64,000 bases of DNA, from the NCBI RefSeq assembly GCF_003148385.1, contig NZ_CP029463.1, positions 3,286,001 to 3,350,000 on the forward strand. The letters run 5' to 3'. A program made the translations under genes and the position numbers. The DNA is from Flavobacterium sediminis. Lineage in GTDB: Bacteria; Bacteroidota; Bacteroidia; Flavobacteriales; Flavobacteriaceae. The notes beneath the pieces are model-generated. The model saw only the letters and a list, made by a program, of their open reading frames with translations. It did not search any database and had not been told where the DNA came from. Positions within the stretch are counted from its first letter, which is position 1, and the number at the start of each line of letters is the position of its first letter. Positions 1-64,000 of this stretch are shown here, in pieces.

Positions 1-1104
1 AAAATTTTCTATTTCCAATTTTGTAATAGCATCTGCCTCCAGAAAAAGAGTTCCTACTTCTAACGTCATCTTATTTTTGAATTCTTTTTCAACATCTATT
101 TTTCCGGAAAAAACATTTACTAAAAATTCCTGATCTCTCTTTTGTGTTAATTCAATACCAGTGTCATTAAAATCATTTGAAATAATTCCATTGGTCGGTT
201 GTTTAAAACGTGAATATTGGAATCCTGAAAACAACATGGCGTCTAAACTCCTGATCTTGTGATTATAATTAAGAAAAGTATTCAAGAAATTCCTTTTTTG
301 TTTGTTAGCATTCAGTGTATAAATATTGCCGATTGTATTTTGTTCCTGATTATAGGTGTTAGTAGTGATATCAAATCGGTCGTTTTGAAACCTTTCGTTG
401 CAATTAAAAGACAAATAATCATCCTCATTAATTTTATAAAAAATACCTGCTCCTAATATAAATTGCGGTCTTCTGGTGATTGCCTTTGTCCTATAATTTG
501 AAACAATATCATTTATAGGAATAGTGAAATCATTTCCGTTGCTTTCCCAAACTGTCAATTGGTTGTAATTAAAATTAGCTTTGAATTCGAGCTTTTTCTT
601 CTTAAAACTGGAATGAATTCCAAAATAATTATTAAAATACCGCTGAAAGGACAACTTTTCAGAAATATCTACTTTTAGACCTTCCTTTTTACTAAATTTT
701 CGGGTAATGTTAATGACCACTCTTCCGTTTGCTTCATATCTTGAAGAAGGATTCTCTATGATTTCAATAGATTTAATATCATCTACAGATAAAGAATTCA
801 GATCATTAATTTCAACTTTCTGATTATCAATATACAATAACGGAGTTCCCTTACCTATTACAGTAACACTCTCTTTATCAGCACTAACCTGTATATTAGG
901 AAGTTTTGCTAACAAATCTATAGGGTTTGTAATTGAATTATAGATTGAATGAGCTACGTCCACTTTAAAGTTTCCGTCTTTTACGGTAATAGCTTTCTTT
1001 ACATGTGCTACTTTTACTTCATTCAACTCTACTTTTTTTTCTTGGGAAAAAACTTTCATTCCGAAAAAGAAAAGAACAATTCCACAAATGGTATTATTTA
1101 ACAT
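1..1104 (-). CDS. TonB-receptor-like outer membrane beta-barrel protein (3' end off window)
   Basis: The minus frame is open from an ATG at 1104 to the window edge (368 codons, no stop). It begins with a signal peptide ending near FSQEKK. A plug-like region follows directly, with motifs such as NSITNPIDLLAKLPNIQV, GKGTPLLYIDNQ and SIEIIENPSSRYEANG, which are typical of Bacteroidota outer membrane beta-barrel proteins of the OMP_b-brl_3 type. The usual N-terminal carboxypeptidase-regulatory-like domain is absent, so the plug starts almost at the mature N-terminus. The rest is alternating beta-strand sequence. It is divergent from the histidine kinase at 1225, so control by that two-component system is plausible. 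Its substrate cannot be told from sequence. Confidence 0.8.
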   Translation of the reverse strand, partial: MLNNTICGIVLFFFGMKVFSQEKKVELNEVKVAHVKKAITVKDGNFKVDVAHSIYNSITNPIDLLAKLPNIQVSADKESVTVIGKGTPLLYIDNQKVEINDLNSLSVDDIKSIEIIENPSSRYEANGRVVINITRKFSKKEGLKVDISEKLSFQRYFNNYFGIHSSFKKKKLEFKANFNYNQLTVWESNGNDFTIPINDIVSNYRTKAITRRPQFILGAGIFYKINEDDYLSFNCNERFQNDRFDITTNTYNQEQNTIGNIYTLNANKQKRNFLNTFLNYNHKIRSLDAMLFSGFQYSRFKQPTNGIISNDFNDTGIELTQKRDQEFLVNVFSGKIDVEKEFKNKMTLEVGTLFLEADAITKLEIENF

Positions 1105-1147
1105 CTCAATTTTTTTAGCAAAATTGCCCTATTTTTTCCCTCTGAAA

Positions 1148-1175
1148 GTTAATTGAACGTTAATGCAGAGTTAAT
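1148..1175. promoter_or_regulatory. Three GTTAAT direct repeats at 11-bp spacing (candidate OmpR/PhoB-family operator)
   Basis: GTTAAT occurs at 1148-1153, 1159-1164 and 1170-1175, exactly 11 bp apart. Tandem hexamers at one-helical-turn spacing are the usual binding layout for OmpR/PhoB winged-helix regulators. The site lies between the divergent outer membrane protein (start 1104) and the kinase (start 1225), next to an OmpR-family regulator gene. Control of both transcripts, including autoregulation, is inference. Confidence 0.5.
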
Positions 1176-1224
1176 GGAATCGTTTTGTTTTAAAAAGCTT
1201 ATTTTTGAGTATTCAATCACAATT

Positions 1225-2577
1225 ATGAAGCGAAAAATCAATCTTTTAATAGGCTTTTCATCTGTTGTTTTAATTGTACTTATTGCCATGCAATACTACT
1301 TGGTACAAACTTCCTATCACTATAAAATAGAACAATTTCACGCCGAAGTCAAAGAAAAGGTTTCCAATTCCCTAAACGACTTTACAAACGTTGATTCTCA
1401 ATACAATAAAGACTTTTATTATAGTGAACTACTGGACGAATATGCGGAGAAAAAAAAGTCCAAAGAAATATTTAAAAAGAAGTTCTTTAACACTCCTTAT
1501 TGTAGTGTATTAACTCAGGAATTGAAAAAAATCATCAGACATGAATTTCCTAAAAATGAAATTGATTTTACTGTCGTCATCAATAAAATCGTAATTCTGA
1601 ATTCGTCAAAAAAAGCAGATACTCTGTTCTCTGAAAAAAACAATATTAAGAATGCCGTTTTCGGAAATTTAACTACTTTAAAAAATACATTTTCTGTCAA
1701 AAATTATGTCAGAACTATTCCCGGAATTTCCAATGCTGACTTTAAACTGGTAACCGAAGAAACATTGTTAGTCTCTGTAAAAAACTGGGAACAAATTATT
1801 TTGCGCCGAATGGCTTCTATTCTTATTTTGGCAACACTCTTAACCGCTATTTTAGTAGTACTCTTTGTAATTACACTAAGAACACTAATCCGACAGAAAA
1901 AAATAAGCGATATAAAAACCGATTTTGTCAATAATATTACTCACGAATTAAAAACGCCATTAACAACTCTTTCTGTTTCTACCAAAATATTAGAGCGAAA
2001 AGACATTTTAGCAAATGATGAAGCCTTAAACTCTGTATTAGCAACTATAAACCGTCAAAACAACCGCTTACAAAACATTGTAGATCAAGTAATGAATAAT
2101 TCATTAGGATTTGAAGAAATAGCATTGCGAAAAGAAAAAATTAAAGCAGATACATTATTAAATTCTGTTATTTTTGACTTCAACTTAATGCACCCTAATA
2201 TCAAAATAAATCTAAAGATCAGTAATCCGGAAGTTAATTTAGTACTCGATAAATTTCATTTGACGACAGCTATCAATAATGTTTTAGATAATGCTGTAAA
2301 ATATGGTTGTCATAATATTACTCTTAAGACCTTTTCTGAAAACAACTTTTTTTATATTCAAATAGAAGATGACGGAATAGGTATTCCTAAAAACAAGCAA
2401 TCGCTGTTGTTTGAGAAATTTTATCGTATTGAAAACGGCAATATACACAATGTAAAAGGACTAGGATTAGGCTTATTTTATGTGGATCAAATCATAAAAG
2501 CACATAAAGGTTCCGTCAAAGTCATTAGCGAATTAGGAAAAGGAGCTTCATTTATAATTAGTGTACCTTCAATATAA
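1225..2577 (+). CDS. Sensor histidine kinase, RprX-like
   Basis: This 450-residue membrane kinase has TM1 at about residues 7-27, a periplasmic sensor region to about 195, TM2 at about 196-218, and a HisKA domain with phospho-acceptor His240 in NITHELKTPLTTL. The ATPase domain has an N box (NNVLDNAVKYG), a G1 box (DDGIGIP) and a G2 box (GLGLGL). The frame is open back to a TTG at 1153, but that extension runs through the 11-bp repeats and gives a poor N-terminus; the ATG at 1225 gives a normal start just before TM1. The response regulator follows after 15 bp, so they are co-transcribed. It resembles the Bacteroidota RprX kinases; the signal is unknown. Confidence 0.9.
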   Translation: MKRKINLLIGFSSVVLIVLIAMQYYLVQTSYHYKIEQFHAEVKEKVSNSLNDFTNVDSQYNKDFYYSELLDEYAEKKKSKEIFKKKFFNTPYCSVLTQELKKIIRHEFPKNEIDFTVVINKIVILNSSKKADTLFSEKNNIKNAVFGNLTTLKNTFSVKNYVRTIPGISNADFKLVTEETLLVSVKNWEQIILRRMASILILATLLTAILVVLFVITLRTLIRQKKISDIKTDFVNNITHELKTPLTTLSVSTKILERKDILANDEALNSVLATINRQNNRLQNIVDQVMNNSLGFEEIALRKEKIKADTLLNSVIFDFNLMHPNIKINLKISNPEVNLVLDKFHLTTAINNVLDNAVKYGCHNITLKTFSENNFFYIQIEDDGIGIPKNKQSLLFEKFYRIENGNIHNVKGLGLGLFYVDQIIKAHKGSVKVISELGKGASFIISVPSI

Positions 2578-2592
2578 ATTATAGTCTGACTC

Positions 2593-3288
2593 ATGCATAA
2601 AATACTCTTAGCAGAAGACGACATTGATTTCGGTAACATTCTAAAACATTATTTAGAATTGCACCAATTTTCAATCATTTTGGCAAAAGATGGAAAAGAA
2701 GCTCTCGATTTCTTTAAAAAAGAGCCATTCTCTATCTGTATTTTTGACGTAATGATGCCTGAAACAGATGGCTTTACCTTAGCTGAAAAAATCATCAATA
2801 TAAATCCGGAAATTCCATTTGTTTTTTTAACCGCAAGAAATCAGATCGAAGATAAAATAAAAGGACTTAAATTAGGCGCAGATGATTACATTGTAAAACC
2901 ATTTGAACCGGATGAATTAGTTTTAAGGTTAAATAACATCATTAAACGAACACAGAAAACAAACATAAAAAGCGTTTTAGAGCCTGTTCGCATAGGAAAG
3001 TACCTGTTTGATACCAATCGGTATGAATTAAAAAACGGAAAGAATACTCAGTCATTGACGGAAAAAGAAACGGCATTAATTTCATTTCTTTTAGAACATG
3101 CCAATCAATTAGTTAAAAGAGAACATGTTTTAAAAGCTGTTTGGGGTAACGATGACTATTTCGCAGGAAGAAGCATGGATGTTTTTATAAGCAAACTGAG
3201 AAGATATTTTAAAGATGATAATACCATTTCACTCGAAAGTACTCGGAATATCGGATTAGAATTTAAAATAAAAAAAGCAGACCTGTAA
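2593..3288 (+). CDS. Response regulator, OmpR family, RprY-like
   Basis: This 231-residue regulator has an N-terminal receiver domain: acidic pocket AEDD near residues 7-10, phospho-acceptor Asp52 in FDVMMPE, a conserved Thr in FLTAR and Lys in VKPFEPDE. A C-terminal winged helix at about 130-228 includes the typical VWGNDDYFAGRSMDVFISKL segment. It is the partner of the kinase upstream. Its last four codons, including the stop, lie on the complement of the 3' end of rnpB, so the two genes converge and overlap by about 12 bp. Confidence 0.93.
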   Translation: MHKILLAEDDIDFGNILKHYLELHQFSIILAKDGKEALDFFKKEPFSICIFDVMMPETDGFTLAEKIININPEIPFVFLTARNQIEDKIKGLKLGADDYIVKPFEPDELVLRLNNIIKRTQKTNIKSVLEPVRIGKYLFDTNRYELKNGKNTQSLTEKETALISFLLEHANQLVKREHVLKAVWGNDDYFAGRSMDVFISKLRRYFKDDNTISLESTRNIGLEFKIKKADL

Positions 3289-3588
3289 GCCGGGTTCTGT
3301 TTCCAAAAGGAATCTTATCATTTATCTAGTTCCGCAATTACTCACGGAATCCATCTGCCTACCCCTCAGCATTGGGCGAGCCACCCTTTCCGGAAAACCG
3401 GAAGCTGATATACATGGCATTTCACCGCATAGAGTTTACCTGATTTCACTACAGCATTACCTGTACATCCTTTCTGTTGCACTTGTCCTATTCCGCAAAA
3501 CGGAATGACGGGTGTTACCCGCTACGCTGCTCTATGGTGTCCGGACTTTCCTCTCTCCTTAAAAGGACAGCGATAAGACGGTCTGCGC
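3275..3588 (-). ncRNA. rnpB: RNase P RNA (bacterial type A)
   Basis: The minus strand carries the universal 5' block GAGGAAAGTCCGGACACC (complement near 3538-3556) and the 3' block ACAGAACCCGGCTTACAGG (complement near 3282-3300). The 5' GCAGACC (complement of 3580-3586) pairs with GGTCTGC (complement of 3277-3283) to form helix P1. The RNA is about 312 nt and is the catalytic part of the tRNA 5'-processing enzyme. A T-run just beyond P1 (complement of the A-run at 3271-3276, inside the response regulator gene) probably terminates it. Ends are approximate. Confidence 0.95.
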
Positions 3589-3590
3589 TG

Positions 3591-3598
3591 CAAAAGTA
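3591..3598 (-). promoter_or_regulatory. rnpB promoter -7 element
   Basis: The minus strand reads TACTTTTG, matching the Bacteroidota -7 consensus TAnnTTTG, placed about 5 nt before the expected 5' end of RNase P RNA. No clear TTTG is seen at the -33 position. Confidence 0.6.
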
Positions 3599-3666
3599 AA
3601 ACATTTTTAAACCTTAAAATGTTTTTCGTGTCTAAAATCTACTTAATTTTATCATAAAAATTCTAT

Positions 3667-4905
3667 ATGAGAAAAATCGTACTTTTATTACTTTTGAACG
3701 TTTCTTTTATACATGCTCAATATAGCGACCCTAATTTTCCGAAACCTTCAGCCGGATACGGTTCTGACGGAAATCATACAGTAGGTGTTATTTCATTTAC
3801 AAACCCTTATTTTACATCAAAAAACATTGAGATCTACCATCCTTCCGATATAAGCTCTCCTGTACCTACCATATTTTATAGTCATGCTTATGGCGGAAAT
3901 AACTCTGCCAATATCAGTGGTGTTTTAAATTTCATTGTGCAAAAAGGATATGCTGTAGTTTATGTTCCTTATCAAACCACCGGAGTTACCAATAATGACC
4001 GCTATGACAATTTATTACACGGATTCACTAAAGCAGCCCGCGATTACTCTTCAGTCATCGACACCACAAAAGTTGGATTTTTAGGGCACTCTTTCGGTGG
4101 CGGAGCCTCTTTTACTTTGGCTAAACATTGTTTCGACACCTACAATTGGGGCTCAGCCGGTCGATTTATTTACGCATTAGCGCAATGGTATACTCTTAAC
4201 CTGTCCCCTGCCGATTTAAGTTCTTTTCCTATAGATACTAAATTAGTCACAGAAGTATTTGATGACGACATTACAAATGATCATAGAATGGCTATTGATA
4301 TATTTAATAATATTAATATTCCTTTGAGTGAAAAAGATTTTATTTTAGCCAAATCCTGTACAGTCAGTGGCTATAATTATATCGCAGACCATAGTGTTCC
4401 TAATACTTCTGCCGCTTTTGATGCTTTGGATTATTATGCATATTATCGCCTTTTAGATGCACTCTGTGATTATACTTTTAACGGAAATTTAGCCGGAAAA
4501 GATGTAGCATTAGGAAATGGCAGTACTAACCAAGTTACCATGCCTACCGGAATGCTGGATCTGATCGAATATGAAAATCCTCCGGTTATATATCCGGAAA
4601 ACAATTATACTTTTCCTTGTTCTAGCAGCACTAACCCAAGAGAATCTTTCTGCGGTTTGTTAAGCACTGAAGATTTCAACAATAAAAAACAACTAAGTAT
4701 CTTCCCTAATCCTGCACATAATAATTTATATATCAGAAACAAATCTGAAATTTTATGTAAAGTCAGCATACACGATATGACTGGTAATATTGTTTTAGAA
4801 ACAGAATCAGATGATAAACTTATTGCTATAAAAATTCAGAATCTGGACAGAGGTGTTTACTTTGTAAAAGTGAATAATAGAGCCAAAAGATTTATAAAAA
4901 TTTAA
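3667..4905 (+). CDS. Secreted alpha/beta hydrolase with T9SS type A sorting domain
   Basis: This 412-residue protein has a signal peptide (about 1-18, ending FIHAQ) and an alpha/beta-hydrolase core with the nucleophile elbow GHSFGGG. The C-terminal ~75 residues (LSIFPNPAHNNLYIRN through RGVYFVKVNNRAKRFIKI) are a type A T9SS sorting domain. The enzyme should therefore cross the outer membrane by the type IX system and be released or surface-attached. The family resembles dienelactone hydrolase or polyester-hydrolase-like esterases; the substrate is unknown. It is monocistronic between rnpB and a small hypothetical gene. Confidence 0.82.
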   Translation: MRKIVLLLLLNVSFIHAQYSDPNFPKPSAGYGSDGNHTVGVISFTNPYFTSKNIEIYHPSDISSPVPTIFYSHAYGGNNSANISGVLNFIVQKGYAVVYVPYQTTGVTNNDRYDNLLHGFTKAARDYSSVIDTTKVGFLGHSFGGGASFTLAKHCFDTYNWGSAGRFIYALAQWYTLNLSPADLSSFPIDTKLVTEVFDDDITNDHRMAIDIFNNINIPLSEKDFILAKSCTVSGYNYIADHSVPNTSAAFDALDYYAYYRLLDALCDYTFNGNLAGKDVALGNGSTNQVTMPTGMLDLIEYENPPVIYPENNYTFPCSSSTNPRESFCGLLSTEDFNNKKQLSIFPNPAHNNLYIRNKSEILCKVSIHDMTGNIVLETESDDKLIAIKIQNLDRGVYFVKVNNRAKRFIKI

Positions 4906-4970
4906 GCTTTTATAACTTCCTTAACATAAAATTTAATATCTTTAAGAGACAAGCTTAAAATTATAGTATC

Positions 4971-5267
4971 ATGGCAACACAATATCATTATGCTTCGGTT
5001 TCTGAAGCTTTAGAAGAATTAAGAAAAATAGGATTCGTTTATGATTTTAATATTCACGAAGAAGAAATTATAACTGATCCGGACGGATTCATAATCAAGC
5101 ATGTCTATCGTTACGAAGGAAACAGCAATCCAGACGATGAAGCTATTGTTTATGGTATTGCATCGTTTGATGGGAAGAAAGGCGTTTTTGTCAGTGGTTT
5201 TTCAGCCAAAACAAATTCTGAAGCTATTAAAATTATCCAAAATATAGTAATGAATTCCGAAAGCTGA
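4971..5267 (+). CDS. Small conserved hypothetical protein
   Basis: The 98-residue soluble protein has no signal peptide or TM segment. It begins with a helix ([18 protein letters not shown]), then alternates short strands and acidic loops. Proteins like this in flavobacteria are sometimes labelled phosphoribosylpyrophosphate synthetase, but at this length no PRPP synthetase domain is present and the label is unreliable. It sits between the hydrolase and dnaX with its own spacing. Confidence 0.7.
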
Positions 5268-5334
5268 AATTTATTTTGTGGATAACTTTTATGCAATTTA
5301 AAAATAGGATTTCGATAAAAATCAACAATTGTTT

Positions 5335-5342
5335 TATATTTG
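5335..5342 (+). promoter_or_regulatory. dnaX promoter -7 element
   Basis: TATATTTG matches TAnnTTTG, 17 nt before the dnaX ATG. TTCG at 5311-5314, 20 nt upstream, is one base from the -33 TTTG. Confidence 0.5.
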
Positions 5343-5359
5343 TAATCCAATAAAAAACA

Positions 5360-6445
5360 ATGGAGCAATTTATAGTATCGGCCAGAAAGTATCGCCCTCA
5401 GACGTTCAAAGACGTTGTAGGACAGAAAGCTATTACCAATACATTATTAAATGCCATTGAAAACAACCACTTAGCACAGGCGTTGCTCTTTACCGGACCA
5501 AGAGGTGTCGGCAAAACAACATGTGCACGTATACTAGCCCGAAAGATCAATCAGGAAGGTTATGACGATCCGAATGAGGATTTTTCATTTAATGTTTTTG
5601 AATTAGATGCGGCTTCCAATAACGGTGTAGATGATATTCGTAATATTATCGATCAGGTTCGTATCCCACCTCAAACCGGAAAATATAAGGTTTATATTAT
5701 CGACGAGGTCCACATGTTATCACAAGCGGCTTTTAATGCCTTTCTGAAAACACTGGAAGAACCTCCTAAACATGCTATTTTTATTTTAGCAACAACTGAA
5801 AAACATAAGATCATTCCAACTATCCTTTCTCGTTGTCAAATATTTGATTTTAAAAGGATTACCATCAATGATGCCAAAGAACATTTAGCCGATATTGCTA
5901 ATGAACAAGGCATCACTTTTGAAGATGATGCACTGCATATTATAGCTCAAAAAGCTGACGGTGCCATGAGGGATGCTCTTTCTATTTTTGACCGTGTTGT
6001 TTCCTATTGTGGCAATAACCTGACCCGTCAGGCTGTTGCAGAGAACTTAAATGTTCTTGACTTTGAATACTATATTAAAGTAACAGATCTTATCATCGAA
6101 AATAAAATTCCTGAATTATTATTAGCGTATAATGATATTTTATCTAAAGGTTTTGACGGACACCATTTTATAGCCGGACTTGCCTCACATTTCAGGGACT
6201 TATTAGTTTGTAAGAACCCTGAGACGCTGACTCTATTAGAATCCGGAGAGCATGCACAAAAGCTGTACAAAGATCAGGCGACCAAAGTTTCTCAGGAATT
6301 TTTATTAGAAGGAATAGAATTAGCTAATGATTGCGACCTGAAATACAAATCCAGTCAAAACCAGCGCTTGTTAGTTGAACTTTGCCTGATGCAATTAGCC
6401 TCCATTACTTTAAATGGAGAAAAAAAAAAGCTAAATCCTATATAA
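5360..6445 (+). CDS. dnaX: DNA polymerase III gamma/tau subunit, short (gamma-like) product
   Basis: This AAA+ clamp-loader ATPase has Walker A GPRGVGKTT, Walker B VYIIDEVHMLS, sensor 1 ATTEKHKI and the SRC arginine finger. It opens and closes the sliding clamp at the replication fork. The zinc-binding cysteines found in many DnaX proteins between Walker A and ASNN are replaced here by a DPNED stretch. The frame ends at residue 361, just after an A-run, while the tau C-terminal region continues in the -1 frame. The short form would keep domains I-III and lack the part that normally contacts the polymerase and helicase. Confidence 0.93.
   Translation: MEQFIVSARKYRPQTFKDVVGQKAITNTLLNAIENNHLAQALLFTGPRGVGKTTCARILARKINQEGYDDPNEDFSFNVFELDAASNNGVDDIRNIIDQVRIPPQTGKYKVYIIDEVHMLSQAAFNAFLKTLEEPPKHAIFILATTEKHKIIPTILSRCQIFDFKRITINDAKEHLADIANEQGITFEDDALHIIAQKADGAMRDALSIFDRVVSYCGNNLTRQAVAENLNVLDFEYYIKVTDLIIENKIPELLLAYNDILSKGFDGHHFIAGLASHFRDLLVCKNPETLTLLESGEHAQKLYKDQATKVSQEFLLEGIELANDCDLKYKSSQNQRLLVELCLMQLASITLNGEKKKLNPI
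6420..6430 (+). other. A10G slippery run with in-phase A_AAA_AAG heptamer in dnaX
   Basis: Ten consecutive A at 6420-6429 are followed by G. In the dnaX frame the codons are AAA (6422), AAA (6425) and AAG (6428), so 6424-6430 is the heptamer A_AAA_AAG, the same slippery sequence that E. coli dnaX uses for -1 frameshifting. A -1 shift moves into the long open frame to 7080. One extra A in the mRNA by polymerase slippage, as known in Thermus dnaX, would do the same. I see no strong stem-loop just downstream. Confidence 0.65.
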
Positions 6446-7080
6446 TTCCGGCTCAATATTTCAGAAACAACAGCTACACAATTACTGAGACTGTAAAACC
6501 GATCGGAACTACTGAAACAAAAGTTGCTACACAAATACCTGAAACAGATCAAGCTGAACCGGATGTCTCTAATAAAAAAAATGCTGTTAATCCTGTACAC
6601 ACTACTCATTCCGATTCACAGTCTAATGTTTCCGCGCTCTCCCTGGCAAGTATCAGAGCCAGAAAAGAATTAGAAGCAAAACAGCAACATCAAGCCAAAA
6701 CATATGGTGAACTTCCGAAAGAAAAGTTCAGTGAAACGGACATGCTTTTACAATGGAATAAATTTGCACAACGCTTGTCAGACCAAGGAAAAAAACTGAT
6801 GGCTACGTACATGCAAATGAACGATCCTGTTCTGGAGGAAGCTACTATTAAATTAGAATTACCTAACGAAAGTACGAAAGAAGAGTTTTTACAAGGTTCA
6901 AATGAATTGTTAGGCTATCTGAGAGGGAAGTTACACAATCATGACATTACTATAGAAGTTATCGTTAATGAAAGTCCGGAAAACAAATATGCTTTTACAC
7001 CCATAGAAAAATTTGAAAAGCTCAAGGAACTCAATCCTTCTATTGAATTACTAAAAAGACTATTTGATTTAGATATATAA
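6430..7080 (+). CDS. dnaX: Tau-specific C-terminal region of DnaX (-1 frame continuation)
   Basis: Reading in the -1 frame from 6430 gives 216 codons to a TAA at 7078-7080, so the fused product would be about 573 residues, usual for Bacteroidota DnaX. A Thr/Gln-rich linker comes first, then a compact domain (LQWNKFAQRLSDQGKKLMAT through SIELLKRLFDLDI) that looks like the Bacteroidota tau C-terminus. The in-frame ATG at 6382 overlaps the short gene and is unlikely to be a natural start. A homopolymer sequencing error is the alternative to real slippage. Confidence 0.75.
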   Translation, partial: AKSYIIPAQYFRNNSYTITETVKPIGTTETKVATQIPETDQAEPDVSNKKNAVNPVHTTHSDSQSNVSALSLASIRARKELEAKQQHQAKTYGELPKEKFSETDMLLQWNKFAQRLSDQGKKLMATYMQMNDPVLEEATIKLELPNESTKEEFLQGSNELLGYLRGKLHNHDITIEVIVNESPENKYAFTPIEKFEKLKELNPSIELLKRLFDLDI

Positions 7081-7085
7081 AAAAA

Positions 7086-7106
7086 GGAGCTTTAGATTAA
7101 AGCTCC
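7086..7106. terminator. Bidirectional terminator, dnaX / YadA-like gene
   Basis: Arms GGAGCTTT (7086-7093) and AAAGCTCC (7099-7106) enclose a 5-nt loop, with an A-tract before and a T-tract after, so it can stop both convergent genes. Confidence 0.9.
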
Positions 7107-7128
7107 TTTTTTTATTTAATATATTAAA

Positions 7129-8520
7129 TTAGTTAACCAATTCCACAATCATATTAGCACTTATAACTTGTGTATCAGGATCTGCCATACTTGAAGATAA
7201 TGTAACTCCTTGATAAGAAAGAAGGTTGACATACTTAGTTAAAGTAATGGTTTTTGTTTCTCCGTTAGCTATAGTAACATAAGATCTTGTACCGTTGATT
7301 TCCGTTCCCCAAATACCCAAATAAAAATATGGTGTAATAGCCGGGCCGGTGGTTTTCTGTAATGTAATAGAATACGTAACTTTAAAAACCCCTACTCTGG
7401 TTTGATTCTGAATCGCTGTATAAGACAAATTAAGATTTTGTGAAGCCCCTAAAATATCAAAAGACAAAATACCGCTATATAAATTATAAGGGCTGGAATA
7501 TTTATAGATCTCGCCATATATTTTATAGGAATCCATATTGACCCATCTACCTTTACCATTAGCATCAGAAACCATTGTTTTTCCATTACCTTGATTTCCG
7601 TCTACCATTTTAATACTACCTACTACATGTAGTTTCTCATCAGGTGTATTTGTTCCGATACCTACACGTGCAGAAGAACTACTTGAATTACCCAATACAA
7701 TAGCTTCTGTTTGAGAAGATGTAGCTCTATATCCTATAGCCGTTGAACCTACTCCGGAAGCAACACTTCTATATCCGAATGCTCCGGAATAAGATGCTGA
7801 AGCCGTATTGTCAAATCCTACAGCTGTTGAATACGTTCCAGTTGCATCAGAACCATAACCTATTGCAGTTGACGAAGTAGCACTTGATGTAGCACTATTA
7901 CCAAAGGCAATAGAATTAGTATTAGAAGAATAAGAACTTTCCCCTATTGCATAAGAACTTGTACCGGAAGCAATAGATCCGACACCGATAGCAAAAGCTC
8001 TAACCTGACCGGAAGCATCTGCAAAGTTTCCTATTGCAACTGAATTATTCACATTCGCTATTGAATAAATACCTAACGATATACCTCCGTTTGGATGGAA
8101 ATTTCCGATTTCTTCAGTATTCACTTTAAGTACCAAAGGATAATAATTATTAGTACCTAAATATTCATTACCGGTCACTAAATCATTCCCTACCAATTTC
8201 CAGTCATCTATTGATGCAGCTCCACCCACTGTAGCTAATCTTTTCCATACGCCTTCCCAATAATAATAACCGGGTGTAACATCAGAGTTAGTACTGGTAT
8301 TGTAAACTAATAAACTAGTTGCCGGGAAAGGGATTGTAGAAGCATCAGCCGTTGATAATAAGCTAACTCTTGGGATCAATAAACCTGAGTTTGTACTCTT
8401 AATCTCAAGTATTGAAGAAGCATCCGGTGTAGTTGTACCAATACCTACTTGAGAATGTGATTTCACGGTGCTGAGTAATAGCATAGCTATACCAGCAAGG
8501 CTAAGTAAATTTCTTTTCAT
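7129..8520 (-). CDS. Secreted protein with YadA-like head repeats
   Basis: This 463-residue protein has a signal peptide (about 1-23). The next segment (QVGIGTTTPDASSILEIKS, then YYYWEGVWKRLA) is typical of Bacteroidota surface or tail-fibre-like proteins. Residues about 165-275 hold 14-residue repeats of the type ssTAIGygSdAtGtyStAvG, the left-handed beta-roll of YadA head domains. A second VGIGTNTPDEKLHVVGSIKM motif is followed by a beta-rich C-terminal domain. No membrane anchor or T9SS sorting domain is visible, so how it is displayed is unclear. Trimerisation is inferred from the repeat family. Confidence 0.75.
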   Translation of the reverse strand: MKRNLLSLAGIAMLLLSTVKSHSQVGIGTTTPDASSILEIKSTNSGLLIPRVSLLSTADASTIPFPATSLLVYNTSTNSDVTPGYYYWEGVWKRLATVGGAASIDDWKLVGNDLVTGNEYLGTNNYYPLVLKVNTEEIGNFHPNGGISLGIYSIANVNNSVAIGNFADASGQVRAFAIGVGSIASGTSSYAIGESSYSSNTNSIAFGNSATSSATSSTAIGYGSDATGTYSTAVGFDNTASASYSGAFGYRSVASGVGSTAIGYRATSSQTEAIVLGNSSSSSARVGIGTNTPDEKLHVVGSIKMVDGNQGNGKTMVSDANGKGRWVNMDSYKIYGEIYKYSSPYNLYSGILSFDILGASQNLNLSYTAIQNQTRVGVFKVTYSITLQKTTGPAITPYFYLGIWGTEINGTRSYVTIANGETKTITLTKYVNLLSYQGVTLSSSMADPDTQVISANMIVELVN

Positions 8521-8549
8521 GTTGTTTTTTAAGGTAGATTTGTTAAGGG

Positions 8550-8557
8550 CAAATTTA
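8550..8557 (-). promoter_or_regulatory. -7 element upstream of YadA-like gene
   Basis: The minus strand reads TAAATTTG (TAnnTTTG) about 30 nt before the ATG at 8520. Confidence 0.5.
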
Positions 8558-8622
8558 CTAAAAATACATTAATCGAAAGATGATTTTTATCATATTTTTA
8601 TTAACAAACAAATAAAAAATTG

Positions 8623-9516
8623 TTAAATTCTGCCATAGTACATTGCCTTAACAATTCCGTCTGACAAACCTATTTTAGGCACATAGATTTGTCGGGCACC
8701 ACTCCATTTCATGGCACTTAAGTAAATTCGGGTTGCCGGTATGATCACATCGGCACGGTCAGGATTTAAGCCCAATTCTGCTATTCTTTGCTCATAGGTC
8801 ATAGCATTTAGCTTTTGATACTGAGAGTTTAAATAAACGTATGACAAAGGTTTGTCCTGATGTTTCTCAGATAATTTAAACAACTTATTTATATTACCAC
8901 CCGAACCTATTAAAGTTATATCGTCGTCCCAATCCTTTATGATCGATTTCATCCACTTCTCGATCTCTATCCATACAATTTCTGAGACCATATTATTAAG
9001 TAAACGAACGGTGCCTATTTTAAATGATTTAGAAATCACGATCTTTCCTTCTGAAAAAAGAGAAAATTCAGTACTACCTCCTCCTACATCTACATATAAA
9101 TAGGTTTTATCAGAATTAATAAATTGTTTCAGGTCAGAAGCAGCAATTATAGCAGCTTCCTTTTTTCCGTCTATTACATCAATTTTGATATCTGCCTTTT
9201 TTTTGATCAAGTCGACTATCTCTTTTCCGTTATAGGCCTCTCGCATAGCTGATGTAGCACACGCTTTATATTTTTCTACTTTGTGAACTTTCATTAATAA
9301 ATTAAAAGCTTTCATGGCATCCACCATTCGGGTTACGTTTTCTTCTGAAATTTCACCTACTGTAAAAGCATCTTGTCCCAAACGAATAGGTACTCTGACC
9401 AATGAGCTTTTATTAAACTGTGCAGGATGTCCTTTTTGCTCTACAATATTAGTAATTAACAAACGCATGGCATTTGAACCTATATCTATAGCAGCATATT
9501 TTTTTATTGTAATCAT
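8623..9516 (-). CDS. ppx: Exopolyphosphatase, Ppx/GppA family (short form)
   Basis: This 297-residue sugar-kinase-fold hydrolase has the N-terminal phosphate motif AIDIGSNAMRLLI, a second motif YVDVGGGSTEFSLF and GSGGNINKL. It removes terminal phosphates from polyphosphate or guanosine pentaphosphate. It lacks the C-terminal HD-like domain of the ~500-residue enterobacterial form, as is usual in this phylum. It starts 7 bp after ppk1, last in the sixA-ppk1-ppx operon, so synthesis and breakdown of polyphosphate are encoded together. Confidence 0.92.
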   Translation of the reverse strand: MITIKKYAAIDIGSNAMRLLITNIVEQKGHPAQFNKSSLVRVPIRLGQDAFTVGEISEENVTRMVDAMKAFNLLMKVHKVEKYKACATSAMREAYNGKEIVDLIKKKADIKIDVIDGKKEAAIIAASDLKQFINSDKTYLYVDVGGGSTEFSLFSEGKIVISKSFKIGTVRLLNNMVSEIVWIEIEKWMKSIIKDWDDDITLIGSGGNINKLFKLSEKHQDKPLSYVYLNSQYQKLNAMTYEQRIAELGLNPDRADVIIPATRIYLSAMKWSGARQIYVPKIGLSDGIVKAMYYGRI

Positions 9517-9523
9517 TAATTTA

Positions 9524-11638
9524 TTATATCTTTTCAGTAATCACTTCTAATTTGTTCTGATAATATTTATAGGTTTCCTGTTGGGATCTGAATGGTTTTT
9601 CCTCTCCTTTTTTTCTATATCTGTTTTTCAGATCATCCGACTGTATTCTGGCCTTTACATTAGCTTTCCAGCCGATCTCAAAGATTTCAATTAATTCCTG
9701 CTTAATATCATCATCATATATAGGACAAGTTACCTCTACTCTGGAATCTAAATTTCGGGTCATAAAATCTGCCGATGAAATGAACACTTCCGGATTACCG
9801 TCATTAGCGAAAATATAAAGTCTGGCATGCTCCAGATAATTATCTACAATACTAATTGCCTCAATGTTATCACTCATACCTTCAACTTGCGGTGCAATAC
9901 AGCAAATACCTCTTACGATCAACTGTATTTTTACACCTGCTCTGCTGGCATCGTAAAGCTTATCGATCATCTTAAAATCTGACAAGCTGTTCATCTTTAA
10001 TTTTATGTAAGCCTCTTTACCAGAAATAGCATTTAAGATCTCACGCTCAATGAGCTTATTGAATTTGGCTCTGGTGTAATGAGGCGAAACAAACAAATGC
10101 TTATAGCGATGTACCTTATAATTGACTTCAAAAAAGTCAAAAACTTTAGAAACATCTTTCAAAAGACGAGAATTGGCTGTAAAAAGCGTTAAATCGGTAT
10201 ATACTTTTGCGGTACTTTCATTAAAGTTTCCTGTAGAAATAAAACCGTAACGTTTTACCTTTCCTTCTTCGATCCTGTCTATCACACATATTTTACTGTG
10301 AACTTTTAAGCCTTTAACTCCGAAAATAAGTTCAATTCCCTCTGTTTGCATCTGCTCTGCATAATAAATGTTACTGGCTTCATCAAAACGAGCCTGTAAT
10401 TCGATCTGAACTGTAACTTTTTTACCATTCTTAGCCGCATTAACTAATGAACTGATGATCTGGGAGTTATTAGCCAATCGGTATAAGGTTATCTTAATAG
10501 ACATGACTTTAGGATCTAAAGCAGCTTCTCTCAGGAACTTTATTACATAAGAAAAAGATTGATAAGGAGCATTAAGCAAATAATCTTTTTCTCTTATCTT
10601 TTGCAACATACTACCTTCGATCTCTAATCCGGGAATCGGTAACGGCGTATTGGGTTTATAAAGAAGATCATATCGCCCTAAATTAGGGAAACTCATATAG
10701 TCTCTTCTGTTGTGGTAACGTCCTCCGGGAATAATACTATCCGAGCTGTCGATCTTCATCCGGTCTAATAGAAAACTAAGAAAATCTTTTTCTATAGCTT
10801 GATCATATACAAAACGAACAGGTTCCCCTATTCTGCGCTCTTTGACACTATCTGATATTTTTTCGATGAAACTCTTACTCAGATCACTATCAAATTCAAG
10901 CTGGGCATCCCGTGTGATCTTAATCATATGTGCCGAAATATTTTCGTACTCAAAGATATTAAAGATATAATCCAAATTAAGACGGATAACATCATCTAAA
11001 AGAATAACATACTGTTTTTCATTATTAGAAGGAAGAACCACAAAACGGTTAACGGTATTCGGGATTTCCACTACCGCATATCGAACTTCTTTTTTAGGAA
11101 TAAAGCTATCAATCAGTGATGTTTTTTTAGGCTTCATTTCCAAACGTACAGCCAAATAACCTGCTGTATCTTTTAATAATGGAAACTCGTTCAAATCATT
11201 CAACATGATCGTCACTACCGCCGGACTGACTTTTTGAATAAAATATTCGTGCAAAAAGTTTTTTTGCTCTTTAGAAACTTCTTTTTCATTAATAATAAAA
11301 ATATTTTCTTTTTGAAGCTTCTGTTCTATTTCACTTAAAATGCGTAAACTTTCTGATTGTTGTTCAATTACAATATCAGTGATTTCTTTTAAAAGTTCTG
11401 TCGCAGAAATACCGCCTAATACCTTTTCAGAATTGATCTTCTTATCATTTTTCATGCGTCGGATAGCTGCATAGCGAACCCGGAAGAACTCGTCTAAGTT
11501 ATTCGAAAATATTCCTAAAAAGCGTAATCGATCTAATAAAGGTACTGTTTCGTCTGCAGCTTCCTGCAATACTCTGGCATTAAAAGTTAGCCAACTCTTC
11601 TCTCGGTCAATATAAAAATTATGATGCGTGTTGTTCAT
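9524..11638 (-). CDS. ppk1: Polyphosphate kinase 1
   Basis: This 704-residue enzyme reversibly makes polyphosphate from ATP. The N domain has REKSWLTFNARVLQEA, and there is a PPK middle domain. The two phospholipase-D-like C domains carry the autophosphorylated His in KVHSKICVID and a second conserved motif EHARLYIF. Length and motifs match the family. Its start overlaps the end of sixA by 20 bp (11619-11638), which suggests translational coupling. Confidence 0.96.
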   Translation of the reverse strand: MNNTHHNFYIDREKSWLTFNARVLQEAADETVPLLDRLRFLGIFSNNLDEFFRVRYAAIRRMKNDKKINSEKVLGGISATELLKEITDIVIEQQSESLRILSEIEQKLQKENIFIINEKEVSKEQKNFLHEYFIQKVSPAVVTIMLNDLNEFPLLKDTAGYLAVRLEMKPKKTSLIDSFIPKKEVRYAVVEIPNTVNRFVVLPSNNEKQYVILLDDVIRLNLDYIFNIFEYENISAHMIKITRDAQLEFDSDLSKSFIEKISDSVKERRIGEPVRFVYDQAIEKDFLSFLLDRMKIDSSDSIIPGGRYHNRRDYMSFPNLGRYDLLYKPNTPLPIPGLEIEGSMLQKIREKDYLLNAPYQSFSYVIKFLREAALDPKVMSIKITLYRLANNSQIISSLVNAAKNGKKVTVQIELQARFDEASNIYYAEQMQTEGIELIFGVKGLKVHSKICVIDRIEEGKVKRYGFISTGNFNESTAKVYTDLTLFTANSRLLKDVSKVFDFFEVNYKVHRYKHLFVSPHYTRAKFNKLIEREILNAISGKEAYIKLKMNSLSDFKMIDKLYDASRAGVKIQLIVRGICCIAPQVEGMSDNIEAISIVDNYLEHARLYIFANDGNPEVFISSADFMTRNLDSRVEVTCPIYDDDIKQELIEIFEIGWKANVKARIQSDDLKNRYRKKGEEKPFRSQQETYKYYQNKLEVITEKI

Positions 11639-12122
11639 GCTTAAAATGACTTGGGAAAACTGTTTTTTTGATCCTACCTTTTTTTAGATCATTCCAGTCA
11701 TCCGTGTCAAATTCTAATAAAACAACTCCGGATGTAGGAACATTATCTATAAATCGGTCCCCAAATTTATTAACAAATTTTGTAATGGCATCATTATGCC
11801 CGAAAAGAATTAGATTATCATAAGTATTTGAACATTTTTTTATAGCCTTTTCTAAGGCAGATTCATCAAACGTATATAATTCATCCTTTAAAACAATCGT
11901 ATCTAAAGGTATTTGTAAATGATGTGAAAAGATTGTAGCCGTCTCTTTTGCTCTCTTTGCCACACTACTCCAGGCAATATATGTTTCCGGCAAATATTTA
12001 AGCAGTGCATCAGAAACTAAATGAGCATCTCTTATACCTCTCTGAGATAACGGACGGTCAATATCATTCAAGGGAGTTTCCCAACTCGATTTGGAGTGAC
12101 GGATAATAACTAAATTTTTCAT
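11619..12122 (-). CDS. SixA-like histidine phosphatase
   Basis: This 167-residue phosphoglycerate-mutase-like phosphatase has the catalytic RHSKSSW motif near the N-terminus, RAKETA in the middle and FGHNDAI with the second His. SixA proteins dephosphorylate phosphohistidine. It is first in the operon with ppk1 and ppx, which suggests a link to phosphate or polyphosphate control; the natural substrate is not known. Confidence 0.88.
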   Translation of the reverse strand: MKNLVIIRHSKSSWETPLNDIDRPLSQRGIRDAHLVSDALLKYLPETYIAWSSVAKRAKETATIFSHHLQIPLDTIVLKDELYTFDESALEKAIKKCSNTYDNLILFGHNDAITKFVNKFGDRFIDNVPTSGVVLLEFDTDDWNDLKKGRIKKTVFPSHFKHEQHAS

Positions 12123-12541
12123 AACAAATAGTATTTCATTTTTTTATTAGCAAAAAGAAATTGTTCCTATAAAGTAACGTTTTTTTTTTGAGACTTGCTA
12201 CCGTCAAAATGATAATTAAAAGTTAATTCATAGATTTTTTATTTCTTTTCATCGAAAAAAACAGCTTTTAGTAAAAGGAATGCACTTTTATTAACTACTT
12301 TAGCTTTGTAATTACAAAAAAACGCTCCCTACGTTTGAACTTGAATTCTCCTTAGTGATGAATTATTTTATTTAAATACTGCGAATTAAGCCCTAACTTA
12401 ATTTTTTATTATTAACCGTCCCTATTTTTAATTTTTTTTTAACCTCCCCCTATTCCTATAATTGCGGAGTCGATCTTGAGTCCGCTGAACTTTACTTATC
12501 TGACTTTTTGGAACGTAAATGTTTAACAAAAAGTAGAGGTT
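12123..12541. other. Divergent intergenic region before the adhesin operon
   Basis: This is 419 bp of A/T-rich DNA without a gene. TAGCTTTG at 12301-12308 fits the -7 consensus for the plus strand and would give a leader of about 230 nt. GCGGA (12464-12468) and TCCGC (12481-12485) can form a small hairpin in that leader. No tRNA or riboswitch class was recognised. Confidence 0.4.
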
Positions 12542-15500
12542 ATGAAAGCAAAAATTACACTATTGCTGTTAGTTATTGCTATTGGGATAAAAACGTCTTA
12601 CGCTCAATTTTCTCCCGATAGACCTGATTTAAGGTTGTGTGGAACGGCTCCGAATTATTATCTGGATTATTTTAATTGTACATCCAATAATTATACTTTA
12701 GATAATGTTTTTTTAAGCCTTACCGATGTCAATGGCGTTCCGCTTGACGACACGACCTGTACACCCGGTACTTCACATACCATGTACATTATGCTGAATT
12801 ATACATCTAATTCTAATAGCAATATTTATCACGCACGAATGTTTGCCGATTTAATCATTGACGGAGTGGCAACTTCTATCAATGTCAATTTCGGTACTGT
12901 TTCGCCCGGAGCGGGACAACGATTATTATACGGTCCGTTTACATGGATCTGCGGACAAGAAATTATACTAAGTAATATATTGATTGTATGGAAAACATCC
13001 GGGGATAATACAGAGCTAGTCCCTTATGATTGTAGCTCATACAGCAAATCACAATGTGAACTGCCGGGAGGTGTTGTAGTAACAGCTCCGCTTGCCGTTC
13101 AGTTTACATATAACGGCTGTACAACCGGAAATCAATCAGAAATTCAATTTAATTCCACTACAACCGGTGGAACACCTCCGTATACTTACGCTTGGGATTT
13201 TGATTCTGACGGAACAATAGATAGCACTGTTGAAAATCCGGTTTATACCTATAACAACACAATAAGCAATTCCGCTACATTAATGGTAATGGACTCTAAT
13301 GGTTTATCAAATACATATTTATTAGCCATTAACTATCCAAGTGAATTATTCATCAATGCCAATGTTCAAAATCTGGATTGCACACCGGGATCTACTGCTT
13401 CTATAGATATCACGCCTACAGGAGGAACTCCTCCTTACACTTATTTATGGAACACCGGAGATACCACTGAAGACCTGAGCAATTTAAATATAGGCACTTA
13501 TACTGTTACAGTTACAGATGCCGTTGGATGTACTAAAGATTACAGTACTACCATTTCTCCTGTTATTTGTTGTCAATTTGAAGTTACCTGTCCAACCTTT
13601 CCTAATCAAGCACTTCAATGTTACGATTTACTACCTCCTGAAGGAAGTATAACCGAATCTGAATTTGAAGCTCTTGGAAACGGAGACGGAATTATTGGTA
13701 ATGATCCTTGTGGAATCATAGAAATCGTAGCAACTAACAGTCCTTATGCCGGTTGTAATACCACTATAACAAGAACCTATACAATAACAGAATATCAAGA
13801 CGATAATTCAAACGGGGTCAGAGATTTCGGAGAAGATACTGTTTTAAATACAACATCTTGTGACCAAATTATTTTAATTAATGACACCACTCCTCCGACT
13901 ATCGATGCAGTTGCTAACGATATGACTGTGGAATGTGACGGTAATGGAAATACCAATCAACTTCAGGCTTGGCTTAATGCTAACGGCGGGGCTTCGTCTT
14001 CCGATGATTGCTCTAATGTAACCTGGTCGAATGATTATACGACACTATCCGATCTTTGTGGCGCTACAGGTTCGGTTTTAGTAACCTTTACCGCTACTGA
14101 TGATTGTGGCAATTCCAATTCCACTTCCGCGACCTTTACCATTGAGGATACTACTGCTCCGACTATCGATGTTGTAGCTAACGATATGACGGTAGAATGT
14201 GACGGTAATGGAAATACAAATCAACTTCAGGCTTGGCTTAATGCTAACGGCGGGGCTTCGTCTTCCGACGATTGTTCCAATGTAACCTGGTCGAACGATT
14301 ATACGACACTATCTGATCTTTGCGGGGCTACAGGTTCTGTAACCGTTACTTTTACCGCTACAGATGATTGTGGTAATTCCAATTCTACTTCCGCTACCTT
14401 TACCATTGAGGATACTACTGCTCCGACTATCGATGCAGTTGCTAATGATATGACGGTAGAATGTGACGGTAATGGAAATACCAATCAACTTCAGGCTTGG
14501 CTTAATGCTAACGGCGGGGCTTCGTCTTCCGACGATTGTTCCAATGTAACCTGGTTGAATGATTATACGACACTATCCGATCTTTGCGGCGCTACAGGTT
14601 CTGTAACCGTTACTTTTACCGCTACGGATGATTGTGGTAATTCCAATTCCACTTCCGCTACCTTTACCATTGAGGATACTACTGCTCCGACTATCGATGT
14701 TGTAGCTAACGATATGACGGTAGAATGTGACGGTAATGGAAACACTACTCAGTTACAAAACTGGTTGGCGGCTAACGGCGGCGCTTCATCTTCCGACGAT
14801 TGTTCCAATGTAACCTGGTCGAATGATTATACGACACTATCCGATCTTTGCGGCGCTACAGGTTCTGTAACCGTTACTTTTACCGCTACGGATGATTGTG
14901 GTAATTCCAATTCCACTTCCGCTACCTTTACCATTGAGGATACTACTGCTCCGACTATCGATGTTGTAGCTAACGATATGACTGTGGAATGTGACGGTAA
15001 TGGAAACACTACTCAGTTACAAAACTGGTTGGCGGCTAACGGCGGCGCTTCATCTTCCGATGATTGTTCCAATGTAACCTGGTCGAACGATTATACGACA
15101 CTATCTGATCTTTGCGGGGCTACAGGTTCTGTAACCGTTACTTTTACCGCTACAGATGATTGTGGTAATTCCAATTCTACTTCCGCTACCTTTACCATTG
15201 AGGATACTACTGCTCCGACTATCGATGCAGTTGCTAACGATATGACGGTAGAATGTGACGGTAATGGAAATACCAATCAACTTCAGGCTTGGCTTAATGC
15301 TAACGGCGGGGCTTCATCTTCCGATGATTGTTCCAATGTAACCTGGTCGAACGATTATACGACACTATCCGATCTTTGCGGGGCTACAGGTTCTGTAACC
15401 GTTACTTTTACCGCTACTGATGATTGTGGTAATTCCACTTCCACTTCCGCTACCTTTACCATTGAGGATACTACTGCTCCGACTATCGATGTTGTAGCTA

Positions 15501-18109
15501 ACAATATGACGGTAGAATGTGACGGTAATGGAAATACCAATCAGTTACAAAACTGGCTGGCGGCTAACGGCGGGGCTTCATCTTCCGATGATTGCTCTAA
15601 TGTAACCTGGTCGAACGATTATACGACACTATCCGATCTTTGCGGGGCTACAGGTTCTGTAACCGTTACTTTTACCGCTACTGATGATTGTGGTAATTCC
15701 ACTTCCACTTCCGCTACCTTTACCATTGAGGATACTACGGCGCCGACTATCGATGTTGTAGCTAACGATATGACGGTAGAATGTGACGGCTTGGGAAATA
15801 CCAGTCAACTTCAGGCTTGGCTTAATGCTAACGGTGGTGCTTCGTCTTCCGATGATTGCTCTAATGTAACCTGGTCGAATGATTATACAATACTATCCGA
15901 TCTTTGCGGGGCTACAGGTTCTGTAACCGTTACTTTTACCGCTACTGATGATTGTGGTAATTCCACTTCCACTTCCGCTACCTTTACCATTGAGGATACT
16001 ACTGCTCCGACTATCGATACAATTGCTAACGATATGACGGTAGAATGTGACGGTAATGGAAATACCAATCAGTTACAAAACTGGCTGGCGGCTAACGGCG
16101 GGGCTTCATCTTCCGATGATTGCTCTAATGTAACCTGGTCGAATGATTATACGACACTATCCGATCTTTGCGGGGCTACAGGTTCGGTTTTAGTTACTTT
16201 TACCGCTACAGATGATTGTGGTAATTCCAATTCCACTTCCGCTACCTTTACCATTGAGGATACTACGGCGCCGACTATCGATGTTGTAGCTAACGATATG
16301 ACGGTAGAATGTGACGGTAATGGAAATACCAGTCAACTTCAGGCTTGGCTTAATGCTAACGGTGGTGCTTCGTCTTCCGATGATTGCTCTAATGTAACCT
16401 GGTCGAATGATTATACAATACTATCCGATCTTTGCGGGGCTACAGGTTCGGTTTTAGTTACTTTTACCGCTACAGATGATTGTGGTAATTCCAATTCCAC
16501 TTCCGCTACCTTTACCATTGAGGATACTACGGCGCCGACTATCGATGCAGTTGCTAACGATATGACGGTAGAATGTGACGGTAATGGAAATACAAATCAA
16601 CTTCAGGCTTGGCTTAATGCTAACGGCGGTGCTTCGTCTTCTGATGATTGCTCTAATGTAACCTGGTCGAACGATTATACGACACTATCCGATCTTTGTG
16701 GCGCTACAGGTTCTGTAACCGTTACTTTTACCGCTACGGATGATTGTGGTAATTCCAATTCCACTTCCGCGACCTTTACCATTGAGGATACTACTGCTCC
16801 GACTATCGATACAATTGCTAACGATATGACGGTAGAATGTGACGGTAATGGAAATACAAATCAACTTCAGGCTTGGCTTAATGCTAACGGCGGGGCTTCG
16901 TCTTCCGATGATTGTTCCAATGTAACCTGGTCGAATGATTATACGACACTATCCGATCTTTGTGGCGCTACAGGTTCGGTTTTAGTAACCTTTACCGCTA
17001 CGGATGATTGTGGTAATTCCAATTCCACTTCCGCGACCTTTACCATTGAGGATACTACTGCTCCGGCATTTAGTTCGACCTTACCTTCAAATATAACTGT
17101 TGAATGTGATGAAGTACCTATAGCAGAAACTATTTCGGCTACAGACAATTGTTCGGCTACAGCCACAGTAACTCTAAATGAAGAAGTTATTTCAAATGGC
17201 GATTGTGCCGGTGAATATACTTTAATCAGAACTTGGACTGCTACAGACGATTGTGGCAATGAAACTTCTTACAGTCAGACTATTACTGTATTTGACAATA
17301 CACCTCCAGTTTTAGTAACAGAAGTAGATAGTGAACTATCAGTAAATTGTGATGAAGTTCCCGAAATCCCGCAGTTAGAATTCAATGATAATTGTTCTAA
17401 TGTAGCAGATGTTATTTATAATGAAACGACAACTATCATTTCAATTTATGAATATGTAATTGTAAGAGAATGGACTTATTATGACGATTGTGGTAATAGT
17501 GATAGTTTTACACAAACTGTAAATGTTACTGTAGGTCAGCCTTTTGATGCAATTCCTTACTCTATCTGTATTGAAGAGGAACCTATTGATTTATTTACTA
17601 TATTAGAAAGCTCAATACCTACAAACGGGGAATGGATTGAAGTAACAAATTCAGGAGGATTATCCGGTTCTTATTTTGATCCTACAAATGTAGCTGTAGG
17701 ATATTATACCCTACAATATATTGTAGAACTTGAGGATAATGATTGCCCGATGATTTTTGAAATCTATATGCATGTACATGATGATTGTGTGGTATTGCCG
17801 GCATGTTCGGTTAAGGTTTATAATGCTGTTTCTCCTAACAATGACGGATATAATGATATATTCTTCATTGACGGACTCAATTGTTATCCTGATAATACGG
17901 TTCAAATTTACAACCGTTGGGGTATCTTAGTTTACGAAGCAAGCGGTTATGATAATCAATTGGTTGCGTTCAGCGGTTATTCAGACGGAAGAGGTACATT
18001 TAACAAAAATGAACTTTTACCGGACGGAACTTATTTCTATATCATCAGATATAAAGATGAAGAAAACCAAACCAACGATTTATCCGGGTATTTATATTTA
18101 ACCCGTTAA
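12542..18109 (+). CDS. Giant repeat adhesin with T9SS type B (gliding-motility-associated) C-terminal domain
   Basis: This 1855-residue cell-surface protein has a signal peptide at about 1-21. A PKD-like domain lies at about 185-265 (TYAWDFDSDGTIDSTVENPV), and a SprB repeat at about 275-340 (GGTPPYTYLWNTGDTTEDLS). Twelve near-identical 88-residue HYR/immunoglobulin-like repeats span about 451-1506. Two diverged repeats follow. The C-terminal ~95 residues (AVSPNNDGYNDIFFIDGLNC through DLSGYLYLTR) form the type B sorting domain. Each repeat has four cysteines. Proteins of this layout, such as SprB, are exported by T9SS, and the genes next to it (PorP/SprF, OmpA family) fit export and anchoring. 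Adhesion or gliding is inferred. Confidence 0.93.
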   Translation: MKAKITLLLLVIAIGIKTSYAQFSPDRPDLRLCGTAPNYYLDYFNCTSNNYTLDNVFLSLTDVNGVPLDDTTCTPGTSHTMYIMLNYTSNSNSNIYHARMFADLIIDGVATSINVNFGTVSPGAGQRLLYGPFTWICGQEIILSNILIVWKTSGDNTELVPYDCSSYSKSQCELPGGVVVTAPLAVQFTYNGCTTGNQSEIQFNSTTTGGTPPYTYAWDFDSDGTIDSTVENPVYTYNNTISNSATLMVMDSNGLSNTYLLAINYPSELFINANVQNLDCTPGSTASIDITPTGGTPPYTYLWNTGDTTEDLSNLNIGTYTVTVTDAVGCTKDYSTTISPVICCQFEVTCPTFPNQALQCYDLLPPEGSITESEFEALGNGDGIIGNDPCGIIEIVATNSPYAGCNTTITRTYTITEYQDDNSNGVRDFGEDTVLNTTSCDQIILINDTTPPTIDAVANDMTVECDGNGNTNQLQAWLNANGGASSSDDCSNVTWSNDYTTLSDLCGATGSVLVTFTATDDCGNSNSTSATFTIEDTTAPTIDVVANDMTVECDGNGNTNQLQAWLNANGGASSSDDCSNVTWSNDYTTLSDLCGATGSVTVTFTATDDCGNSNSTSATFTIEDTTAPTIDAVANDMTVECDGNGNTNQLQAWLNANGGASSSDDCSNVTWLNDYTTLSDLCGATGSVTVTFTATDDCGNSNSTSATFTIEDTTAPTIDVVANDMTVECDGNGNTTQLQNWLAANGGASSSDDCSNVTWSNDYTTLSDLCGATGSVTVTFTATDDCGNSNSTSATFTIEDTTAPTIDVVANDMTVECDGNGNTTQLQNWLAANGGASSSDDCSNVTWSNDYTTLSDLCGATGSVTVTFTATDDCGNSNSTSATFTIEDTTAPTIDAVANDMTVECDGNGNTNQLQAWLNANGGASSSDDCSNVTWSNDYTTLSDLCGATGSVTVTFTATDDCGNSTSTSATFTIEDTTAPTIDVVANNMTVECDGNGNTNQLQNWLAANGGASSSDDCSNVTWSNDYTTLSDLCGATGSVTVTFTATDDCGNSTSTSATFTIEDTTAPTIDVVANDMTVECDGLGNTSQLQAWLNANGGASSSDDCSNVTWSNDYTILSDLCGATGSVTVTFTATDDCGNSTSTSATFTIEDTTAPTIDTIANDMTVECDGNGNTNQLQNWLAANGGASSSDDCSNVTWSNDYTTLSDLCGATGSVLVTFTATDDCGNSNSTSATFTIEDTTAPTIDVVANDMTVECDGNGNTSQLQAWLNANGGASSSDDCSNVTWSNDYTILSDLCGATGSVLVTFTATDDCGNSNSTSATFTIEDTTAPTIDAVANDMTVECDGNGNTNQLQAWLNANGGASSSDDCSNVTWSNDYTTLSDLCGATGSVTVTFTATDDCGNSNSTSATFTIEDTTAPTIDTIANDMTVECDGNGNTNQLQAWLNANGGASSSDDCSNVTWSNDYTTLSDLCGATGSVLVTFTATDDCGNSNSTSATFTIEDTTAPAFSSTLPSNITVECDEVPIAETISATDNCSATATVTLNEEVISNGDCAGEYTLIRTWTATDDCGNETSYSQTITVFDNTPPVLVTEVDSELSVNCDEVPEIPQLEFNDNCSNVADVIYNETTTIISIYEYVIVREWTYYDDCGNSDSFTQTVNVTVGQPFDAIPYSICIEEEPIDLFTILESSIPTNGEWIEVTNSGGLSGSYFDPTNVAVGYYTLQYIVELEDNDCPMIFEIYMHVHDDCVVLPACSVKVYNAVSPNNDGYNDIFFIDGLNCYPDNTVQIYNRWGILVYEASGYDNQLVAFSGYSDGRGTFNKNELLPDGTYFYIIRYKDEENQTNDLSGYLYLTR
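13892..17059 (+). repeat. Twelve tandem 264-bp repeats in the adhesin gene
   Basis: The period is exactly 264 bp (88 codons), 12 copies, nearly identical at DNA level. Variant blocks are shuffled between copies: AVA/VVA/TIA near the start, WLNANGG/WLAANGG, YTTL/YTIL, SVTV/SVLV and NSNST/NSTST. Copies 4 and 5 are the same at protein level. Such a mosaic suggests recent duplication and gene conversion. Short minus-strand frames through it are shadows. Confidence 0.97.
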
Positions 18110-18144
18110 CCTGAACAGCTATAATTAACAAAAAAGAAATTATC

Positions 18145-19053
18145 ATGAAAACACTATATATCATCATATTATCTGTATTGTTACCTCTTTTGTGTTTAGG
18201 TCAACAAGATTCACAATATACACAGTATATGTACAATACATTGAATGTAAATCCAGCTTATGCCGGTTCAAGAGAATCATTAACCATGTTTTTATTGCAC
18301 CGCACACAATGGGTTGGATTAGACGGAGCTCCGGTAACCAATAACGTTTCAGCACACACTCCACTGGGAGATTCAAACTTCGGTTTAGGATTATCATTTG
18401 TTAATGACCGAATAGGACCTACAGATGAAAATACCATTACAGCCAGTTTAGCGTACTTTATTCAGATCTCTGAAAACTACAAACTATCTGTAGGGTTAAG
18501 CGGAACAGCTGATTTTTTCAATCTGGACGTTAATAAACTGGATATTTACCATCAGACTGATCCTCAGTTTCAAAATTTCAACAATTCAGTTTCACCGAAT
18601 TTAGGAGCCGGATTATATTTATTCTCCGATAAAACATATTTCGGTCTGTCTGTTCCCAACTTTTTTGAAACCAATCGTTACAACGATAACGATGTCACTG
18701 TAAATAAAGAAAAAATGCACTTCTACGCAATTGCCGGACATGTATTTGAATTCAATCCGAATTTAAAATTTAAACCGGCCGTTTTAACGAAACTGGTAGA
18801 AGGCGCACCTTTTCAATTAGATGTTACGGCCAACTTTTTATTGTATGATAAATTTACTATCGGAGCTGCTTATCGTTGGGATTCAGCCATAAGCGGACTT
18901 GTAGGTTTTCAGATTACCAATTCAATCTTTGTCGGTTACGGATATGATAGAGAGACAACAAAACTGTCGAACTATAACTCCGGTTCCCATGAAATTTTTA
19001 TACGATTTGAAATCTTTAAAAATAACCGAATCACTTCGCCGAGATTCTTCTAA
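18145..19053 (+). CDS. PorP/SprF family outer membrane protein
   Basis: This 302-residue protein has a signal peptide (about 1-20), then the family opening QDSQYTQYMYNTLNVNPAYAGS and beta-barrel strands. PorP/SprF proteins are partners of type B sorting-domain substrates and help attach them to the cell surface. It starts 35 bp after the adhesin gene, so its likely partner is that adhesin. Its first 19 bases are identical to those of the next gene. Confidence 0.93.
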   Translation: MKTLYIIILSVLLPLLCLGQQDSQYTQYMYNTLNVNPAYAGSRESLTMFLLHRTQWVGLDGAPVTNNVSAHTPLGDSNFGLGLSFVNDRIGPTDENTITASLAYFIQISENYKLSVGLSGTADFFNLDVNKLDIYHQTDPQFQNFNNSVSPNLGAGLYLFSDKTYFGLSVPNFFETNRYNDNDVTVNKEKMHFYAIAGHVFEFNPNLKFKPAVLTKLVEGAPFQLDVTANFLLYDKFTIGAAYRWDSAISGLVGFQITNSIFVGYGYDRETTKLSNYNSGSHEIFIRFEIFKNNRITSPRFF

Positions 19054-19064
19054 ATTGATTGATT

Positions 19065-20978
19065 ATGAAAACACTATATATCACATTATTTATGATAAGC
19101 TGCTTTTTAACCGGACAAGCACAGCTCTCTCAGTTAAACACGGCAGACAAGAAGTATAAAAACTATTCATACGTAGATGCTATTGACATTTACGAAAAAG
19201 TAGCTGATAAAGGATACAAGTCTCCTGAGTTATTCAAAAAACTCGGTAATTCCTATTACTTTAATGGCGAATTAGATCAGGCTGCTAAATGGTATGGTGA
19301 ATTATTTGCTTTAGACGAAAAAAACCTTGAACCTGAATATTATTTCAGATATTCCCAAGCTTTAAAAGCCAATGGTGACTACAAAAAAGCAAATAAATAC
19401 TTGGAGGTATTTAATGAAAAAACTGATGATTCAAGAGGAAAACGTTATGCCAGAAATAAAGATTATCTGAACATTATTGATAGAAATTCAGGAAAATATA
19501 CCATTGACACAACTAACCTGAATTCTGAATATTCCGATTACGGCTTAGCTCCTTTCGGGAAAGAATTCGTTTTTACTTCAGCCAGAACGGACGGAGCTCT
19601 TTATCATAAAATTCACGATTGGACCAATCAGAACTTTACGGATCTATATTCGGCCTCCAGAAATGAAGACGGAAGTTTTTCTACTCCTGAAAACTTTTCT
19701 AAAGAAATAAATACCAAATTTAACGAAGCTTCTCCGACTTTTACTAAAGACGGGAAAACCATGTATTTTACCCGAAATAACTTTAATAACGGTAAAAAAG
19801 GAAAAGACGAAGATAAAAGTACCTTGGTAAAAATTTACAAAGCAACTTTAGAGAATGGGGAATGGAAAAACGTTGAAGAATTGCCTTTCAATAGCGATAA
19901 TTACAGCACGGCGCATCCGGTTTTAAGCAAAGACGAAAAAACGTTATTCTTTGCATCTGATATGCCGGGAGGCTTTGGTAATTCAGATATTTACAAGGTA
20001 AGTATAAATGGTAATTCTTTCGGAAAACCTGAAAATTTAGGAAAAGTAATCAATACCGAAGGACGCGAAAGTTTTCCGTTCGTAGACGACGATAATAATT
20101 TATTCTTTGCTTCAGACGGGCAATTGGGCTTAGGTGGTCTGGATATCTTTGAATCTAAATGGAAAGACGGAGAATACCAAACTCCGATTAATCTTGCTAA
20201 ACCTATCAACAGTTCGATGGATGACTTTGCTTTCATAATTGATAAAGATAAAAAAGGATATTTTACTTCAAATCGTGAAAGTAGCAAAGGTTATGATGAC
20301 ATTTATTCCTTTGCTTATTGCCAGCAAACTATCTATGGTATTGTAACAGATATTGATACGGATGAATTACTTCCGGGATCAAGCGTTATCATCTTTGATG
20401 AAAATATGAATAAATTGTCGGAAACAACAGCTAACGACAAAGCGTATTATGAGTTTACCAATCTGGATTGCCAAACAAAATATAATGTAAGAGTATCAAA
20501 AGAAGAATATGAAACTTCTGAAAGAATGATCGCTACTGCAGAAAAAGATGGTAAAACAGAAGCCAATTTTGCTTTAAAAAGAAATGTATTCCCTGTAGAA
20601 GAGGGAACTGATCTTGCCAAAATATTTGACATCAGTATCATTTATTTTGATCTGGATAAATGGAATATTCGACCTGATGCTGCTAAAGATTTACAAAAAA
20701 TAGTAGAGGTTATGAAGCAATATCCTGATATGGAAGTTGCCATTCGCTCTCACACTGATAGTAGACAGACTCATCGCTACAATGAAATTTTGAGTGATAA
20801 AAGGGCGAAATCTACTCTGGAATTTATGGTTAAAAATGGAATTGAAAGACGTAGATTGACCGCTAAAGGTTATGGTGAAACAGAATTAGTTAACGGTTGC
20901 TCAGACGGTGTTCCTTGTAGTGAAGAAGAGCACCAGAAAAACAGAAGAAGTGAATTTATTGTTACCAAAATGAATTAG
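19065..20978 (+). CDS. OmpA-family protein with TPR and WD40-like (PD40) repeats
   Basis: The 637-residue protein has a signal peptide, TPR-like helices at about 20-120, PD40 beta-propeller repeats at about 150-430 (for example SKDEKTLFFASDMPGGFGNSD) and a carboxypeptidase-regulatory-like domain at about 440-525. The C-terminal OmpA peptidoglycan-binding domain holds IYFDLDKWNIRPDA and RRLTAKGYGE. A TTG at 19059 is in frame, but ATG 19065 gives a clean signal peptide. Third in the adhesin-SprF operon, it probably ties the surface complex to the cell wall. Confidence 0.92.
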   Translation: MKTLYITLFMISCFLTGQAQLSQLNTADKKYKNYSYVDAIDIYEKVADKGYKSPELFKKLGNSYYFNGELDQAAKWYGELFALDEKNLEPEYYFRYSQALKANGDYKKANKYLEVFNEKTDDSRGKRYARNKDYLNIIDRNSGKYTIDTTNLNSEYSDYGLAPFGKEFVFTSARTDGALYHKIHDWTNQNFTDLYSASRNEDGSFSTPENFSKEINTKFNEASPTFTKDGKTMYFTRNNFNNGKKGKDEDKSTLVKIYKATLENGEWKNVEELPFNSDNYSTAHPVLSKDEKTLFFASDMPGGFGNSDIYKVSINGNSFGKPENLGKVINTEGRESFPFVDDDNNLFFASDGQLGLGGLDIFESKWKDGEYQTPINLAKPINSSMDDFAFIIDKDKKGYFTSNRESSKGYDDIYSFAYCQQTIYGIVTDIDTDELLPGSSVIIFDENMNKLSETTANDKAYYEFTNLDCQTKYNVRVSKEEYETSERMIATAEKDGKTEANFALKRNVFPVEEGTDLAKIFDISIIYFDLDKWNIRPDAAKDLQKIVEVMKQYPDMEVAIRSHTDSRQTHRYNEILSDKRAKSTLEFMVKNGIERRRLTAKGYGETELVNGCSDGVPCSEEEHQKNRRSEFIVTKMN

Positions 20979-21011
20979 TTATTCTAACCTCTACACTCTA
21001 ATTCATTGGAT

Positions 21012-21033
21012 AACCCCTATTGCAGTAGGGGTT
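21012..21033. terminator. Terminator after the adhesin operon
   Basis: AACCCCTA (21012-21019) pairs with TAGGGGTT (21026-21033), followed by ATTTTTTT. It overlaps the stop codon of the convergent CAP gene. Confidence 0.9.
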
Positions 21034-21532
21034 ATTTTTTTATGAACATATTTGTGTAATATTTTCGACCTTCAGCATCTAAAGTAATTGAAATACCAAA
21101 ATGTGTATAATCCCCTTCAATATTACTAAGGTGACCGGAACTGGCAATCCAGGCATTTACAACCGATTGTGGTGATGAATAACCGAATGCGACATTCTCT
21201 CCTACTCTGTAAGCTCCTAATACATTTTCAAAGTTTACTTTTCTCTGCTCAAAGCCATCATGATTCACTGCGTTAACAGAAACCATATAATTATTATGCT
21301 CATTGGATTTGTAGGAAATGTGCTCAATAATACTTAAAGGAGTTAACCCTTGGTTAACTCGATAAGTATTAATTAAATCCAGCACTTCTAATTCTTCATT
21401 AGAATGGCTGTAATTTTTTTGGGTCTCTGTAGTGGTTATGCTATCCTCTACACTCTCGGCACTACAGGAGGTTAAAACAATTGTAAACAGAAGGGCAAAA
21501 AGGTTAATAACATTTCTCTTCATCTTCATCAT
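21032..21532 (-). CDS. CAP-domain (SCP/PR1-like) lipoprotein
   Basis: This 166-residue protein has a lipobox (VLTSC, Cys at about 23) after a hydrophobic segment. The CAP domain contains LINTYRVNQGLTPL, HNNYM, VNHDGF, GENVAFGY and SGHLSNIEGDYTHFGI, the usual CAP motifs with conserved His and Glu. Bacterial CAP proteins are extracytoplasmic and their roles are mostly unknown. Three nearby ATGs (21532, 21529, 21523) are possible starts. It is single-gene with its own -7 element. Confidence 0.85.
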   Translation of the reverse strand: MMKMKRNVINLFALLFTIVLTSCSAESVEDSITTTETQKNYSHSNEELEVLDLINTYRVNQGLTPLSIIEHISYKSNEHNNYMVSVNAVNHDGFEQRKVNFENVLGAYRVGENVAFGYSSPQSVVNAWIASSGHLSNIEGDYTHFGISITLDAEGRKYYTNMFIKK

Positions 21533-21603
21533 TAGCGTTATTAAATGTTAGTCAATTGTCGTAAAAAGCAATCATTCATCGATTAAATGACTGATTTTCA
21601 AGA

Positions 21604-21611
21604 CAAAGATA
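21604..21611 (-). promoter_or_regulatory. -7 element upstream of CAP gene
   Basis: The minus strand reads TATCTTTG, about 70 nt before the CAP start. Confidence 0.45.
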
Positions 21612-21685
21612 GTATCTAATCGATATTCAGCAAATAAAATCGATGAAATACCTAATATTTTAACATTTATTTAACATTACAACGA

Positions 21686-22330
21686 TTAAGAAGACAAACG
21701 CTCGATCTTCCATATATAATCTTCAAGCAACCTGTAGCGTATTCTGTCATGCAAACGATTGGGTCTGCCTTGCCAAAATTCAACTTCAACCGGACGAACT
21801 AAAAATCCGCCCCAGTTTTCAGGTCTCGGAATCTCCTTCCCTTCAAATTCTTTTTCCAGTTCTTTTAATTTATCTTCCAGAAATTCTCTGTTTGGGATCA
21901 CTTCACTTTGTGGTGAAACAATAGCCCCAAGTTTACTTCCGTCCGGACGGGAAGCAAAATAATTGTCCGAATCCAGTTTAGATGTTTTTTCTGCAATCCC
22001 TTTTATGATAACCTGACGTTCCATAGAATGCCAAAAAAAAGAAAGACAAATATTCGGATTCTGCTGTATTGCTTTTCCTTTTTCTGAATTGTAATTCGTA
22101 TAAAAAACAAAACCTTCTTCATTAAATTTTTTTAAAAGCACTACTCTGGCTTTCGGAAAACCATCCAGTCCTATGGTCGAAACCGTCATTGCATTTACTT
22201 CATCAACTCCGCCGAATTCTTCTACTTCATAAAACCAACGGTGAAATAAATTAATAGGATCTTCCGGTATATTATTTTCCTGTAATTCGCTCTTTTCGTA
22301 CGATTTACGGTAATTACTTAAATCTGACAT
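21686..22330 (-). CDS. pdxH: Pyridoxamine 5'-phosphate oxidase
   Basis: The 214-residue FMN enzyme oxidises pyridoxine or pyridoxamine 5'-phosphate to pyridoxal 5'-phosphate. Motifs seen are DGFPKARVVLLK, FVFYTNYNSEKGK, the FASRPDGSKLGAI substrate segment and the C-terminal EFWQGRPNRLHDR. Length is normal. It starts 10 bp after porQ and is probably co-transcribed with it. Confidence 0.95.
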   Translation of the reverse strand: MSDLSNYRKSYEKSELQENNIPEDPINLFHRWFYEVEEFGGVDEVNAMTVSTIGLDGFPKARVVLLKKFNEEGFVFYTNYNSEKGKAIQQNPNICLSFFWHSMERQVIIKGIAEKTSKLDSDNYFASRPDGSKLGAIVSPQSEVIPNREFLEDKLKELEKEFEGKEIPRPENWGGFLVRPVEVEFWQGRPNRLHDRIRYRLLEDYIWKIERLSS

Positions 22331-22340
22331 GTTGTAAAAT

Positions 22341-23366
22341 TTATTCGTTATCTAAATTGATCATTAAACCAAACAAACTTGTATTGGCCGCCAAAGTATA
22401 GCGAGAGTAAGAATAATCAAATTTTATTTTTCCGAAACGGATTCCGACCCCGACAGAAATACCTGAAAAATTTCTCTGATCCACGATCCGTAGCTCTTCT
22501 CCTCTTCTAAAATTGTATCCTAAGCGAATATTAAATCCCTTTTCCGGAAAAAGCTCAGCGCCTAAAATTAAGTGACGAAGTGCATTATTGAAAAATGAAA
22601 CTTTTTCTTCTTGCGTTTCCCCGTCTAAACTTGTCTCTGCTCTATTGGGATTAGAAAAAGCAATGTTCCATTCTTGTAGATTTTCCATGGTAACGTGCCA
22701 TCTGATCGGTACATGTTCCATCAATTGAGAAATTCCGGCATCAATGGCAAGAGGAAGCTTTTCACGGGTATCAGCGTAAGGTTTGATTTGAAACCCAAGA
22801 TTACGAACGGCAATACCGTAATTGATGTCATTTTTTTCATCAATATACAAAAAGCCCAGATCAGTTGCAGCTCCCCAGGAATTGTAACTCTCTAAAGTCG
22901 AAGAAATCAATTTTACATTGGTTCCAATATACATATCCGTCCACGGTATATTATAGGCATAGCCAAAGGACAATGCTGCTTCACTTCCGGTAAAATCACT
23001 TGTGAGATTTCCCATTTCATCTCTCCCTTCAAAAGTTCCGTAGTTTACATAAGTAGCACTGGCATGAAACGTTTGAACGTGCCGATCCCAAGTGTACGCA
23101 TAAGCAGCTGTACCGTAAGACACTTCTCCGTAATAACTTCCGTAGTTTACAGCCAATCGATTATGCATTTCCGGATTAATAGTTGCCGGGTTATACACAG
23201 CCTGATTAACATCATAATCAACTACTGTTACTGTTTTTCCTCCTAAGGCTGCCTGACGTGGCGATTGAGATAAGTTTAAAAATTGATACACGTATTTGCC
23301 ACCTATTTGACTATATGTAGAAAACGTAATAAAAAGTAATAAGTAGAATTGATATTTTTTATACAT
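22341..23366 (-). CDS. porQ: Type IX secretion system protein PorQ
   Basis: The 341-residue beta-barrel protein has a signal peptide (about 1-19) and the PorQ opening GGKYVYQFLNLSQSPRQAAL, followed by barrel strands and GVGIRFGKIKFDYSYSRY near the end. PorQ acts at the outer membrane with the PorU/PorV/PorZ attachment complex, which processes sorting-domain proteins. T9SS cargo in this window includes the proteins at 3667, 12542 and 51091. It lies downstream of lon but is separated from it by a hairpin. Confidence 0.9.
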   Translation of the reverse strand: MYKKYQFYLLLFITFSTYSQIGGKYVYQFLNLSQSPRQAALGGKTVTVVDYDVNQAVYNPATINPEMHNRLAVNYGSYYGEVSYGTAAYAYTWDRHVQTFHASATYVNYGTFEGRDEMGNLTSDFTGSEAALSFGYAYNIPWTDMYIGTNVKLISSTLESYNSWGAATDLGFLYIDEKNDINYGIAVRNLGFQIKPYADTREKLPLAIDAGISQLMEHVPIRWHVTMENLQEWNIAFSNPNRAETSLDGETQEEKVSFFNNALRHLILGAELFPEKGFNIRLGYNFRRGEELRIVDQRNFSGISVGVGIRFGKIKFDYSYSRYTLAANTSLFGLMINLDNE

Positions 23367-23370
23367 CTTG

Positions 23371-23401
23371 CAAAGCTATAATGGCACAACGCAAATGCGA
23401 A
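23371..23401 (-). promoter_or_regulatory. porQ promoter
   Basis: On the minus strand TTCG (23398-23401) lies 19 nt before TAGCTTTG (23371-23378). The -7 element ends only 4 nt before the porQ ATG, so the transcript may be leaderless or nearly so. Confidence 0.45.
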
Positions 23402-23429
23402 GATAAAATTATATCAACACATAAAAAAT

Positions 23430-23457
23430 AAAATCCGATTAAACTTAACCGGATTTT
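23430..23457 (-). terminator. lon terminator
   Basis: AAAATCCG (23430-23437) pairs with CGGATTTT (23450-23457). On the minus strand the stem follows lon and is followed by A/T-rich sequence. Confidence 0.75.
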
Positions 23458-23477
23458 ATTTTGTTGAAGGTATAAAA

Positions 23478-25928
23478 TTAAAGCTTTTTAGCATTTTTAG
23501 CTTTTTGATCGGTTATTGCTAAATCAATAACTTCTTTCATAGTATCCACATAGTGGAACATTAAACCTTTTAAATATTCCGGTTTAATTTCATCAATATC
23601 GCGTTTGTTTTCCGAGCACAAAATAATCTCTTTGATATTTGCTCTCTTAGCCGCTAATATTTTCTCTTTGATACCACCTACCGGCAATACTTTGCCCCTC
23701 AAGGTAATCTCACCTGTCATTGCCAGACTTTTTTTCACACGTTTTTGTGTAAAGCTGGACACCATAGAGGTTAACATTGCTATACCGGCACTAGGTCCGT
23801 CTTTAGGTGTTGCTCCCTCCGGAACATGGATATGAATATTATATTTTTCTAAAATCTCAGGAGTAATACCAAGGTCTTCAGCATTTGATTTAATATATTC
23901 CATAGCAATCGTAACTGATTCTTTCATTACGGTCCCTAAATTACCGGTCATGGTCATAGCGCCTTTACCTTTAGAAATCGTCGATTCAATGAATAAGATA
24001 TCTCCGCCTACAGAAGTCCATGCCAAACCGGTAACCACACCTGCAGTTTCATTATTTTCGTACTTATCTCTTTCTAAACGAGGTGCTTTTAATACTTCAA
24101 GAATATCTTCGTCTGTAACTTTGATATTATAGGGTTCTTCCATAGCAATAGATTTTGCGGCATGTCGAACCATTTGCGCTATTTTCTTTTCCAAACCACG
24201 TACTCCGGATTCTCGGGTATAGCCCACAATGATTTTTTCTAATTGTCGTTTCCCGATCTGTAAATCTTTTTCTGTTAATCCGTGTTCTTTTAATTGTTTC
24301 GGTAACAAGTGGTTCTTAGCGATCTCTACTTTTTCTTCAATAGTATAACCCGACATCTCAATGATCTCCATTCTGTCGCGAAGAGCAGGCTGTATGGTTG
24401 ATAAACTATTGGACGTAGCAATGAACAGTACTTTTGACAGATCATAACCTATTTCGAGGAAATTATCGTGAAATTCTGTATTTTGTTCCGGATCTAATAC
24501 CTCTAACAAAGCAGAAGAAGGGTCTCCGTTATGGCTCGACGATAATTTATCAATTTCATCCAACACAAATACCGGATTGGATGTTTTTGCTTTTTTAATA
24601 GACTGAATGATTCTTCCCGGCATAGCTCCTATATATGTTTTTCTATGACCACGGATTTCAGCCTCATCTCTCAAACCACCTAGAGACATACGAACATATT
24701 CTCTGCCAAGAGCTTCTGCAATTGATTTCCCGATCGAGGTTTTACCAACTCCCGGAGGTCCGTATAAACATAAAATAGGCGATTTCATATCGTTGCGCAG
24801 TTTTAAAACTGCTAAATGTTCAACAATACGCTTTTTAACATCTTCCAACCCATAATGATCCCGATCGAGAATTTTTTGAGCTCGTTTTAAATCAAAATTA
24901 TCTTTGGTATATTCACTCCAAGGCAATTCTAACATAACCTCTAAATAGTTTCTCTGAATACCGAAATCAGGAGAATTCGGATTGGTACGTTGCAATTTAG
25001 AAACTTCTTTTTCGAAATGCTTGGCTATTTTTTCATCCCATTTTTTAGCTTTTGCTTTCTCTCGCATTTCTTCTATTTCAGCCTCATGAGAAACCCCTCC
25101 TAGTTCTTCCTGGATGGTTTTCATTTGCTGCTGTAAGAAATATTCACGTTGCTGCTGGTCTAAATCAAAACGAACTTTTGACTGAATGTCATTTTTTAAT
25201 TCTAATTTTTGAAGTTCCATATTCATGAAGCGCAACGTTTCCAAAGCTCTGTCTTTCAGATTATGTACAGAAAGTAAATTCTGCTTATCCACAACTGACA
25301 AATTCATATTTGAAGATACAAAGTTTATCAGGAACGGATTACTTTCAATATTTCTGATGGCAAAAGTTGCTTCCGTTGGAATATTCGGACTTTCCTTTAT
25401 GATTTCAATTGCTAATTCTTTAATTGAATCTATAATGGTAGAAAACTCCTGATCTTCTTTTTCCGGACGAACTTCAGGCACCTCTTTTATAGTTGCTTTT
25501 AAATAAGGTTCTTCTTGCGTAAAAGCATCTATCTCAAAGCGTTTTTTACCTTGTAAGATCACAGTAGTATTACCATCAGGCATTTTTAAAACTCTGATGA
25601 TACGAGCTACTGTACCAATATGGTAAATATCGTTAGGTGTTGGCTCTTCAACAACTTCATCCTTTTGAGCCACTACCCCGATCACTTTTCCGGTTGCATT
25701 TGCATCATTAATCAGTTTTATTGATTTATCCCTTCCGGCAGTAATAGGAATAACCACACCCGGAAACAGAACTGTGTTCCGTAGTGGTAAAATCGGCAAA
25801 TCATTCGGCAATAATTCATTATTCATTTCCTCCTCATCTTCCGGAGTCAATAAAGGAATCAATTCTGCATCGGTTTGCATGTCTTGAAGTGACAAATTGT
25901 CCAAGGATAATATTTTTGTATTTGGCAT
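23478..25928 (-). CDS. lon: ATP-dependent protease La
   Basis: The 816-residue Lon has an N-terminal substrate-binding domain (LPILPLRNTVLFPGVVIPI), coiled-coil region, AAA+ module with Walker A GPPGVGKTS and Walker B VFVLDEIDKL, and a protease domain with catalytic Ser in PKDGPSAGIAML and Lys in GGIKEKILAA. It degrades misfolded and regulatory proteins in the cytoplasm. Length is normal for the family. Confidence 0.97.
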   Translation of the reverse strand: MPNTKILSLDNLSLQDMQTDAELIPLLTPEDEEEMNNELLPNDLPILPLRNTVLFPGVVIPITAGRDKSIKLINDANATGKVIGVVAQKDEVVEEPTPNDIYHIGTVARIIRVLKMPDGNTTVILQGKKRFEIDAFTQEEPYLKATIKEVPEVRPEKEDQEFSTIIDSIKELAIEIIKESPNIPTEATFAIRNIESNPFLINFVSSNMNLSVVDKQNLLSVHNLKDRALETLRFMNMELQKLELKNDIQSKVRFDLDQQQREYFLQQQMKTIQEELGGVSHEAEIEEMREKAKAKKWDEKIAKHFEKEVSKLQRTNPNSPDFGIQRNYLEVMLELPWSEYTKDNFDLKRAQKILDRDHYGLEDVKKRIVEHLAVLKLRNDMKSPILCLYGPPGVGKTSIGKSIAEALGREYVRMSLGGLRDEAEIRGHRKTYIGAMPGRIIQSIKKAKTSNPVFVLDEIDKLSSSHNGDPSSALLEVLDPEQNTEFHDNFLEIGYDLSKVLFIATSNSLSTIQPALRDRMEIIEMSGYTIEEKVEIAKNHLLPKQLKEHGLTEKDLQIGKRQLEKIIVGYTRESGVRGLEKKIAQMVRHAAKSIAMEEPYNIKVTDEDILEVLKAPRLERDKYENNETAGVVTGLAWTSVGGDILFIESTISKGKGAMTMTGNLGTVMKESVTIAMEYIKSNAEDLGITPEILEKYNIHIHVPEGATPKDGPSAGIAMLTSMVSSFTQKRVKKSLAMTGEITLRGKVLPVGGIKEKILAAKRANIKEIILCSENKRDIDEIKPEYLKGLMFHYVDTMKEVIDLAITDQKAKNAKKL

Positions 25929-26065
25929 AATAATAATTAAGTCATTTTGTCAGTTATAAAATGTTAGCTATAAAAACTCCTCAACAGTAAAACTTAGATT
26001 TACAATAGTTTAGAGCTACCATTTATACTTTTTTAGTTTTATATGACAAGATTTATGCCAATAAA

Positions 26066-26093
26066 AAATCCCGAAGTTTTTACTTCGGGATTT
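26066..26093. terminator. Terminator downstream of the lipoprotein gene at 26117
   Basis: AAATCCCGAAGT (26066-26077) pairs perfectly with ACTTCGGGATTT (26082-26093) around a TTTT loop, flanked by A and T tracts. Confidence 0.9.
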
Positions 26094-26116
26094 TTCTATC
26101 TTAATCTTTCAGACAC

Positions 26117-26908
26117 TTAGTTTATTGCATAACTCGTTAAAATTGATACATTATTTCCTAAACCGCTAGATATAGCTTTAACAGGACCTATATCCTTAGC
26201 AAACCAATATTCTGTTGTTATAATTGTTATCATTCCGGATACATTCACATTTTGTACAATCTCAGCTTTTATAATATTATTAAAAACCTCACCGTCAACT
26301 GTTTCTGTAGCACCAATTTCTAAAATAGTTCCGGTATATGTTACATTTTGAGTAATTGCAGGTATTCCAGTATAAGTTGTGGTTTGAGAATAACTTCCGT
26401 TCCATGTTCCATTAACACTTAAATTATCTCTCAAAACGACATATTCATAACCCGTTTGAACTCCGGACATTCCATTAGCATCTATAACAATATCATCAAT
26501 TTTCATGGTATAAGCTCCTCCGTTTTTATTTAACCAAAATGTTGCTGTACCAAAAACCGTTGTTCCTGAACCACTTTGTGGATTAAATCTATAATACGTT
26601 GCTCCGTTAAAAGTATCTGTTCCTACTATTTCAAAAGGGTCAGCAGCAGTTCCGTTTTGATCAAATTGCCACCAATTTCCTATTGTGGTAGGCCAGTAAT
26701 CTCCTGTTGAAGTACCGCCTCCGCTTGTTCCCCCACCATTATTACCTGTACCTCCATTGTTGTTACCTCCTCCGGTTGAATTATTATTTCCCGGATCTCC
26801 CGGAATTGATTGTAAAACGGCCGGATCAATTGGTTCTGTATCACAAGAATACAAAACGGTTAAAGCAAATAATCCGGTTAAAAAAGTAAATAATTTTATT
26901 TTTTTCAT
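26117..26908 (-). CDS. Lipoprotein with Gly/Asn-rich linker, function unknown
   Basis: This 263-residue protein starts at ATG 26908 (MKKIKLF). A longer start at 26935 falls on a -7 promoter element and is rejected. The lipobox VLYSC is at about residue 22. A low-complexity Gly/Asn/Ser/Thr linker follows at about 40-68. The C-terminal domain is beta-rich, beginning DYWPTTIGNWWQFDQ. I do not recognise the domain; similar layouts occur in surface lipoproteins of this phylum. Confidence 0.7.
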   Translation of the reverse strand: MKKIKLFTFLTGLFALTVLYSCDTEPIDPAVLQSIPGDPGNNNSTGGGNNNGGTGNNGGGTSGGGTSTGDYWPTTIGNWWQFDQNGTAADPFEIVGTDTFNGATYYRFNPQSGSGTTVFGTATFWLNKNGGAYTMKIDDIVIDANGMSGVQTGYEYVVLRDNLSVNGTWNGSYSQTTTYTGIPAITQNVTYTGTILEIGATETVDGEVFNNIIKAEIVQNVNVSGMITIITTEYWFAKDIGPVKAISSGLGNNVSILTSYAIN

Positions 26909-26932
26909 TTTAGGGTTAATTTTTAAACGTTT

Positions 26933-26940
26933 CAAATGTA
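26933..26940 (-). promoter_or_regulatory. -7 element upstream of lipoprotein gene
   Basis: The minus strand reads TACATTTG, 25 nt before the ATG at 26908, which supports that start. Confidence 0.5.
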
Positions 26941-26951
26941 ATTTTTTTTTT

Positions 26952-28241
26952 CTACTTTTTGGGTATTCTTGTCAATAAAATTAGCCCAACTATAAAAAAC
27001 AAGATCAAAAATAATATGGCATTTTGGGCTTTACCAGTAATATCTGTAACATAACCATAAATAAACATTCCGATCACGATCCCTATTTTTTCAGCCACAT
27101 CATAAAAGCTAAAAAAGGAAGTAGTATCTGCTGTATCTTCAGGAATTAATTTTGAATAGGTGGAACGTGAAAGAGACTGTATTCCGCCCATAACCAAACC
27201 AACAGAAGCGGCTGCAATATAAAAATCACTAGGTGTAACCACAAAATAAGCATACGCACAGATCAAAATCCATAAAAAATTAATTCCGATCAGAGTAATA
27301 ATATTACCGAATGTTTTAGAAGCTTTTGACGTAAGCCAGGCACCGAGAACAGCTATAAGCTGAATCAGTAATATACTTACAATTAATCCCTGAGTTCTTT
27401 CACCATCACCTCCCCATTCAACTTCTTTTTCACCAAAATAAGCCGCTATGATCATAACGGTCTGAACAGCCATACTGTATACAAAAAATGCTCCTAAATA
27501 TCGTTTTAACGGTCTGATCTCTTTTAATTGTTGCCAAACTTTTAACAATTCCCTGAATCCGTTAAAGAATGTATTTCGATGAAGTTTATTACTATTTTTT
27601 CCATTAGGTAAATAATAATAGGTATACTGACTGAATCCTATCCACCAAAGCCCTACTAAAACAAAAGAATAGCGCATCATTTGCGTTTTTTCTTCATCAG
27701 GAACACTCATCACCATGATTAAATTAAGAATCAATAAAACCACACTTCCTATATAGCCCATCCCAAAACCTTTTGCGCTGATTCTATCTTGTTGTTCTAC
27801 ATAAGCAATATCAGGCAAATACGAATTGTAGAAAACCAGACTTCCCCAAAAACCTATTAGTGCTAACATATAAATGAAGAGTCCCAATACAATAGTATCT
27901 AACGAAAAGAAATAAAGCAACATACAGGAAATTGATCCCATATAACAGAAAAATTTTAAAAAGAATTTTTTATTCCCCAAATAATCGGCTATACCTGAAA
28001 GTAACGGTGAAATAATTGCAATAATAATGAATCCGATAGCTGTGGTATAACTGATCAAAGATTCACTTCGTACAGATTGATTAAAAACCGTAATTTCTTC
28101 AATACCTTTTATACGGAACAAGGCTCCGTAATATAAAGGAAAAATTGAGGATGAAATTACTAAGGCATAAACTGAATTAGCCCAATCATAAAATGCCCAA
28201 GCATTCAATAACTTCGGACTTCCTTTTTCTAGTGTTCTCAT
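26952..28241 (-). CDS. MFS transporter, UMF1/Atg22-like
   Basis: The 429-residue integral membrane protein has about 12 TM segments. The N-terminal AWAFYDWANSVYALVISS matches the Atg22-like/UMF1 branch of the major facilitator superfamily, and GGIQSLSRSTYSKLIPE is the conserved central loop. These proteins are proposed effluxers of amino acids or other small solutes; the substrate here is unknown. An in-frame TTG at 28250 precedes the preferred ATG at 28241. Confidence 0.87.
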   Translation of the reverse strand: MRTLEKGSPKLLNAWAFYDWANSVYALVISSSIFPLYYGALFRIKGIEEITVFNQSVRSESLISYTTAIGFIIIAIISPLLSGIADYLGNKKFFLKFFCYMGSISCMLLYFFSLDTIVLGLFIYMLALIGFWGSLVFYNSYLPDIAYVEQQDRISAKGFGMGYIGSVVLLILNLIMVMSVPDEEKTQMMRYSFVLVGLWWIGFSQYTYYYLPNGKNSNKLHRNTFFNGFRELLKVWQQLKEIRPLKRYLGAFFVYSMAVQTVMIIAAYFGEKEVEWGGDGERTQGLIVSILLIQLIAVLGAWLTSKASKTFGNIITLIGINFLWILICAYAYFVVTPSDFYIAAASVGLVMGGIQSLSRSTYSKLIPEDTADTTSFFSFYDVAEKIGIVIGMFIYGYVTDITGKAQNAILFLILFFIVGLILLTRIPKK

Positions 28242-28254
28242 GAGTATCAATAAA

Positions 28255-28278
28255 AAATCCCGACTAATATCGGGATTT
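28255..28278 (-). terminator. Terminator after the M48 protease gene
   Basis: AAATCCCGA (28255-28263) pairs with TCGGGATTT (28270-28278). On the minus strand it follows the M48 gene and precedes the MFS start. Confidence 0.85.
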
Positions 28279-28297
28279 GAAATTGATTTATAAAATA

Positions 28298-29116
28298 TTA
28301 TTTGAATGTAACGCCAAAAGCTGCGGCTTCTTTCTTAGCTTCCGGTATCAAACTTTTAATGTTATCAATACGCGTTTGATTGCTAGGGTGCGTACTCATA
28401 AATTCCGGTGGTGCTGATCCTCCTGACTCAGCAGCCATTCTTTCCCAGAAAGTTACAGCTGTATCCGGATTGTATCCTGCAATTGCCATCAATGTTAAAC
28501 CGATCATATCTGCTTCACTTTCATGTGCACGACTAAAAGGTAACATTGCTCCGTATTGGCTTCCTGCTCCGTAAGCTGTCATCCACAACTGTTGCTCTTC
28601 GACACTTTTATTTCCGGTAGCTATAGCTACTCCGGCTGCTCCGGCTTGTTGCAATACACCTGCACTCATTCGTTGTTGCCCGTGATTGGCTAACGCATGT
28701 GCTACTTCGTGTCCTAAAACAGTTGCTAAACCGGCATCATCCTTGCAAACCGGTAAAATCCCTGAATACACTACAATTTTACCTCCGGGCATACACCAGG
28801 CATTAACCTCTTTGCTATCTACTAATTTATAATCCCACTCATAACCATCCAGATACCCCGTATAGCCATGTGCATTTAACCATCTTTCTGCTGCCGTTTT
28901 AATTTTACGACCAACATTCTCAACACGTTTTGCTTCTGTTGTTCCGGTAATTACTTTGTTTTCAGATAAAAATTGATCGTATTGCTGAAATGCCATCGGA
29001 AGTATCTGACTATTAGGCACTAATGCTAATGAGTTTTTACCGGTAAAGGGGTTTTTAGAACAGGCCATTACTAAACCCAGTAAAGCCATTAAAACTAATT
29101 TTACTTTTAGATTCAT
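28298..29116 (-). CDS. M48 family zinc metalloprotease lipoprotein
   Basis: This 272-residue protein has lipobox LVMAC (Cys at about 19) and zinc motif HEVAH in VLGHEVAHALANH, with the third ligand in HESEAD. It resembles the periplasmic M48 proteases YcaL/LoiP, which take part in envelope protein quality control. It has its own full promoter and terminator and is probably monocistronic. Confidence 0.9.
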   Translation of the reverse strand: MNLKVKLVLMALLGLVMACSKNPFTGKNSLALVPNSQILPMAFQQYDQFLSENKVITGTTEAKRVENVGRKIKTAAERWLNAHGYTGYLDGYEWDYKLVDSKEVNAWCMPGGKIVVYSGILPVCKDDAGLATVLGHEVAHALANHGQQRMSAGVLQQAGAAGVAIATGNKSVEEQQLWMTAYGAGSQYGAMLPFSRAHESEADMIGLTLMAIAGYNPDTAVTFWERMAAESGGSAPPEFMSTHPSNQTRIDNIKSLIPEAKKEAAAFGVTFK

Positions 29117-29152
29117 AGAATTTTATTTAGTGTCATTTTTATAATTTCAATA

Positions 29153-29184
29153 CAAATTTAAACAAGCTTTACAAATCTTACAAA
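29153..29184 (-). promoter_or_regulatory. Full Bacteroidota-type promoter for the M48 gene
   Basis: On the minus strand TTTG (29181-29184) is 20 nt before TAAATTTG (29153-29160). This is the best complete match to the -33/-7 consensus in the window. Confidence 0.7.
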
Positions 29185-29234
29185 AGGAGTTCTTAAAAAA
29201 ATCTTAATAGACTGACAATCCTTCTTTTTAATTG

Positions 29235-29242
29235 TATTTTTG
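29235..29242 (+). promoter_or_regulatory. -7 element upstream of alpha/beta hydrolase
   Basis: TATTTTTG ends 23 nt before ATG 29266, which favours that start over the upstream TTG at 29245. Confidence 0.45.
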
Positions 29243-29265
29243 TTTTGACCAAATTACTAATCGAA

Positions 29266-30123
29266 ATGAAACATAACAAAAAAAGTGCCAATGCTAATAT
29301 TCCAAAAGGTATTTTATTAACCGCTAAAGTTCTTCAGAAACTTTCTTCTGACCTAACCGTAAAGTTTGCCCAAAAATTATTTGCTACTCCTTTAAAACAT
29401 AAAATACCGAAAAGAGAATTTGAAATGGAAGAAAACACCATTCAAAAACTGTTGAAAATTCCTGAAATAGGTAAAGAAGTGATGGTGTATGAATATGGCA
29501 AAAGTGATAAAAAAGTTTTATTAGTTCATGGTTGGTCCGGCAGAGGAACTCAATTGGTTAAAATTGCAGATGCTTTGATTGATTTGGGTTACCAAACGAT
29601 TAGTTTTGACGCACCGGCGCACGGAAAATCAAGTGGTAATACAACTTTAATGACTGATTTTATTGCCTCTGTCATGGAAATTGAAAAACACTACGGTCCG
29701 TTTGAATTTGCTATCGGGCATTCCTTAGGAGGCATGACTGTTCTTAATTCTATTAAACAGGGATTACAGGTTAAGAAAGCAGTTATTATAGGCAGCGGCG
29801 ATAGTGTGACAGATATTTTAAAAGATTTTATCGGGAAATTAAAACTGAAAGCTATTTATGTTCAAAAAATGAAAGAGGCCTTTGAAAACGAACTAAACGG
29901 CGATATGGAATCCTATTCAGGATATGTAGCTGCCGAAGCTGTTTCCGTTCCGTTTTTAGTCATTCACGACAAAGATGATGAAGATGTTCCTTATCGTGCC
30001 TCTGAAAATATCGTAAAACATCTGAAACAAGGAAGCCTGTACCTAACCGAAGGCTTAGGACATCGAAAAATATTAGGTGATAAAAAAGTTATTGAAACCT
30101 TACTTCAATTTCTGGCTAACTGA
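29266..30123 (+). CDS. Cytoplasmic alpha/beta hydrolase
   Basis: This 285-residue protein has no signal peptide. The nucleophile Ser is in GHSLGGM, the oxyanion region is LVHGWSGRGTQL, the acid lies in IHDKDDEDVPY and the catalytic His in GLGHRKIL. Substrate unknown; esterase or thioesterase-like. The last 8 bp overlap the convergent phosphoesterase gene. Confidence 0.85.
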   Translation: MKHNKKSANANIPKGILLTAKVLQKLSSDLTVKFAQKLFATPLKHKIPKREFEMEENTIQKLLKIPEIGKEVMVYEYGKSDKKVLLVHGWSGRGTQLVKIADALIDLGYQTISFDAPAHGKSSGNTTLMTDFIASVMEIEKHYGPFEFAIGHSLGGMTVLNSIKQGLQVKKAVIIGSGDSVTDILKDFIGKLKLKAIYVQKMKEAFENELNGDMESYSGYVAAEAVSVPFLVIHDKDDEDVPYRASENIVKHLKQGSLYLTEGLGHRKILGDKKVIETLLQFLAN

Positions 30124-30622
30124 TCGAGGCGCGAAGTCCTAATTCAACGACTTCCAGTTTTTCGATCTTTTTTCCGTCAATTTCAAAACGCAACATGGTT
30201 CGTACATGATGAAATCCGTGCTTTCCGGCAGCACCGGGATTCATGTGTAAGAGTTTCAGTTTCTGATCGTATTGTACTTTTAGGATATGAGAGTGCCCGC
30301 AAATAAAAAGATCCGGCGGATTACGTCTTAATTCTTCTCTTACACTAATATTATATTTGTCCGGATACCCTCCGATATGGGTGATCCACACATCCACTTC
30401 CTCACACATAAAACGGTTGTTTAACGGAAACTCTAATCGAGCCTGTGCATCATCAATATTCCCGTACACCGCCCGTAACGGTTTTAACTTCTGTATGGTA
30501 TCCGTTACCGTTAAATCTCCGATATCTCCTGCATGCCAGACTTCGTCTGCTTGTTTCACATATTTTAGAATGGCATCGTCAATATAACCGTGCGTATCTG
30601 ACAAAAGAAGTATTTTTTTCAT
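30116..30622 (-). CDS. YfcE/MJ0936-type metallophosphoesterase
   Basis: The 168-residue calcineurin-like phosphodiesterase has metal-binding motifs LLSDTHGYID, HAGDIGD, YGNID, THIGG and CGHSHI. ATG 30622 gives the usual MKKILLLSDTHG start; the frame extends upstream without a better start. A TATTTTTG element (complement of 30627-30634) ends 4 nt before the ATG, suggesting a leaderless transcript. Small phosphodiesters are the likely substrates. Confidence 0.92.
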   Translation of the reverse strand: MKKILLLSDTHGYIDDAILKYVKQADEVWHAGDIGDLTVTDTIQKLKPLRAVYGNIDDAQARLEFPLNNRFMCEEVDVWITHIGGYPDKYNISVREELRRNPPDLFICGHSHILKVQYDQKLKLLHMNPGAAGKHGFHHVRTMLRFEIDGKKIEKLEVVELGLRASIS

Positions 30623-30725
30623 GCAACAAAAATACAATTTGTTTTAACGTGATACTTTCAAGCACTTATTTATTTCCTTTTGGTAAACAAAACTTAAAAA
30701 AAGCGATCAAACCATATTTTCTTTT

Positions 30726-30733
30726 TAAATTTG
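30726..30733 (+). promoter_or_regulatory. truA promoter -7 element
   Basis: TAAATTTG lies 23 nt before the TTG start of truA. Confidence 0.5.
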
Positions 30734-30756
30734 CTTTTCTGAAAAAATAACCGCCA

Positions 30757-31503
30757 TTGAGATACTTCATCAAATTTGCTTATAACGGAAAAAATTATTT
30801 TGGTTATCAAATACAACCCAATGCCGTTTCAGTACAGGAAACACTGGAAAAAGCTTTGAGTTTACTGATGAAGCAGACTGTAGAAATAGTCGGAGCCGGC
30901 AGAACAGACAGTGGTGTTCACGCTAAAGAGATGTTTGCACATTTTGATTATGACGGAGAAATTGACGTTCCTGTCTTGGTCAAAAAACTAAACTCTTTTT
31001 TACCGAAAGATATTGTGATCTATGACTTTATAAAAGTACATGATGAGGCTCATGCTCGTTTTGATGCTACAAAGCGAACGTATGAATATTACATCCATAC
31101 GTTTAAAGATGCATTTATTTCTGATCTGAGCTGGTATCATTACCAGCAATTAGATGTAGATCAGATGAATGCTGCTTGTCAGATTTTATTTGAATACATT
31201 GATTTTGAATGTTTCTCAAAAGTAAATACTGATGTTCACACCTTTAATTGTAAAATTTATGAAGCTCATTGGCAACAAAAAGGTAATGAATTGATCTTTA
31301 CCATTTCAGCAGACCGTTTTTTGCGCAATATGGTCAGAGCAATTGTCGGCACAATGGTGACTATAGGTTTAGGAAAAATTTCACTGAACGATTTCAGGTC
31401 TATTATAGAAAGTAAAAATCGAAGCAAAGCCGGTTTTTCTGTTCCGGCTCATGGTTTATATTTAGTAAAAGTAGCCTATCCTTATATAGGGAGCGGACAG
31501 TAA
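30757..31503 (+). CDS. truA: tRNA pseudouridine(38-40) synthase
   Basis: The 248-residue enzyme makes pseudouridine in the anticodon arm. The catalytic Asp is in GAGRTDSGVHA. The C-terminal RFLRNMVRAIVGTMV is conserved. The start is TTG at 30757, giving MRYFIKFAYNGKNYFGYQI, the normal TruA N-terminus; there is no alternative ATG and the promoter spacing agrees. The next gene begins 7 bp downstream. Confidence 0.95.
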   Translation: MRYFIKFAYNGKNYFGYQIQPNAVSVQETLEKALSLLMKQTVEIVGAGRTDSGVHAKEMFAHFDYDGEIDVPVLVKKLNSFLPKDIVIYDFIKVHDEAHARFDATKRTYEYYIHTFKDAFISDLSWYHYQQLDVDQMNAACQILFEYIDFECFSKVNTDVHTFNCKIYEAHWQQKGNELIFTISADRFLRNMVRAIVGTMVTIGLGKISLNDFRSIIESKNRSKAGFSVPAHGLYLVKVAYPYIGSGQ

Positions 31504-31525
31504 TTAGAAGATGTTAGAACAAAAT

Positions 31526-32251
31526 ATGACGATAAAAAAAATAATAACAGGCTTATTCGCCATCTGTATAACAAGCTGTAATACAACTAATAAAGAAGAA
31601 ATTCTTAAAGAAACAGTTTCTGACATCCATGTTGTAGGTACGATGAAAAATGTCATATGGAAAGGAGAACTAGAAGGTCGCATCAGTTTAGATACTATTT
31701 CCGATAAAAAAGGGCTTTACGGACTTGGCCCGGAAAGTTATCTGAAAGGAGAATTGCTGATCAACAACGGAATCTGTTATGTTTCTGAGGTTACATCCGA
31801 TTCAACTATGACTGTCGAAAAAAAGTTTGATGTTTCTGCGCCATTTTTTGTTTATGCTAATGTAAGTGAATGGAATGAAATTGAATTGCCTTCAACGATC
31901 AAAACCATCCCGGAACTGGAACAATTCATTGAGGAAAGAACCAGAGAAAAGAAACGTCCTTTTGCCTTTAAATTAAAAGGTACTGTTTCAAAAGCGGTCA
32001 TTCATATTCAGAATTTACCGGAAGGAACTCAGGTTGCCTCTCCGGATGATGCCCATAAAGGACAGGTTAAGTATGAACTGGAAAATACAACCAGTGATAT
32101 CATTGGATTTTTCTCTACTGAACACAAAGGTATCTTTACGCATCACGATTCCTATTTACACATGCATTTAATTACAGAAGACGAAAGTAAAATGGGGCAT
32201 TTAGATGACATAGAAATCAATACCATGACGTTATATTTGCCCAAAAACTAA
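31526..32251 (+). CDS. Alpha-acetolactate decarboxylase-family lipoprotein
   Basis: The 241-residue protein has a lipobox (CITSC) ahead of an acetolactate decarboxylase domain. Family motifs seen are GLYGLGPESYLKGELL, the zinc ligands in FTHHDSYLHMHLI, and GHLDDIE near the C-terminus. The known enzyme converts 2-acetolactate to acetoin in the cytoplasm, so a lipid-anchored copy outside it is odd. No acetolactate synthase is nearby. An in-frame ATG at 31511 would add five residues; ATG 31526 gives the better signal. It is probably co-transcribed with truA and the ABC gene. Confidence 0.82.
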   Translation: MTIKKIITGLFAICITSCNTTNKEEILKETVSDIHVVGTMKNVIWKGELEGRISLDTISDKKGLYGLGPESYLKGELLINNGICYVSEVTSDSTMTVEKKFDVSAPFFVYANVSEWNEIELPSTIKTIPELEQFIEERTREKKRPFAFKLKGTVSKAVIHIQNLPEGTQVASPDDAHKGQVKYELENTTSDIIGFFSTEHKGIFTHHDSYLHMHLITEDESKMGHLDDIEINTMTLYLPKN

Positions 32252-32282
32252 ATTGAGTTAAAAATTAAGAAATAGCTATTAC

Positions 32283-34031
32283 ATGAATCCGATTCGTTCC
32301 AAATCATTAAAAAAAGTAATGCAATATGCCAAACCGTATCAAAAAAGGTTTAATTGGGTTATTGTCTGGGCTATTTTACTTTCTGTTTTCGCTGCTGCAC
32401 GCCCTTATTTGTTAAAACAAACTGTTGATAAATACCTGAGTACACACGATAGTACGGGCTTGTTGATCTATGTTATCATCATGGCAACAGTTCTTCTCTT
32501 TGAGGTTGTTTCCCAATTTTATTTTACCTATTGGGCAAATTGGTTAGGACAGGATATTATAAAAGACATTCGAGATAAATTATTCAAACATATTACTTCG
32601 TTCCGATTGCAATATTTTGATAAAGAACCGGTAGGAAAACTTGTTACCCGAACCGTTTCAGATATCGAATCCATTGCAAGTATCTTCAGTCAGGGTTTAT
32701 TCATGATCGTAAGTGATGTATTGAAGATGATCGTTATCATCGGGATCATGTTTTATATGAACTGGCAACTTACTTTGATCGTTCTTTTGGCTATGCCGAT
32801 CTTAGTTTATGCTACGCATATTTTCCAACAAAAAATGAAAGTGGCTTTTAATGAAGTTCGCAATCAGGTTGCTAATCTGAATACGTTTGTTCAGGAACGT
32901 TTAACCGGAATGAAAATCGTACAGTTGTTCAACCGGGAGCAAATTGAATATGAAAAATTTAAGGTTATCAATGCTAAACACAACAAAGCCTGGCTTAAAA
33001 ACATTTTATATAACTCGATCTTCTTCCCTATTGCCGATATTGTTTCCTCTTTTACATTAGCGGTTATTGTATGGTATGGAGGAAAAGAAATTATCCATGG
33101 TGATGCTGGCACTTCATTCGGTGATCTTTTTGCTTACACCATGTTGATTACCATGCTCTTTAACCCGTTGCGCCAAATTGCAGATAAATTCAATGTTATG
33201 CAAATGGGAATTATTGCAGCCGAAAGAGTTTTTGAAATTTTAGAGACCGAAAGCCACATACAGAACGTCGGAACTGTTGAAGCCCGGCACTTTGAAGGTA
33301 ATATCAGCCTTAAGGACGTTCGCTTCAGCTATATCAAAGGAGAAGAAATTCTGAAAGGGATCAATCTCGAGGTAAATTCTGGAGAAACCATTGCTATTGT
33401 GGGAAGCACGGGTGCCGGAAAATCAACTATCATTAATTTACTGAATCGTTTCTACGAGATAGATTCAGGAGAAATTGCAATTGACTCTGTCCCTATCCAG
33501 GATTACACCATAGAAAGCCTCAGAAAACAAATCAGTGTGGTGCTACAGGATGTTTTCTTGTTTGCCGATACCATTCTGAATAATATTACATTATACAACG
33601 ATTCGATTACCAAAGAAGATGTGATACTCGCCGCGCAAAAAATAGGAGTTCATGATTTTATCATGAGTTTACCGAACAATTACGATTATAATGTAAAAGA
33701 ACGTGGCGTGATGCTTTCTTCCGGACAACGCCAATTGATCGCTTTTTTAAGAGCCTATGTCTCTAACCCGAGTATTTTGATCTTGGATGAAGCCACATCC
33801 TCTATTGATACTTATTCGGAAGAACTGATCCAGCAAGCTACCGAAAAGATCACTCAGGATAGAACATCTATTGTTATTGCCCACCGTTTGGCAACCATTA
33901 TCAATGCTGATAGGATCATCGTTATGGACAAAGGTCAGATCGTTGAACAAGGTACACATCAGGAATTACTTAAAATTACAGATGGTATCTACAAAGGTTT
34001 ATACGAAGCTCAATTTGCTTTAAATCAATAA
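32283..34031 (+). CDS. ABC exporter, MsbA/LmrA-like half-transporter
   Basis: The 582-residue protein fuses a six-helix membrane domain (about 1-310) to an ATPase domain. The ATPase has Walker A GSTGAGKST, Q-loop SVVLQDVF, signature LSSGQRQL, Walker B ILILDEATSS and an H-loop in IAHRLAT. It acts as a dimer to export lipids or drugs. Family assignment is certain; the substrate is not. Confidence 0.93.
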   Translation: MNPIRSKSLKKVMQYAKPYQKRFNWVIVWAILLSVFAAARPYLLKQTVDKYLSTHDSTGLLIYVIIMATVLLFEVVSQFYFTYWANWLGQDIIKDIRDKLFKHITSFRLQYFDKEPVGKLVTRTVSDIESIASIFSQGLFMIVSDVLKMIVIIGIMFYMNWQLTLIVLLAMPILVYATHIFQQKMKVAFNEVRNQVANLNTFVQERLTGMKIVQLFNREQIEYEKFKVINAKHNKAWLKNILYNSIFFPIADIVSSFTLAVIVWYGGKEIIHGDAGTSFGDLFAYTMLITMLFNPLRQIADKFNVMQMGIIAAERVFEILETESHIQNVGTVEARHFEGNISLKDVRFSYIKGEEILKGINLEVNSGETIAIVGSTGAGKSTIINLLNRFYEIDSGEIAIDSVPIQDYTIESLRKQISVVLQDVFLFADTILNNITLYNDSITKEDVILAAQKIGVHDFIMSLPNNYDYNVKERGVMLSSGQRQLIAFLRAYVSNPSILILDEATSSIDTYSEELIQQATEKITQDRTSIVIAHRLATIINADRIIVMDKGQIVEQGTHQELLKITDGIYKGLYEAQFALNQ

Positions 34032-34188
34032 TTAAAACAAAAACAATTGGTAACGATTGGAATCGATTACGAATTAAAAATAAATGCTTAAATTCGCAAA
34101 CAATAATAAACAAACCAAAAATATTTTAAAAGGGAAAGCACATTGTCCTTTTCTCTTTTTAGATTAAAAAACAAATAACTGAATTACA

Positions 34189-35577
34189 ATGAAATACGAC
34201 ATCATCGTTTTAGGAAGTGGTCCGGGTGGTTATGTTACTGCCATTAGAGCCTCACAATTAGGTTTTAAAGTAGCTGTTATAGAAAAAGAAAATTTAGGTG
34301 GTATTTGCCTGAATTGGGGATGTATCCCGACGAAAGCTTTATTAAAATCGGCTCAGGTTTTTGATTATTTAAAACATGCCGGTGATTACGGACTAAAAGT
34401 TGAAAATTTCGATAAAGATTTTAATGCTGTAGTTGCCCGTTCGCGTTCTGTTGCGGAAGGAATGAGTAAAGGTGTTCAATTCTTAATGAAAAAGAACAAA
34501 ATTGATGTTATCGATGGTTTCGGAAAAATAAAACCGGGTAAAAAAGTTGATGTAACCGCAGCTGACGGAAAAGTAACGGAATACAGTGCTGATCATATTA
34601 TCATTGCTACCGGAGCCCGTTCGCGTGAATTGCCTAACCTACCGCAAGACGGAAAAAAAGTGATCGGTTACCGTCAGGCTATGACGTTACCGGAGCAACC
34701 TAAGAAAATGATCGTTGTAGGTTCAGGAGCTATCGGGGTTGAGTTTGCTCACTTCTATAACTCAATGGGAACAGAAGTTACCATTGTTGAGTTCATGCCG
34801 AACATTGTACCGGTTGAAGATGAAGACGTATCCAAACAGTTTGAGCGCTCTCTGAAAAAAGCAGGGATCAACATTATGACAAATTCTTCTGTGGAAAAAG
34901 TTGACACAAGCGGTGCCGGCGTGAAAGCTACAGTGAAAACGCCAAAAGGAGAAGAAATCCTTGAAGCAGATATTGTTCTTTCAGCTGTAGGAATCAAATC
35001 AAACATCGAAAATATCGGATTAGAAGAAGTAGGTATTGCTACTGACAGAGATAAAATTTTAGTTAATGCTTACTACCAGACTAACGTTCCCGGTTATTAT
35101 GCCATCGGAGACGTAGTTCCGGGACAAGCTTTAGCGCACGTTGCTTCTGCTGAAGGTATCCTTTGTGTTGAAAAGATCAAAGGTATGCACGTAGAACCGT
35201 TAGATTACGGTAATATTCCGGGTTGTACGTATGCTACTCCTGAAATTGCATCTGTTGGTTTAACTGAGAAAAAAGCAAAAGAAGCCGGATACGAAATTAA
35301 AGTGGGGAAATTCCCGTTCTCTGCTTCCGGAAAGGCAAAAGCAGCCGGAACACCTGACGGATTTGTAAAAGTAATCTTTGATGCGAAATACGGTGAATGG
35401 TTAGGCTGTCACATGATAGGTGCCGGAGTAACCGATATGATTGCTGAAGCTGTTGTAGCACGAAAATTAGAGACAACCGGTCACGAAATCTTAAAAGCAG
35501 TTCACCCTCACCCTACTATGAGTGAAGCCGTTATGGAAGCCGTAGCTGATGCTTATGATGAAGTAATCCACTTATAA
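34189..35577 (+). CDS. lpdA: Dihydrolipoyl dehydrogenase
   Basis: The 462-residue FAD enzyme has the N-terminal GSGPGGY nucleotide motif, redox disulfide in GGICLNWGCIPTKALL, NAD site VGSGAIGVE and the C-terminal His-Glu dyad in HPHPTMSEAVMEA. It is the E3 component of 2-oxoacid dehydrogenase complexes or the glycine cleavage system. It stands alone, with a terminator behind it. Confidence 0.96.
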   Translation: MKYDIIVLGSGPGGYVTAIRASQLGFKVAVIEKENLGGICLNWGCIPTKALLKSAQVFDYLKHAGDYGLKVENFDKDFNAVVARSRSVAEGMSKGVQFLMKKNKIDVIDGFGKIKPGKKVDVTAADGKVTEYSADHIIIATGARSRELPNLPQDGKKVIGYRQAMTLPEQPKKMIVVGSGAIGVEFAHFYNSMGTEVTIVEFMPNIVPVEDEDVSKQFERSLKKAGINIMTNSSVEKVDTSGAGVKATVKTPKGEEILEADIVLSAVGIKSNIENIGLEEVGIATDRDKILVNAYYQTNVPGYYAIGDVVPGQALAHVASAEGILCVEKIKGMHVEPLDYGNIPGCTYATPEIASVGLTEKKAKEAGYEIKVGKFPFSASGKAKAAGTPDGFVKVIFDAKYGEWLGCHMIGAGVTDMIAEAVVARKLETTGHEILKAVHPHPTMSEAVMEAVADAYDEVIHL

Positions 35578-35611
35578 TTCTCTTAGAAGAAAAGAGGAAA
35601 AAAATAGACTT

Positions 35612-35648
35612 AAAGAGGCTGTATCAGAAATACTTTTACAGCCTCTTT
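35612..35648 (+). terminator. lpdA terminator
   Basis: AAAGAGGCTGTA (35612-35623) pairs with TACAGCCTCTTT (35637-35648), followed by more T. Confidence 0.9.
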
Positions 35649-35800
35649 TTATTTAAAAAAAATTGACAGGCTTAAATTGATATCAACATGCGTTTTTTTC
35701 ATGTGATACCATTACTTCGCTTAAAACTTTAACCTGTTAAACTACTTTTTTCTTTAGTTCATCCAAAATAAATAGTACTTTAGGACGTTAAACAAAAAGA

Positions 35801-37651
35801 GTGAGAATACCGTATCGATACATATTTATTTTAATCTTCATTTTTTTAAGTTGTAAGCAACTGAATGCCCAGATCACAGTCCAACGCAAAGACTCTACAA
35901 CAATCTATCACGATATTTACAATTACTCAAAAAAGGGAAAGTTCTCCAAGTTCATGTATCGGTTATTTTTCCGTCCTTCCAGCTTATCTACAGCTACTTT
36001 GATTGATAATGAAAAGGAACGCCAGAAAAAAGAAGAAAAGATCCGGGAAGTTAATCATTCATCAAATGGTAAAGTGATCCGGAATGTCTATATTAAAACT
36101 CTGGATCCTTTCGGGTATTCCTTACAAGACAGTACACGCAGTCCTAAAACCGGATTTGAACGCTTTGGAAATTCAGTTCATGTCAAAACCAATGAATTTA
36201 CAGTACAGAACTTGCTTTTATTTAAACAATACGATCGTTGCGATACTTTAAAATTACAAGAGACAGAGCGTTTGATCCGTAGTCAGCGTTATGTACGACA
36301 GGTTACTGTCCTACCCCAACCTACCCAAAGTCAGGATTCTATTGATGTTTATGTAACCTTATTAGATTCGTGGAGTTTAATTCCGACAGGAAATATCACT
36401 TCCGGTGATTGGGAAGCCAAACTAACGGAGCGAAATATTATGGGGTACGGTCATAAAATATCCGGAAGTTATAAAGAAGAATTTGCGACTAAGCGCAATG
36501 CTCATTATGCCCAATACACTATAAACAACATTAAGAACAGTTATATTTCATTTGACCTGATATATCAAAAGGACTATTATAGTAACAGTTCAAGAAGTAT
36601 TGGTCTCACCCGAAACTTTTTCTCTCCGTTAACTAAAAATGCGGGAGGTGTCTATTTTGAAAACAGAGAAGCAACCGAAAACTTCTTTTATCCTGATAGT
36701 ACCTACAGGCAAACTGTAAAAACAGAATATCAGGAATATTGGTACGGAAGGGCTTTTAAAATTTTAAAACCGGACACTTATTTAGGTAAAACAACTAATT
36801 TAATTACTTCGATTACCTTTAACAAAAAGATATATACTGAAGTCCCCGATGCAACGTTTGATCCTACTTCTTTTTTTGCTTCTGAAAACAATATTATAGG
36901 TCAGGTAGCTTTCACCGCTCAGAAATACTATAAGGACAGTTATTTATTCAATTACGGTATTACTGAAGACGTTCCTTATGGTAGTATTTATGCGCTTATC
37001 TTTGGGAAGCAAACTAAAAACGGTGATAACCGATCGTATTTCGGTGCTAAATTTGCTAAAGGAAAACGTTACCCTTTCGGTTATTTAACTGCTACCACCG
37101 AATGGGGAACCTTTATCAACGACGGAAAATCAGAACAAACCGCCTTCTCTGTCGGATTTCAATATATCAGTCCTTTGTGGAGTATCGGTTCGTGGCGTTA
37201 CCGTCAGTTCATTAAGCCCAGTTATACCTGGGGTAACAATCGGGACGCTTCCGTCAAAGACCAGTTAAGCCTAAACAATACAAATGGTTTACAAGATTTT
37301 ACCGATGGTATAACCGGAACCCAAAGATGGCTTTTAGCCATGCAAATGCAAACGTATGTTCCGAAAGACTGGTACGGTTTTCACTTTAGTCCGTATGCCA
37401 ACATAACTTTGGGAGCCTTAGCCGATAATACTAAAAATTTGTTCCAAAGCAAAGTATATCCTAAATTCAGTCTGGGTGTATTGATCAACAATGACTATTT
37501 GGTTTTCAACAGTTTTCAGATCTCCTTCTCTTATTATCCTACTATTCCGTATGAAGGAGACAACATCTTAAAAAGCAATTCATTGGAAAATAACGATTTA
37601 AAATTATCGGATTACCAAGTAGGAAAACCTGCTTATATTTTGTATCAGTGA
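35801..37651 (+). CDS. Large outer membrane beta-barrel protein with POTRA-like N-terminus
   Basis: This 616-residue protein starts at GTG 35801. The signal peptide runs to about 24 (LSCKQLNAQ). A POTRA-like segment near 145-195 (LQETERLIRSQRYVRQVTVL) is followed by alternating strands to the C-terminus. The layout resembles the BamA/TamA superfamily, but I see no clear BamA signature. Probable role is in outer membrane assembly or transport. It is bounded by the lpdA terminator and another hairpin downstream. Confidence 0.7.
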   Translation: MRIPYRYIFILIFIFLSCKQLNAQITVQRKDSTTIYHDIYNYSKKGKFSKFMYRLFFRPSSLSTATLIDNEKERQKKEEKIREVNHSSNGKVIRNVYIKTLDPFGYSLQDSTRSPKTGFERFGNSVHVKTNEFTVQNLLLFKQYDRCDTLKLQETERLIRSQRYVRQVTVLPQPTQSQDSIDVYVTLLDSWSLIPTGNITSGDWEAKLTERNIMGYGHKISGSYKEEFATKRNAHYAQYTINNIKNSYISFDLIYQKDYYSNSSRSIGLTRNFFSPLTKNAGGVYFENREATENFFYPDSTYRQTVKTEYQEYWYGRAFKILKPDTYLGKTTNLITSITFNKKIYTEVPDATFDPTSFFASENNIIGQVAFTAQKYYKDSYLFNYGITEDVPYGSIYALIFGKQTKNGDNRSYFGAKFAKGKRYPFGYLTATTEWGTFINDGKSEQTAFSVGFQYISPLWSIGSWRYRQFIKPSYTWGNNRDASVKDQLSLNNTNGLQDFTDGITGTQRWLLAMQMQTYVPKDWYGFHFSPYANITLGALADNTKNLFQSKVYPKFSLGVLINNDYLVFNSFQISFSYYPTIPYEGDNILKSNSLENNDLKLSDYQVGKPAYILYQ

Positions 37652-37665
37652 TTTAATTATTAAAA

Positions 37666-37694
37666 AAAACTTATTTCTATTCTAAATAAGTTTT
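37666..37694 (+). terminator. Terminator after the beta-barrel gene
   Basis: AAAACTTATTT (37666-37676) pairs with AAATAAGTTTT (37684-37694), followed by T. Confidence 0.8.
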
Positions 37695-37759
37695 TACTAT
37701 GAAGAGCACAAAATGATAATAACAAATTTAGAATTCACTTTTTATTTGTATATTTACAT

Positions 37760-37773
37760 ACCGAACGGTCGGT
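37760..37773. promoter_or_regulatory. TetR-type operator palindrome
   Basis: ACCGA-ACGG-TCGGT is a near-palindrome with perfect 5-bp outer arms, 20 bp before a membrane-protein gene that overlaps a TetR regulator gene. Position and sequence resemble known TetR/AcrR operators (ACCGnnCGGT type). Confidence 0.6.
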
Positions 37774-37792
37774 TTTAAAGAATATATAAAAA

Positions 37793-38293
37793 ATGAATAA
37801 ATCAAAAATTATCATTGCATTATTAGTTTTGTCTGCCATCAACTTAACTGTAATGGTACCCGGAGGAGGCATTGACACGAGAGATTTTTCCCATATTCCA
37901 TTATCTATCTTATCTGTATTTAACATTTTTCTTACTACACTCGGGATGATTAGTTTGTTTCTATCCTACTTTATTTTTCGAAAATATAAATGGAGTATAC
38001 TAGTGGCGTTTATTTGTGGACTTAGTTACTTTTTAGTCTATGTCTTAGATTTTGCACACATTTTTCCAAAATCACCCGATTCAATGCCACAACTTTTAGT
38101 TTTTTTAGAAGCTATAGGAATTATTCTTTCAATACCACTTATTCTATTATCATTCAATCAAACAAAAAAAATGAAAAGCAGCCAAGATAAATCTAAATTA
38201 TCTTATAACTTGTATCGGCTCGTTGCATTTGCAATTATAGTAGGTATTGCGATTATTGTTTTTGCTACCAAATCTGCAATGACCGGAAAGTAA
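37793..38293 (+). CDS. Small integral membrane protein under TetR control
   Basis: The 166-residue protein has about four to five TM segments (IIIALLVLSAINLTVMV, a central pair, and VAFAIIVGIAIIVFA near the end). No family is recognised. Its stop overlaps the start of the TetR gene (TAATG), so both are translated from one mRNA, probably repressed through the palindrome at 37760. Confidence 0.75.
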   Translation: MNKSKIIIALLVLSAINLTVMVPGGGIDTRDFSHIPLSILSVFNIFLTTLGMISLFLSYFIFRKYKWSILVAFICGLSYFLVYVLDFAHIFPKSPDSMPQLLVFLEAIGIILSIPLILLSFNQTKKMKSSQDKSKLSYNLYRLVAFAIIVGIAIIVFATKSAMTGK

Positions 38294-38835
38294 TGAATAG
38301 TAAAGAAAAAATATTATCAACTGCATTTAAATTGTTTATCAACAATGGTTATCACAATACTTCAATGCAACAATTAGTTGAAGCTTCCAAGCTATCAAAA
38401 GGAGCCTTCTATCATTATTTCAAAAGCAAAAATGATCTTTATAATCAAGTAATAGAACACTATTTTTTATCCTTTTACAAAGAAGTAGATTGGGAAACGT
38501 ACGAGCAAATGGAACTTTCCGTTGAACAGATTGAACAGGAAATACAGAATTTTTATTTGAATTTCGTTCCTAAAATATTATCACTAACAGAAAAAGGATT
38601 TTCGGAATATTACATAATGTATTTTGAAGCATATAATCTTCTTCCCGAATTCAGACAAGAAGTACAAAAATTTTACAAAAATTTGGAAAAAATTATTATT
38701 AACGCTAAAAATAATAAAACAGAGTCGCTAAAAATAGCAACAACGATGGTTTCTAAATATGAAGGCATTTTATTTTTATTAGCAATTCGTCCAAATCTAA
38801 AAATAAATGATTTAATGGAACAAATATCTGAATAA
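38293..38835 (+). CDS. TetR/AcrR family transcriptional regulator
   Basis: The 180-residue regulator has an N-terminal helix-turn-helix (ILSTAFKLFINNGYHNTSMQ, then SKGAFYHYFKSKNDLYNQV) and a helical ligand-binding domain. It overlaps the membrane-protein gene and probably represses its own operon via the 37760 palindrome. Ligand unknown. Confidence 0.92.
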   Translation: MNSKEKILSTAFKLFINNGYHNTSMQQLVEASKLSKGAFYHYFKSKNDLYNQVIEHYFLSFYKEVDWETYEQMELSVEQIEQEIQNFYLNFVPKILSLTEKGFSEYYIMYFEAYNLLPEFRQEVQKFYKNLEKIIINAKNNKTESLKIATTMVSKYEGILFLLAIRPNLKINDLMEQISE

Positions 38836-38896
38836 GTCTACTGCCATGTTTAATTAAGAATGATTTGGCAAGATTTTTTAAAATTTTATAAGGCTA

Positions 38897-39211
38897 ATGG
38901 ATTGGAAAATCAAATTAGACAATCCATATGGTGGACATTGGCTTGACACAGTTAATTCAAGACTTTTGGTAAAGACTGTTTATTGGAAGAATGTTGCCGA
39001 GTACGATGTAACATCTGGAAAACTAATATCATACATTAAAAATGACTCCCTACAAAAACTTATAGAAAGCAAAATGAAAGACGAAAAACTTTTAGAAAGT
39101 CATGAGTATCATTTTATTGAAAAAGGTATAGAATATACTCTTAAATGTAGACCTTCAAAAGGAAACGAAGTTGGAGAATATACAATTGAAATAGAAAAAT
39201 ACTACCGCTAA
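38897..39211 (+). CDS. Hypothetical protein at the left edge of the cassette array
   Basis: The 104-residue soluble protein has no recognised domain. Its stop codon TAA (39209-39211) lies inside the first attC-like repeat, as in array genes, but no matching cassette start (GTTAGCGG) is found upstream, so the left boundary of this unit is lost or it belongs to the flank. Confidence 0.55.
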   Translation: MDWKIKLDNPYGGHWLDTVNSRLLVKTVYWKNVAEYDVTSGKLISYIKNDSLQKLIESKMKDEKLLESHEYHFIEKGIEYTLKCRPSKGNEVGEYTIEIEKYYR

Positions 39212-39344
39212 CATCGGCTATAAATCATGGCTGGGTTTGCGCATATTTTCCGAATTTTCGGAGAAAATTCGAAATTAAATTCTATATTTGGAATGGTTCG
39301 GTTTGTGGTTTTCGCCACAATTTTATAGCCGAGGATCGTTACTA
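39205..39344 (+). repeat. attC-like site A
   Basis: It opens with CCGCTAAC and closes with GTT (39338). Inner arms CGGCTATAAA (39215-39224) and TTTATAGCCG pair perfectly over 10 bp. A terminal hairpin CGAATTTTC-GGA-GAAAATTCG sits in the middle. The next unit starts at the closing GTT. Confidence 0.7.
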
Positions 39345-39366
39345 AACTAAATGAAACATTCAACAT

Positions 39367-40200
39367 ATGACATTTACAGAGTATTTAAATACAGATATAG
39401 ACAATTCAGATTTAATTTTTGAATATTATCTTCAATATTTATCAAATTTATCATCAAAAGATTTTCCATATGAGGAACAAATTCAACTGAAAGCCACTTC
39501 AGTAAAATTCATGAATTGTATTGAAAATTTAACTTACATCATAAAGGAAAAAAAAGAGAAATATTTTGAATTAATAAATCAAATAATTGAAGATGTAAAA
39601 ATTCATAGGAGAAGAAAAGACAAGTCTAAAATTTTACTATTTCTATTAGCTAAAAATGGTAACATTATACCTAAAATTAAGGATGATTTTGAAGAAGTTT
39701 ATTCTCAAACATTAGAATTTATTGGAGAAGCATCAAATATAAGGCATTACAGATATGACAATTTGAAACTTGATGGTTTTTTTCAACCAGAAAATTCAAA
39801 TAAACACCAAGTAAAACAACTTATACTTGAAGCAATTGAATTAATAGAAAAGGATAATACTATCAGTGAAAAAGTTAAAAAACAAATCATTGAATATTTA
39901 CAAAGAGTAATCAAAAAACTTGATAATGAATATATAAATTGGTCATCAGTAATTGGTTGCATTAAGGAAACTATCATTGTCTTAGGAGCATTAGGCGGTT
40001 TTGTAGGTGGAATGACTCCATTAGTTTTGGCTAAAGATAAACTAGAAGAAACTTCTACAGTTATTGAAAAAACTTCAATAAATATTAATTACAAAACAAT
40101 CAACGAGACATTTAATATTCAAAATGTTGAGAGATTAGAACAATTAAATGGTACAGTTTTTCAGCTTAATCAAAATAACCCAAAAGTACCAGAAGAATAA
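39367..40200 (+). CDS. Cassette gene 1: hypothetical protein with a C-terminal membrane helix
   Basis: The 277-residue protein is largely helical and charged up to about residue 195. A Gly-rich hydrophobic segment follows (ETIIVLGALGGFVGGMTPLV, about 203-222), then an Asn-rich tail. It starts 27 nt after the unit's GTT and ends just before site B. No family recognised. The unit's start (GTTACTAAAC) does not match its own closing repeat (TGCCTACAAC), unlike most neighbours, suggesting a past rearrangement. Confidence 0.7.
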   Translation: MTFTEYLNTDIDNSDLIFEYYLQYLSNLSSKDFPYEEQIQLKATSVKFMNCIENLTYIIKEKKEKYFELINQIIEDVKIHRRRKDKSKILLFLLAKNGNIIPKIKDDFEEVYSQTLEFIGEASNIRHYRYDNLKLDGFFQPENSNKHQVKQLILEAIELIEKDNTISEKVKKQIIEYLQRVIKKLDNEYINWSSVIGCIKETIIVLGALGGFVGGMTPLVLAKDKLEETSTVIEKTSININYKTINETFNIQNVERLEQLNGTVFQLNQNNPKVPEE

Positions 40201-40210
40201 TCTAAAAACC

Positions 40211-40349
40211 TGCCTACAACAACGGTTAAAAAAAATGGCTTGGTCAAGAATTTCCCGAAAATTCTCCGAATTTTCTAAGTTTTGTCTATTTTTGTTTTGG
40301 CTTGGTTTTGGCTCACGCCACTTTCTTTAGCCGCGGATCGTTAGCAACT
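40211..40349 (+). repeat. attC-like site B
   Basis: It opens TGCCTACAAC and closes at GTT (40340). Arms CGGTTAAA and TTTAGCCG pair with one G:T. GAAAATTC-TCC-GAATTTTC forms the central hairpin. It is very similar to site C. Confidence 0.7.
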
Positions 40350-40384
40350 ATATTAAAAAAAACTAAGCAATTAATTTCTAAATA

Positions 40385-40972
40385 ATGAAAAAATCATATC
40401 TATTTTTAATTTTTAACTTGTTCGTTTTAAATGTCTTTAGCCAAAATATTACTCTTGAAGAATTTCAAAAACAAATTGCTGAATCTGGTTTGCAATTTGA
40501 AATGCCTGTAGGTTATAAAATTAAAGAAATTAAGGAAAATAGAGATTTAAATTACTCTTTTGCAATAATAAATTCTGAAGGAACCATGGAAGTTCGATAC
40601 TCTATTTTCCCAATGAAACAAATGTTAGCTGAATATGAAAAATCAAAAAATGACCCAAATGTAACTATGATAAATCCTAATAAATTGTATATTGGAATTA
40701 TGCAATCAAATGGACTTAATATGACAAATGGAAAAATGGTTAATATTGGAGATTTTCCAACCTTTGCCGTTAGAAAAGAATTTAATGCTGATTATGGTGG
40801 AAATGCTTTTTTTGAATTTAACTGTGAGTTTGGCAAAGGTTATAAATATGGACAATTTATTTGCCTTCATAAAGAAAACTTAGCCGACGTAATAATAACA
40901 TTTATGAGTAATGATAGAAATACACATTCTGACTTAATGGAAATTCCTTTTCACTCATTAACTTTTAAATAA
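40385..40972 (+). CDS. Cassette gene 2: secreted hypothetical protein
   Basis: The 195-residue protein has a signal peptide (cleavage near NVFSQ) and a beta-rich body. It is the only ORF in a unit running from GTT 40340 to site C. Unit start and closing repeat are exact reverse complements over 10 bp. Function unknown. Confidence 0.75.
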   Translation: MKKSYLFLIFNLFVLNVFSQNITLEEFQKQIAESGLQFEMPVGYKIKEIKENRDLNYSFAIINSEGTMEVRYSIFPMKQMLAEYEKSKNDPNVTMINPNKLYIGIMQSNGLNMTNGKMVNIGDFPTFAVRKEFNADYGGNAFFEFNCEFGKGYKYGQFICLHKENLADVIITFMSNDRNTHSDLMEIPFHSLTFK

Positions 40973-40977
40973 AATAC

Positions 40978-41117
40978 AGTTGCTAACAGCGGTTAAAGTA
41001 AATGGCTTGGTCAAGAATTTCCCAAAAATTCTCCGAATTTTCTAAATTTTGTCTATTTTTGGTTTGGCTTGGTTTTGGCTCTTTGCCACTACTTATAGCC
41101 GCTAACCGTTGGCGGTC
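40978..41117 (+). repeat. attC-like site C
   Basis: It opens AGTTGCTAAC (40978-40987), the exact reverse complement of GTTAGCAACT at 40340, and closes at GTT 41108. Inner arms are AGCGGTTAAAGTA and TACTTATAGCCGCT. Confidence 0.75.
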
Positions 41118-41151
41118 AGCTTAAAAGACGACTGCACAACAGACAAATAAA

Positions 41152-41655
41152 ATGTGGACGACAATAAAAAATAATTACAAGACTATTTTGACAACAACAG
41201 GACTTTTTCTTGTTGGATTTATAGTTGCGTACTTATTTGAAGACTATTACCGACAACTTGTTAGGTTTTCGTTCAAGTTTTTTAATGGTGATAACATTCA
41301 GTTTATTGGCAAGAACTTCCACTTGTTTGCTAGCTACAGTTTTGTTACTGCATTTGGACTTTTTGTTTCGTTGACATTTTTGTTATTAAAGTTTTCTTCT
41401 CGACCTAGTAGACTAAAAAGAACCTGCGCGGCAATTATTTTTTTCTTCGCCACGACAATTTTAGTAACTGCATTTGACAGTATACGACTAGTGGTCGAAT
41501 GCACAGCTTGTAATGATGGAATTAGACGATTAACTTTCAATCAACCTACATATGACAAATATTTTATAATTAGTTTGACTATTGCTGTTGCTTACTTGTT
41601 GACTACATATTTATTAGAAAGAAAACGACTAAGAAAAAGTAATGAAACAATATAG
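41152..41655 (+). CDS. Cassette gene 3: four-TM hypothetical membrane protein
   Basis: The 167-residue protein has TM segments near 12-31, 59-85, 97-117 and 140-158 and a short Cys pair (VVECTACNDG) in a loop. No family recognised. Single-gene unit between sites C and D. Confidence 0.7.
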   Translation: MWTTIKNNYKTILTTTGLFLVGFIVAYLFEDYYRQLVRFSFKFFNGDNIQFIGKNFHLFASYSFVTAFGLFVSLTFLLLKFSSRPSRLKRTCAAIIFFFATTILVTAFDSIRLVVECTACNDGIRRLTFNQPTYDKYFIISLTIAVAYLLTTYLLERKRLRKSNETI

Positions 41656-41659
41656 AACG

Positions 41660-41797
41660 AACCGCTAACACGGGTTTTGCGTCAGGCGGGCTGACGTGCA
41701 AACTTGGAGATTTGTGCTTCTAATGAACTTTAGTAATAAATTGAAGCTTTGTGCTCCGAAACCCGCCCGAACGCAAAGCCCGAAACCGTTGGCGGTA
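41660..41797 (+). repeat. attC-like site D
   Basis: It opens ACCGCTAAC (pairs with unit start GTTGGCGGT with one G:T) and closes at GTT 41788. Inner arms CGGGTTTTGCGT and ACGCAAAGCCCG pair over 12 bp with one G:T. Its centre differs from the other sites, so it is a separate subfamily. Confidence 0.7.
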
Positions 41798-41816
41798 ATT
41801 AAAAGAAACTCTGCAA

Positions 41817-42239
41817 ATGAGACAAAAACTGAACTTAATAACACTTGGAACTGACGACTTTCAGAAATCATTAGATTTTTACGAAAAAGGGCTTGGTTGG
41901 AAAAAATCCGACAAAAGTATGGACGGCTTAGCTTTGTTTGACTTGGATGGAATTATTTTAGCACTGCACCCAAGACACGAACTTGTGGACGACACGACAT
42001 TGACATATCAGCCGACAACATTTTCGGGACTTACAATTTCGCACAACACGAAATCGGAAAAAGAAGTGGACGAAATTTTAGAAAAGGTTGCGAAACTTGG
42101 TGCGACAATCGTAAAACCTGCACAGAAAGTTTATTGGGGTGGTTACAGCGGTTACTTCAAAGACTTGGACGGATATCTGTTTGAAGTTGCTTACAACCCA
42201 TTTTGGAAACTTGACGAAAATGACAACATAAAACTGTAA
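41817..42239 (+). CDS. Cassette gene 4a: VOC (glyoxalase/bleomycin-resistance-like) protein
   Basis: The 140-residue protein has two beta-alpha-beta-beta-beta modules with LITLGTDDFQKSLDFYEKGL near the start and YFKDLDGYLFEVAYNPFW near the end, typical of the VOC superfamily. Substrate unknown. Its stop overlaps the start of the next gene (TAATG), giving a two-gene cassette. Confidence 0.85.
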   Translation: MRQKLNLITLGTDDFQKSLDFYEKGLGWKKSDKSMDGLALFDLDGIILALHPRHELVDDTTLTYQPTTFSGLTISHNTKSEKEVDEILEKVAKLGATIVKPAQKVYWGGYSGYFKDLDGYLFEVAYNPFWKLDENDNIKL

Positions 42240-42514
42240 TGACAGCAACGCAGACCATAAAAGCATTGACAATAATTCCGGGCGTTGGAAAATCTATTGC
42301 GACAGATTTATACAACATCGGAATTAGATACGTTGACGACTTGAAAGGTAAAGACCCGGAAGTACTTTACGACAACTCGAATTTGTTTGCAGGTTGCGTT
42401 CAAGACAGGTGTTTACTTTATGTTTTTAGGTGTGCAGTGTATTTTGCAGAAACACCGACAGAAAGACAAGACAGCGAAAAACTAAAATGGTGGAATTGGA
42501 AAGACAAAAAATAA
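42239..42514 (+). CDS. Cassette gene 4b: helix-hairpin-helix (Cdd1-like) protein
   Basis: The 91-residue protein has an HhH motif (LTIIPGVGKSIATDLYNIGI) and a C-terminal Cys/Trp-containing part (GCVQDRCLLYVFRC, WWNWKDKK). This matches the small 'pathogenicity locus Cdd1' HhH family, possibly DNA-binding. It is translationally coupled to the VOC gene. Confidence 0.8.
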   Translation: MTATQTIKALTIIPGVGKSIATDLYNIGIRYVDDLKGKDPEVLYDNSNLFAGCVQDRCLLYVFRCAVYFAETPTERQDSEKLKWWNWKDKK

Positions 42515-42515
42515 C

Positions 42516-42652
42516 TACCGCCAACAATGGCTATAAGTAATTGCTTGTTTTCGCCTACTTCTGAAAATCCGCGAGGGTTTTCAGTTTGGTGTGTACTTGC
42601 AGAGTTTCGCACCAACCCGAGCAACTACTCATAGCCGAGACCGTTGGCAATA
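42516..42652 (+). repeat. attC-like site E
   Basis: It opens TACCGCCAAC, the exact reverse complement of GTTGGCGGTA at 41788, and closes at GTT 42643. Inner arms GGCTAT and ATAGCC extend to AGTA/TACT. The centre can form an imperfect CTGAAAATCC/GGGTTTTCAG hairpin. It shares most of its sequence with sites F and G. Confidence 0.8.
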
Positions 42653-42668
42653 ATTTAAAACATACGTC

Positions 42669-43538
42669 CTGAAAGAACAATTATTTCATATAACAACAGA
42701 AGACAACGAAAGAATAGCTCTTTGGAAATTTAATACCGCATTCAAATCTGAAAGGCATATTTTTTTGACTCACGGTACTTTTTCTAATAGAAAAATATGT
42801 TCTGGAATTGCTTCTTATCTGACTGAACAAGGATTTACTTGTTGGCTAATGGAATGGCGAAATCACGGAGAAAGTTCAAAAACTCAAAATGATTTTGACT
42901 TCGAGACAATTGCAAAATATGACCTTAAATCTGTATTTGAATTTCTTTTCAACAACCGAAATATTAAAAATATAGATTGTTTAGCTCATAGTGGTGGCGG
43001 AATTACACTAACGATGTTCTTAATCAACAATCCAGATTATCAACCGAAAATTAAAAGCATTACATTATTTGGAGTTCAAGCTTTTGGAGCAGGAATTGAA
43101 TTTAATAATAGAATGAAAATTTTGGCGAGTAAATATTTGACAGCCTTGTTAGGAGTTGTTCCAGCTAAAACAGCCGGCTCAACTGAACATAGTGAAAGCT
43201 ATTACACAATGAAACAATGGTTCAATTGGAATTTAAAACATAACTTCATTGGAGAAAATGGATTTGACTATTTGAACGAAATGAAAAAAATTAAAATTCC
43301 GGTTTTATCAATTTGTGCGAGTGGAGATAATTTTATTGCACCAAAAGTCGGTTGCGAGAAATATCTAAATGCCTTTGAAAATTCAAAAAACCAATTTATT
43401 TATTTATCAAAAGAAAATGGAAATCTTGAAGATTACAATCATAGCAGAATATTAAAATCACAAAGTTCAAAGAAAGAAATCTGGCCGATTGTAACTGAAT
43501 GGATAAATAATAAAAACTATTGCCAACAATGGCTATAA
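42669..43538 (+). CDS. Cassette gene 5: alpha/beta hydrolase without a conventional start codon
   Basis: The serine hydrolase has the nucleophile in LAHSGGG, the oxyanion segment LTHGTFSNRK and a late acid/His region. The frame is open from 42654 and codes for a sensible hydrolase N-terminus (KEQLFHITTEDNERIALWKF) but has no ATG, GTG or TTG before a TTG at 42765, which would remove it. A CTG at 42669 is the best-placed start. The stop (43536-43538) is inside site F, so the last residues (NYCQQWL) are encoded by the repeat. Confidence 0.75.
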   Translation: MKEQLFHITTEDNERIALWKFNTAFKSERHIFLTHGTFSNRKICSGIASYLTEQGFTCWLMEWRNHGESSKTQNDFDFETIAKYDLKSVFEFLFNNRNIKNIDCLAHSGGGITLTMFLINNPDYQPKIKSITLFGVQAFGAGIEFNNRMKILASKYLTALLGVVPAKTAGSTEHSESYYTMKQWFNWNLKHNFIGENGFDYLNEMKKIKIPVLSICASGDNFIAPKVGCEKYLNAFENSKNQFIYLSKENGNLEDYNHSRILKSQSSKKEIWPIVTEWINNKNYCQQWL

Positions 43539-43654
43539 GTAATTGCTTGTTCTCGTCTACTACTGAAAATCCTTGCGGATTTTCAGTTTGGTGTGTACTT
43601 GCAAAGTTTAATGCTAAAACACGCAACTACTCATAGCCGAAACCGTTGTAGGCA
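43518..43654 (+). repeat. attC-like site F
   Basis: It opens TATTGCCAAC, exact reverse complement of GTTGGCAATA at 42643, and closes at GTT 43645. The central hairpin CTGAAAATCC-TTGC-GGATTTTCAG is perfect over 10 bp. Confidence 0.8.
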
Positions 43655-43717
43655 ATTATCCGAAAAAATTCCGTTATATATTTAAACTTTCATCAATTAA
43701 AAAAACTTGAACAACTA

Positions 43718-45148
43718 ATGAAAAACTATTTTTTGACCTTACTAATCGGAATTATTTGTTTAATTTCTTGCAAAGAAAATACCGAAACAACAAAATTTCA
43801 AAGCAAAACAAACCCAAAAGCATTAAAGCTTGATACACTTTATTCCGAATTATATGATAAAGGAAATTTTAATGGTAGTGTTCTAGTTGCCGAAAATGGA
43901 AATGTAATATTTGAAAAAAGCTACGGAATAGCCGATGAACAAACCAACCGAAAGTTGAACGACAGTACAATATTTGAATTAGCTTCTGTCTCAAAACAAT
44001 TTACGGCTATGGGAATTGTTCAGCTTGTAAAAGAAGGTAAACTATCCTATGAAGACGATATTACCAAATATATCCCTGAACTAAATGATTATAAGGAAAT
44101 TACAATTAAAAACTTATTAAACCATACGGGCGGTCTTCCTGATTATATGGAACTCGCTGACAAAAATTGGGATAAATCTAAAATAGCAACGAATGATGAC
44201 ATTCTTAAACTATTTAACCAAGTTAAACCCAAAAAACTTTTTGAGCCAAACGAAAAATGGGATTACAGCAATACGGGATATTTAATTTTAGCGACAATTA
44301 TTGAAAGAGTAAGTGGACAAAAATTTGGACAATATCTTCACGAAAAAATATTTAAACCTTTGGATATGAAAAACACATTTGTTTACAGAAGGAGGTTTCA
44401 GCCTAAAGAGATTCAAAATTATGCTAACGGCTATATTTATTCAGACAGTTTACAAAAAAAGATTTTACCTGACGAAATGGGTAAAGATTTCTACGTGGTA
44501 TTTCTTGACGGCATAGTAGGCGATGGAATGGTTAATTCAAACCCAAAAGATTTACTAAAATGGGACAGAGCACTTTATGGAAACAATTTAATCAATGACC
44601 AAGACCGTAATCTGATATTTTCATCTACAATGACAAAAGACAGTTCTCAAACCGACTATGGATTTGGATGGATGATTGATAGCACAAAAACATATGGTAA
44701 AATTGCCTCTCATTCCGGAGGTTGGGCTGGATATATTTCTTACATCGAAAGAAATCTTGATAACGACAAGACTATAATTATTTTGCAAAATAATTCCTTA
44801 TCAAGTACAGAAATACCGATAAAAAATACTCGTAGAATACTGTACAATCAAGAAGTTGAAAAACCTATAAAGTTAGATAACGAAATTTTAAAATCGTATG
44901 CAGGCAAATATCTTACCGATACTCAAAAAGAAAAAGAAATAGCTTTCGAAAATGATAAACTTTACGTTGTTATGAGTGCAGACTATAAAATGGAACTTGT
45001 CCCAGTTTCTAAAACAAAATTCATTGTTGATGGCTGGTCACCAGAAGTTTCATATACGTTCATCTTGAATGATAATGGAAAAGTAGAAAAATATAGAGTC
45101 ATTCAAGAAGCTCAAGGAATTAATAAAACTGCAAACCGAATAAAATAA
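43718..45148 (+). CDS. Cassette gene 6: serine beta-lactamase-family lipoprotein hydrolase
   Basis: The 476-residue protein has a lipobox (CLISC) and a beta-lactamase/class C-like domain with SVSK (nucleophile Ser and Lys), YSN (Tyr motif) and HSGGWAGY (third motif), then a C-terminal lipocalin-like extension. Such proteins are esterases or D-aminopeptidases more often than true lactamases. Single-gene unit with a 10-bp matched start and end. Confidence 0.85.
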   Translation: MKNYFLTLLIGIICLISCKENTETTKFQSKTNPKALKLDTLYSELYDKGNFNGSVLVAENGNVIFEKSYGIADEQTNRKLNDSTIFELASVSKQFTAMGIVQLVKEGKLSYEDDITKYIPELNDYKEITIKNLLNHTGGLPDYMELADKNWDKSKIATNDDILKLFNQVKPKKLFEPNEKWDYSNTGYLILATIIERVSGQKFGQYLHEKIFKPLDMKNTFVYRRRFQPKEIQNYANGYIYSDSLQKKILPDEMGKDFYVVFLDGIVGDGMVNSNPKDLLKWDRALYGNNLINDQDRNLIFSSTMTKDSSQTDYGFGWMIDSTKTYGKIASHSGGWAGYISYIERNLDNDKTIIILQNNSLSSTEIPIKNTRRILYNQEVEKPIKLDNEILKSYAGKYLTDTQKEKEIAFENDKLYVVMSADYKMELVPVSKTKFIVDGWSPEVSYTFILNDNGKVEKYRVIQEAQGINKTANRIK

Positions 45149-45149
45149 C

Positions 45150-45286
45150 TGCCTACAACAATGGCTATAAGTAATTGCTTGTTCTCGCCTACTTCTGAAA
45201 ATCCTTGCGGATTTTCAGTTTGGTGTGTACTTGCAAAGTTAACTGCTAACCCACGCAACTACTCATAGCCGAAACCGTTGCGTGTA
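45150..45286 (+). repeat. attC-like site G
   Basis: It opens TGCCTACAAC, exact reverse complement of GTTGTAGGCA at 43645, and closes at GTT 45277. The central CTGAAAATCC/GGATTTTCAG hairpin is perfect. Confidence 0.8.
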
Positions 45287-45301
45287 ACTTACCCAACTAC
45301 C

Positions 45302-45883
45302 ATGGATAAAACAAGCATTAATAATTATTTCCATTCTTTATTTCCAATAGAAAAAGAAACTGTTGAGAAAATAACTGAAACATTTATCCAGTTTTCGCTT
45401 GACAGAAATACAAGGCTTTTAGATAAAGAAACAATTAGTACCAAAACATACTTTTTAGAAAAAGGATATATGCGTTCCTACATTCTAAACGAAGATGGTG
45501 AAGAAGTTACAACAAATATTTATTGGGCACCTTGTTTTGTAAATGACTTTCTTTCTTTTTTTAAAAAACAACCTACTAAAGAAATATACGAAACATTAAC
45601 CGAATGTTCTTTTTGGGAAACAAGTTTAGAAAATGTTCAACAAAATTTTCATACAATTCCTGAATTTAGAGAATTTAGCCGACTTTTATTTGTAATCAAT
45701 TACTATAAATTAAATGACAGATTAATAGAAGCTGTAAGTCAGAAAGCTGAAACAAGATATTTAAATCTTTTAAAAAAACAACCTCATATTTTTCAGTATG
45801 TCCCTTTAAAAATAATTGCCTCTTATTTAGGAATAACAGACTGTACATTAAGCAGAGTTAGAAAAGATATTTCTAAAATGTAA
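45302..45883 (+). CDS. Cassette gene 7a: Crp/Fnr-family transcriptional regulator
   Basis: The 193-residue regulator has an N-terminal cyclic-nucleotide-binding-like beta roll (FFLEKGYMRSYILNEDGEEV) and a C-terminal helix-turn-helix ([20 protein letters not shown]). A longer frame starts at the cassette boundary, but ATG 45302 is the natural start. An FNR-box-like palindrome lies just after its stop and before the next gene. Confidence 0.88.
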   Translation: MDKTSINNYFHSLFPIEKETVEKITETFIQFSLDRNTRLLDKETISTKTYFLEKGYMRSYILNEDGEEVTTNIYWAPCFVNDFLSFFKKQPTKEIYETLTECSFWETSLENVQQNFHTIPEFREFSRLLFVINYYKLNDRLIEAVSQKAETRYLNLLKKQPHIFQYVPLKIIASYLGITDCTLSRVRKDISKM

Positions 45884-45887
45884 TTTC

Positions 45888-45901
45888 TTGACATTTATCA
45901 A
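45888..45901. promoter_or_regulatory. FNR-box-like palindrome
   Basis: TTGACATTTATCAA differs from TTGATnnnnATCAA at one position. It is 46 bp before the reductase gene and directly behind the Crp/Fnr gene. Confidence 0.5.
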
Positions 45902-45946
45902 GTATGTTTTTGATTAATTCACCTCATTTTTGTAAAAAAATAAATA

Positions 45947-46903
45947 ATGGAAAAAAAACATATTGTAGTAGTTGGGTTAGGAGGAGTTGGAGGTTATTTT
46001 GGCTTTAAGATAAGTCAATTTAGTGAGCTGAATAATCACCATAATATATCTTTCATAGCAAGGGGTAAAACCTATGATATTTTACAAAACAACGGCTTGA
46101 CCTTATTGTCTCCTGAACATAAAAACAATATAACAAAACCGAACATTGTTCTATCTTCTATCAAGGAAATAAACAATCCTGATTTAGTCTTAATTTGTGT
46201 TAAGGAATATGATTTGGAAAATGTCTGTAATCAATTATCGGAAGTAATAACTCCAAAAACTATTATACTTCCCATGATGAATGGCGCAGATATTTACGAT
46301 AGAATTCGAAAAATAATTCCAAAAAACATTATTCTACCTTCTTGTGTTTATGTCGCATCTCATATAAAACAAAAAGGAATTGTTGAACATAAAGGAAAAG
46401 CAGGAAAATTAATTTTTGGAAAAGCCCCTCAGGATTCATCCGAAAATATTAATTGGGTTATTGACCTGATGAAAAACAGTAAAATCGACTTTGATTTTAA
46501 AGATAATGTTTTGACCGACATTTGGACTAAATTTATTTTTATCTCAAGCTTTGGTCTCGTAACAGCTAAACATAACTCCTCAATAGGTGCTGTTTGTGCT
46601 AATGAATTTCAAAAAAAAGAAGCAATTAATATTATGAGCGAAATCAAAGAAATCGCTGATGAAAAAGGAATAGAATTACAAGAAAATATTATCGAAACAA
46701 CTTTTGAGAAAGCTGCTACATTTCCTCCTAAAACTCCGACATCTTTACAACTTGATATTCATTCAGGTAAAAGCAATAATGAATTAGAATTGTTTGCAGG
46801 AGCAATAATAAAATATGGTCAAGATTTGAATCTAAAAACACCATATACAAGAGAAATTTATGAACAAATAAAAGCTACACACAACAATGTATATACAAAA
46901 TAG
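45947..46903 (+). CDS. Cassette gene 7b: 2-dehydropantoate 2-reductase-family protein
   Basis: The 318-residue oxidoreductase has the NADP motif VVGLGGVGGYFG, catalytic Lys in DIWTKFIFISSFG, and an ApbA/PanE C-terminal domain with the SLQLDIHSGKSNNELE segment. It is related to PanE of CoA biosynthesis, but many homologues act on other 2-oxo acids. It is probably controlled by the Crp/Fnr protein next to it via the 45888 palindrome. Confidence 0.85.
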   Translation: MEKKHIVVVGLGGVGGYFGFKISQFSELNNHHNISFIARGKTYDILQNNGLTLLSPEHKNNITKPNIVLSSIKEINNPDLVLICVKEYDLENVCNQLSEVITPKTIILPMMNGADIYDRIRKIIPKNIILPSCVYVASHIKQKGIVEHKGKAGKLIFGKAPQDSSENINWVIDLMKNSKIDFDFKDNVLTDIWTKFIFISSFGLVTAKHNSSIGAVCANEFQKKEAINIMSEIKEIADEKGIELQENIIETTFEKAATFPPKTPTSLQLDIHSGKSNNELELFAGAIIKYGQDLNLKTPYTREIYEQIKATHNNVYTK

Positions 46904-46994
46904 GCGTGACAGTAGTAAATTCAAGGGTTGTAGCCGCTTCAACTTTGTAACGGTTTGATGTCCGAAATCGACTACTTTGCATATACTCAACGTT
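46904..46994 (+). repeat. Degenerate attC-like site H
   Basis: This 90-bp junction ends at GTT 46992 like the others, but the expected opening (reverse complement of GTTGCGTG) is missing. Only a weak pairing such as AGTAGT/ACTACT is seen. It is either a decayed site or another subfamily. Confidence 0.4.
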
Positions 46995-47010
46995 GTACAC
47001 TATTTTGAAA

Positions 47011-47628
47011 ATGAACTATCATAAACTAATATTGTTGTTATTTTATATCTCATCTTTTACAAGTTGCAACAATTTCAAAAAGAATCATAAAGATGAATTA
47101 TCTAGTACACAAATAGACTCTTTGGAATATTCTGTGTTTAACCAAACCTTGTCTACGATTAGTGAAAGAATTTTATTTAATCAATATCATGCTTATCATG
47201 ATGGTAAAGAACTTGACTTCTTTTACGAAAGATTTCTAGAAATTAAAGATACAATTAGTCTATTTGACAGAATTAAAAATGAAAATATAGACACTTCTAA
47301 AACAAGATTATCTAGAATTGATTTTTTAAACTTTGCCGACAGTTTAACTTCATATAAAAAATTAAAAGAAAAAGATTTTTTAATAAATAAAATTAATCAC
47401 CCAAAAAGCATAATATTAATTTCTGAAAATGATGAAATTTTAAATAATATAAATCCAATAAAAAAAGTAACTCTATCTAGAGTTTTCTTTAGTGATGATT
47501 TTAAAAAAGCTGAATATCGTATTGAAGTTATTAGAGGAAATTGGGATGTTATCAGTTATGTCATTAAGTGTGAGTTCAAAAATGGATCATGGTACATTTT
47601 TGAACAAAAAGTGGTTGCAATTAGTTAA
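47011..47628 (+). CDS. Cassette gene 8: hypothetical lipoprotein
   Basis: The 205-residue protein starts at ATG 47011 (MNYHKLILLL), 19 nt after the unit's GTT, and has a lipobox (FTSC). The rest is charged with no recognised domain. The unit start GTTGTACACT and closing repeat AGTGTACAAC are exact reverse complements. Confidence 0.7.
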   Translation: MNYHKLILLLFYISSFTSCNNFKKNHKDELSSTQIDSLEYSVFNQTLSTISERILFNQYHAYHDGKELDFFYERFLEIKDTISLFDRIKNENIDTSKTRLSRIDFLNFADSLTSYKKLKEKDFLINKINHPKSIILISENDEILNNINPIKKVTLSRVFFSDDFKKAEYRIEVIRGNWDVISYVIKCEFKNGSWYIFEQKVVAIS

Positions 47629-47634
47629 AAAAAC

Positions 47635-47770
47635 AGTGTACAACATTGGCTAGCTGTTATCGTGGCTGCTCGCCTACTTTCGAATTTTCTCCCAAAATTC
47701 AAAAGTTTACTTATATTTGTTGTGGCTCCAACTTCATTTACCCTACTTCTTCTTGACCTAAAATCATTAG
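47635..47770 (+). repeat. attC-like site I, 3' part missing
   Basis: It opens AGTGTACAAC (47635-47644), then ATTGGCTAGCTG and a site A-C-like centre (CGAATTTTCTCCCAAAATTC). The expected closing arm and GTT are absent, so it appears truncated and marks the right end of the array. Confidence 0.55.
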
Positions 47771-47785
47771 TATACAGAAAATAAA

Positions 47786-48823
47786 ATGACTCAGAAAAAA
47801 TCAAAAAAAATAATTAGAATTTTGTTGTTCTTAGGAACAATGATTTCGCTGTATTTTGTTCCGTGGCCTATTGTAAACGCTTGGATCAAGCCTCTTCCGG
47901 ATACCGTTCAGGAACAAGTCGACAAAGCAGCGGATTACGGATTTGACGGTATAATTGTCTGTGTCAACAAAAAAGGGAATCAATCAGAATTTTTTACTTC
48001 GGGCTACAAGAACAAAGAGAACAAAATTCCGGCCGACCCCAATGCTTTATTCAAAATTGCCAGTGTAAGCAAATTGTATAATGCTGTAGCCGTTGCAAAA
48101 CTGGTTTATGACGGAAAATTATCATTAGACAAAACACTTGTAGAGTATTTGCCTGAACTGAAAGGCAGAATACAATATGCAGATAAGATCACATTACGCA
48201 TGTTGGTTAAACATAGAAGTGGTATACCTAATTATACGGATACCTATATGTATTGGGCTGCTCCAAAAGAGACAGCGGATGAAAATCTTGCTTTGGTTTT
48301 GGATAAACCAGCCAACTTTAAACCCGATGAAGATTATGAATATTGCAATACCAATTACTTATTACTTGGAAAAATAATGACCCGAGTTCTCGGATATGGT
48401 ACATTCCAATACATTCAAAAAGAAATTTTAAACCCATTGCATCTAGAACATACCTTTGGCTCAATTCAGGATGTAAACATAGATGATGTAATGAGTGGTT
48501 ACTATGTAGGCTATGATGCAGATTTAAAGACAGATAATATAGGCTCAATATTGGCAACAGCAGAAGATCTGAGCAGATTTATCCGAGCCTTAAATGACGG
48601 CTCTGTTTTTAAAGATAAAAAGGAACAAGAAATCTATTCATCCATTTATAAGTACGAGCACACAGGACTGATACCGGGATACCAAACTATTGCTAAATAT
48701 CATAAGGATATTGACGCTGTTGTCATACAATATACAAATACGGTCGACTTTGAAGGTTATAATTGGAATATGTCAGAACTAATGTATAATCGGATCGTTA
48801 AAATATTGAAAAAGAGAAACTAA
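47786..48823 (+). CDS. Serine beta-lactamase-family hydrolase
   Basis: The 345-residue protein has an N-terminal signal anchor (IRILLFLGTMISLYFVPW) and a class C-like domain with SVSK, YCN and a C-terminal HTGLIPGY motif. It is much more diverged from the cassette 6 enzyme than a recent copy would be. It lies just outside the repeat array. Substrate unknown. Confidence 0.85.
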   Translation: MTQKKSKKIIRILLFLGTMISLYFVPWPIVNAWIKPLPDTVQEQVDKAADYGFDGIIVCVNKKGNQSEFFTSGYKNKENKIPADPNALFKIASVSKLYNAVAVAKLVYDGKLSLDKTLVEYLPELKGRIQYADKITLRMLVKHRSGIPNYTDTYMYWAAPKETADENLALVLDKPANFKPDEDYEYCNTNYLLLGKIMTRVLGYGTFQYIQKEILNPLHLEHTFGSIQDVNIDDVMSGYYVGYDADLKTDNIGSILATAEDLSRFIRALNDGSVFKDKKEQEIYSSIYKYEHTGLIPGYQTIAKYHKDIDAVVIQYTNTVDFEGYNWNMSELMYNRIVKILKKRN

Positions 48824-48946
48824 CCCTAGTAATACTATAAAAATAAGAGCTAGAGGTTACAAACAAAGATTAGTACTAAATAGAAAAGTCAGAGTATAAA
48901 ATCCAAACTATTCATACTCTCATATATTTAGCCAACATTTTATTAA

Positions 48947-49261
48947 AAATATAAATCTATAAGTTTTGAATTTAAAAATCATACAGTAGAATTTGATATT
49001 GAAAGTTGCTCTTATGACAATTTGAAAGTCAAATCATTTATGTCCTTAAAAGAAGGAGATACTGTTATTGTTTCGGTGAGAAAACAAAGAACAATTAGAG
49101 AAAGAATCAATCGGGATCATGATTGTTTTGATTTGCGTTCCCCTAACGGAGAAATTTACTTACATCTATCTGAAACGAATAACTTTCATACCAATTCCTG
49201 GAAAATAATAGGAGTACTTTGCTTAGCAATCGCTTTATTTATCGGATTTGGAAAATTTTAA
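48947..49261 (+). pseudogene. Possible 5'-truncated small membrane protein gene
   Basis: The frame is open from 48947 with protein-like sequence (EFKNHTVEFDIESCSYDNLK) but no start codon before a TTG at 49022 or an ATG at 49040. It ends in one TM helix (IIGVLCLAIALFIGFGKF). Either it begins at the TTG (79 residues) or it is the 3' end of a lost gene. Confidence 0.4.
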
Positions 49262-49346
49262 ATAATAAAACATATAGTATCTTTTTTCTTTTGATTTTAT
49301 TACTTCCTAAAATTTTTCACTAATCATTTTCTGACGGATTTTTTGT

Positions 49347-49354
49347 TATCTTTG
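49347..49354 (+). promoter_or_regulatory. -7 element upstream of VOC lipoprotein
   Basis: TATCTTTG lies 75 nt before the ATG at 49430, inside a spurious upstream extension of that frame. Confidence 0.45.
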
Positions 49355-49429
49355 GTTATAATAAGTAGCCTTTTAATAGTGTGTAATACATTAAAGAACA
49401 GTGCGAAAGTTGAAACCAAAAAAACAAAA

Positions 49430-49945
49430 ATGAAAACTTTTTTAACATTAGCTTTGATGACAACTTTTTTAATAGGTTGCAATCACGCAGCAGAAAAAAC
49501 AGAAACTATGGCAGATCAAAAAGCGGAAGCAGAAAAAGCAACTACGCCTGTAGACACTACTACTCCTAAAGTAACGGGAATTGGCGGTATTTTCTTTTAT
49601 TCCGACAATCCGAAGGAAACAAAAGAATGGTACACTAAAAATTTAGGCATTGAGATCAATGACTGGGGTTCGTCTAGTTTTGAATCCAGAAACATCAATA
49701 CCCCCGAACAGATCAATTCGCTTCAATGGAAACCCTTTAAGAATGGTGATGAATATTTTTCTCCTTCTAAAAAGAGTTTTATGATCAACTATCAAGTTCA
49801 AAACATTGAAGGACTTGTAGACCAACTTAAAACCAACGGAGTAACTGTACTTGACAGTATAACAGCTTACGAAGGCATCGGAAAGTTTGTCCATATCATG
49901 GATGCAGAAGATAACAAAATTGAACTTTGGGAACCTGAGGATTAA
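49430..49945 (+). CDS. VOC-family (glyoxalase-like) lipoprotein
   Basis: The 171-residue protein has a lipobox (FLIGC) and then a single VOC domain (GIGGIFFYSDNPKETKEWYT through FVHIMDAEDNKIELWEPED). The frame is open upstream, but ATG 49430 gives a clean lipoprotein signal. A damaged copy of its last two-thirds lies at 53241-53511. Confidence 0.85.
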   Translation: MKTFLTLALMTTFLIGCNHAAEKTETMADQKAEAEKATTPVDTTTPKVTGIGGIFFYSDNPKETKEWYTKNLGIEINDWGSSSFESRNINTPEQINSLQWKPFKNGDEYFSPSKKSFMINYQVQNIEGLVDQLKTNGVTVLDSITAYEGIGKFVHIMDAEDNKIELWEPED

Positions 49946-50013
49946 TTATTGTCTAAAGGAATAATCAAAAAAAGAATAAAGCCGGATAATTTAAATAAAA
50001 TTTCTATCAGAAT

Positions 50014-50325
50014 ATGAAAACGCTATTTTATCCGGTATTTCTTTTTTTAGTCTTTCAAACTGCAATAGGACAGACTTCAAATGAGTACTATTATGCTATT
50101 TGGATACGTAAATTTGAAAAAAAATGGATTGATTCTGAAGACAATTTTTATATTGTTTATACAACTGATCTAGATAATGCCTTTCGACTTGCTTTAAGAG
50201 ATGGATACGAAACACAACTTTGTTGTGAAACTTTTATATCTCAAGAAAAAAATTCCGGTCATTACAGCGAAGAAAACTTCTTCGAAGAGAATCAAAGCAG
50301 AAGAAAAATATTTGAGACTGATTGA
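50014..50325 (+). CDS. Short secreted hypothetical protein, possibly truncated
   Basis: The 103-residue frame has a signal peptide (ending TAIGQ) and about 60 residues of plausible domain ([20 protein letters not shown]). Its last ~15 residues overlap, in another frame, the Crp/Fnr remnant that starts near 50294, so the natural C-terminus may be lost. Confidence 0.45.
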
Positions 50326-50440
50326 GGAACAACCGCATTTAATACAAAGAGTCCCCCTAAAAATAATTGCATCATACCTTGGCATAACACCTGAACATTT
50401 AAGCAGAATCAGAAAAAAATTATCCACATTAAAAACTTGA
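50294..50440 (+). pseudogene. Crp/Fnr regulator remnant (C-terminal helix-turn-helix only)
   Basis: The encoded [18 protein letters not shown], then [18 protein letters not shown], is the C-terminal part of a Crp/Fnr protein, close to the intact regulator at 45302. The effector domain is missing; upstream sequence in this frame is unrelated. Confidence 0.7.
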
Positions 50441-50450
50441 TCTTTATCAA
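50437..50450. promoter_or_regulatory. Perfect FNR-box-like palindrome
   Basis: TTGATCTTTATCAA matches TTGATnnnnATCAA exactly. It overlaps the end of the Crp/Fnr remnant and lies about 90 bp before the gene at 50539, the same layout as at 45888. Confidence 0.55.
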
Positions 50451-50538
50451 GAAACTATTTATTTTATTTAATAAATATCAAGTATATCCTAACATTATTT
50501 ATTGAAATTTGCTACTCAACACTATAAACATCATATAA

Positions 50539-50940
50539 ATGAGCAGACACGTTTTTTTAACAATAGCTTCAATAATCTCATTTTTAGTCGGTCTTTTTGC
50601 TATAGTATTTCCATCGGTTTTATTAGTGAGTAAAGGAGTTACTCCCCTACCGGGCACATTGGTTTGGACAAGAGAAACAGGATTATTACTTCTTACAATT
50701 GGCGTCATTGCATTCTCTATCAGAAAACACAAAAACTCTGAAACCTTAAAAGCATTTCTTTTCGGAAACATTATCATTCAAATAGGACTATTCATCATTG
50801 AATTAGTAGCCTATTTTTACGGAACAATTACAAAACTTTCAGGTATACTCCCTAACCTAACTCTTCATGTTCTACTGGCAATAGGGTTCATTTACTTCTG
50901 GAAGCCTTTAAATAGAAAATCAAAATCCATACTTAATTAG
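50539..50940 (+). CDS. Four-TM hypothetical membrane protein
   Basis: The 133-residue protein has TM helices near 5-30, 43-60, 73-94 and 104-120. No family recognised. An FNR-box-like palindrome upstream suggests it was a target of the Crp/Fnr protein now reduced to a remnant. Confidence 0.7.
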   Translation: MSRHVFLTIASIISFLVGLFAIVFPSVLLVSKGVTPLPGTLVWTRETGLLLLTIGVIAFSIRKHKNSETLKAFLFGNIIIQIGLFIIELVAYFYGTITKLSGILPNLTLHVLLAIGFIYFWKPLNRKSKSILN

Positions 50941-51090
50941 GGTTGTTTCGCAACTTAATTTGTTCGATTGGCTCGATCCCTTTTACATACTAAATAAATA
51001 GTGATCTATATTTATAGTATTCAACTCATAGAAGTCGGACAAGTAAAACGATTAAATATTAAAAAAAACAACATATAAATAATCTGCCTG

Positions 51091-53202
51091 ATGAAAAAAA
51101 TAATCTACTTATTAGCTATCATTAGCCATTTATCAATAGCACAAACTTCACCATTTATCCATGTGGATCAATTTGGTTACCGACCGTCTCACACTAAAGT
51201 AGCTGTAATCAGTAACCCAATTGAAGGATTTAACGCTAACGAAAGCTTCAGCCCGAATTCTGTATTACAAGTTAAAAATGCAACTACTCAGGCTGTAGTA
51301 TTTTCAGCAAACATTCAACTTTGGAATAATGGTATGTTACATGCTCAATCAGGAGATCAAGGCTGGTGGTTTGATTTTAGTGCTGTCACACAAGCCGGAG
51401 AATATTACATTTATGATCCGCTAAATAATGTAAGTTCAGCTGTTTTTACTATTTCTGAAAATGTATATGATCCCGTACTTCAAGCCGCCTTCAAAATGTT
51501 CTACTATAACAGATGTGGCATAGAAAAAGTTTCTCCCTATGCTGCTACCGGATTCACAGACGCTATTTCATTTACACAAGATACATACTCAAGAGATGTA
51601 TACGATCAGGGAAACACCGCAACAGAAAAAGATATGAGTGGCGGTTGGTTTGACGCAGGTGACTACAATAAGTACGTCACTTTTGCTGAAAATCCTATAC
51701 ATGACTTACTATGGGCATATCAGGAAAATGCTCTGCTATTTGGTGATAACATGAATATCCCTGAATCAGGAAATGGTATTCCGGATATTTTAGATGAAAT
51801 AAAATGGGAATTGGATTGGTTACTGAAAATGATAAATACAGATGGTTCAGTACACATTAAGATCGGTAGCAAGAGTTATTCCGAAAACCTTTTTGCTCCT
51901 CCGAGTGCTAATACAGATTTACGGTATTATGCTCCTGTTTGTACTTCATCGACCATCGCTGCAACTGCTATGCTAGCTCATTCAGCAATAATTTTTGAAC
52001 AAATTCCTTCATTGTCAACTTACACTCAAACTTTAGAGAACAAAGCAATAAGTTGTTGGAACTGGGTATTACCACATCTCAATAATAATACACTATATGA
52101 AAATTGCGATGATGGCTCTGTAAAATCAGGTGATGCTGATAAATCTTCTCAGGAACAATATCAAATGGCTTTAGTTGCCGCTATTTATTTATATGCCTTA
52201 ACAGGTGATACCGCATACAATCAATACATAATAAACCATATTTATGATGCCGGAGAGATAGCTTCTTATGATTGGAATAATTATACCATTAAAACTTCCG
52301 ATGCCTTATTGTACTATACTACGTTATCAGGGGCAGACAGTTCGACAGTATCAACGATCATTAATTCGGCAAATGTAGTGGCCTCCGGAAATTGGAATCA
52401 TAACTTTTTCTTTGAAAATGACACCGACTTGTATAGAGCTTTTAACAACGATTGGAATTATCATTGGGGAAGCAATAATCAAAAATCAAACATCGGAATT
52501 TTAAATTATATATTTAGTAAATATGGCATAAACACCTCTACAACAACAAGCTATAATTTACGAGCTAAAGAACAAATTCATTACTTTCATGGTGTAAATC
52601 CTTTAAGCCTTGTCTATTTAACCAATATGAATAATTTGGGTGCCGAAAAAAGTCTTAATGAAATGTTTCATACATGGTTTTCCGACGGCACGGTGTGGGA
52701 CAATGCACAAACTTCTACCTACGGACCTGCACCCGGATTTGTAACAGGAGGTGCTAATCAATACTATTATGCTAACACTTCTCTATCTCCTCCATATAAT
52801 CAACCGCCTCAAAAAAGTTATTTGGATTTTAACACTAGCTCTGATAGTTCATGGGAAATCAGTGAGCCTGCGATTTACTATCAGGCCTCTTATCTTCGCC
52901 TATTAGCACAGGTGATGTCCCTTGATGAAAATGACAATGTTTTATCTACTGATGTAGTAACTCAGGAACCTGTTAAAAAATATGCGATTGTGCCAAATGC
53001 CGTAGATAATGAATTCAGCATACAATCAGAGAAATCAGAAGACATAGTGGTAAAAATTTTTAATATTAACGGTAAATCCATATTTGAATTCAACACTAAA
53101 ACAAATCAACCTATTGAAGCACTTTTTTTAACAAAAGGATTATACATAGTCCAGGTTAAGGATAGTGAATCTACATTCAATCTAAAATTAATTAAAAAAT
53201 GA
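51091..53202 (+). CDS. Secreted GH9 endoglucanase with T9SS sorting domain
   Basis: This 703-residue protein has a signal peptide (about 1-18), an N-terminal Ig-like domain of GH9 cellulases (about 19-110) and a GH9 catalytic domain. The catalytic domain carries the Asp motif GGWFDAGDYNKYV, HYFHGVNPLSLVYLTNM and the acid Glu in SEPAIYYQASYL. The last ~75 residues (KYAIVPNAVDNEFSIQSEKS to STFNLKLIKK) are a T9SS type A sorting domain. It should hydrolyse beta-1,4-glucans outside the cell. No other polysaccharide genes are adjacent. Confidence 0.92.
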   Translation: MKKIIYLLAIISHLSIAQTSPFIHVDQFGYRPSHTKVAVISNPIEGFNANESFSPNSVLQVKNATTQAVVFSANIQLWNNGMLHAQSGDQGWWFDFSAVTQAGEYYIYDPLNNVSSAVFTISENVYDPVLQAAFKMFYYNRCGIEKVSPYAATGFTDAISFTQDTYSRDVYDQGNTATEKDMSGGWFDAGDYNKYVTFAENPIHDLLWAYQENALLFGDNMNIPESGNGIPDILDEIKWELDWLLKMINTDGSVHIKIGSKSYSENLFAPPSANTDLRYYAPVCTSSTIAATAMLAHSAIIFEQIPSLSTYTQTLENKAISCWNWVLPHLNNNTLYENCDDGSVKSGDADKSSQEQYQMALVAAIYLYALTGDTAYNQYIINHIYDAGEIASYDWNNYTIKTSDALLYYTTLSGADSSTVSTIINSANVVASGNWNHNFFFENDTDLYRAFNNDWNYHWGSNNQKSNIGILNYIFSKYGINTSTTTSYNLRAKEQIHYFHGVNPLSLVYLTNMNNLGAEKSLNEMFHTWFSDGTVWDNAQTSTYGPAPGFVTGGANQYYYANTSLSPPYNQPPQKSYLDFNTSSDSSWEISEPAIYYQASYLRLLAQVMSLDENDNVLSTDVVTQEPVKKYAIVPNAVDNEFSIQSEKSEDIVVKIFNINGKSIFEFNTKTNQPIEALFLTKGLYIVQVKDSESTFNLKLIKK

Positions 53203-53240
53203 AACTATCTGACAATAACCTTAATCATAACTATCTCAAT

Positions 53241-53511
53241 ATGGTGGTACATCTAGTCTTAAATCCAGAAACATTGACAATTCCGATAAGATAAATTCGC
53301 TTCAATGGAAACCTTTTAAAAATGGAGACGAGTTATCTCTTTCCCAAAACGCTTTATGATTAACTATGCAGATACAGAATATAGTAGGACTTGTAAGCCA
53401 GCTTAAAACTCTACTTGACAGTATAAGTAACTTAATGAAAGTATCGGAAAATTTGTCCATATCATGGATGCAGAAGATAACAAAATTGAACTTTGGGAAC
53501 CTGAGGGTTAA
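53241..53511 (+). pseudogene. Broken second copy of the VOC lipoprotein gene
   Basis: Fragments match 49660-49945 with stops and frame changes: INSLQWKPFKNGDE is intact at 53288-53331, while later pieces of FVHIMDAEDNKIELWEPE are present as DNA (CATATCATGGATGCAGAAGA at 53458-53477) in shifted frames. It is a decayed duplicate. Confidence 0.8.
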
Positions 53512-53598
53512 CAAAAAGATAACCTACAATAAAATTTATGACCTTTTAAACAAAGCGTATTCAGCCGTTTAAACAAAGTTATAGGAAACCATTCCTCC

Positions 53599-53606
53599 TA
53601 ATTTTG
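53599..53606 (+). promoter_or_regulatory. -7 element upstream of SDR gene
   Basis: TAATTTTG lies 29 nt before the ATG at 53636. Confidence 0.45.
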
Positions 53607-53635
53607 TCCTGTTAAAAACAATTAAATTTAAAAAA

Positions 53636-54631
53636 ATGGGACTAAACAATTATCAAGGAGCATTACAAAAACCAATAGGTTCCGGATTTAATGCTAAATC
53701 CACAACAAACGAAGTCATAAAAAATAGTAACCTTACAGGAAAAATTGCTATTGTAACGGGAGGCAACACAGGAATTGGGTTGGAAACAGCCAAAACACTT
53801 GCAGCAGCCGGTGCAACAGTAATTATTCCTGCTCGAGATACAGAAAAAGCAAAAAGAAATCTGGCAGGCATAACCAATATAGAATTAGAAACAATGGATT
53901 TAATGAATCCTGATTCCATTGATGCTTTTGCAGAAAAGTTCTTAACATCAAACAGAGCGCTTCATTTACTCATCAACAATGCAGGCATCATGTGGGTTCC
54001 ACTACGTAGAGATCACCGTGGTTTTGAATCACAATTAGCAACAAACTACCTGGCGCAATTTCAATTAACAGCAAGATTATGGCCAGCTTTAAAAAATGCT
54101 AACGGAGCAAGAGTAGTTAATGTTTCATCACAAGGGCATCAATTTGCACCATTCGATTTTGACGATCCTAATTTTATAACCCGGGAATATGAAACGTTAC
54201 AAGGCTACGGACAATCAAAAACAGCCGTTAACTTATTTTCACTTGAATTGGACAATCGTGGTAAAATGTTTAATGTGAGAACATACGCGGTACACCCAGG
54301 ATCGATTGGCGGAACAGAATTGAGCAGAGAAGCCCCTTTAGAGCTATTTAAACAAATGGGGTTCTGCGATGCTGAAGGCAATATTCTACCGGAAATAACT
54401 GCCTCTTTAAAAACAATTCCGCAAGGTGCAGCAACTACCGTTTGGTGTGCTACCAACCCTATGCTTAATACTATAGGTGGTGTATATTGTGAAGATGGAG
54501 ATATCGCAGCATTAGCTACAGAATCTTCTTTTTCCAGTGGTGTAAGAGCATATTCCTTAGATGAAAACAGTGCAAAGCGATTGTGGAAGTTAAGTGAAGA
54601 GATGACTAATTTATCATTCAATATAGAATAG
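53636..54631 (+). CDS. Short-chain dehydrogenase/reductase
   Basis: This 331-residue SDR has the cofactor motif TGGNTGIG, NNAG, a catalytic Ser in VNVSSQGH and YGQSK (catalytic Tyr and Lys). The preference for NAD or NADP is not certain. Substrate unknown; homologues resemble retinol dehydrogenase or WW-oxidoreductase-like enzymes. The AraC regulator follows and may control it. Confidence 0.9.
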   Translation: MGLNNYQGALQKPIGSGFNAKSTTNEVIKNSNLTGKIAIVTGGNTGIGLETAKTLAAAGATVIIPARDTEKAKRNLAGITNIELETMDLMNPDSIDAFAEKFLTSNRALHLLINNAGIMWVPLRRDHRGFESQLATNYLAQFQLTARLWPALKNANGARVVNVSSQGHQFAPFDFDDPNFITREYETLQGYGQSKTAVNLFSLELDNRGKMFNVRTYAVHPGSIGGTELSREAPLELFKQMGFCDAEGNILPEITASLKTIPQGAATTVWCATNPMLNTIGGVYCEDGDIAALATESSFSSGVRAYSLDENSAKRLWKLSEEMTNLSFNIE

Positions 54632-54667
54632 GAACTTTAAATAAAGTCAGACAGTATAAATTCTTGT

Positions 54668-54675
54668 TACTTTTG
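54668..54675 (+). promoter_or_regulatory. -7 element upstream of AraC gene
   Basis: TACTTTTG lies 41 nt before the ATG at 54717. Confidence 0.45.
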
Positions 54676-54716
54676 TAATGCTCGGGTTTCCTGAATAGAA
54701 ATTAAAATGTAACATA

Positions 54717-55520
54717 ATGGAATACAAAGCAAAATATATAACTCCCGATATTAAACTTTCCTGGTATGAGGATACGTTCTTTAAATCAGATATCATGTTT
54801 GATCATCACATGCTGATCTGGTTTATTTCGGGAGAAACTAAGATTGTACAAACTGATGCAACTTACATTTTTAAAAAAGGAGATATTTTTTTAATCCCGA
54901 GAAACCAGCTGGCAACAATCATTAATTACCCGAAACACGGACAGCCTCATAAAACAGTGGTAATGCATTTATCAGTAGAAAGATTACGAACTTTTTATGC
55001 AAATTTAAATGTGAAACCGAAAGCTTTAGAATCACAAAAAATATATTGTTTTACTAAACATCCTTTATTAGAGAGTTGTCTTTCTTCATTGATTCCCTAT
55101 TTTGAAATGAAAGACCTTCCTAAAGATATTGCTTCATTAAAAATAACGGAGGCTATTAGCGTTCTAAGGGCAATTGACAAAAGCATAGACAATATTCTGG
55201 CTAACTTTGAAGAACCCGGAAAAATCAGCTTGATCGATTATATGGAAAAAAACTTTATGTTCAATTTATCCTTAGAAAAATTCAGCTATCTGACAGGTCG
55301 GAGCCTTACTACTTTTAAGCGTGACTTTAGCAAAGCTTTTAACACCACACCGCAACGATGGCTTACCCGAAAACGATTAGAGCTTGCTCACTATCAAATC
55401 TCTGAAAAGAACAAAAGACCTATAGATGTTTGCTATGAGGTAGGATTTGAAAATTTATCTCACTTTTCTCATGCTTTCAAAAAACATTTCGGATATCCGC
55501 CAACTAAATTAACAGAATGA
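54717..55520 (+). CDS. AraC-family transcriptional regulator
   Basis: The 267-residue protein has an N-terminal cupin-like sensor part and C-terminal AraC double helix-turn-helix (LEKFSYLTGRSLTTFKRDF, then PIDVCYEVGFENLSHFSHAF). It probably regulates the neighbouring SDR gene. Confidence 0.92.
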   Translation: MEYKAKYITPDIKLSWYEDTFFKSDIMFDHHMLIWFISGETKIVQTDATYIFKKGDIFLIPRNQLATIINYPKHGQPHKTVVMHLSVERLRTFYANLNVKPKALESQKIYCFTKHPLLESCLSSLIPYFEMKDLPKDIASLKITEAISVLRAIDKSIDNILANFEEPGKISLIDYMEKNFMFNLSLEKFSYLTGRSLTTFKRDFSKAFNTTPQRWLTRKRLELAHYQISEKNKRPIDVCYEVGFENLSHFSHAFKKHFGYPPTKLTE

Positions 55521-55642
55521 AAAACTTATATTAGCAATTAAATAGTATTGATTTTTAAGTAATTGATAACATATTATAAAAAGTTAATATCGATAAAAAT
55601 AATAAGTTATCACAAAACCGGAACTATTCTTATGAACTTCCT

Positions 55643-55650
55643 TATATTTG
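55643..55650 (+). promoter_or_regulatory. -7 element upstream of Rrf2 gene
   Basis: TATATTTG lies 23 nt before the GTG start at 55674. GGAACT...ACTTCC at 55620-55641 is an imperfect dyad that could be an operator. Confidence 0.45.
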
Positions 55651-55673
55651 AAAATTAAAGCTGTGATCTTAAA

Positions 55674-56108
55674 GTGATATCCAAGAAAACAAAATATGCT
55701 ATAAATGCACTTGTTTACCTTGCTAAAAACAAGGAGGAGCAACCTATTTCCGTCAGCAAAATTGCTAATGAACAGAATATCCCGCTTAAGTTTTTAGAAT
55801 CTATTTTAGTCGAACTCAAAAATGCTCGTATTTTAAACAGTAAAAAAGGAAAATACGGAGGCTACTTCCTAAATGGTACACCCGATGAAATCCACATGGC
55901 TAAGGTCATGCGATTATTTGACGGAGCCATTGCCCTACTTCCTTGTGTAACCTATCAATTTTATGAAAAATGCGATGAATGTACTGATGAAGAAACCTGT
56001 GGGATTCGGCAAATAGCTATGGAAATCAGAAATGAAACCGTAAAAAGACTGAAAGCCGCTACCCTTTCCGACATCATCAACAGAGAGAAAAAATTGAAGA
56101 AAAAATAA
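55674..56108 (+). CDS. Rrf2-family transcriptional regulator
   Basis: This 144-residue regulator has a GTG start. The winged helix is at about 1-80 (KYAINALVYLAKNKEEQPIS) and is followed by a Cys cluster (C in LLPCVTYQF, then CDECTDEETC) that could bind an Fe-S cluster. It is upstream of a DUF2490 gene and a PiT permease and probably regulates them. Confidence 0.9.
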   Translation: MISKKTKYAINALVYLAKNKEEQPISVSKIANEQNIPLKFLESILVELKNARILNSKKGKYGGYFLNGTPDEIHMAKVMRLFDGAIALLPCVTYQFYEKCDECTDEETCGIRQIAMEIRNETVKRLKAATLSDIINREKKLKKK

Positions 56109-56189
56109 TTTTTTTATTTTTATATCCTATTTATTTGGTAGGAATTATATGTTTTAATTACTTTGTCATGATTTTAATCCATGACTTAA

Positions 56190-56926
56190 ATGAAATCCAA
56201 TTTAAAAATTACTTTAAGCATACTCCTGATATGTCTCTTATCTATTCGGGGACAGCCCAGAAAAAAGTAGTTACCCAACAACTCTTATGGTCACGCTATT
56301 ACTTAAGATTAAAATTCAATGAAAACTATCAACTCCATCAGGAATTAGAGGAGAGAACTTATTCTTTTCCCTGGAGACAGCACCAATTCGTATCAAGAAC
56401 TCAACTGGAACGGAAATTAGGTAAAGCTTGGAATACGGCACTGGGGTTTACATACTTCGTGCAATCACTTCCTCAAGATCCTTCCGTAACCAATTATCAC
56501 AATCAAACAGAACTACGCCCACAGTTTGAAATAGCCTGTTTACAAAAAATATCTGAAAAATTAAGTTTACACCACCGTTACTGGCTGGAATTTCGCTATA
56601 ACGAACAATCCGATCATTCCTTTGCTTTTCAAAATAACAGATTTCGTTACAAACTGGAATTAAGGTACTCTCCTAACGATCACTTCGTTCTCAAAGCATT
56701 TGATGAACTCCATCTGAATCTCAACGGAGGAACACAGCAAAATATCTTTAATCAAAACCGTTATGGAGCAAGCATTCACTATAAAGCAAACCAAAACTAT
56801 GGATTTGAATTAGGTTACCTTAATTGGTTCCAGCAACAAAATTCCGGAATTGATTTTTACAACCGAAATATCATAAGGCTGACTTTCCATCAGTCAATAG
56901 ATTTTACTAAACATCATAACAATTAA
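56190..56926 (+). pseudogene. DUF2490-family outer membrane protein with a frameshift after the signal peptide
   Basis: ATG 56190 opens a signal peptide (MKSNLKITLSILLICLLSIR) in one frame that stops at 56268. The body (QKKVVTQQLLWSRYYLRLKF, beta-barrel-like, ending at 56926) continues in the -1 frame and is DUF2490-like. A single extra base in the G4 run at 56248-56251 would restore one frame with a normal cleavage site. The site also contains A_AAA_AAG directly before the TAG, so recoding is possible. An alternative start at TTG 56135 gives no signal peptide. May be mutation, sequencing error or slippage. Confidence 0.65.
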
Positions 56927-56928
56927 TC

Positions 56929-57945
56929 ATGTCAGAACTATTTACTCCCCTAACCGTTCCGTTCCTTTTAGCCATGTTCTTAGCGATCAATATGGGAGGT
57001 AGCGGAACTTCACCTGCTTTTGCAGCAGCTTACGGAGCCAATGTTATCCAGCGTACCTTAATTCCTGGTTTGTTCGGAATCATGGTACTTTGCGGAGCCT
57101 TAATTGCCGGAAAAGAAGTATCACTAACCTTAGGAAAAGGACTGTTGGAACAATCTTTTTTCACACCATTGAATACTTCCGTGATATTGCTTTCCATTAG
57201 CTTATCATTACTTTTGGCTAATGTAATAGGCGTTCCCCAATCCACAAGTCAGGCAACGGTATTAGCTATTTCGGGGGCTGCGACGGCCTTAAGCGGATTG
57301 AATACACAAAAACTATTTTATGAAATTATACCTACCTGGGTCATTTTACCTATCGTATCTTTTGCTATCATGTATATTTCATCGAAATGGATTTTCCCTT
57401 TACTGAAAGCAAAAATTTTTACTGAAAATTATTCCCATCTGAGAGAACACAAAATATTAAAAATCTTATTACTGTTGGCCTCTATGTATGTTGCCTTTTC
57501 TATCGGAGCCAATAACGTTGCTAATGCTGCTGCTCCCATTGCTTCATTAGCTGTAAATGAAATGACTAAAGAAGCTCAAACCTTTTTACCGATTACGATC
57601 TTATCCGTATTGGTCGTTGCTCCCTGTTTTGCCATAGGAAGTTCTCTCTTAGGTCATAAAGTGACACAAAAGACAGGCAAAGAAATCGTTAAGGTCAGTC
57701 CTTTTCAGGCAATGGTACTATCATTAATAGTTGCCAGTTTGCTACTTTTAGCTTCTGTTACTTCCGGTATTCCTACTTCTTTAGTGCAACTAAACGGAGC
57801 GGCCTTTATAGCATTGAGTGTCAATACTAACGGAATCAAAAATACCTTAAAGAATAAAACTGTTAAACAGTTCTTCTTTATTTGGATCATAGCTCCCTTT
57901 TTTGCCTATTTATTAAGTTACAGTTTAATATTGCTTTTAAAATAA
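56929..57945 (+). CDS. Inorganic anion (phosphate/sulfate) permease, PiT family
   Basis: This 338-residue integral membrane protein has about 9-10 TM helices and the duplicated PiT motif: MGGSGTSPAFAAAYGAN in the N half and SIGANNVANAAAP in the C half. It imports phosphate or sulfate with a cation. It starts 3 bp after the DUF2490 stop and belongs to the Rrf2 group. With an Fe-S-type Rrf2 regulator, sulfate is as likely as phosphate. Confidence 0.9.
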   Translation: MSELFTPLTVPFLLAMFLAINMGGSGTSPAFAAAYGANVIQRTLIPGLFGIMVLCGALIAGKEVSLTLGKGLLEQSFFTPLNTSVILLSISLSLLLANVIGVPQSTSQATVLAISGAATALSGLNTQKLFYEIIPTWVILPIVSFAIMYISSKWIFPLLKAKIFTENYSHLREHKILKILLLLASMYVAFSIGANNVANAAAPIASLAVNEMTKEAQTFLPITILSVLVVAPCFAIGSSLLGHKVTQKTGKEIVKVSPFQAMVLSLIVASLLLLASVTSGIPTSLVQLNGAAFIALSVNTNGIKNTLKNKTVKQFFFIWIIAPFFAYLLSYSLILLLK

Positions 57946-58114
57946 TGATCTCAAACTACCCATTTATTATTTTAAATATCTGAAGATACAGAGTGGTTTC
58001 TTTCGAAAAGAAAGCACAATTCATCCTGTGAAAATGACAATTCGGAAATTATATTTTTTAAAAGCCATACAAAAAAATGAATTTTGAACAGTCTAATCTC
58101 AATTCAATAAAAAT

Positions 58115-58744
58115 ATGGAACAAGTAGTTAAAATTTTAATTTACATTCACGCTTCGTTAGGAGGCGTTGCACTAATAACGGGATTGGTTGCTATCCTTAC
58201 CCCAAAAGGACAAACCGCTCATAAAAAATCAGGATCAGTCTTTTTCTATGCCATGCTGGCATCTGTAATTATTTCTATGTTTGTTGCCCTTTCTCCTAAT
58301 CATCACAATCCGTTTTTATTTGCTATAGGTATTTTTAGTTTGTACTTTATCTTAACAGGATTCCGAGCCTTAAAATTCAAAAAACAAAATACTAATTTAA
58401 CTGTCGATCGATGGATTTCGGTAACTATGATCATTACCGGAGTTTTAATGATCTTACTACCTGTTATAGTAGCTAAAAATAGCAACATTATACTTACCGT
58501 TTTCGGCGCTTTCGGAATACTATTTTCTGTAAAAGACCTTATTTTATATAAAAAACCAAAGCAATTAAGAAAAAGCTGGCTCAGATTGCATTTAAGTAAA
58601 ATGTTAGGTGGCTATATAGCGGCTACAACTGCATTTGTTGTGGTTAATCAATTTTTTCCAAGTTTTTACGGTTGGTTTATTCCGGGAATTATAGGCGGAT
58701 TTATTATTGCATATTGGAACAGAAAAATCACTAAAAAAGCATAA
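58115..58744 (+). CDS. DUF2306-like membrane protein
   Basis: This 209-residue protein has about seven TM helices. The start IYIHASLGGVALITGLVAIL, followed by KGQTAHKKSGSVFFYAM, is typical of DUF2306-type predicted membrane proteins. Function unknown. Single gene. Confidence 0.75.
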   Translation: MEQVVKILIYIHASLGGVALITGLVAILTPKGQTAHKKSGSVFFYAMLASVIISMFVALSPNHHNPFLFAIGIFSLYFILTGFRALKFKKQNTNLTVDRWISVTMIITGVLMILLPVIVAKNSNIILTVFGAFGILFSVKDLILYKKPKQLRKSWLRLHLSKMLGGYIAATTAFVVVNQFFPSFYGWFIPGIIGGFIIAYWNRKITKKA

Positions 58745-58805
58745 TCACTAAAAAGTAGCTCAAATACTCAAAATCGGTATTCAAAATTTTCTTATGTTTT
58801 TTCCT

Positions 58806-58813
58806 TATATTTG
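58806..58813 (+). promoter_or_regulatory. -7 element upstream of Pr6Pr gene
   Basis: TATATTTG lies 37 nt before the ATG at 58851. Confidence 0.45.
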
Positions 58814-58850
58814 ATAAGAAGTATAATATCCTGTTCAACAAATTCTGAGC

Positions 58851-59480
58851 ATGCAAAAGAAAATCGAATTTATAGGGCTTGGTCTCGGGTGGTTTGCAAT
58901 TATTACCCAATTCATTTTAATGATTCAAAACAGGCAAGCCTCTATCGCTGAATCTATTATTCGGTTTTTCAGTTTTTTTACAATCTTGACCAATTTGCTG
59001 GTTACTCTTTTTTTTACGATAAAAGCATTAAACATTACTACATTTAAACTATTTCATAAAAAAGAAACCCCTACTGCATTAACCTCCTTTATCCTGATTG
59101 TTGGCATTGTTTATACAATAGTTTTGAGAAAAATTTGGGATCCCAAAGGCTTACAACTTATTGTTGATGAACTACTTCATACAGTAATCCCTTTGTACAT
59201 GTTTTTATATTGGCTCCTATATACCCATCGAAGTAGACTCAGTTTACCAAAAGTATTTCAATGGTTACTATATCCTGTATGCTATATTTCATTTATTTTG
59301 ATCAGAGGTACTTTGTCCGGGTTTTATCCCTACCCTTTTTTAAATGTTACTACTATCGGTTATCAAAAGACACTACTGAATATTGGCATCATTTTAGTAT
59401 TGATACTGGTAACAATATCTATTCTGACATTAGCAAATAACAAAAGAAACAATACTAACCTAAAAAACAACCCGTTATGA
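58851..59480 (+). CDS. Pr6Pr-family membrane protein
   Basis: This 209-residue protein has six TM helices, with conserved FFSFFTILTNLLV, WDPKGLQLIVDELLHTVIP and LIRGTLSGFYPYPFLNV. It belongs to the Pr6Pr/FAR-17A-like family of unknown function. Its stop overlaps the next gene by 4 bp. Confidence 0.85.
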   Translation: MQKKIEFIGLGLGWFAIITQFILMIQNRQASIAESIIRFFSFFTILTNLLVTLFFTIKALNITTFKLFHKKETPTALTSFILIVGIVYTIVLRKIWDPKGLQLIVDELLHTVIPLYMFLYWLLYTHRSRLSLPKVFQWLLYPVCYISFILIRGTLSGFYPYPFLNVTTIGYQKTLLNIGIILVLILVTISILTLANNKRNNTNLKNNPL

Positions 59481-59905
59481 AACATTTAAAAACACTGGCT
59501 TTTCTTATATTGGTCACGATCTTTACAGAATCCTGCTCTTCAACTCAAAAAACAGCAGATGAAAATATTTATGGAAAAACTTGGGAATTAGAGTATCTCT
59601 CCGGTCCACGAATCGCTTTTGAAGGGCTTTTTCCGAACAAAAAGCCAATGATTTCTTTTAATAAGGAAACTCAAAAAGTTGAAGGTAATGCCGGTTGTAA
59701 CGGATATTCTGCCGGTTTTACGATAAATGGAGATGCTATTTCTTTTGAAGAACCCGGAATCTCAACCATGATGTATTGTGGTGAAGGAGAACCTTTTTTC
59801 CTGAAAACTGTAAAACTGGTAAATAAATATAAAATTGATGAAAACGGAAAGCTTAATTTGATGATCGGAGATGTTTCTATGATGCGATTTAAAGAAGTAA
59901 AATAA
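59477..59905 (+). CDS. META-domain lipoprotein (HslJ-like)
   Basis: This 142-residue protein has a lipobox (TESC) and one META domain (VEGNAGCNGYSAGF, STMMYCGEGEPFFLKTV). Such proteins are envelope stress or heat-shock related in other bacteria. It overlaps genes on both sides (ATGA and TAATG). Confidence 0.88.
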   Translation: MKHLKTLAFLILVTIFTESCSSTQKTADENIYGKTWELEYLSGPRIAFEGLFPNKKPMISFNKETQKVEGNAGCNGYSAGFTINGDAISFEEPGISTMMYCGEGEPFFLKTVKLVNKYKIDENGKLNLMIGDVSMMRFKEVK

Positions 59906-60699
59906 TGAGAAATTTGGTCTTTCTGATTATAAGCTGTTCAATGACTATAGCCTGCAATAAGGTAAAGTCGTCAGACCATACAACAAAAGAAAACGTCAGT
60001 AAAAGCCCTGCTGTTGAAAACAAAGAAAATAATACAGATTTAACGGAAGGAATTTATTTTACAGCAAATGGTACAGAACCATTCTGGAAACTAAAAATCA
60101 CCGATGAACGAATAACCCTGATAACTCCTGAACAGACTTTTGTAACGCCACACACCGAACCGATTAAAGCAGCAGATGCCAATGTAAAAAGTTATAAAAT
60201 ACATACCGAATCAACAGAATTAAACATTCAAATTAAACATGTTGAATGTCTGAACCAAGCATCAGATAAACAATCAAATTATACGGTTGATATTGAGCTT
60301 AAAAAAGGGCTCGACAAAGATCTTACAATTTTAAAAGGCTGCGGAGATTACATCACTGATTATCGTTTACACGATATTTGGATCCTGGAAGAATTGAATG
60401 GGAAAACAATAGATAGATCCGACTTTAAAAATGAATTTCCTAGAATTGAAATCAATACAAAGACAAATCAATTTATAGGATTTACAGGATGCAATCAAAT
60501 GAACGGTAGTTTGTTCTTCGAAAAAGGACTCCTTCGATTTTCTCAAATCATGACGACAAAAATGATGTGCGAATCCGGTAGTAAAGAAACCGAATTTTTA
60601 AAAGCATTACAAAGTACAACAACCTATACTATTGCTGATAACAGGCTTGTACTTTCTAATTCGGATGGATCTCCTTTAGTTTTTAAAAAAATAGACTGA
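59905..60699 (+). CDS. Lipoprotein with COG3650-like and META domains
   Basis: This 264-residue protein has a lipobox (TIAC), a COG3650-type domain at about 45-150 (YFTANGTEPFWKLKITDERI) and a C-terminal META domain (FTGCNQMNGSLFFE, MTTKMMCESG). It is translationally coupled to the single-META gene before it, so the two probably act together in the envelope. Confidence 0.88.
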   Translation: MRNLVFLIISCSMTIACNKVKSSDHTTKENVSKSPAVENKENNTDLTEGIYFTANGTEPFWKLKITDERITLITPEQTFVTPHTEPIKAADANVKSYKIHTESTELNIQIKHVECLNQASDKQSNYTVDIELKKGLDKDLTILKGCGDYITDYRLHDIWILEELNGKTIDRSDFKNEFPRIEINTKTNQFIGFTGCNQMNGSLFFEKGLLRFSQIMTTKMMCESGSKETEFLKALQSTTTYTIADNRLVLSNSDGSPLVFKKID

Positions 60700-60765
60700 T
60701 ATATCAGAACATAAAGATTTGTAAAAGACGCCGTTTTTTTCTAATTTTATGCTAATCTTTTTTCT

Positions 60766-61233
60766 ATGAAAACTACCGACAGATTGGATATGGCTCTAAA
60801 TAAGCTTTACAAAGCTTTCCACAACGATACGTTGCATCCGGAATGTTGCAACCAATGTGCTGTCGGTAATATTTTAGATCATAACGATTTCTGGAAAAAC
60901 TTTGCGGAACAGCATGGAACACTAGAACTGAATTATTGGGGTCGGGTACATGAACAATTAGGACGTAAATTCAACGGTTATTCTCCGTCTGAACTACTGT
61001 TAATTGAACATACTTTTTTAAATGCCTGCGGTTATCAGCTTCCTTTGCATTACAAACATAAACGTCCGGATGATCCGAAAAATAAAGACATCTTATTTGA
61101 TGGACTGTCAGCTGTGGTTAGTTTACTATGCCAATTAGATGGTATCTCAGATGTTATGGACTGTTCTGCTCTGTTTCAGTATGAAAAGAAAAATACTGCA
61201 ATAAAAAAATCTCCCACATTACAATTTATATAA
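60766..61233 (+). CDS. Conserved Cys-containing protein of unknown function
   Basis: This 155-residue protein has a striking N-terminal CCNQCAVGN motif (about residues 27-35) and another Cys in NACGYQLPLHY. Flavobacterial homologues are sometimes labelled Na+-translocating NADH-quinone reductase subunit F, but no FAD or ferredoxin domain is visible and the label looks wrong. The CCxxC cluster suggests metal binding. Confidence 0.75.
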   Translation: MKTTDRLDMALNKLYKAFHNDTLHPECCNQCAVGNILDHNDFWKNFAEQHGTLELNYWGRVHEQLGRKFNGYSPSELLLIEHTFLNACGYQLPLHYKHKRPDDPKNKDILFDGLSAVVSLLCQLDGISDVMDCSALFQYEKKNTAIKKSPTLQFI

Positions 61234-61244
61234 AATAAAGCATT

Positions 61245-61973
61245 ATGTTCAGGCATCAAGGTAAAAGCAGAACTTTCAAACACAATCTGCGAATCGCTAC
61301 TATATTGTCTTTTGTTGCCGGAATTGTGAATGTCTCCGGCTTTTTAGCGATCAAGCAGCTTACAACAAATGTAACAGGACATTTTGCATTGTTTATCAAT
61401 GATTTTGCACACTTTAAGTTTTGGGTGGGAACTGTTTACTTACTTTATATTTTATCTTTTTTATTAGGTTCCTTTAGTGCCAATTTTTTAGTTGAAAAAT
61501 ACAAAGGAAACACTAAGATCAACGCCTATGTAATTCCCACTGCTATAGAATCATTCATTTTAATTGCTATTGCCGTGATGAGTAACTATAATTTTGGCAT
61601 AACAGACAACACGATCGCCTGCTTATTGCTTTTCGCTATGGGATTACAAAACTCCTACGTTACCAAAATTTCCAATGCCGTAGTCAGAACCACTCACTTA
61701 ACAGGACTTTTTACGGATCTGGGTATCGAATTGTCTCAACTATTCTTCCCTAAATCATATCCCGACAGAAGTAAGATCAAAACAACAATAGCATTAAGAG
61801 TTGTTATCATCTGCGGATTTTTTATGGGAGGCTTGATCGGTGGTTTCTTTTTTTCAGAAATTAACCTGCAATTAAATACACTGCTTATAGCTGCTTCTGT
61901 ATTATTAATAAGTATGTTATACGATCCTTTTAAGTTTAAAATAATCACAACCAAAAGAAAATATCATCATTAA
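61245..61973 (+). CDS. YoaK/DUF1275-family membrane protein
   Basis: This 242-residue protein has six to seven TM helices. The conserved NVSGFLAIKQLTTNVTGH and QNSYVTKISNAVVRTTHLTG identify the DUF1275/YoaK family, function unknown. It starts 11 bp after the preceding gene. Confidence 0.88.
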   Translation: MFRHQGKSRTFKHNLRIATILSFVAGIVNVSGFLAIKQLTTNVTGHFALFINDFAHFKFWVGTVYLLYILSFLLGSFSANFLVEKYKGNTKINAYVIPTAIESFILIAIAVMSNYNFGITDNTIACLLLFAMGLQNSYVTKISNAVVRTTHLTGLFTDLGIELSQLFFPKSYPDRSKIKTTIALRVVIICGFFMGGLIGGFFFSEINLQLNTLLIAASVLLISMLYDPFKFKIITTKRKYHH

Positions 61974-62005
61974 AAAAGCCACTTTACAAAAGTAAAATGG
62001 CTTTT
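61974..62005. terminator. Convergent terminator, DUF1275 gene / efflux operon
   Basis: AAAAGCCACTTTA pairs with TAAAATGGCTTTT (one mismatch), with flanking A and T tracts. Confidence 0.8.
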
Positions 62006-62043
62006 AAAATAAAGGTTAATAGCTATTATTTATTTAAGATCGA

Positions 62044-63483
62044 TTAATTCCATCCACCACCAAGGGCTCTGTAAATAGTAACCATAGCATTCATTTGCTG
62101 CATTTTTATTTCAATCAGGTCAAATTTAGCTTCCAAAGCATCTCTTTGCGTTAACAAAACTTCCATATAATCAGCTCTGGCTGATTTAAACAGGTCATTG
62201 GAAATCGTAATTGACTGTGTTAAAGCATCTACTTCCTGAGTTTTCAAGTTGTAACTACTCTCCAAATTCTGAATTTTTGACATTTGGTTAGAAACTTCAA
62301 TATAAGCCTTAAGAATTGTTCTCTCATAGTCATATACCGCCTGAATTTGTTTTGAATTAGCATTGAAATATGTTGCTTTAATAGCATTTCGGTTAATTAA
62401 AGGAGCAACTAAATCACCTGCTAATGAATACATTAAAGATTCAGGTTTTACCAGATAACTCGGATTAAATGCTTTATATCCTATTCCTGCTGAAATACCT
62501 AATGAAGGATAAAATAATGCCTTAGCTGATTTCACATCGAGTTTTGTTGCTGCCAATTCTAGTTCGGCTTGTTTAATATCCGGACGATTAGCTAATAAAT
62601 CAGACGGCAAACCTGCATGTACTACATTAGGAACCAAATTGTCAAAACTATCCGAACTTCTATCAACATGTTGTGGAAATCTACCGATCAGGAAATTAAT
62701 TCTGTTTTCAGTTTCCACAATTTTCTGCTTGATCTCAAACTGCATTTCTTGGGTCTTTAATACCTGAGCCTGAAATCTTTTTACTGCCAATTCATTAGAA
62801 CGGGCTGCCTGTTTCAATAGTTTAACAATATCTAAAGCTTTAGTCTGAATGGTAATATTTTGATTGACTACTTCCAACTGATTGTCTAAAGCTAATAATT
62901 CATAATAAGAATCTGCTATTTCAGAGATCAGATTGGTCACCATAAAGTTCTTTCCTTCAACGGTTGACAAATAACGGCTAACCGCTGCTTTTTTAGCATT
63001 GTGTAGCTTGTTCCAGATATCTACTTCCCAAGTTGCATATGCACCTGCCATATAATCCTGAAGCGGCTCGGGCATCTCTTTACCGGGTTCAATTTCAGTT
63101 GTTGCCTCCATAGCACCAATATTCGTATATCGGGATGCTTTTTCAAATCCGGCTCCTCCTTTTAGACCGATAAACGGTAAATACTCACCTTTACGTGCTC
63201 TGATTTCATTTCTGGAAATCTCTATTTCTTGTAACGTAATGTTTAGCTCCTGATTGTTTACCAATGCAGTATCGATCAAAGCTTGTAAATACGGATCTGT
63301 AAAATAGTTCTTCCACTGTAATTTTCCCGAATTAACAGTATCCTGTGCCAGAGCAGCATAAGCTTCCGGAACTGTATTGTTTTCTTGTCTTGGCGTTATA
63401 TTACCGGGTAACTTACAAGACGCTAATGCTAACAATACGCAGGTTATACCTGCGTATTTGTATATTCTTATTTTATTCTTCAT
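62044..63483 (-). CDS. RND efflux outer membrane factor (TolC/OprM-like lipoprotein)
   Basis: This 479-residue protein has a lipobox (LALASC) and two outer-membrane-efflux domains. Motifs include TWEVDIWNKLHNAKKAA and LPSDLLANRPDIKQAELELA, typical of the NodT/OprM branch. ATG 63483 is preferred over an in-frame TTG at 63489. It overlaps the end of the RND pump gene by 11 bp. It forms the outer channel of the pump. Confidence 0.94.
   Translation of the reverse strand: MKNKIRIYKYAGITCVLLALASCKLPGNITPRQENNTVPEAYAALAQDTVNSGKLQWKNYFTDPYLQALIDTALVNNQELNITLQEIEISRNEIRARKGEYLPFIGLKGGAGFEKASRYTNIGAMEATTEIEPGKEMPEPLQDYMAGAYATWEVDIWNKLHNAKKAAVSRYLSTVEGKNFMVTNLISEIADSYYELLALDNQLEVVNQNITIQTKALDIVKLLKQAARSNELAVKRFQAQVLKTQEMQFEIKQKIVETENRINFLIGRFPQHVDRSSDSFDNLVPNVVHAGLPSDLLANRPDIKQAELELAATKLDVKSAKALFYPSLGISAGIGYKAFNPSYLVKPESLMYSLAGDLVAPLINRNAIKATYFNANSKQIQAVYDYERTILKAYIEVSNQMSKIQNLESSYNLKTQEVDALTQSITISNDLFKSARADYMEVLLTQRDALEAKFDLIEIKMQQMNAMVTIYRALGGGWN
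63434..63458 (-). other. Perfect 11-bp inverted repeat inside the 5' coding part of the outer membrane factor gene
   Basis: AATACGCAGGT (63434-63444) and ACCTGCGTATT (63448-63458) are exact reverse complements with a 3-nt loop. In mRNA this is a strong hairpin over codons about 9-17, just past the pump stop. Confidence 0.7.
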
Positions 63484-64000
63484 GTTCAAAAAATTCTTCA
63501 GTTAAAGGACCTTCTTCTTCGTTTTTGATGATCTTACGACCATCTGCTAATTTTCCGAAGATGTAATACAATCCCGGAATAACTATTACCCCGAAAACCG
63601 TACCGAAAAACATACCACCCAATGCAGAAGAACCGATAGTATGGTTACCGATCGCACCTGCTCCTGAAGCAAATACCAAAGGAACCATACCTGCGATAAA
63701 AGCAAACGAGGTCATCAAAATAGGTCTGAAACGCATACGCGCTCCTTCAATTGCCGCTTCGTAAATACTAACACCTTGTTGGCGCCTTTGAACGGCAAAC
63801 TCTACAATCAACACGGCATTTTTACCGAGTAATCCGACCAACATAATTAATCCTACTTGTGCATAAATATCATTCGCTAATCCCATTGCTTTAAGCATAA
63901 AGAAAGAACCGAAAATACCTACCGGTAAAGACAGAATTACAGCTAAAGGAATAATAAAACTTTCGTATTGTGCTGCTAATACCAAGTATACGAAGACTAA
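63473..64000 (-). CDS. RND multidrug efflux permease, C-terminal end (5' part off window)
   Basis: The frame is open to the window edge and begins with VYLVLAAQYESFIIPLAV, the conserved last third of AcrB-type pumps, followed by GLLGKNAVLIVEFA and RMRFRPILMTSFAFIAGM. It is the inner-membrane proton-driven pump of the AcrA-AcrB-TolC-like operon; its adaptor gene should lie upstream of it. Only about 175 residues are in the window. Confidence 0.93.
   Translation of the reverse strand, partial: LVFVYLVLAAQYESFIIPLAVILSLPVGIFGSFFMLKAMGLANDIYAQVGLIMLVGLLGKNAVLIVEFAVQRRQQGVSIYEAAIEGARMRFRPILMTSFAFIAGMVPLVFASGAGAIGNHTIGSSALGGMFFGTVFGVIVIPGLYYIFGKLADGRKIIKNEEEGPLTEEFFEHEE

What the first reader, a model, noticed from the sequence alone, without database searches (positions are those of the whole stretch)
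39205..47770. Integron-like gene cassette array in a flavobacterial chromosome
Eight units in one direction each hold one or two small unrelated genes and are separated by ~90-140-bp structured repeats. In five units the first 10 bases (GTT + 7) are the exact reverse complement of the 10 bases opening the repeat that closes the same unit (unit starts at 40340, 41788, 42643, 43645, 46992). The unit starting at 41108 matches with a G:T. In a circular cassette these two ends would form the outer stem of one recombination hairpin, as in integron attC sites. Integrons are rarely reported in Bacteroidota, and I see no integrase here, so this is a cluster of attC-like sites without integrase, or a different cassette system.
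Basis: partly seen in the sequence, partly recalled or inferred. Interest (0 to 1): 0.95.

Follow-up and report, generated by a model that had tools for sequence, protein, structure and literature searches.

The report
Flavobacterial integron with a different integrase
This stretch is a row of eight small gene units, each ended by a hairpin site, of a kind that in related bacteria lies directly behind a recombinase gene and likely works as a gene-capture system like the integron, but with an enzyme that lacks the integron enzyme's hallmark part.

Summary
In detail: five of eight units have exact 10-base end complementarity, a sixth 9 pairs, a seventh 9 of 10 once its closing site is placed. 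A covariance model of the window's sites matches 128 of 149 genomes of the window's family and shows one-directional arrays of up to 79 sites. In 23 families of near-identical units, identity starts at the opening GTT and stops at the closing GTT. Canonical integron integrase passes its cut-off in none of those 149 genomes. A different tyrosine recombinase heads the arrays: in its best 80 loci, all 125 sites found lie downstream on its strand. An attI-like element (ATATAACNNGTT) follows its stop codon in 34 of 36 loci of one subgroup and, in 13 of 20, pairs with the first hairpin found. The recombinase lacks the IntI insert, has an extra N-terminal domain and falls outside the IntI clade. The window's genome has three site clusters but no such recombinase was found, so the window is an orphan (CALIN-like) array. 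It works like an integron; membership in the IntI family is not met. Catalysis, strand choice and present mobility of the window's array are inferred.

The parts
39210..39340 (+). attC-like site A; opens with TACCGCTAAC (39203-39212), ends with the GTT that opens unit 1
   Evidence: R1 95.6 bits, in the model's training set; no matching unit start found upstream
39338..40339 (+). unit 1: GTT start, ORF 39367-40200 (277 aa, no Pfam match), site B
   Evidence: ends do not pair, possibly a fused or partly deleted cassette (inference)
40218..40342 (+). attC-like site B
   Evidence: 112 bits, training set
40340..41107 (+). unit 2: ORF 40385-40972 (195 aa, no Pfam match), site C; ends pair over exactly 10 b
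40985..41110 (+). attC-like site C
   Evidence: 109.5 bits, training set
41108..41787 (+). unit 3: ORF 41152-41655 (167 aa, no Pfam match), site D; ends pair over 9 b including G:T
41667..41790 (+). attC-like site D, divergent in sequence, same architecture
   Evidence: 90.4 bits, training set; fold
41788..42642 (+). unit 4: glyoxalase-family ORF 41817-42239 and Cdd1-family ORF 42239-42514, site E; ends pair over exactly 10 b
   Evidence: PF00903 1.2e-15, PF11731 5.6e-28
42523..42645 (+). attC-like site E
   Evidence: 118.2 bits, training set
42643..43644 (+). unit 5: alpha/beta hydrolase-fold ORF (start uncertain, stop 43536-43538 inside site F), site F; ends pair over exactly 10 b
   Evidence: PF00561 7.9e-14
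43525..43647 (+). attC-like site F
   Evidence: 123.6 bits, training set
43645..45276 (+). unit 6: ORF 43718-45148, serine hydrolase of the PF00144 (beta-lactamase/S12) family, site G; ends pair over exactly 10 b
   Evidence: PF00144 3.8e-61
45157..45279 (+). attC-like site G
   Evidence: 122.7 bits, training set
45277..46991 (+). unit 7: ORF 45302-45883 (cNMP-binding match below Pfam's cut-off) and ORF 45947-46903 (ketopantoate-reductase family), site H; ends pair 9 of 10
46883..46994 (+). attC-like site H, R'' at 46876-46885 inside the ApbA-family ORF, inner stem GTATAT/ATATAC; not among the R1 matches at E<=1
46992..47768 (+). unit 8: ORF 47011-47628 (205 aa, no Pfam match), site I; ends pair over exactly 10 b
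47642..47768 (+). site I, last of the array: intact opening, eroded 3' side (ATT in place of the closing GTT)
   Evidence: R1 23.3 bits, E 0.068; sequence

Best explanation
The window holds eight gene cassettes ended by attC-like hairpins, with no recombinase of their kind found in the genome, of an integron-type system whose cassettes are likely cut out and inserted at GTT by a non-IntI tyrosine recombinase that heads the same kind of array in related genomes. Shown: a cassette is the stretch between one GTT and the next, with one or two genes on the array strand and the hairpin at its 3' end (where within GTT the cut falls cannot be read from sequence). Shown: the bases from the opening GTT pair with the bases that open the same unit's hairpin, so as a rule only the closed circle has the full outer stem. 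Shown: in relatives the recombinase lies upstream on the array strand and, in subgroup 1, is followed by an attI-like ATATAACNNGTT whose GTT opens the first cassette. Inferred: the recombinase joins attI to a single-stranded folded attC, likely the bottom strand, which is predicted to be the more stable one. Inferred: its extra N-terminal domain, weakly similar to XPB/HARP DNA-structure-recognition domains, helps bind the folded site in place of the IntI insert. Inferred: the window's array is a deposit left by past activity, or served in trans, and is now immobile or slowly eroding (site I, unit 1).
For: Array: R1 finds three clusters in the own genome and matches in 128 of 149 family genomes; 300 sites in nine array stretches, one orientation per array. 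End pairing: 219 of 271 vs 18 of 263; 59 of 76 vs 2 of 53. Breakpoints, one pair from each of 23 near-identical unit families: identity 1.00 from the opening GTT through +22, but 0.40-0.65 in the 20-base blocks upstream; 0.95-0.97 through the closing hairpin, 1.00 at GTT, 0.17-0.52 at +3 to +9 (single site-consensus positions outside are also high). Genes: longest ORF on the array strand in 202 units, opposite in 2, none of 60 aa or more in 71. Recombinase: at the upstream edge of three large arrays; in the best 80 named loci all 125 R1 sites are on its strand and in all 42 loci with sites the first lies downstream; 34 of 42 loci with at least 1.5 kb downstream have sites. attI: motif in 34 of 36 subgroup-1 loci, background 0.039 per 220 b; pairs over 9-10 b with the first site found in 13 of 20. 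Co-occurrence: at least 5 sites in 74 of 97 genomes with the recombinase vs 14 of 52 without. Stem: 10 of 17 pairs change on both sides, 96.7% of cells paired, 21-39% when slid. Strand: bottom more stable in 223 of 230 circle-form sites, 70 of 277 for control pieces. R230, K255, H319, R322, H345, Y354 invariant in 49 recombinases (that these are the catalytic residues is recalled).
Against: No excision, insertion or circle was observed. The own genome has no such recombinase, so the window's array may be dead. Unit 1 has unpaired ends and site A no partner. The second arrays of G014 and G113 have no such gene in the roughly 12 and 4 kb read upstream. Eight of 39 recombinase loci with at least 2 kb downstream have no R1 site, though R1 comes from the window and misses divergent sites such as H. 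Fourteen of 52 genomes without the recombinase still have 5 or more sites. Seven of 20 attI-like elements do not pair with the first site found, perhaps because R1 missed the true first site. Subgroup 2 lacks the ATATAACNNGTT element and is not one clade. The one-strand rule fails for short relatives without the N-terminal domain: in L128 and L226 the sites lie on the other strand, divergent from the recombinase. Long end pairing is not special to this system: a canonical IntI array has it in 7 of 7 units, 9-12 b. In that array the bottom strand was more stable in only 1 of 6, so the stability bias does not by itself show bottom-strand recombination.
Confidence: 0.85

Rival explanations
1. Canonical integron: the arrays are ordinary attC arrays and an ordinary IntI, lost or unassembled, moved the cassettes.
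For: Same logic as an integron: GTT/AAC core, 3' site, cassette-specific end pairing also seen in a canonical Bacteroidota array. The recombinase aligns to IntI 2A3V and keeps an SPL motif at its C-terminal end; NCBI names some members 'site-specific tyrosine recombinase/integron integrase'.
Against: 0 of 149 family genomes reach the TIGR02249 cut-off. R1 finds 0 sites at E<=0.01 in 20 canonical IntI loci, 337 kb. The IntI insert is absent, the 11 IntI rows form a separate 100/100 clade, and the R box is not GTTRRRY (22 of 206, 21.4 expected).
Confidence: 0.07
2. The units are small transposable elements with 10-bp terminal inverted repeats lying between hairpins that are static genome repeats.
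For: Unit ends are perfect 10-b inverted repeats in five units.
Against: Near-identical copies share the 3' hairpin up to GTT but not the 5' one, so the hairpin moves with the gene upstream of it; a search of the array stretches with recombinase profiles found one such gene inside an array; arrays are strictly one-directional.
Confidence: 0.03
3. Arrays grow by RecA-type homologous recombination between repeated hairpins, not by site-specific recombination.
For: Hairpins within a genome can be nearly identical, e.g. sites E, F and G, so exchange between them is possible.
Against: In copied units identity ends at GTT on both sides, whereas exchange inside a hairpin would carry over part of the neighbouring hairpin; it does not explain attI pairing or the recombinase linkage.
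Confidence: 0.04

Closest known systems
Integron / superintegron (IntI, attI, attC, cassettes) and its integrase-less form, CALIN
   Same: Recombinase, then attI, then a one-directional array of cassettes with 3' hairpin sites; breakpoints at GTT; cassette-specific pairing of the two ends; large chromosomal arrays; arrays without recombinase.
   Different: The enzyme is not IntI (no IntI insert, extra N-terminal domain, outside the IntI clade). attI is ATATAACNNGTT in subgroup 1. R box is not GTTRRRY. The unpaired spacer is mostly longer on the GTT side (2-3 vs 5-6 nt); in the one canonical array read here it looks longer on the AAC side (sequences printed). Recombinase and array are on one strand in the 42 loci, not in two loci with short relatives.
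XerA/XerC/XerD recombinases
   Same: Nearest solved folds by Foldseek are XerA 5HXY and IntI 2A3V; NF040815 (recomb_XerA_Arch) just reaches its cut-off, 220.6 vs 220 bits.
   Different: Xer acts on dif sites (recalled) and is encoded separately (own genome L001, L004); this recombinase heads cassette arrays and carries an N-terminal extension.
'Integron-like' tyrosine recombinase subgroup of PMC8138268 (passages seen)
   Different: It calls the insertion essential for integron function; the passages seen do not describe insert-less members heading cassette arrays.
Riemerella aph(3')-IVb integration (PMC13148043; section 11 and passages seen)
   Same: A resistance gene with 27 b 5' and 140 b 3' UTR inserted into ATCC 11845 without flanking homology after natural transformation; the authors note attC-like folding of the 3' UTR.
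   Different: Section 11 names no recombinase or array; that it is this system is my inference and was not tested on its sequence.

Membership tests
Integron (IntI-based) | Integrase with the IntI additional domain (insert in the catalytic domain) | tested here: not met
   Insert (residues 183-242 of 2A3V) absent, 17 residues in its place; 213 bits vs cut-off 265; 0 of 149 family genomes over the cut-off.
Integron (IntI-based) | attI beside the integrase at which the first cassette begins | tested here: met
   Motif in 34 of 36 subgroup-1 loci; 13 of 20 pair with the first site found. Not seen in subgroup 2 with this motif; no match in the window with the form AACNAGTT.
Integron (IntI-based) | attC: imperfect hairpin with AAC...GTT core | tested here: met
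   Covariation in 10 of 17 pairs on the best 150 of 303 matches; circle-form hairpins.
Integron (IntI-based) | R box consensus RYYYAAC/GTTRRRY (recalled) | tested here: not met
   GTTRRRY in 22 of 206 distinct starts, 21.4 expected from column composition.
Integron (IntI-based) | Cassettes move as units with breakpoints at GTT | tested here: met
   23 families of near-identical units; comparative only, no assay.
Integron (IntI-based) | Recombination of the folded bottom strand of attC | not testable with these tools
   Only a stability prediction: bottom more stable in 223 of 230; in one canonical array 1 of 6.
Integron (IntI-based) | Pc promoter at attI | tested here: inconclusive
   TAnnTTTG (recalled Bacteroidota -7 element) within 40 b upstream in 11 of 36 attI-like matches, a loose form in 22.
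CALIN (attC cluster without integrase) | At least two attC and no integrase (threshold per passages of PMC9024848) | tested here: met
   Nine sites, the last eroded; in the complete genome the best relative of the array recombinase is 1.5e-29, the level of Xer-like hits elsewhere. The sites are of this system's type, not the canonical type.

The most novel reading that the evidence does not exclude
Bacteroidota carry a second integron platform: a tyrosine recombinase outside the IntI clade, with its own attI and attC and a HARP/XPB-like DNA-structure-reading domain in place of the IntI insert, has built superintegron-sized cassette arrays throughout one bacterial family and also moves cassettes onto plasmids.
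Probability: 0.6. Interest if true: 0.93.

Novelty: new variant of a known kind. Interest (0 to 1): 0.87.

Why it matters
Integrons are the classic engine by which bacteria collect and shuffle small genes, and they are defined by IntI. If a non-IntI enzyme does the same in a whole family of common environmental bacteria, searches keyed to IntI miss a large cassette pool, including cassettes on plasmids such as a dihydrofolate-reductase-family cassette. It would also show which parts of the integron reaction, such as strand choice and the insert, are essential and which can be replaced, and it offers a testable answer to the homology-free gene uptake reported in Riemerella.

Tried and rejected
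Rfam: only RNase P at gathering scores. A loose hairpin scan in Python gave about as many hits in reversed sequence as in real sequence and was dropped. A promoter inside each attC was considered and rejected: TAnnTTTG on the + strand in 36 and on the - strand in 27 of 243 distinct sites, none with a -33 partner. The CTnDOT-like integrase L005 near the own cluster at 2.86-2.87 Mb was considered as the driver; it scores 37 bits against the array-recombinase profile and was set aside. Attributing the 10-b end pairing to this system alone was dropped after the canonical array L254 showed 9-12 b. The window's glyoxalase/Cdd1 cassette DNA was sought in 397 genomes for cassette-level variation; besides itself there are four matches, 69-73% identical, three in the first gene and one in the second. 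Flank protein 35801-37648 was sought in 121 genus genomes for an empty site; the best is 54% identical, too far to judge. A sequence search of PDB with the N-terminal domain gave only weak matches, E 0.0026 at best over 19 positions. Literature: ten searches (open PMC papers, no preprints held). Among the papers listed none is on a non-IntI flavobacterial integron, but five of these searches listed only the top 10-15 of 25 to 6,440 papers, so this is not proof of absence.

Limits of counts: R1 was built from seven window sites, so their matches to it are by construction. One search had 303 matches, 300 listed and used; A3 holds the best 150. One search kept units with gaps up to 2,500 b and exact GTT/AAC. 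One search scored at most 23 candidates per genome. The 1e-45 threshold is mine, and that table was typed. One of 24 unit families was dropped because its only pair was adjacent. Family f1 is unnamed; Flavobacteriaceae is inferred from named relatives.
Full report
What was claimed and what is there. This is correct. The run is exactly 10 in units 40340, 41788, 42643, 43645 and 46992 and 9 with a G:T in 41108. Unit 45277, listed without a match, is closed by a site that starts further upstream than it looks: AAC at 46883, inside the end of the ApbA-family gene. It pairs 9 of 10 with one C:A mismatch, then again at positions 12-14, the pattern of the other arrays. Only unit 39338 fails. The last site (47642 on) has ATT in place of its closing GTT and matches R1 weakly (23.3 bits, E 0.068).

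The sites. Seven sites (A-G) gave a covariance model, R1. In the complete 3.44-Mb genome it finds three clusters: the window, 2862975-2874888 on the minus strand and 39609-41852. In 149 genomes of the window's family it finds matches at E<=0.001 in 128. Several genomes hold very large arrays: 78 sites over 76 kb in G068, 79 over 78 kb and 21 over 14 kb in G113, 44 and 52 in G014, each in one orientation. The stem covaries: 10 of 17 pairs change on both sides and 96.7% of cells are paired, against 21-39% when partners are slid; the alignment (best 150 of 303 matches) was fitted to the model, which favours it. Spacers are asymmetric, mostly 2-3 bases on the AAC side and 5-6 on the GTT side.

Cassette ends. 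In 271 units, 219 have 9-10 paired bases between their own ends, against 18 of 263 when the start is paired with the next unit's site and 22 of 268 for the two sides of one site as it stands in the array. So the full outer stem exists, as a rule, only in the circle. Folded in circle form the bottom strand is the more stable in 223 of 230 units, the top in 5; random pieces of the unit bodies lean the other way, 70 against 203. The R box is not GTTRRRY: 22 of 206 distinct starts fit, 21.4 expected from column composition. As a check on what is special, I read one canonical IntI array of another Bacteroidota family (L254). Its ends pair over 9-12 bases in 7 of 7 units, so long cassette-specific pairing is shared with true integrons; its bottom strand is more stable in only 1 of 6.

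Mobility. Of 277 units, 88 have a near-identical copy among these arrays, in 24 families; for 23 I took one non-adjacent pair each. Identity is 1.00 from the G of the opening GTT through +22, while the 20-base blocks upstream score 0.40-0.65 and the last ten bases 0.43-1.00, the site consensus. At the other end identity is 0.95-0.97 through the hairpin, 1.00 over GTT, 0.17-0.52 at +3 to +9, with the consensus positions +10 and +11 high again. The unit that moves therefore runs from GTT to GTT with its hairpin at the 3' end. This is what a crossover in GTT leaves and not what exchange between similar hairpins would leave.

The recombinase. A 390-394-aa tyrosine recombinase lies just upstream of three large arrays, on the array strand; the second arrays of G014 and G113 have none in the stretch read upstream. 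In the best 80 of 585 named loci found with its alignment R1 finds 125 sites in 42 loci; all 125 are on the recombinase strand, and in all 42 the first lies downstream, at a median of about 1 kb. The loci hold 683 kb upstream of the recombinase without a site. Of 42 loci with at least 1.5 kb downstream, 34 have sites. Genomes with the recombinase (best E <=1e-45) have 5 or more sites in 74 of 97 cases, those without in 14 of 52. Specificity: 20 loci around canonical IntI, 337 kb, have none at E<=0.01. An exception to the strand rule: in two loci with a short relative that lacks the N-terminal domain (Flagellimonas plasmid L128; L226 of genome G001) the sites lie on the opposite strand, divergent from it.

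attI. In subgroup 1 (L135-L170) an element ATATAACNNGTT or close to it follows the recombinase stop codon within 220 b in 34 of 36 loci; the background is 0.039 per 220 b. Its GTT is the start of the first cassette: in 13 of 20 loci with the element and a site within 3 kb, the bases from that GTT pair over 9-10 positions with the first site found. Subgroup 2, which includes Flavobacterium, Chitinophaga and Algoriphagus members, lacks it and often has a palindromic element there instead (seen, not analysed).

The window's own state. Fourteen tyrosine recombinase matches in the genome were listed and their sequences read; the best relative of the array recombinase scores 1.5e-29, the level of Xer-like hits in other genomes. 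A scan for [AT]A[AT]AACNAGTT found nothing in the window. It is thus an orphan array (CALIN in integron terms) with cassettes for a glyoxalase-family and a Cdd1-family protein, an alpha/beta hydrolase, a PF00144 serine hydrolase, a protein with a sub-threshold cNMP-binding match, a ketopantoate-reductase-family protein and several unknowns. Whether it can still be moved in trans is open.

Spread. The same sites occur on plasmids: a search with site F hit 3 of 72,556 records. In Flagellimonas marinaquae NZ_CP092416, on a plasmid typed mobilizable, a dihydrofolate-reductase-family gene is a cassette with 9-b end pairing. A Chryseobacterium plasmid carries a subgroup-2 recombinase followed by R1 sites. 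A 2026 paper (PMC13148043; section 11 and passages seen) describes homology-free uptake of a gene with an attC-like 3' end in Riemerella; a link to this system is likely but untested.

Known or new. IntegronFinder 2.0 reports a complete integron in one Bacteroidetes, Salinibacter ruber M1 (PMC9024848, passages). A survey of tyrosine recombinases says the insertion is not fully conserved in its integron-like subgroup but essential for function (PMC8138268, passages). NCBI already names some members 'site-specific tyrosine recombinase/integron integrase'. Ten searches of open papers listed no description of a non-IntI integron in this family; several listed only their top rows, and preprints and subscription papers were not searched. 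I rate it a new variant of a known kind: it works like an integron, but the defining enzyme is not met.

Noticed in passing
own genome C1:2862975-2874888 and C1:39609-41852 (loci L032-L034): Two further site clusters of the same kind in the window's genome; in the second, one unit's start pairs with its closing site in 9 of 10 positions and another in 10 of 10 counting a G:T (sequences printed).
   Followed up: partly
L128:8290-9123 (Flagellimonas marinaquae plasmid NZ_CP092416): A dihydrofolate-reductase-family gene sits as a cassette between two R1 sites on a plasmid typed mobilizable, next to a Tn3-family transposase.
   Followed up: partly
L128 and L226 (recombinase against R1 sites): Short recombinases (284 aa, no N-terminal domain) lie beside sites but divergent from them, unlike the longer form; perhaps a further variant.
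   Followed up: no
L197, L202, L206, L210, L213, L214 and others, just after the recombinase stop: Subgroup-2 recombinases are often followed by a palindromic element (ATCTACCC...GGGTGTATA type, variable outer arms) instead of ATATAACNNGTT; possibly their attI.
   Followed up: no
G014 second array, ORF 33229-34509 in array orientation: A tyrosine recombinase of 426 aa with an extra C-terminal part, encoded inside an array.
   Followed up: no
own genome C1:2206642-2208025 and 2214538-2215921 (L002/L013, L003/L014): Two copies, about 7.9 kb apart, of a tandem pair of tyrosine recombinases (368 and 297 aa), perhaps part of a duplicated mobile element.
   Followed up: no
G113 arrays (G113a, G113b): One near-identical cassette family has 18 copies, about 460 b in the pair printed; across all arrays 71 units have no ORF of 60 aa or more, so some cassettes may be non-coding or very small.
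   Followed up: no
L254 (canonical IntI locus of an unnamed Bacteroidota): Cassette ends pair over 9-12 b, longer than the 7-b R box usually quoted (recalled); the array lies upstream of IntI on the same strand.
   Followed up: partly
window 3270-3589, minus strand: Bacterial RNase P RNA, class A.
   Followed up: no
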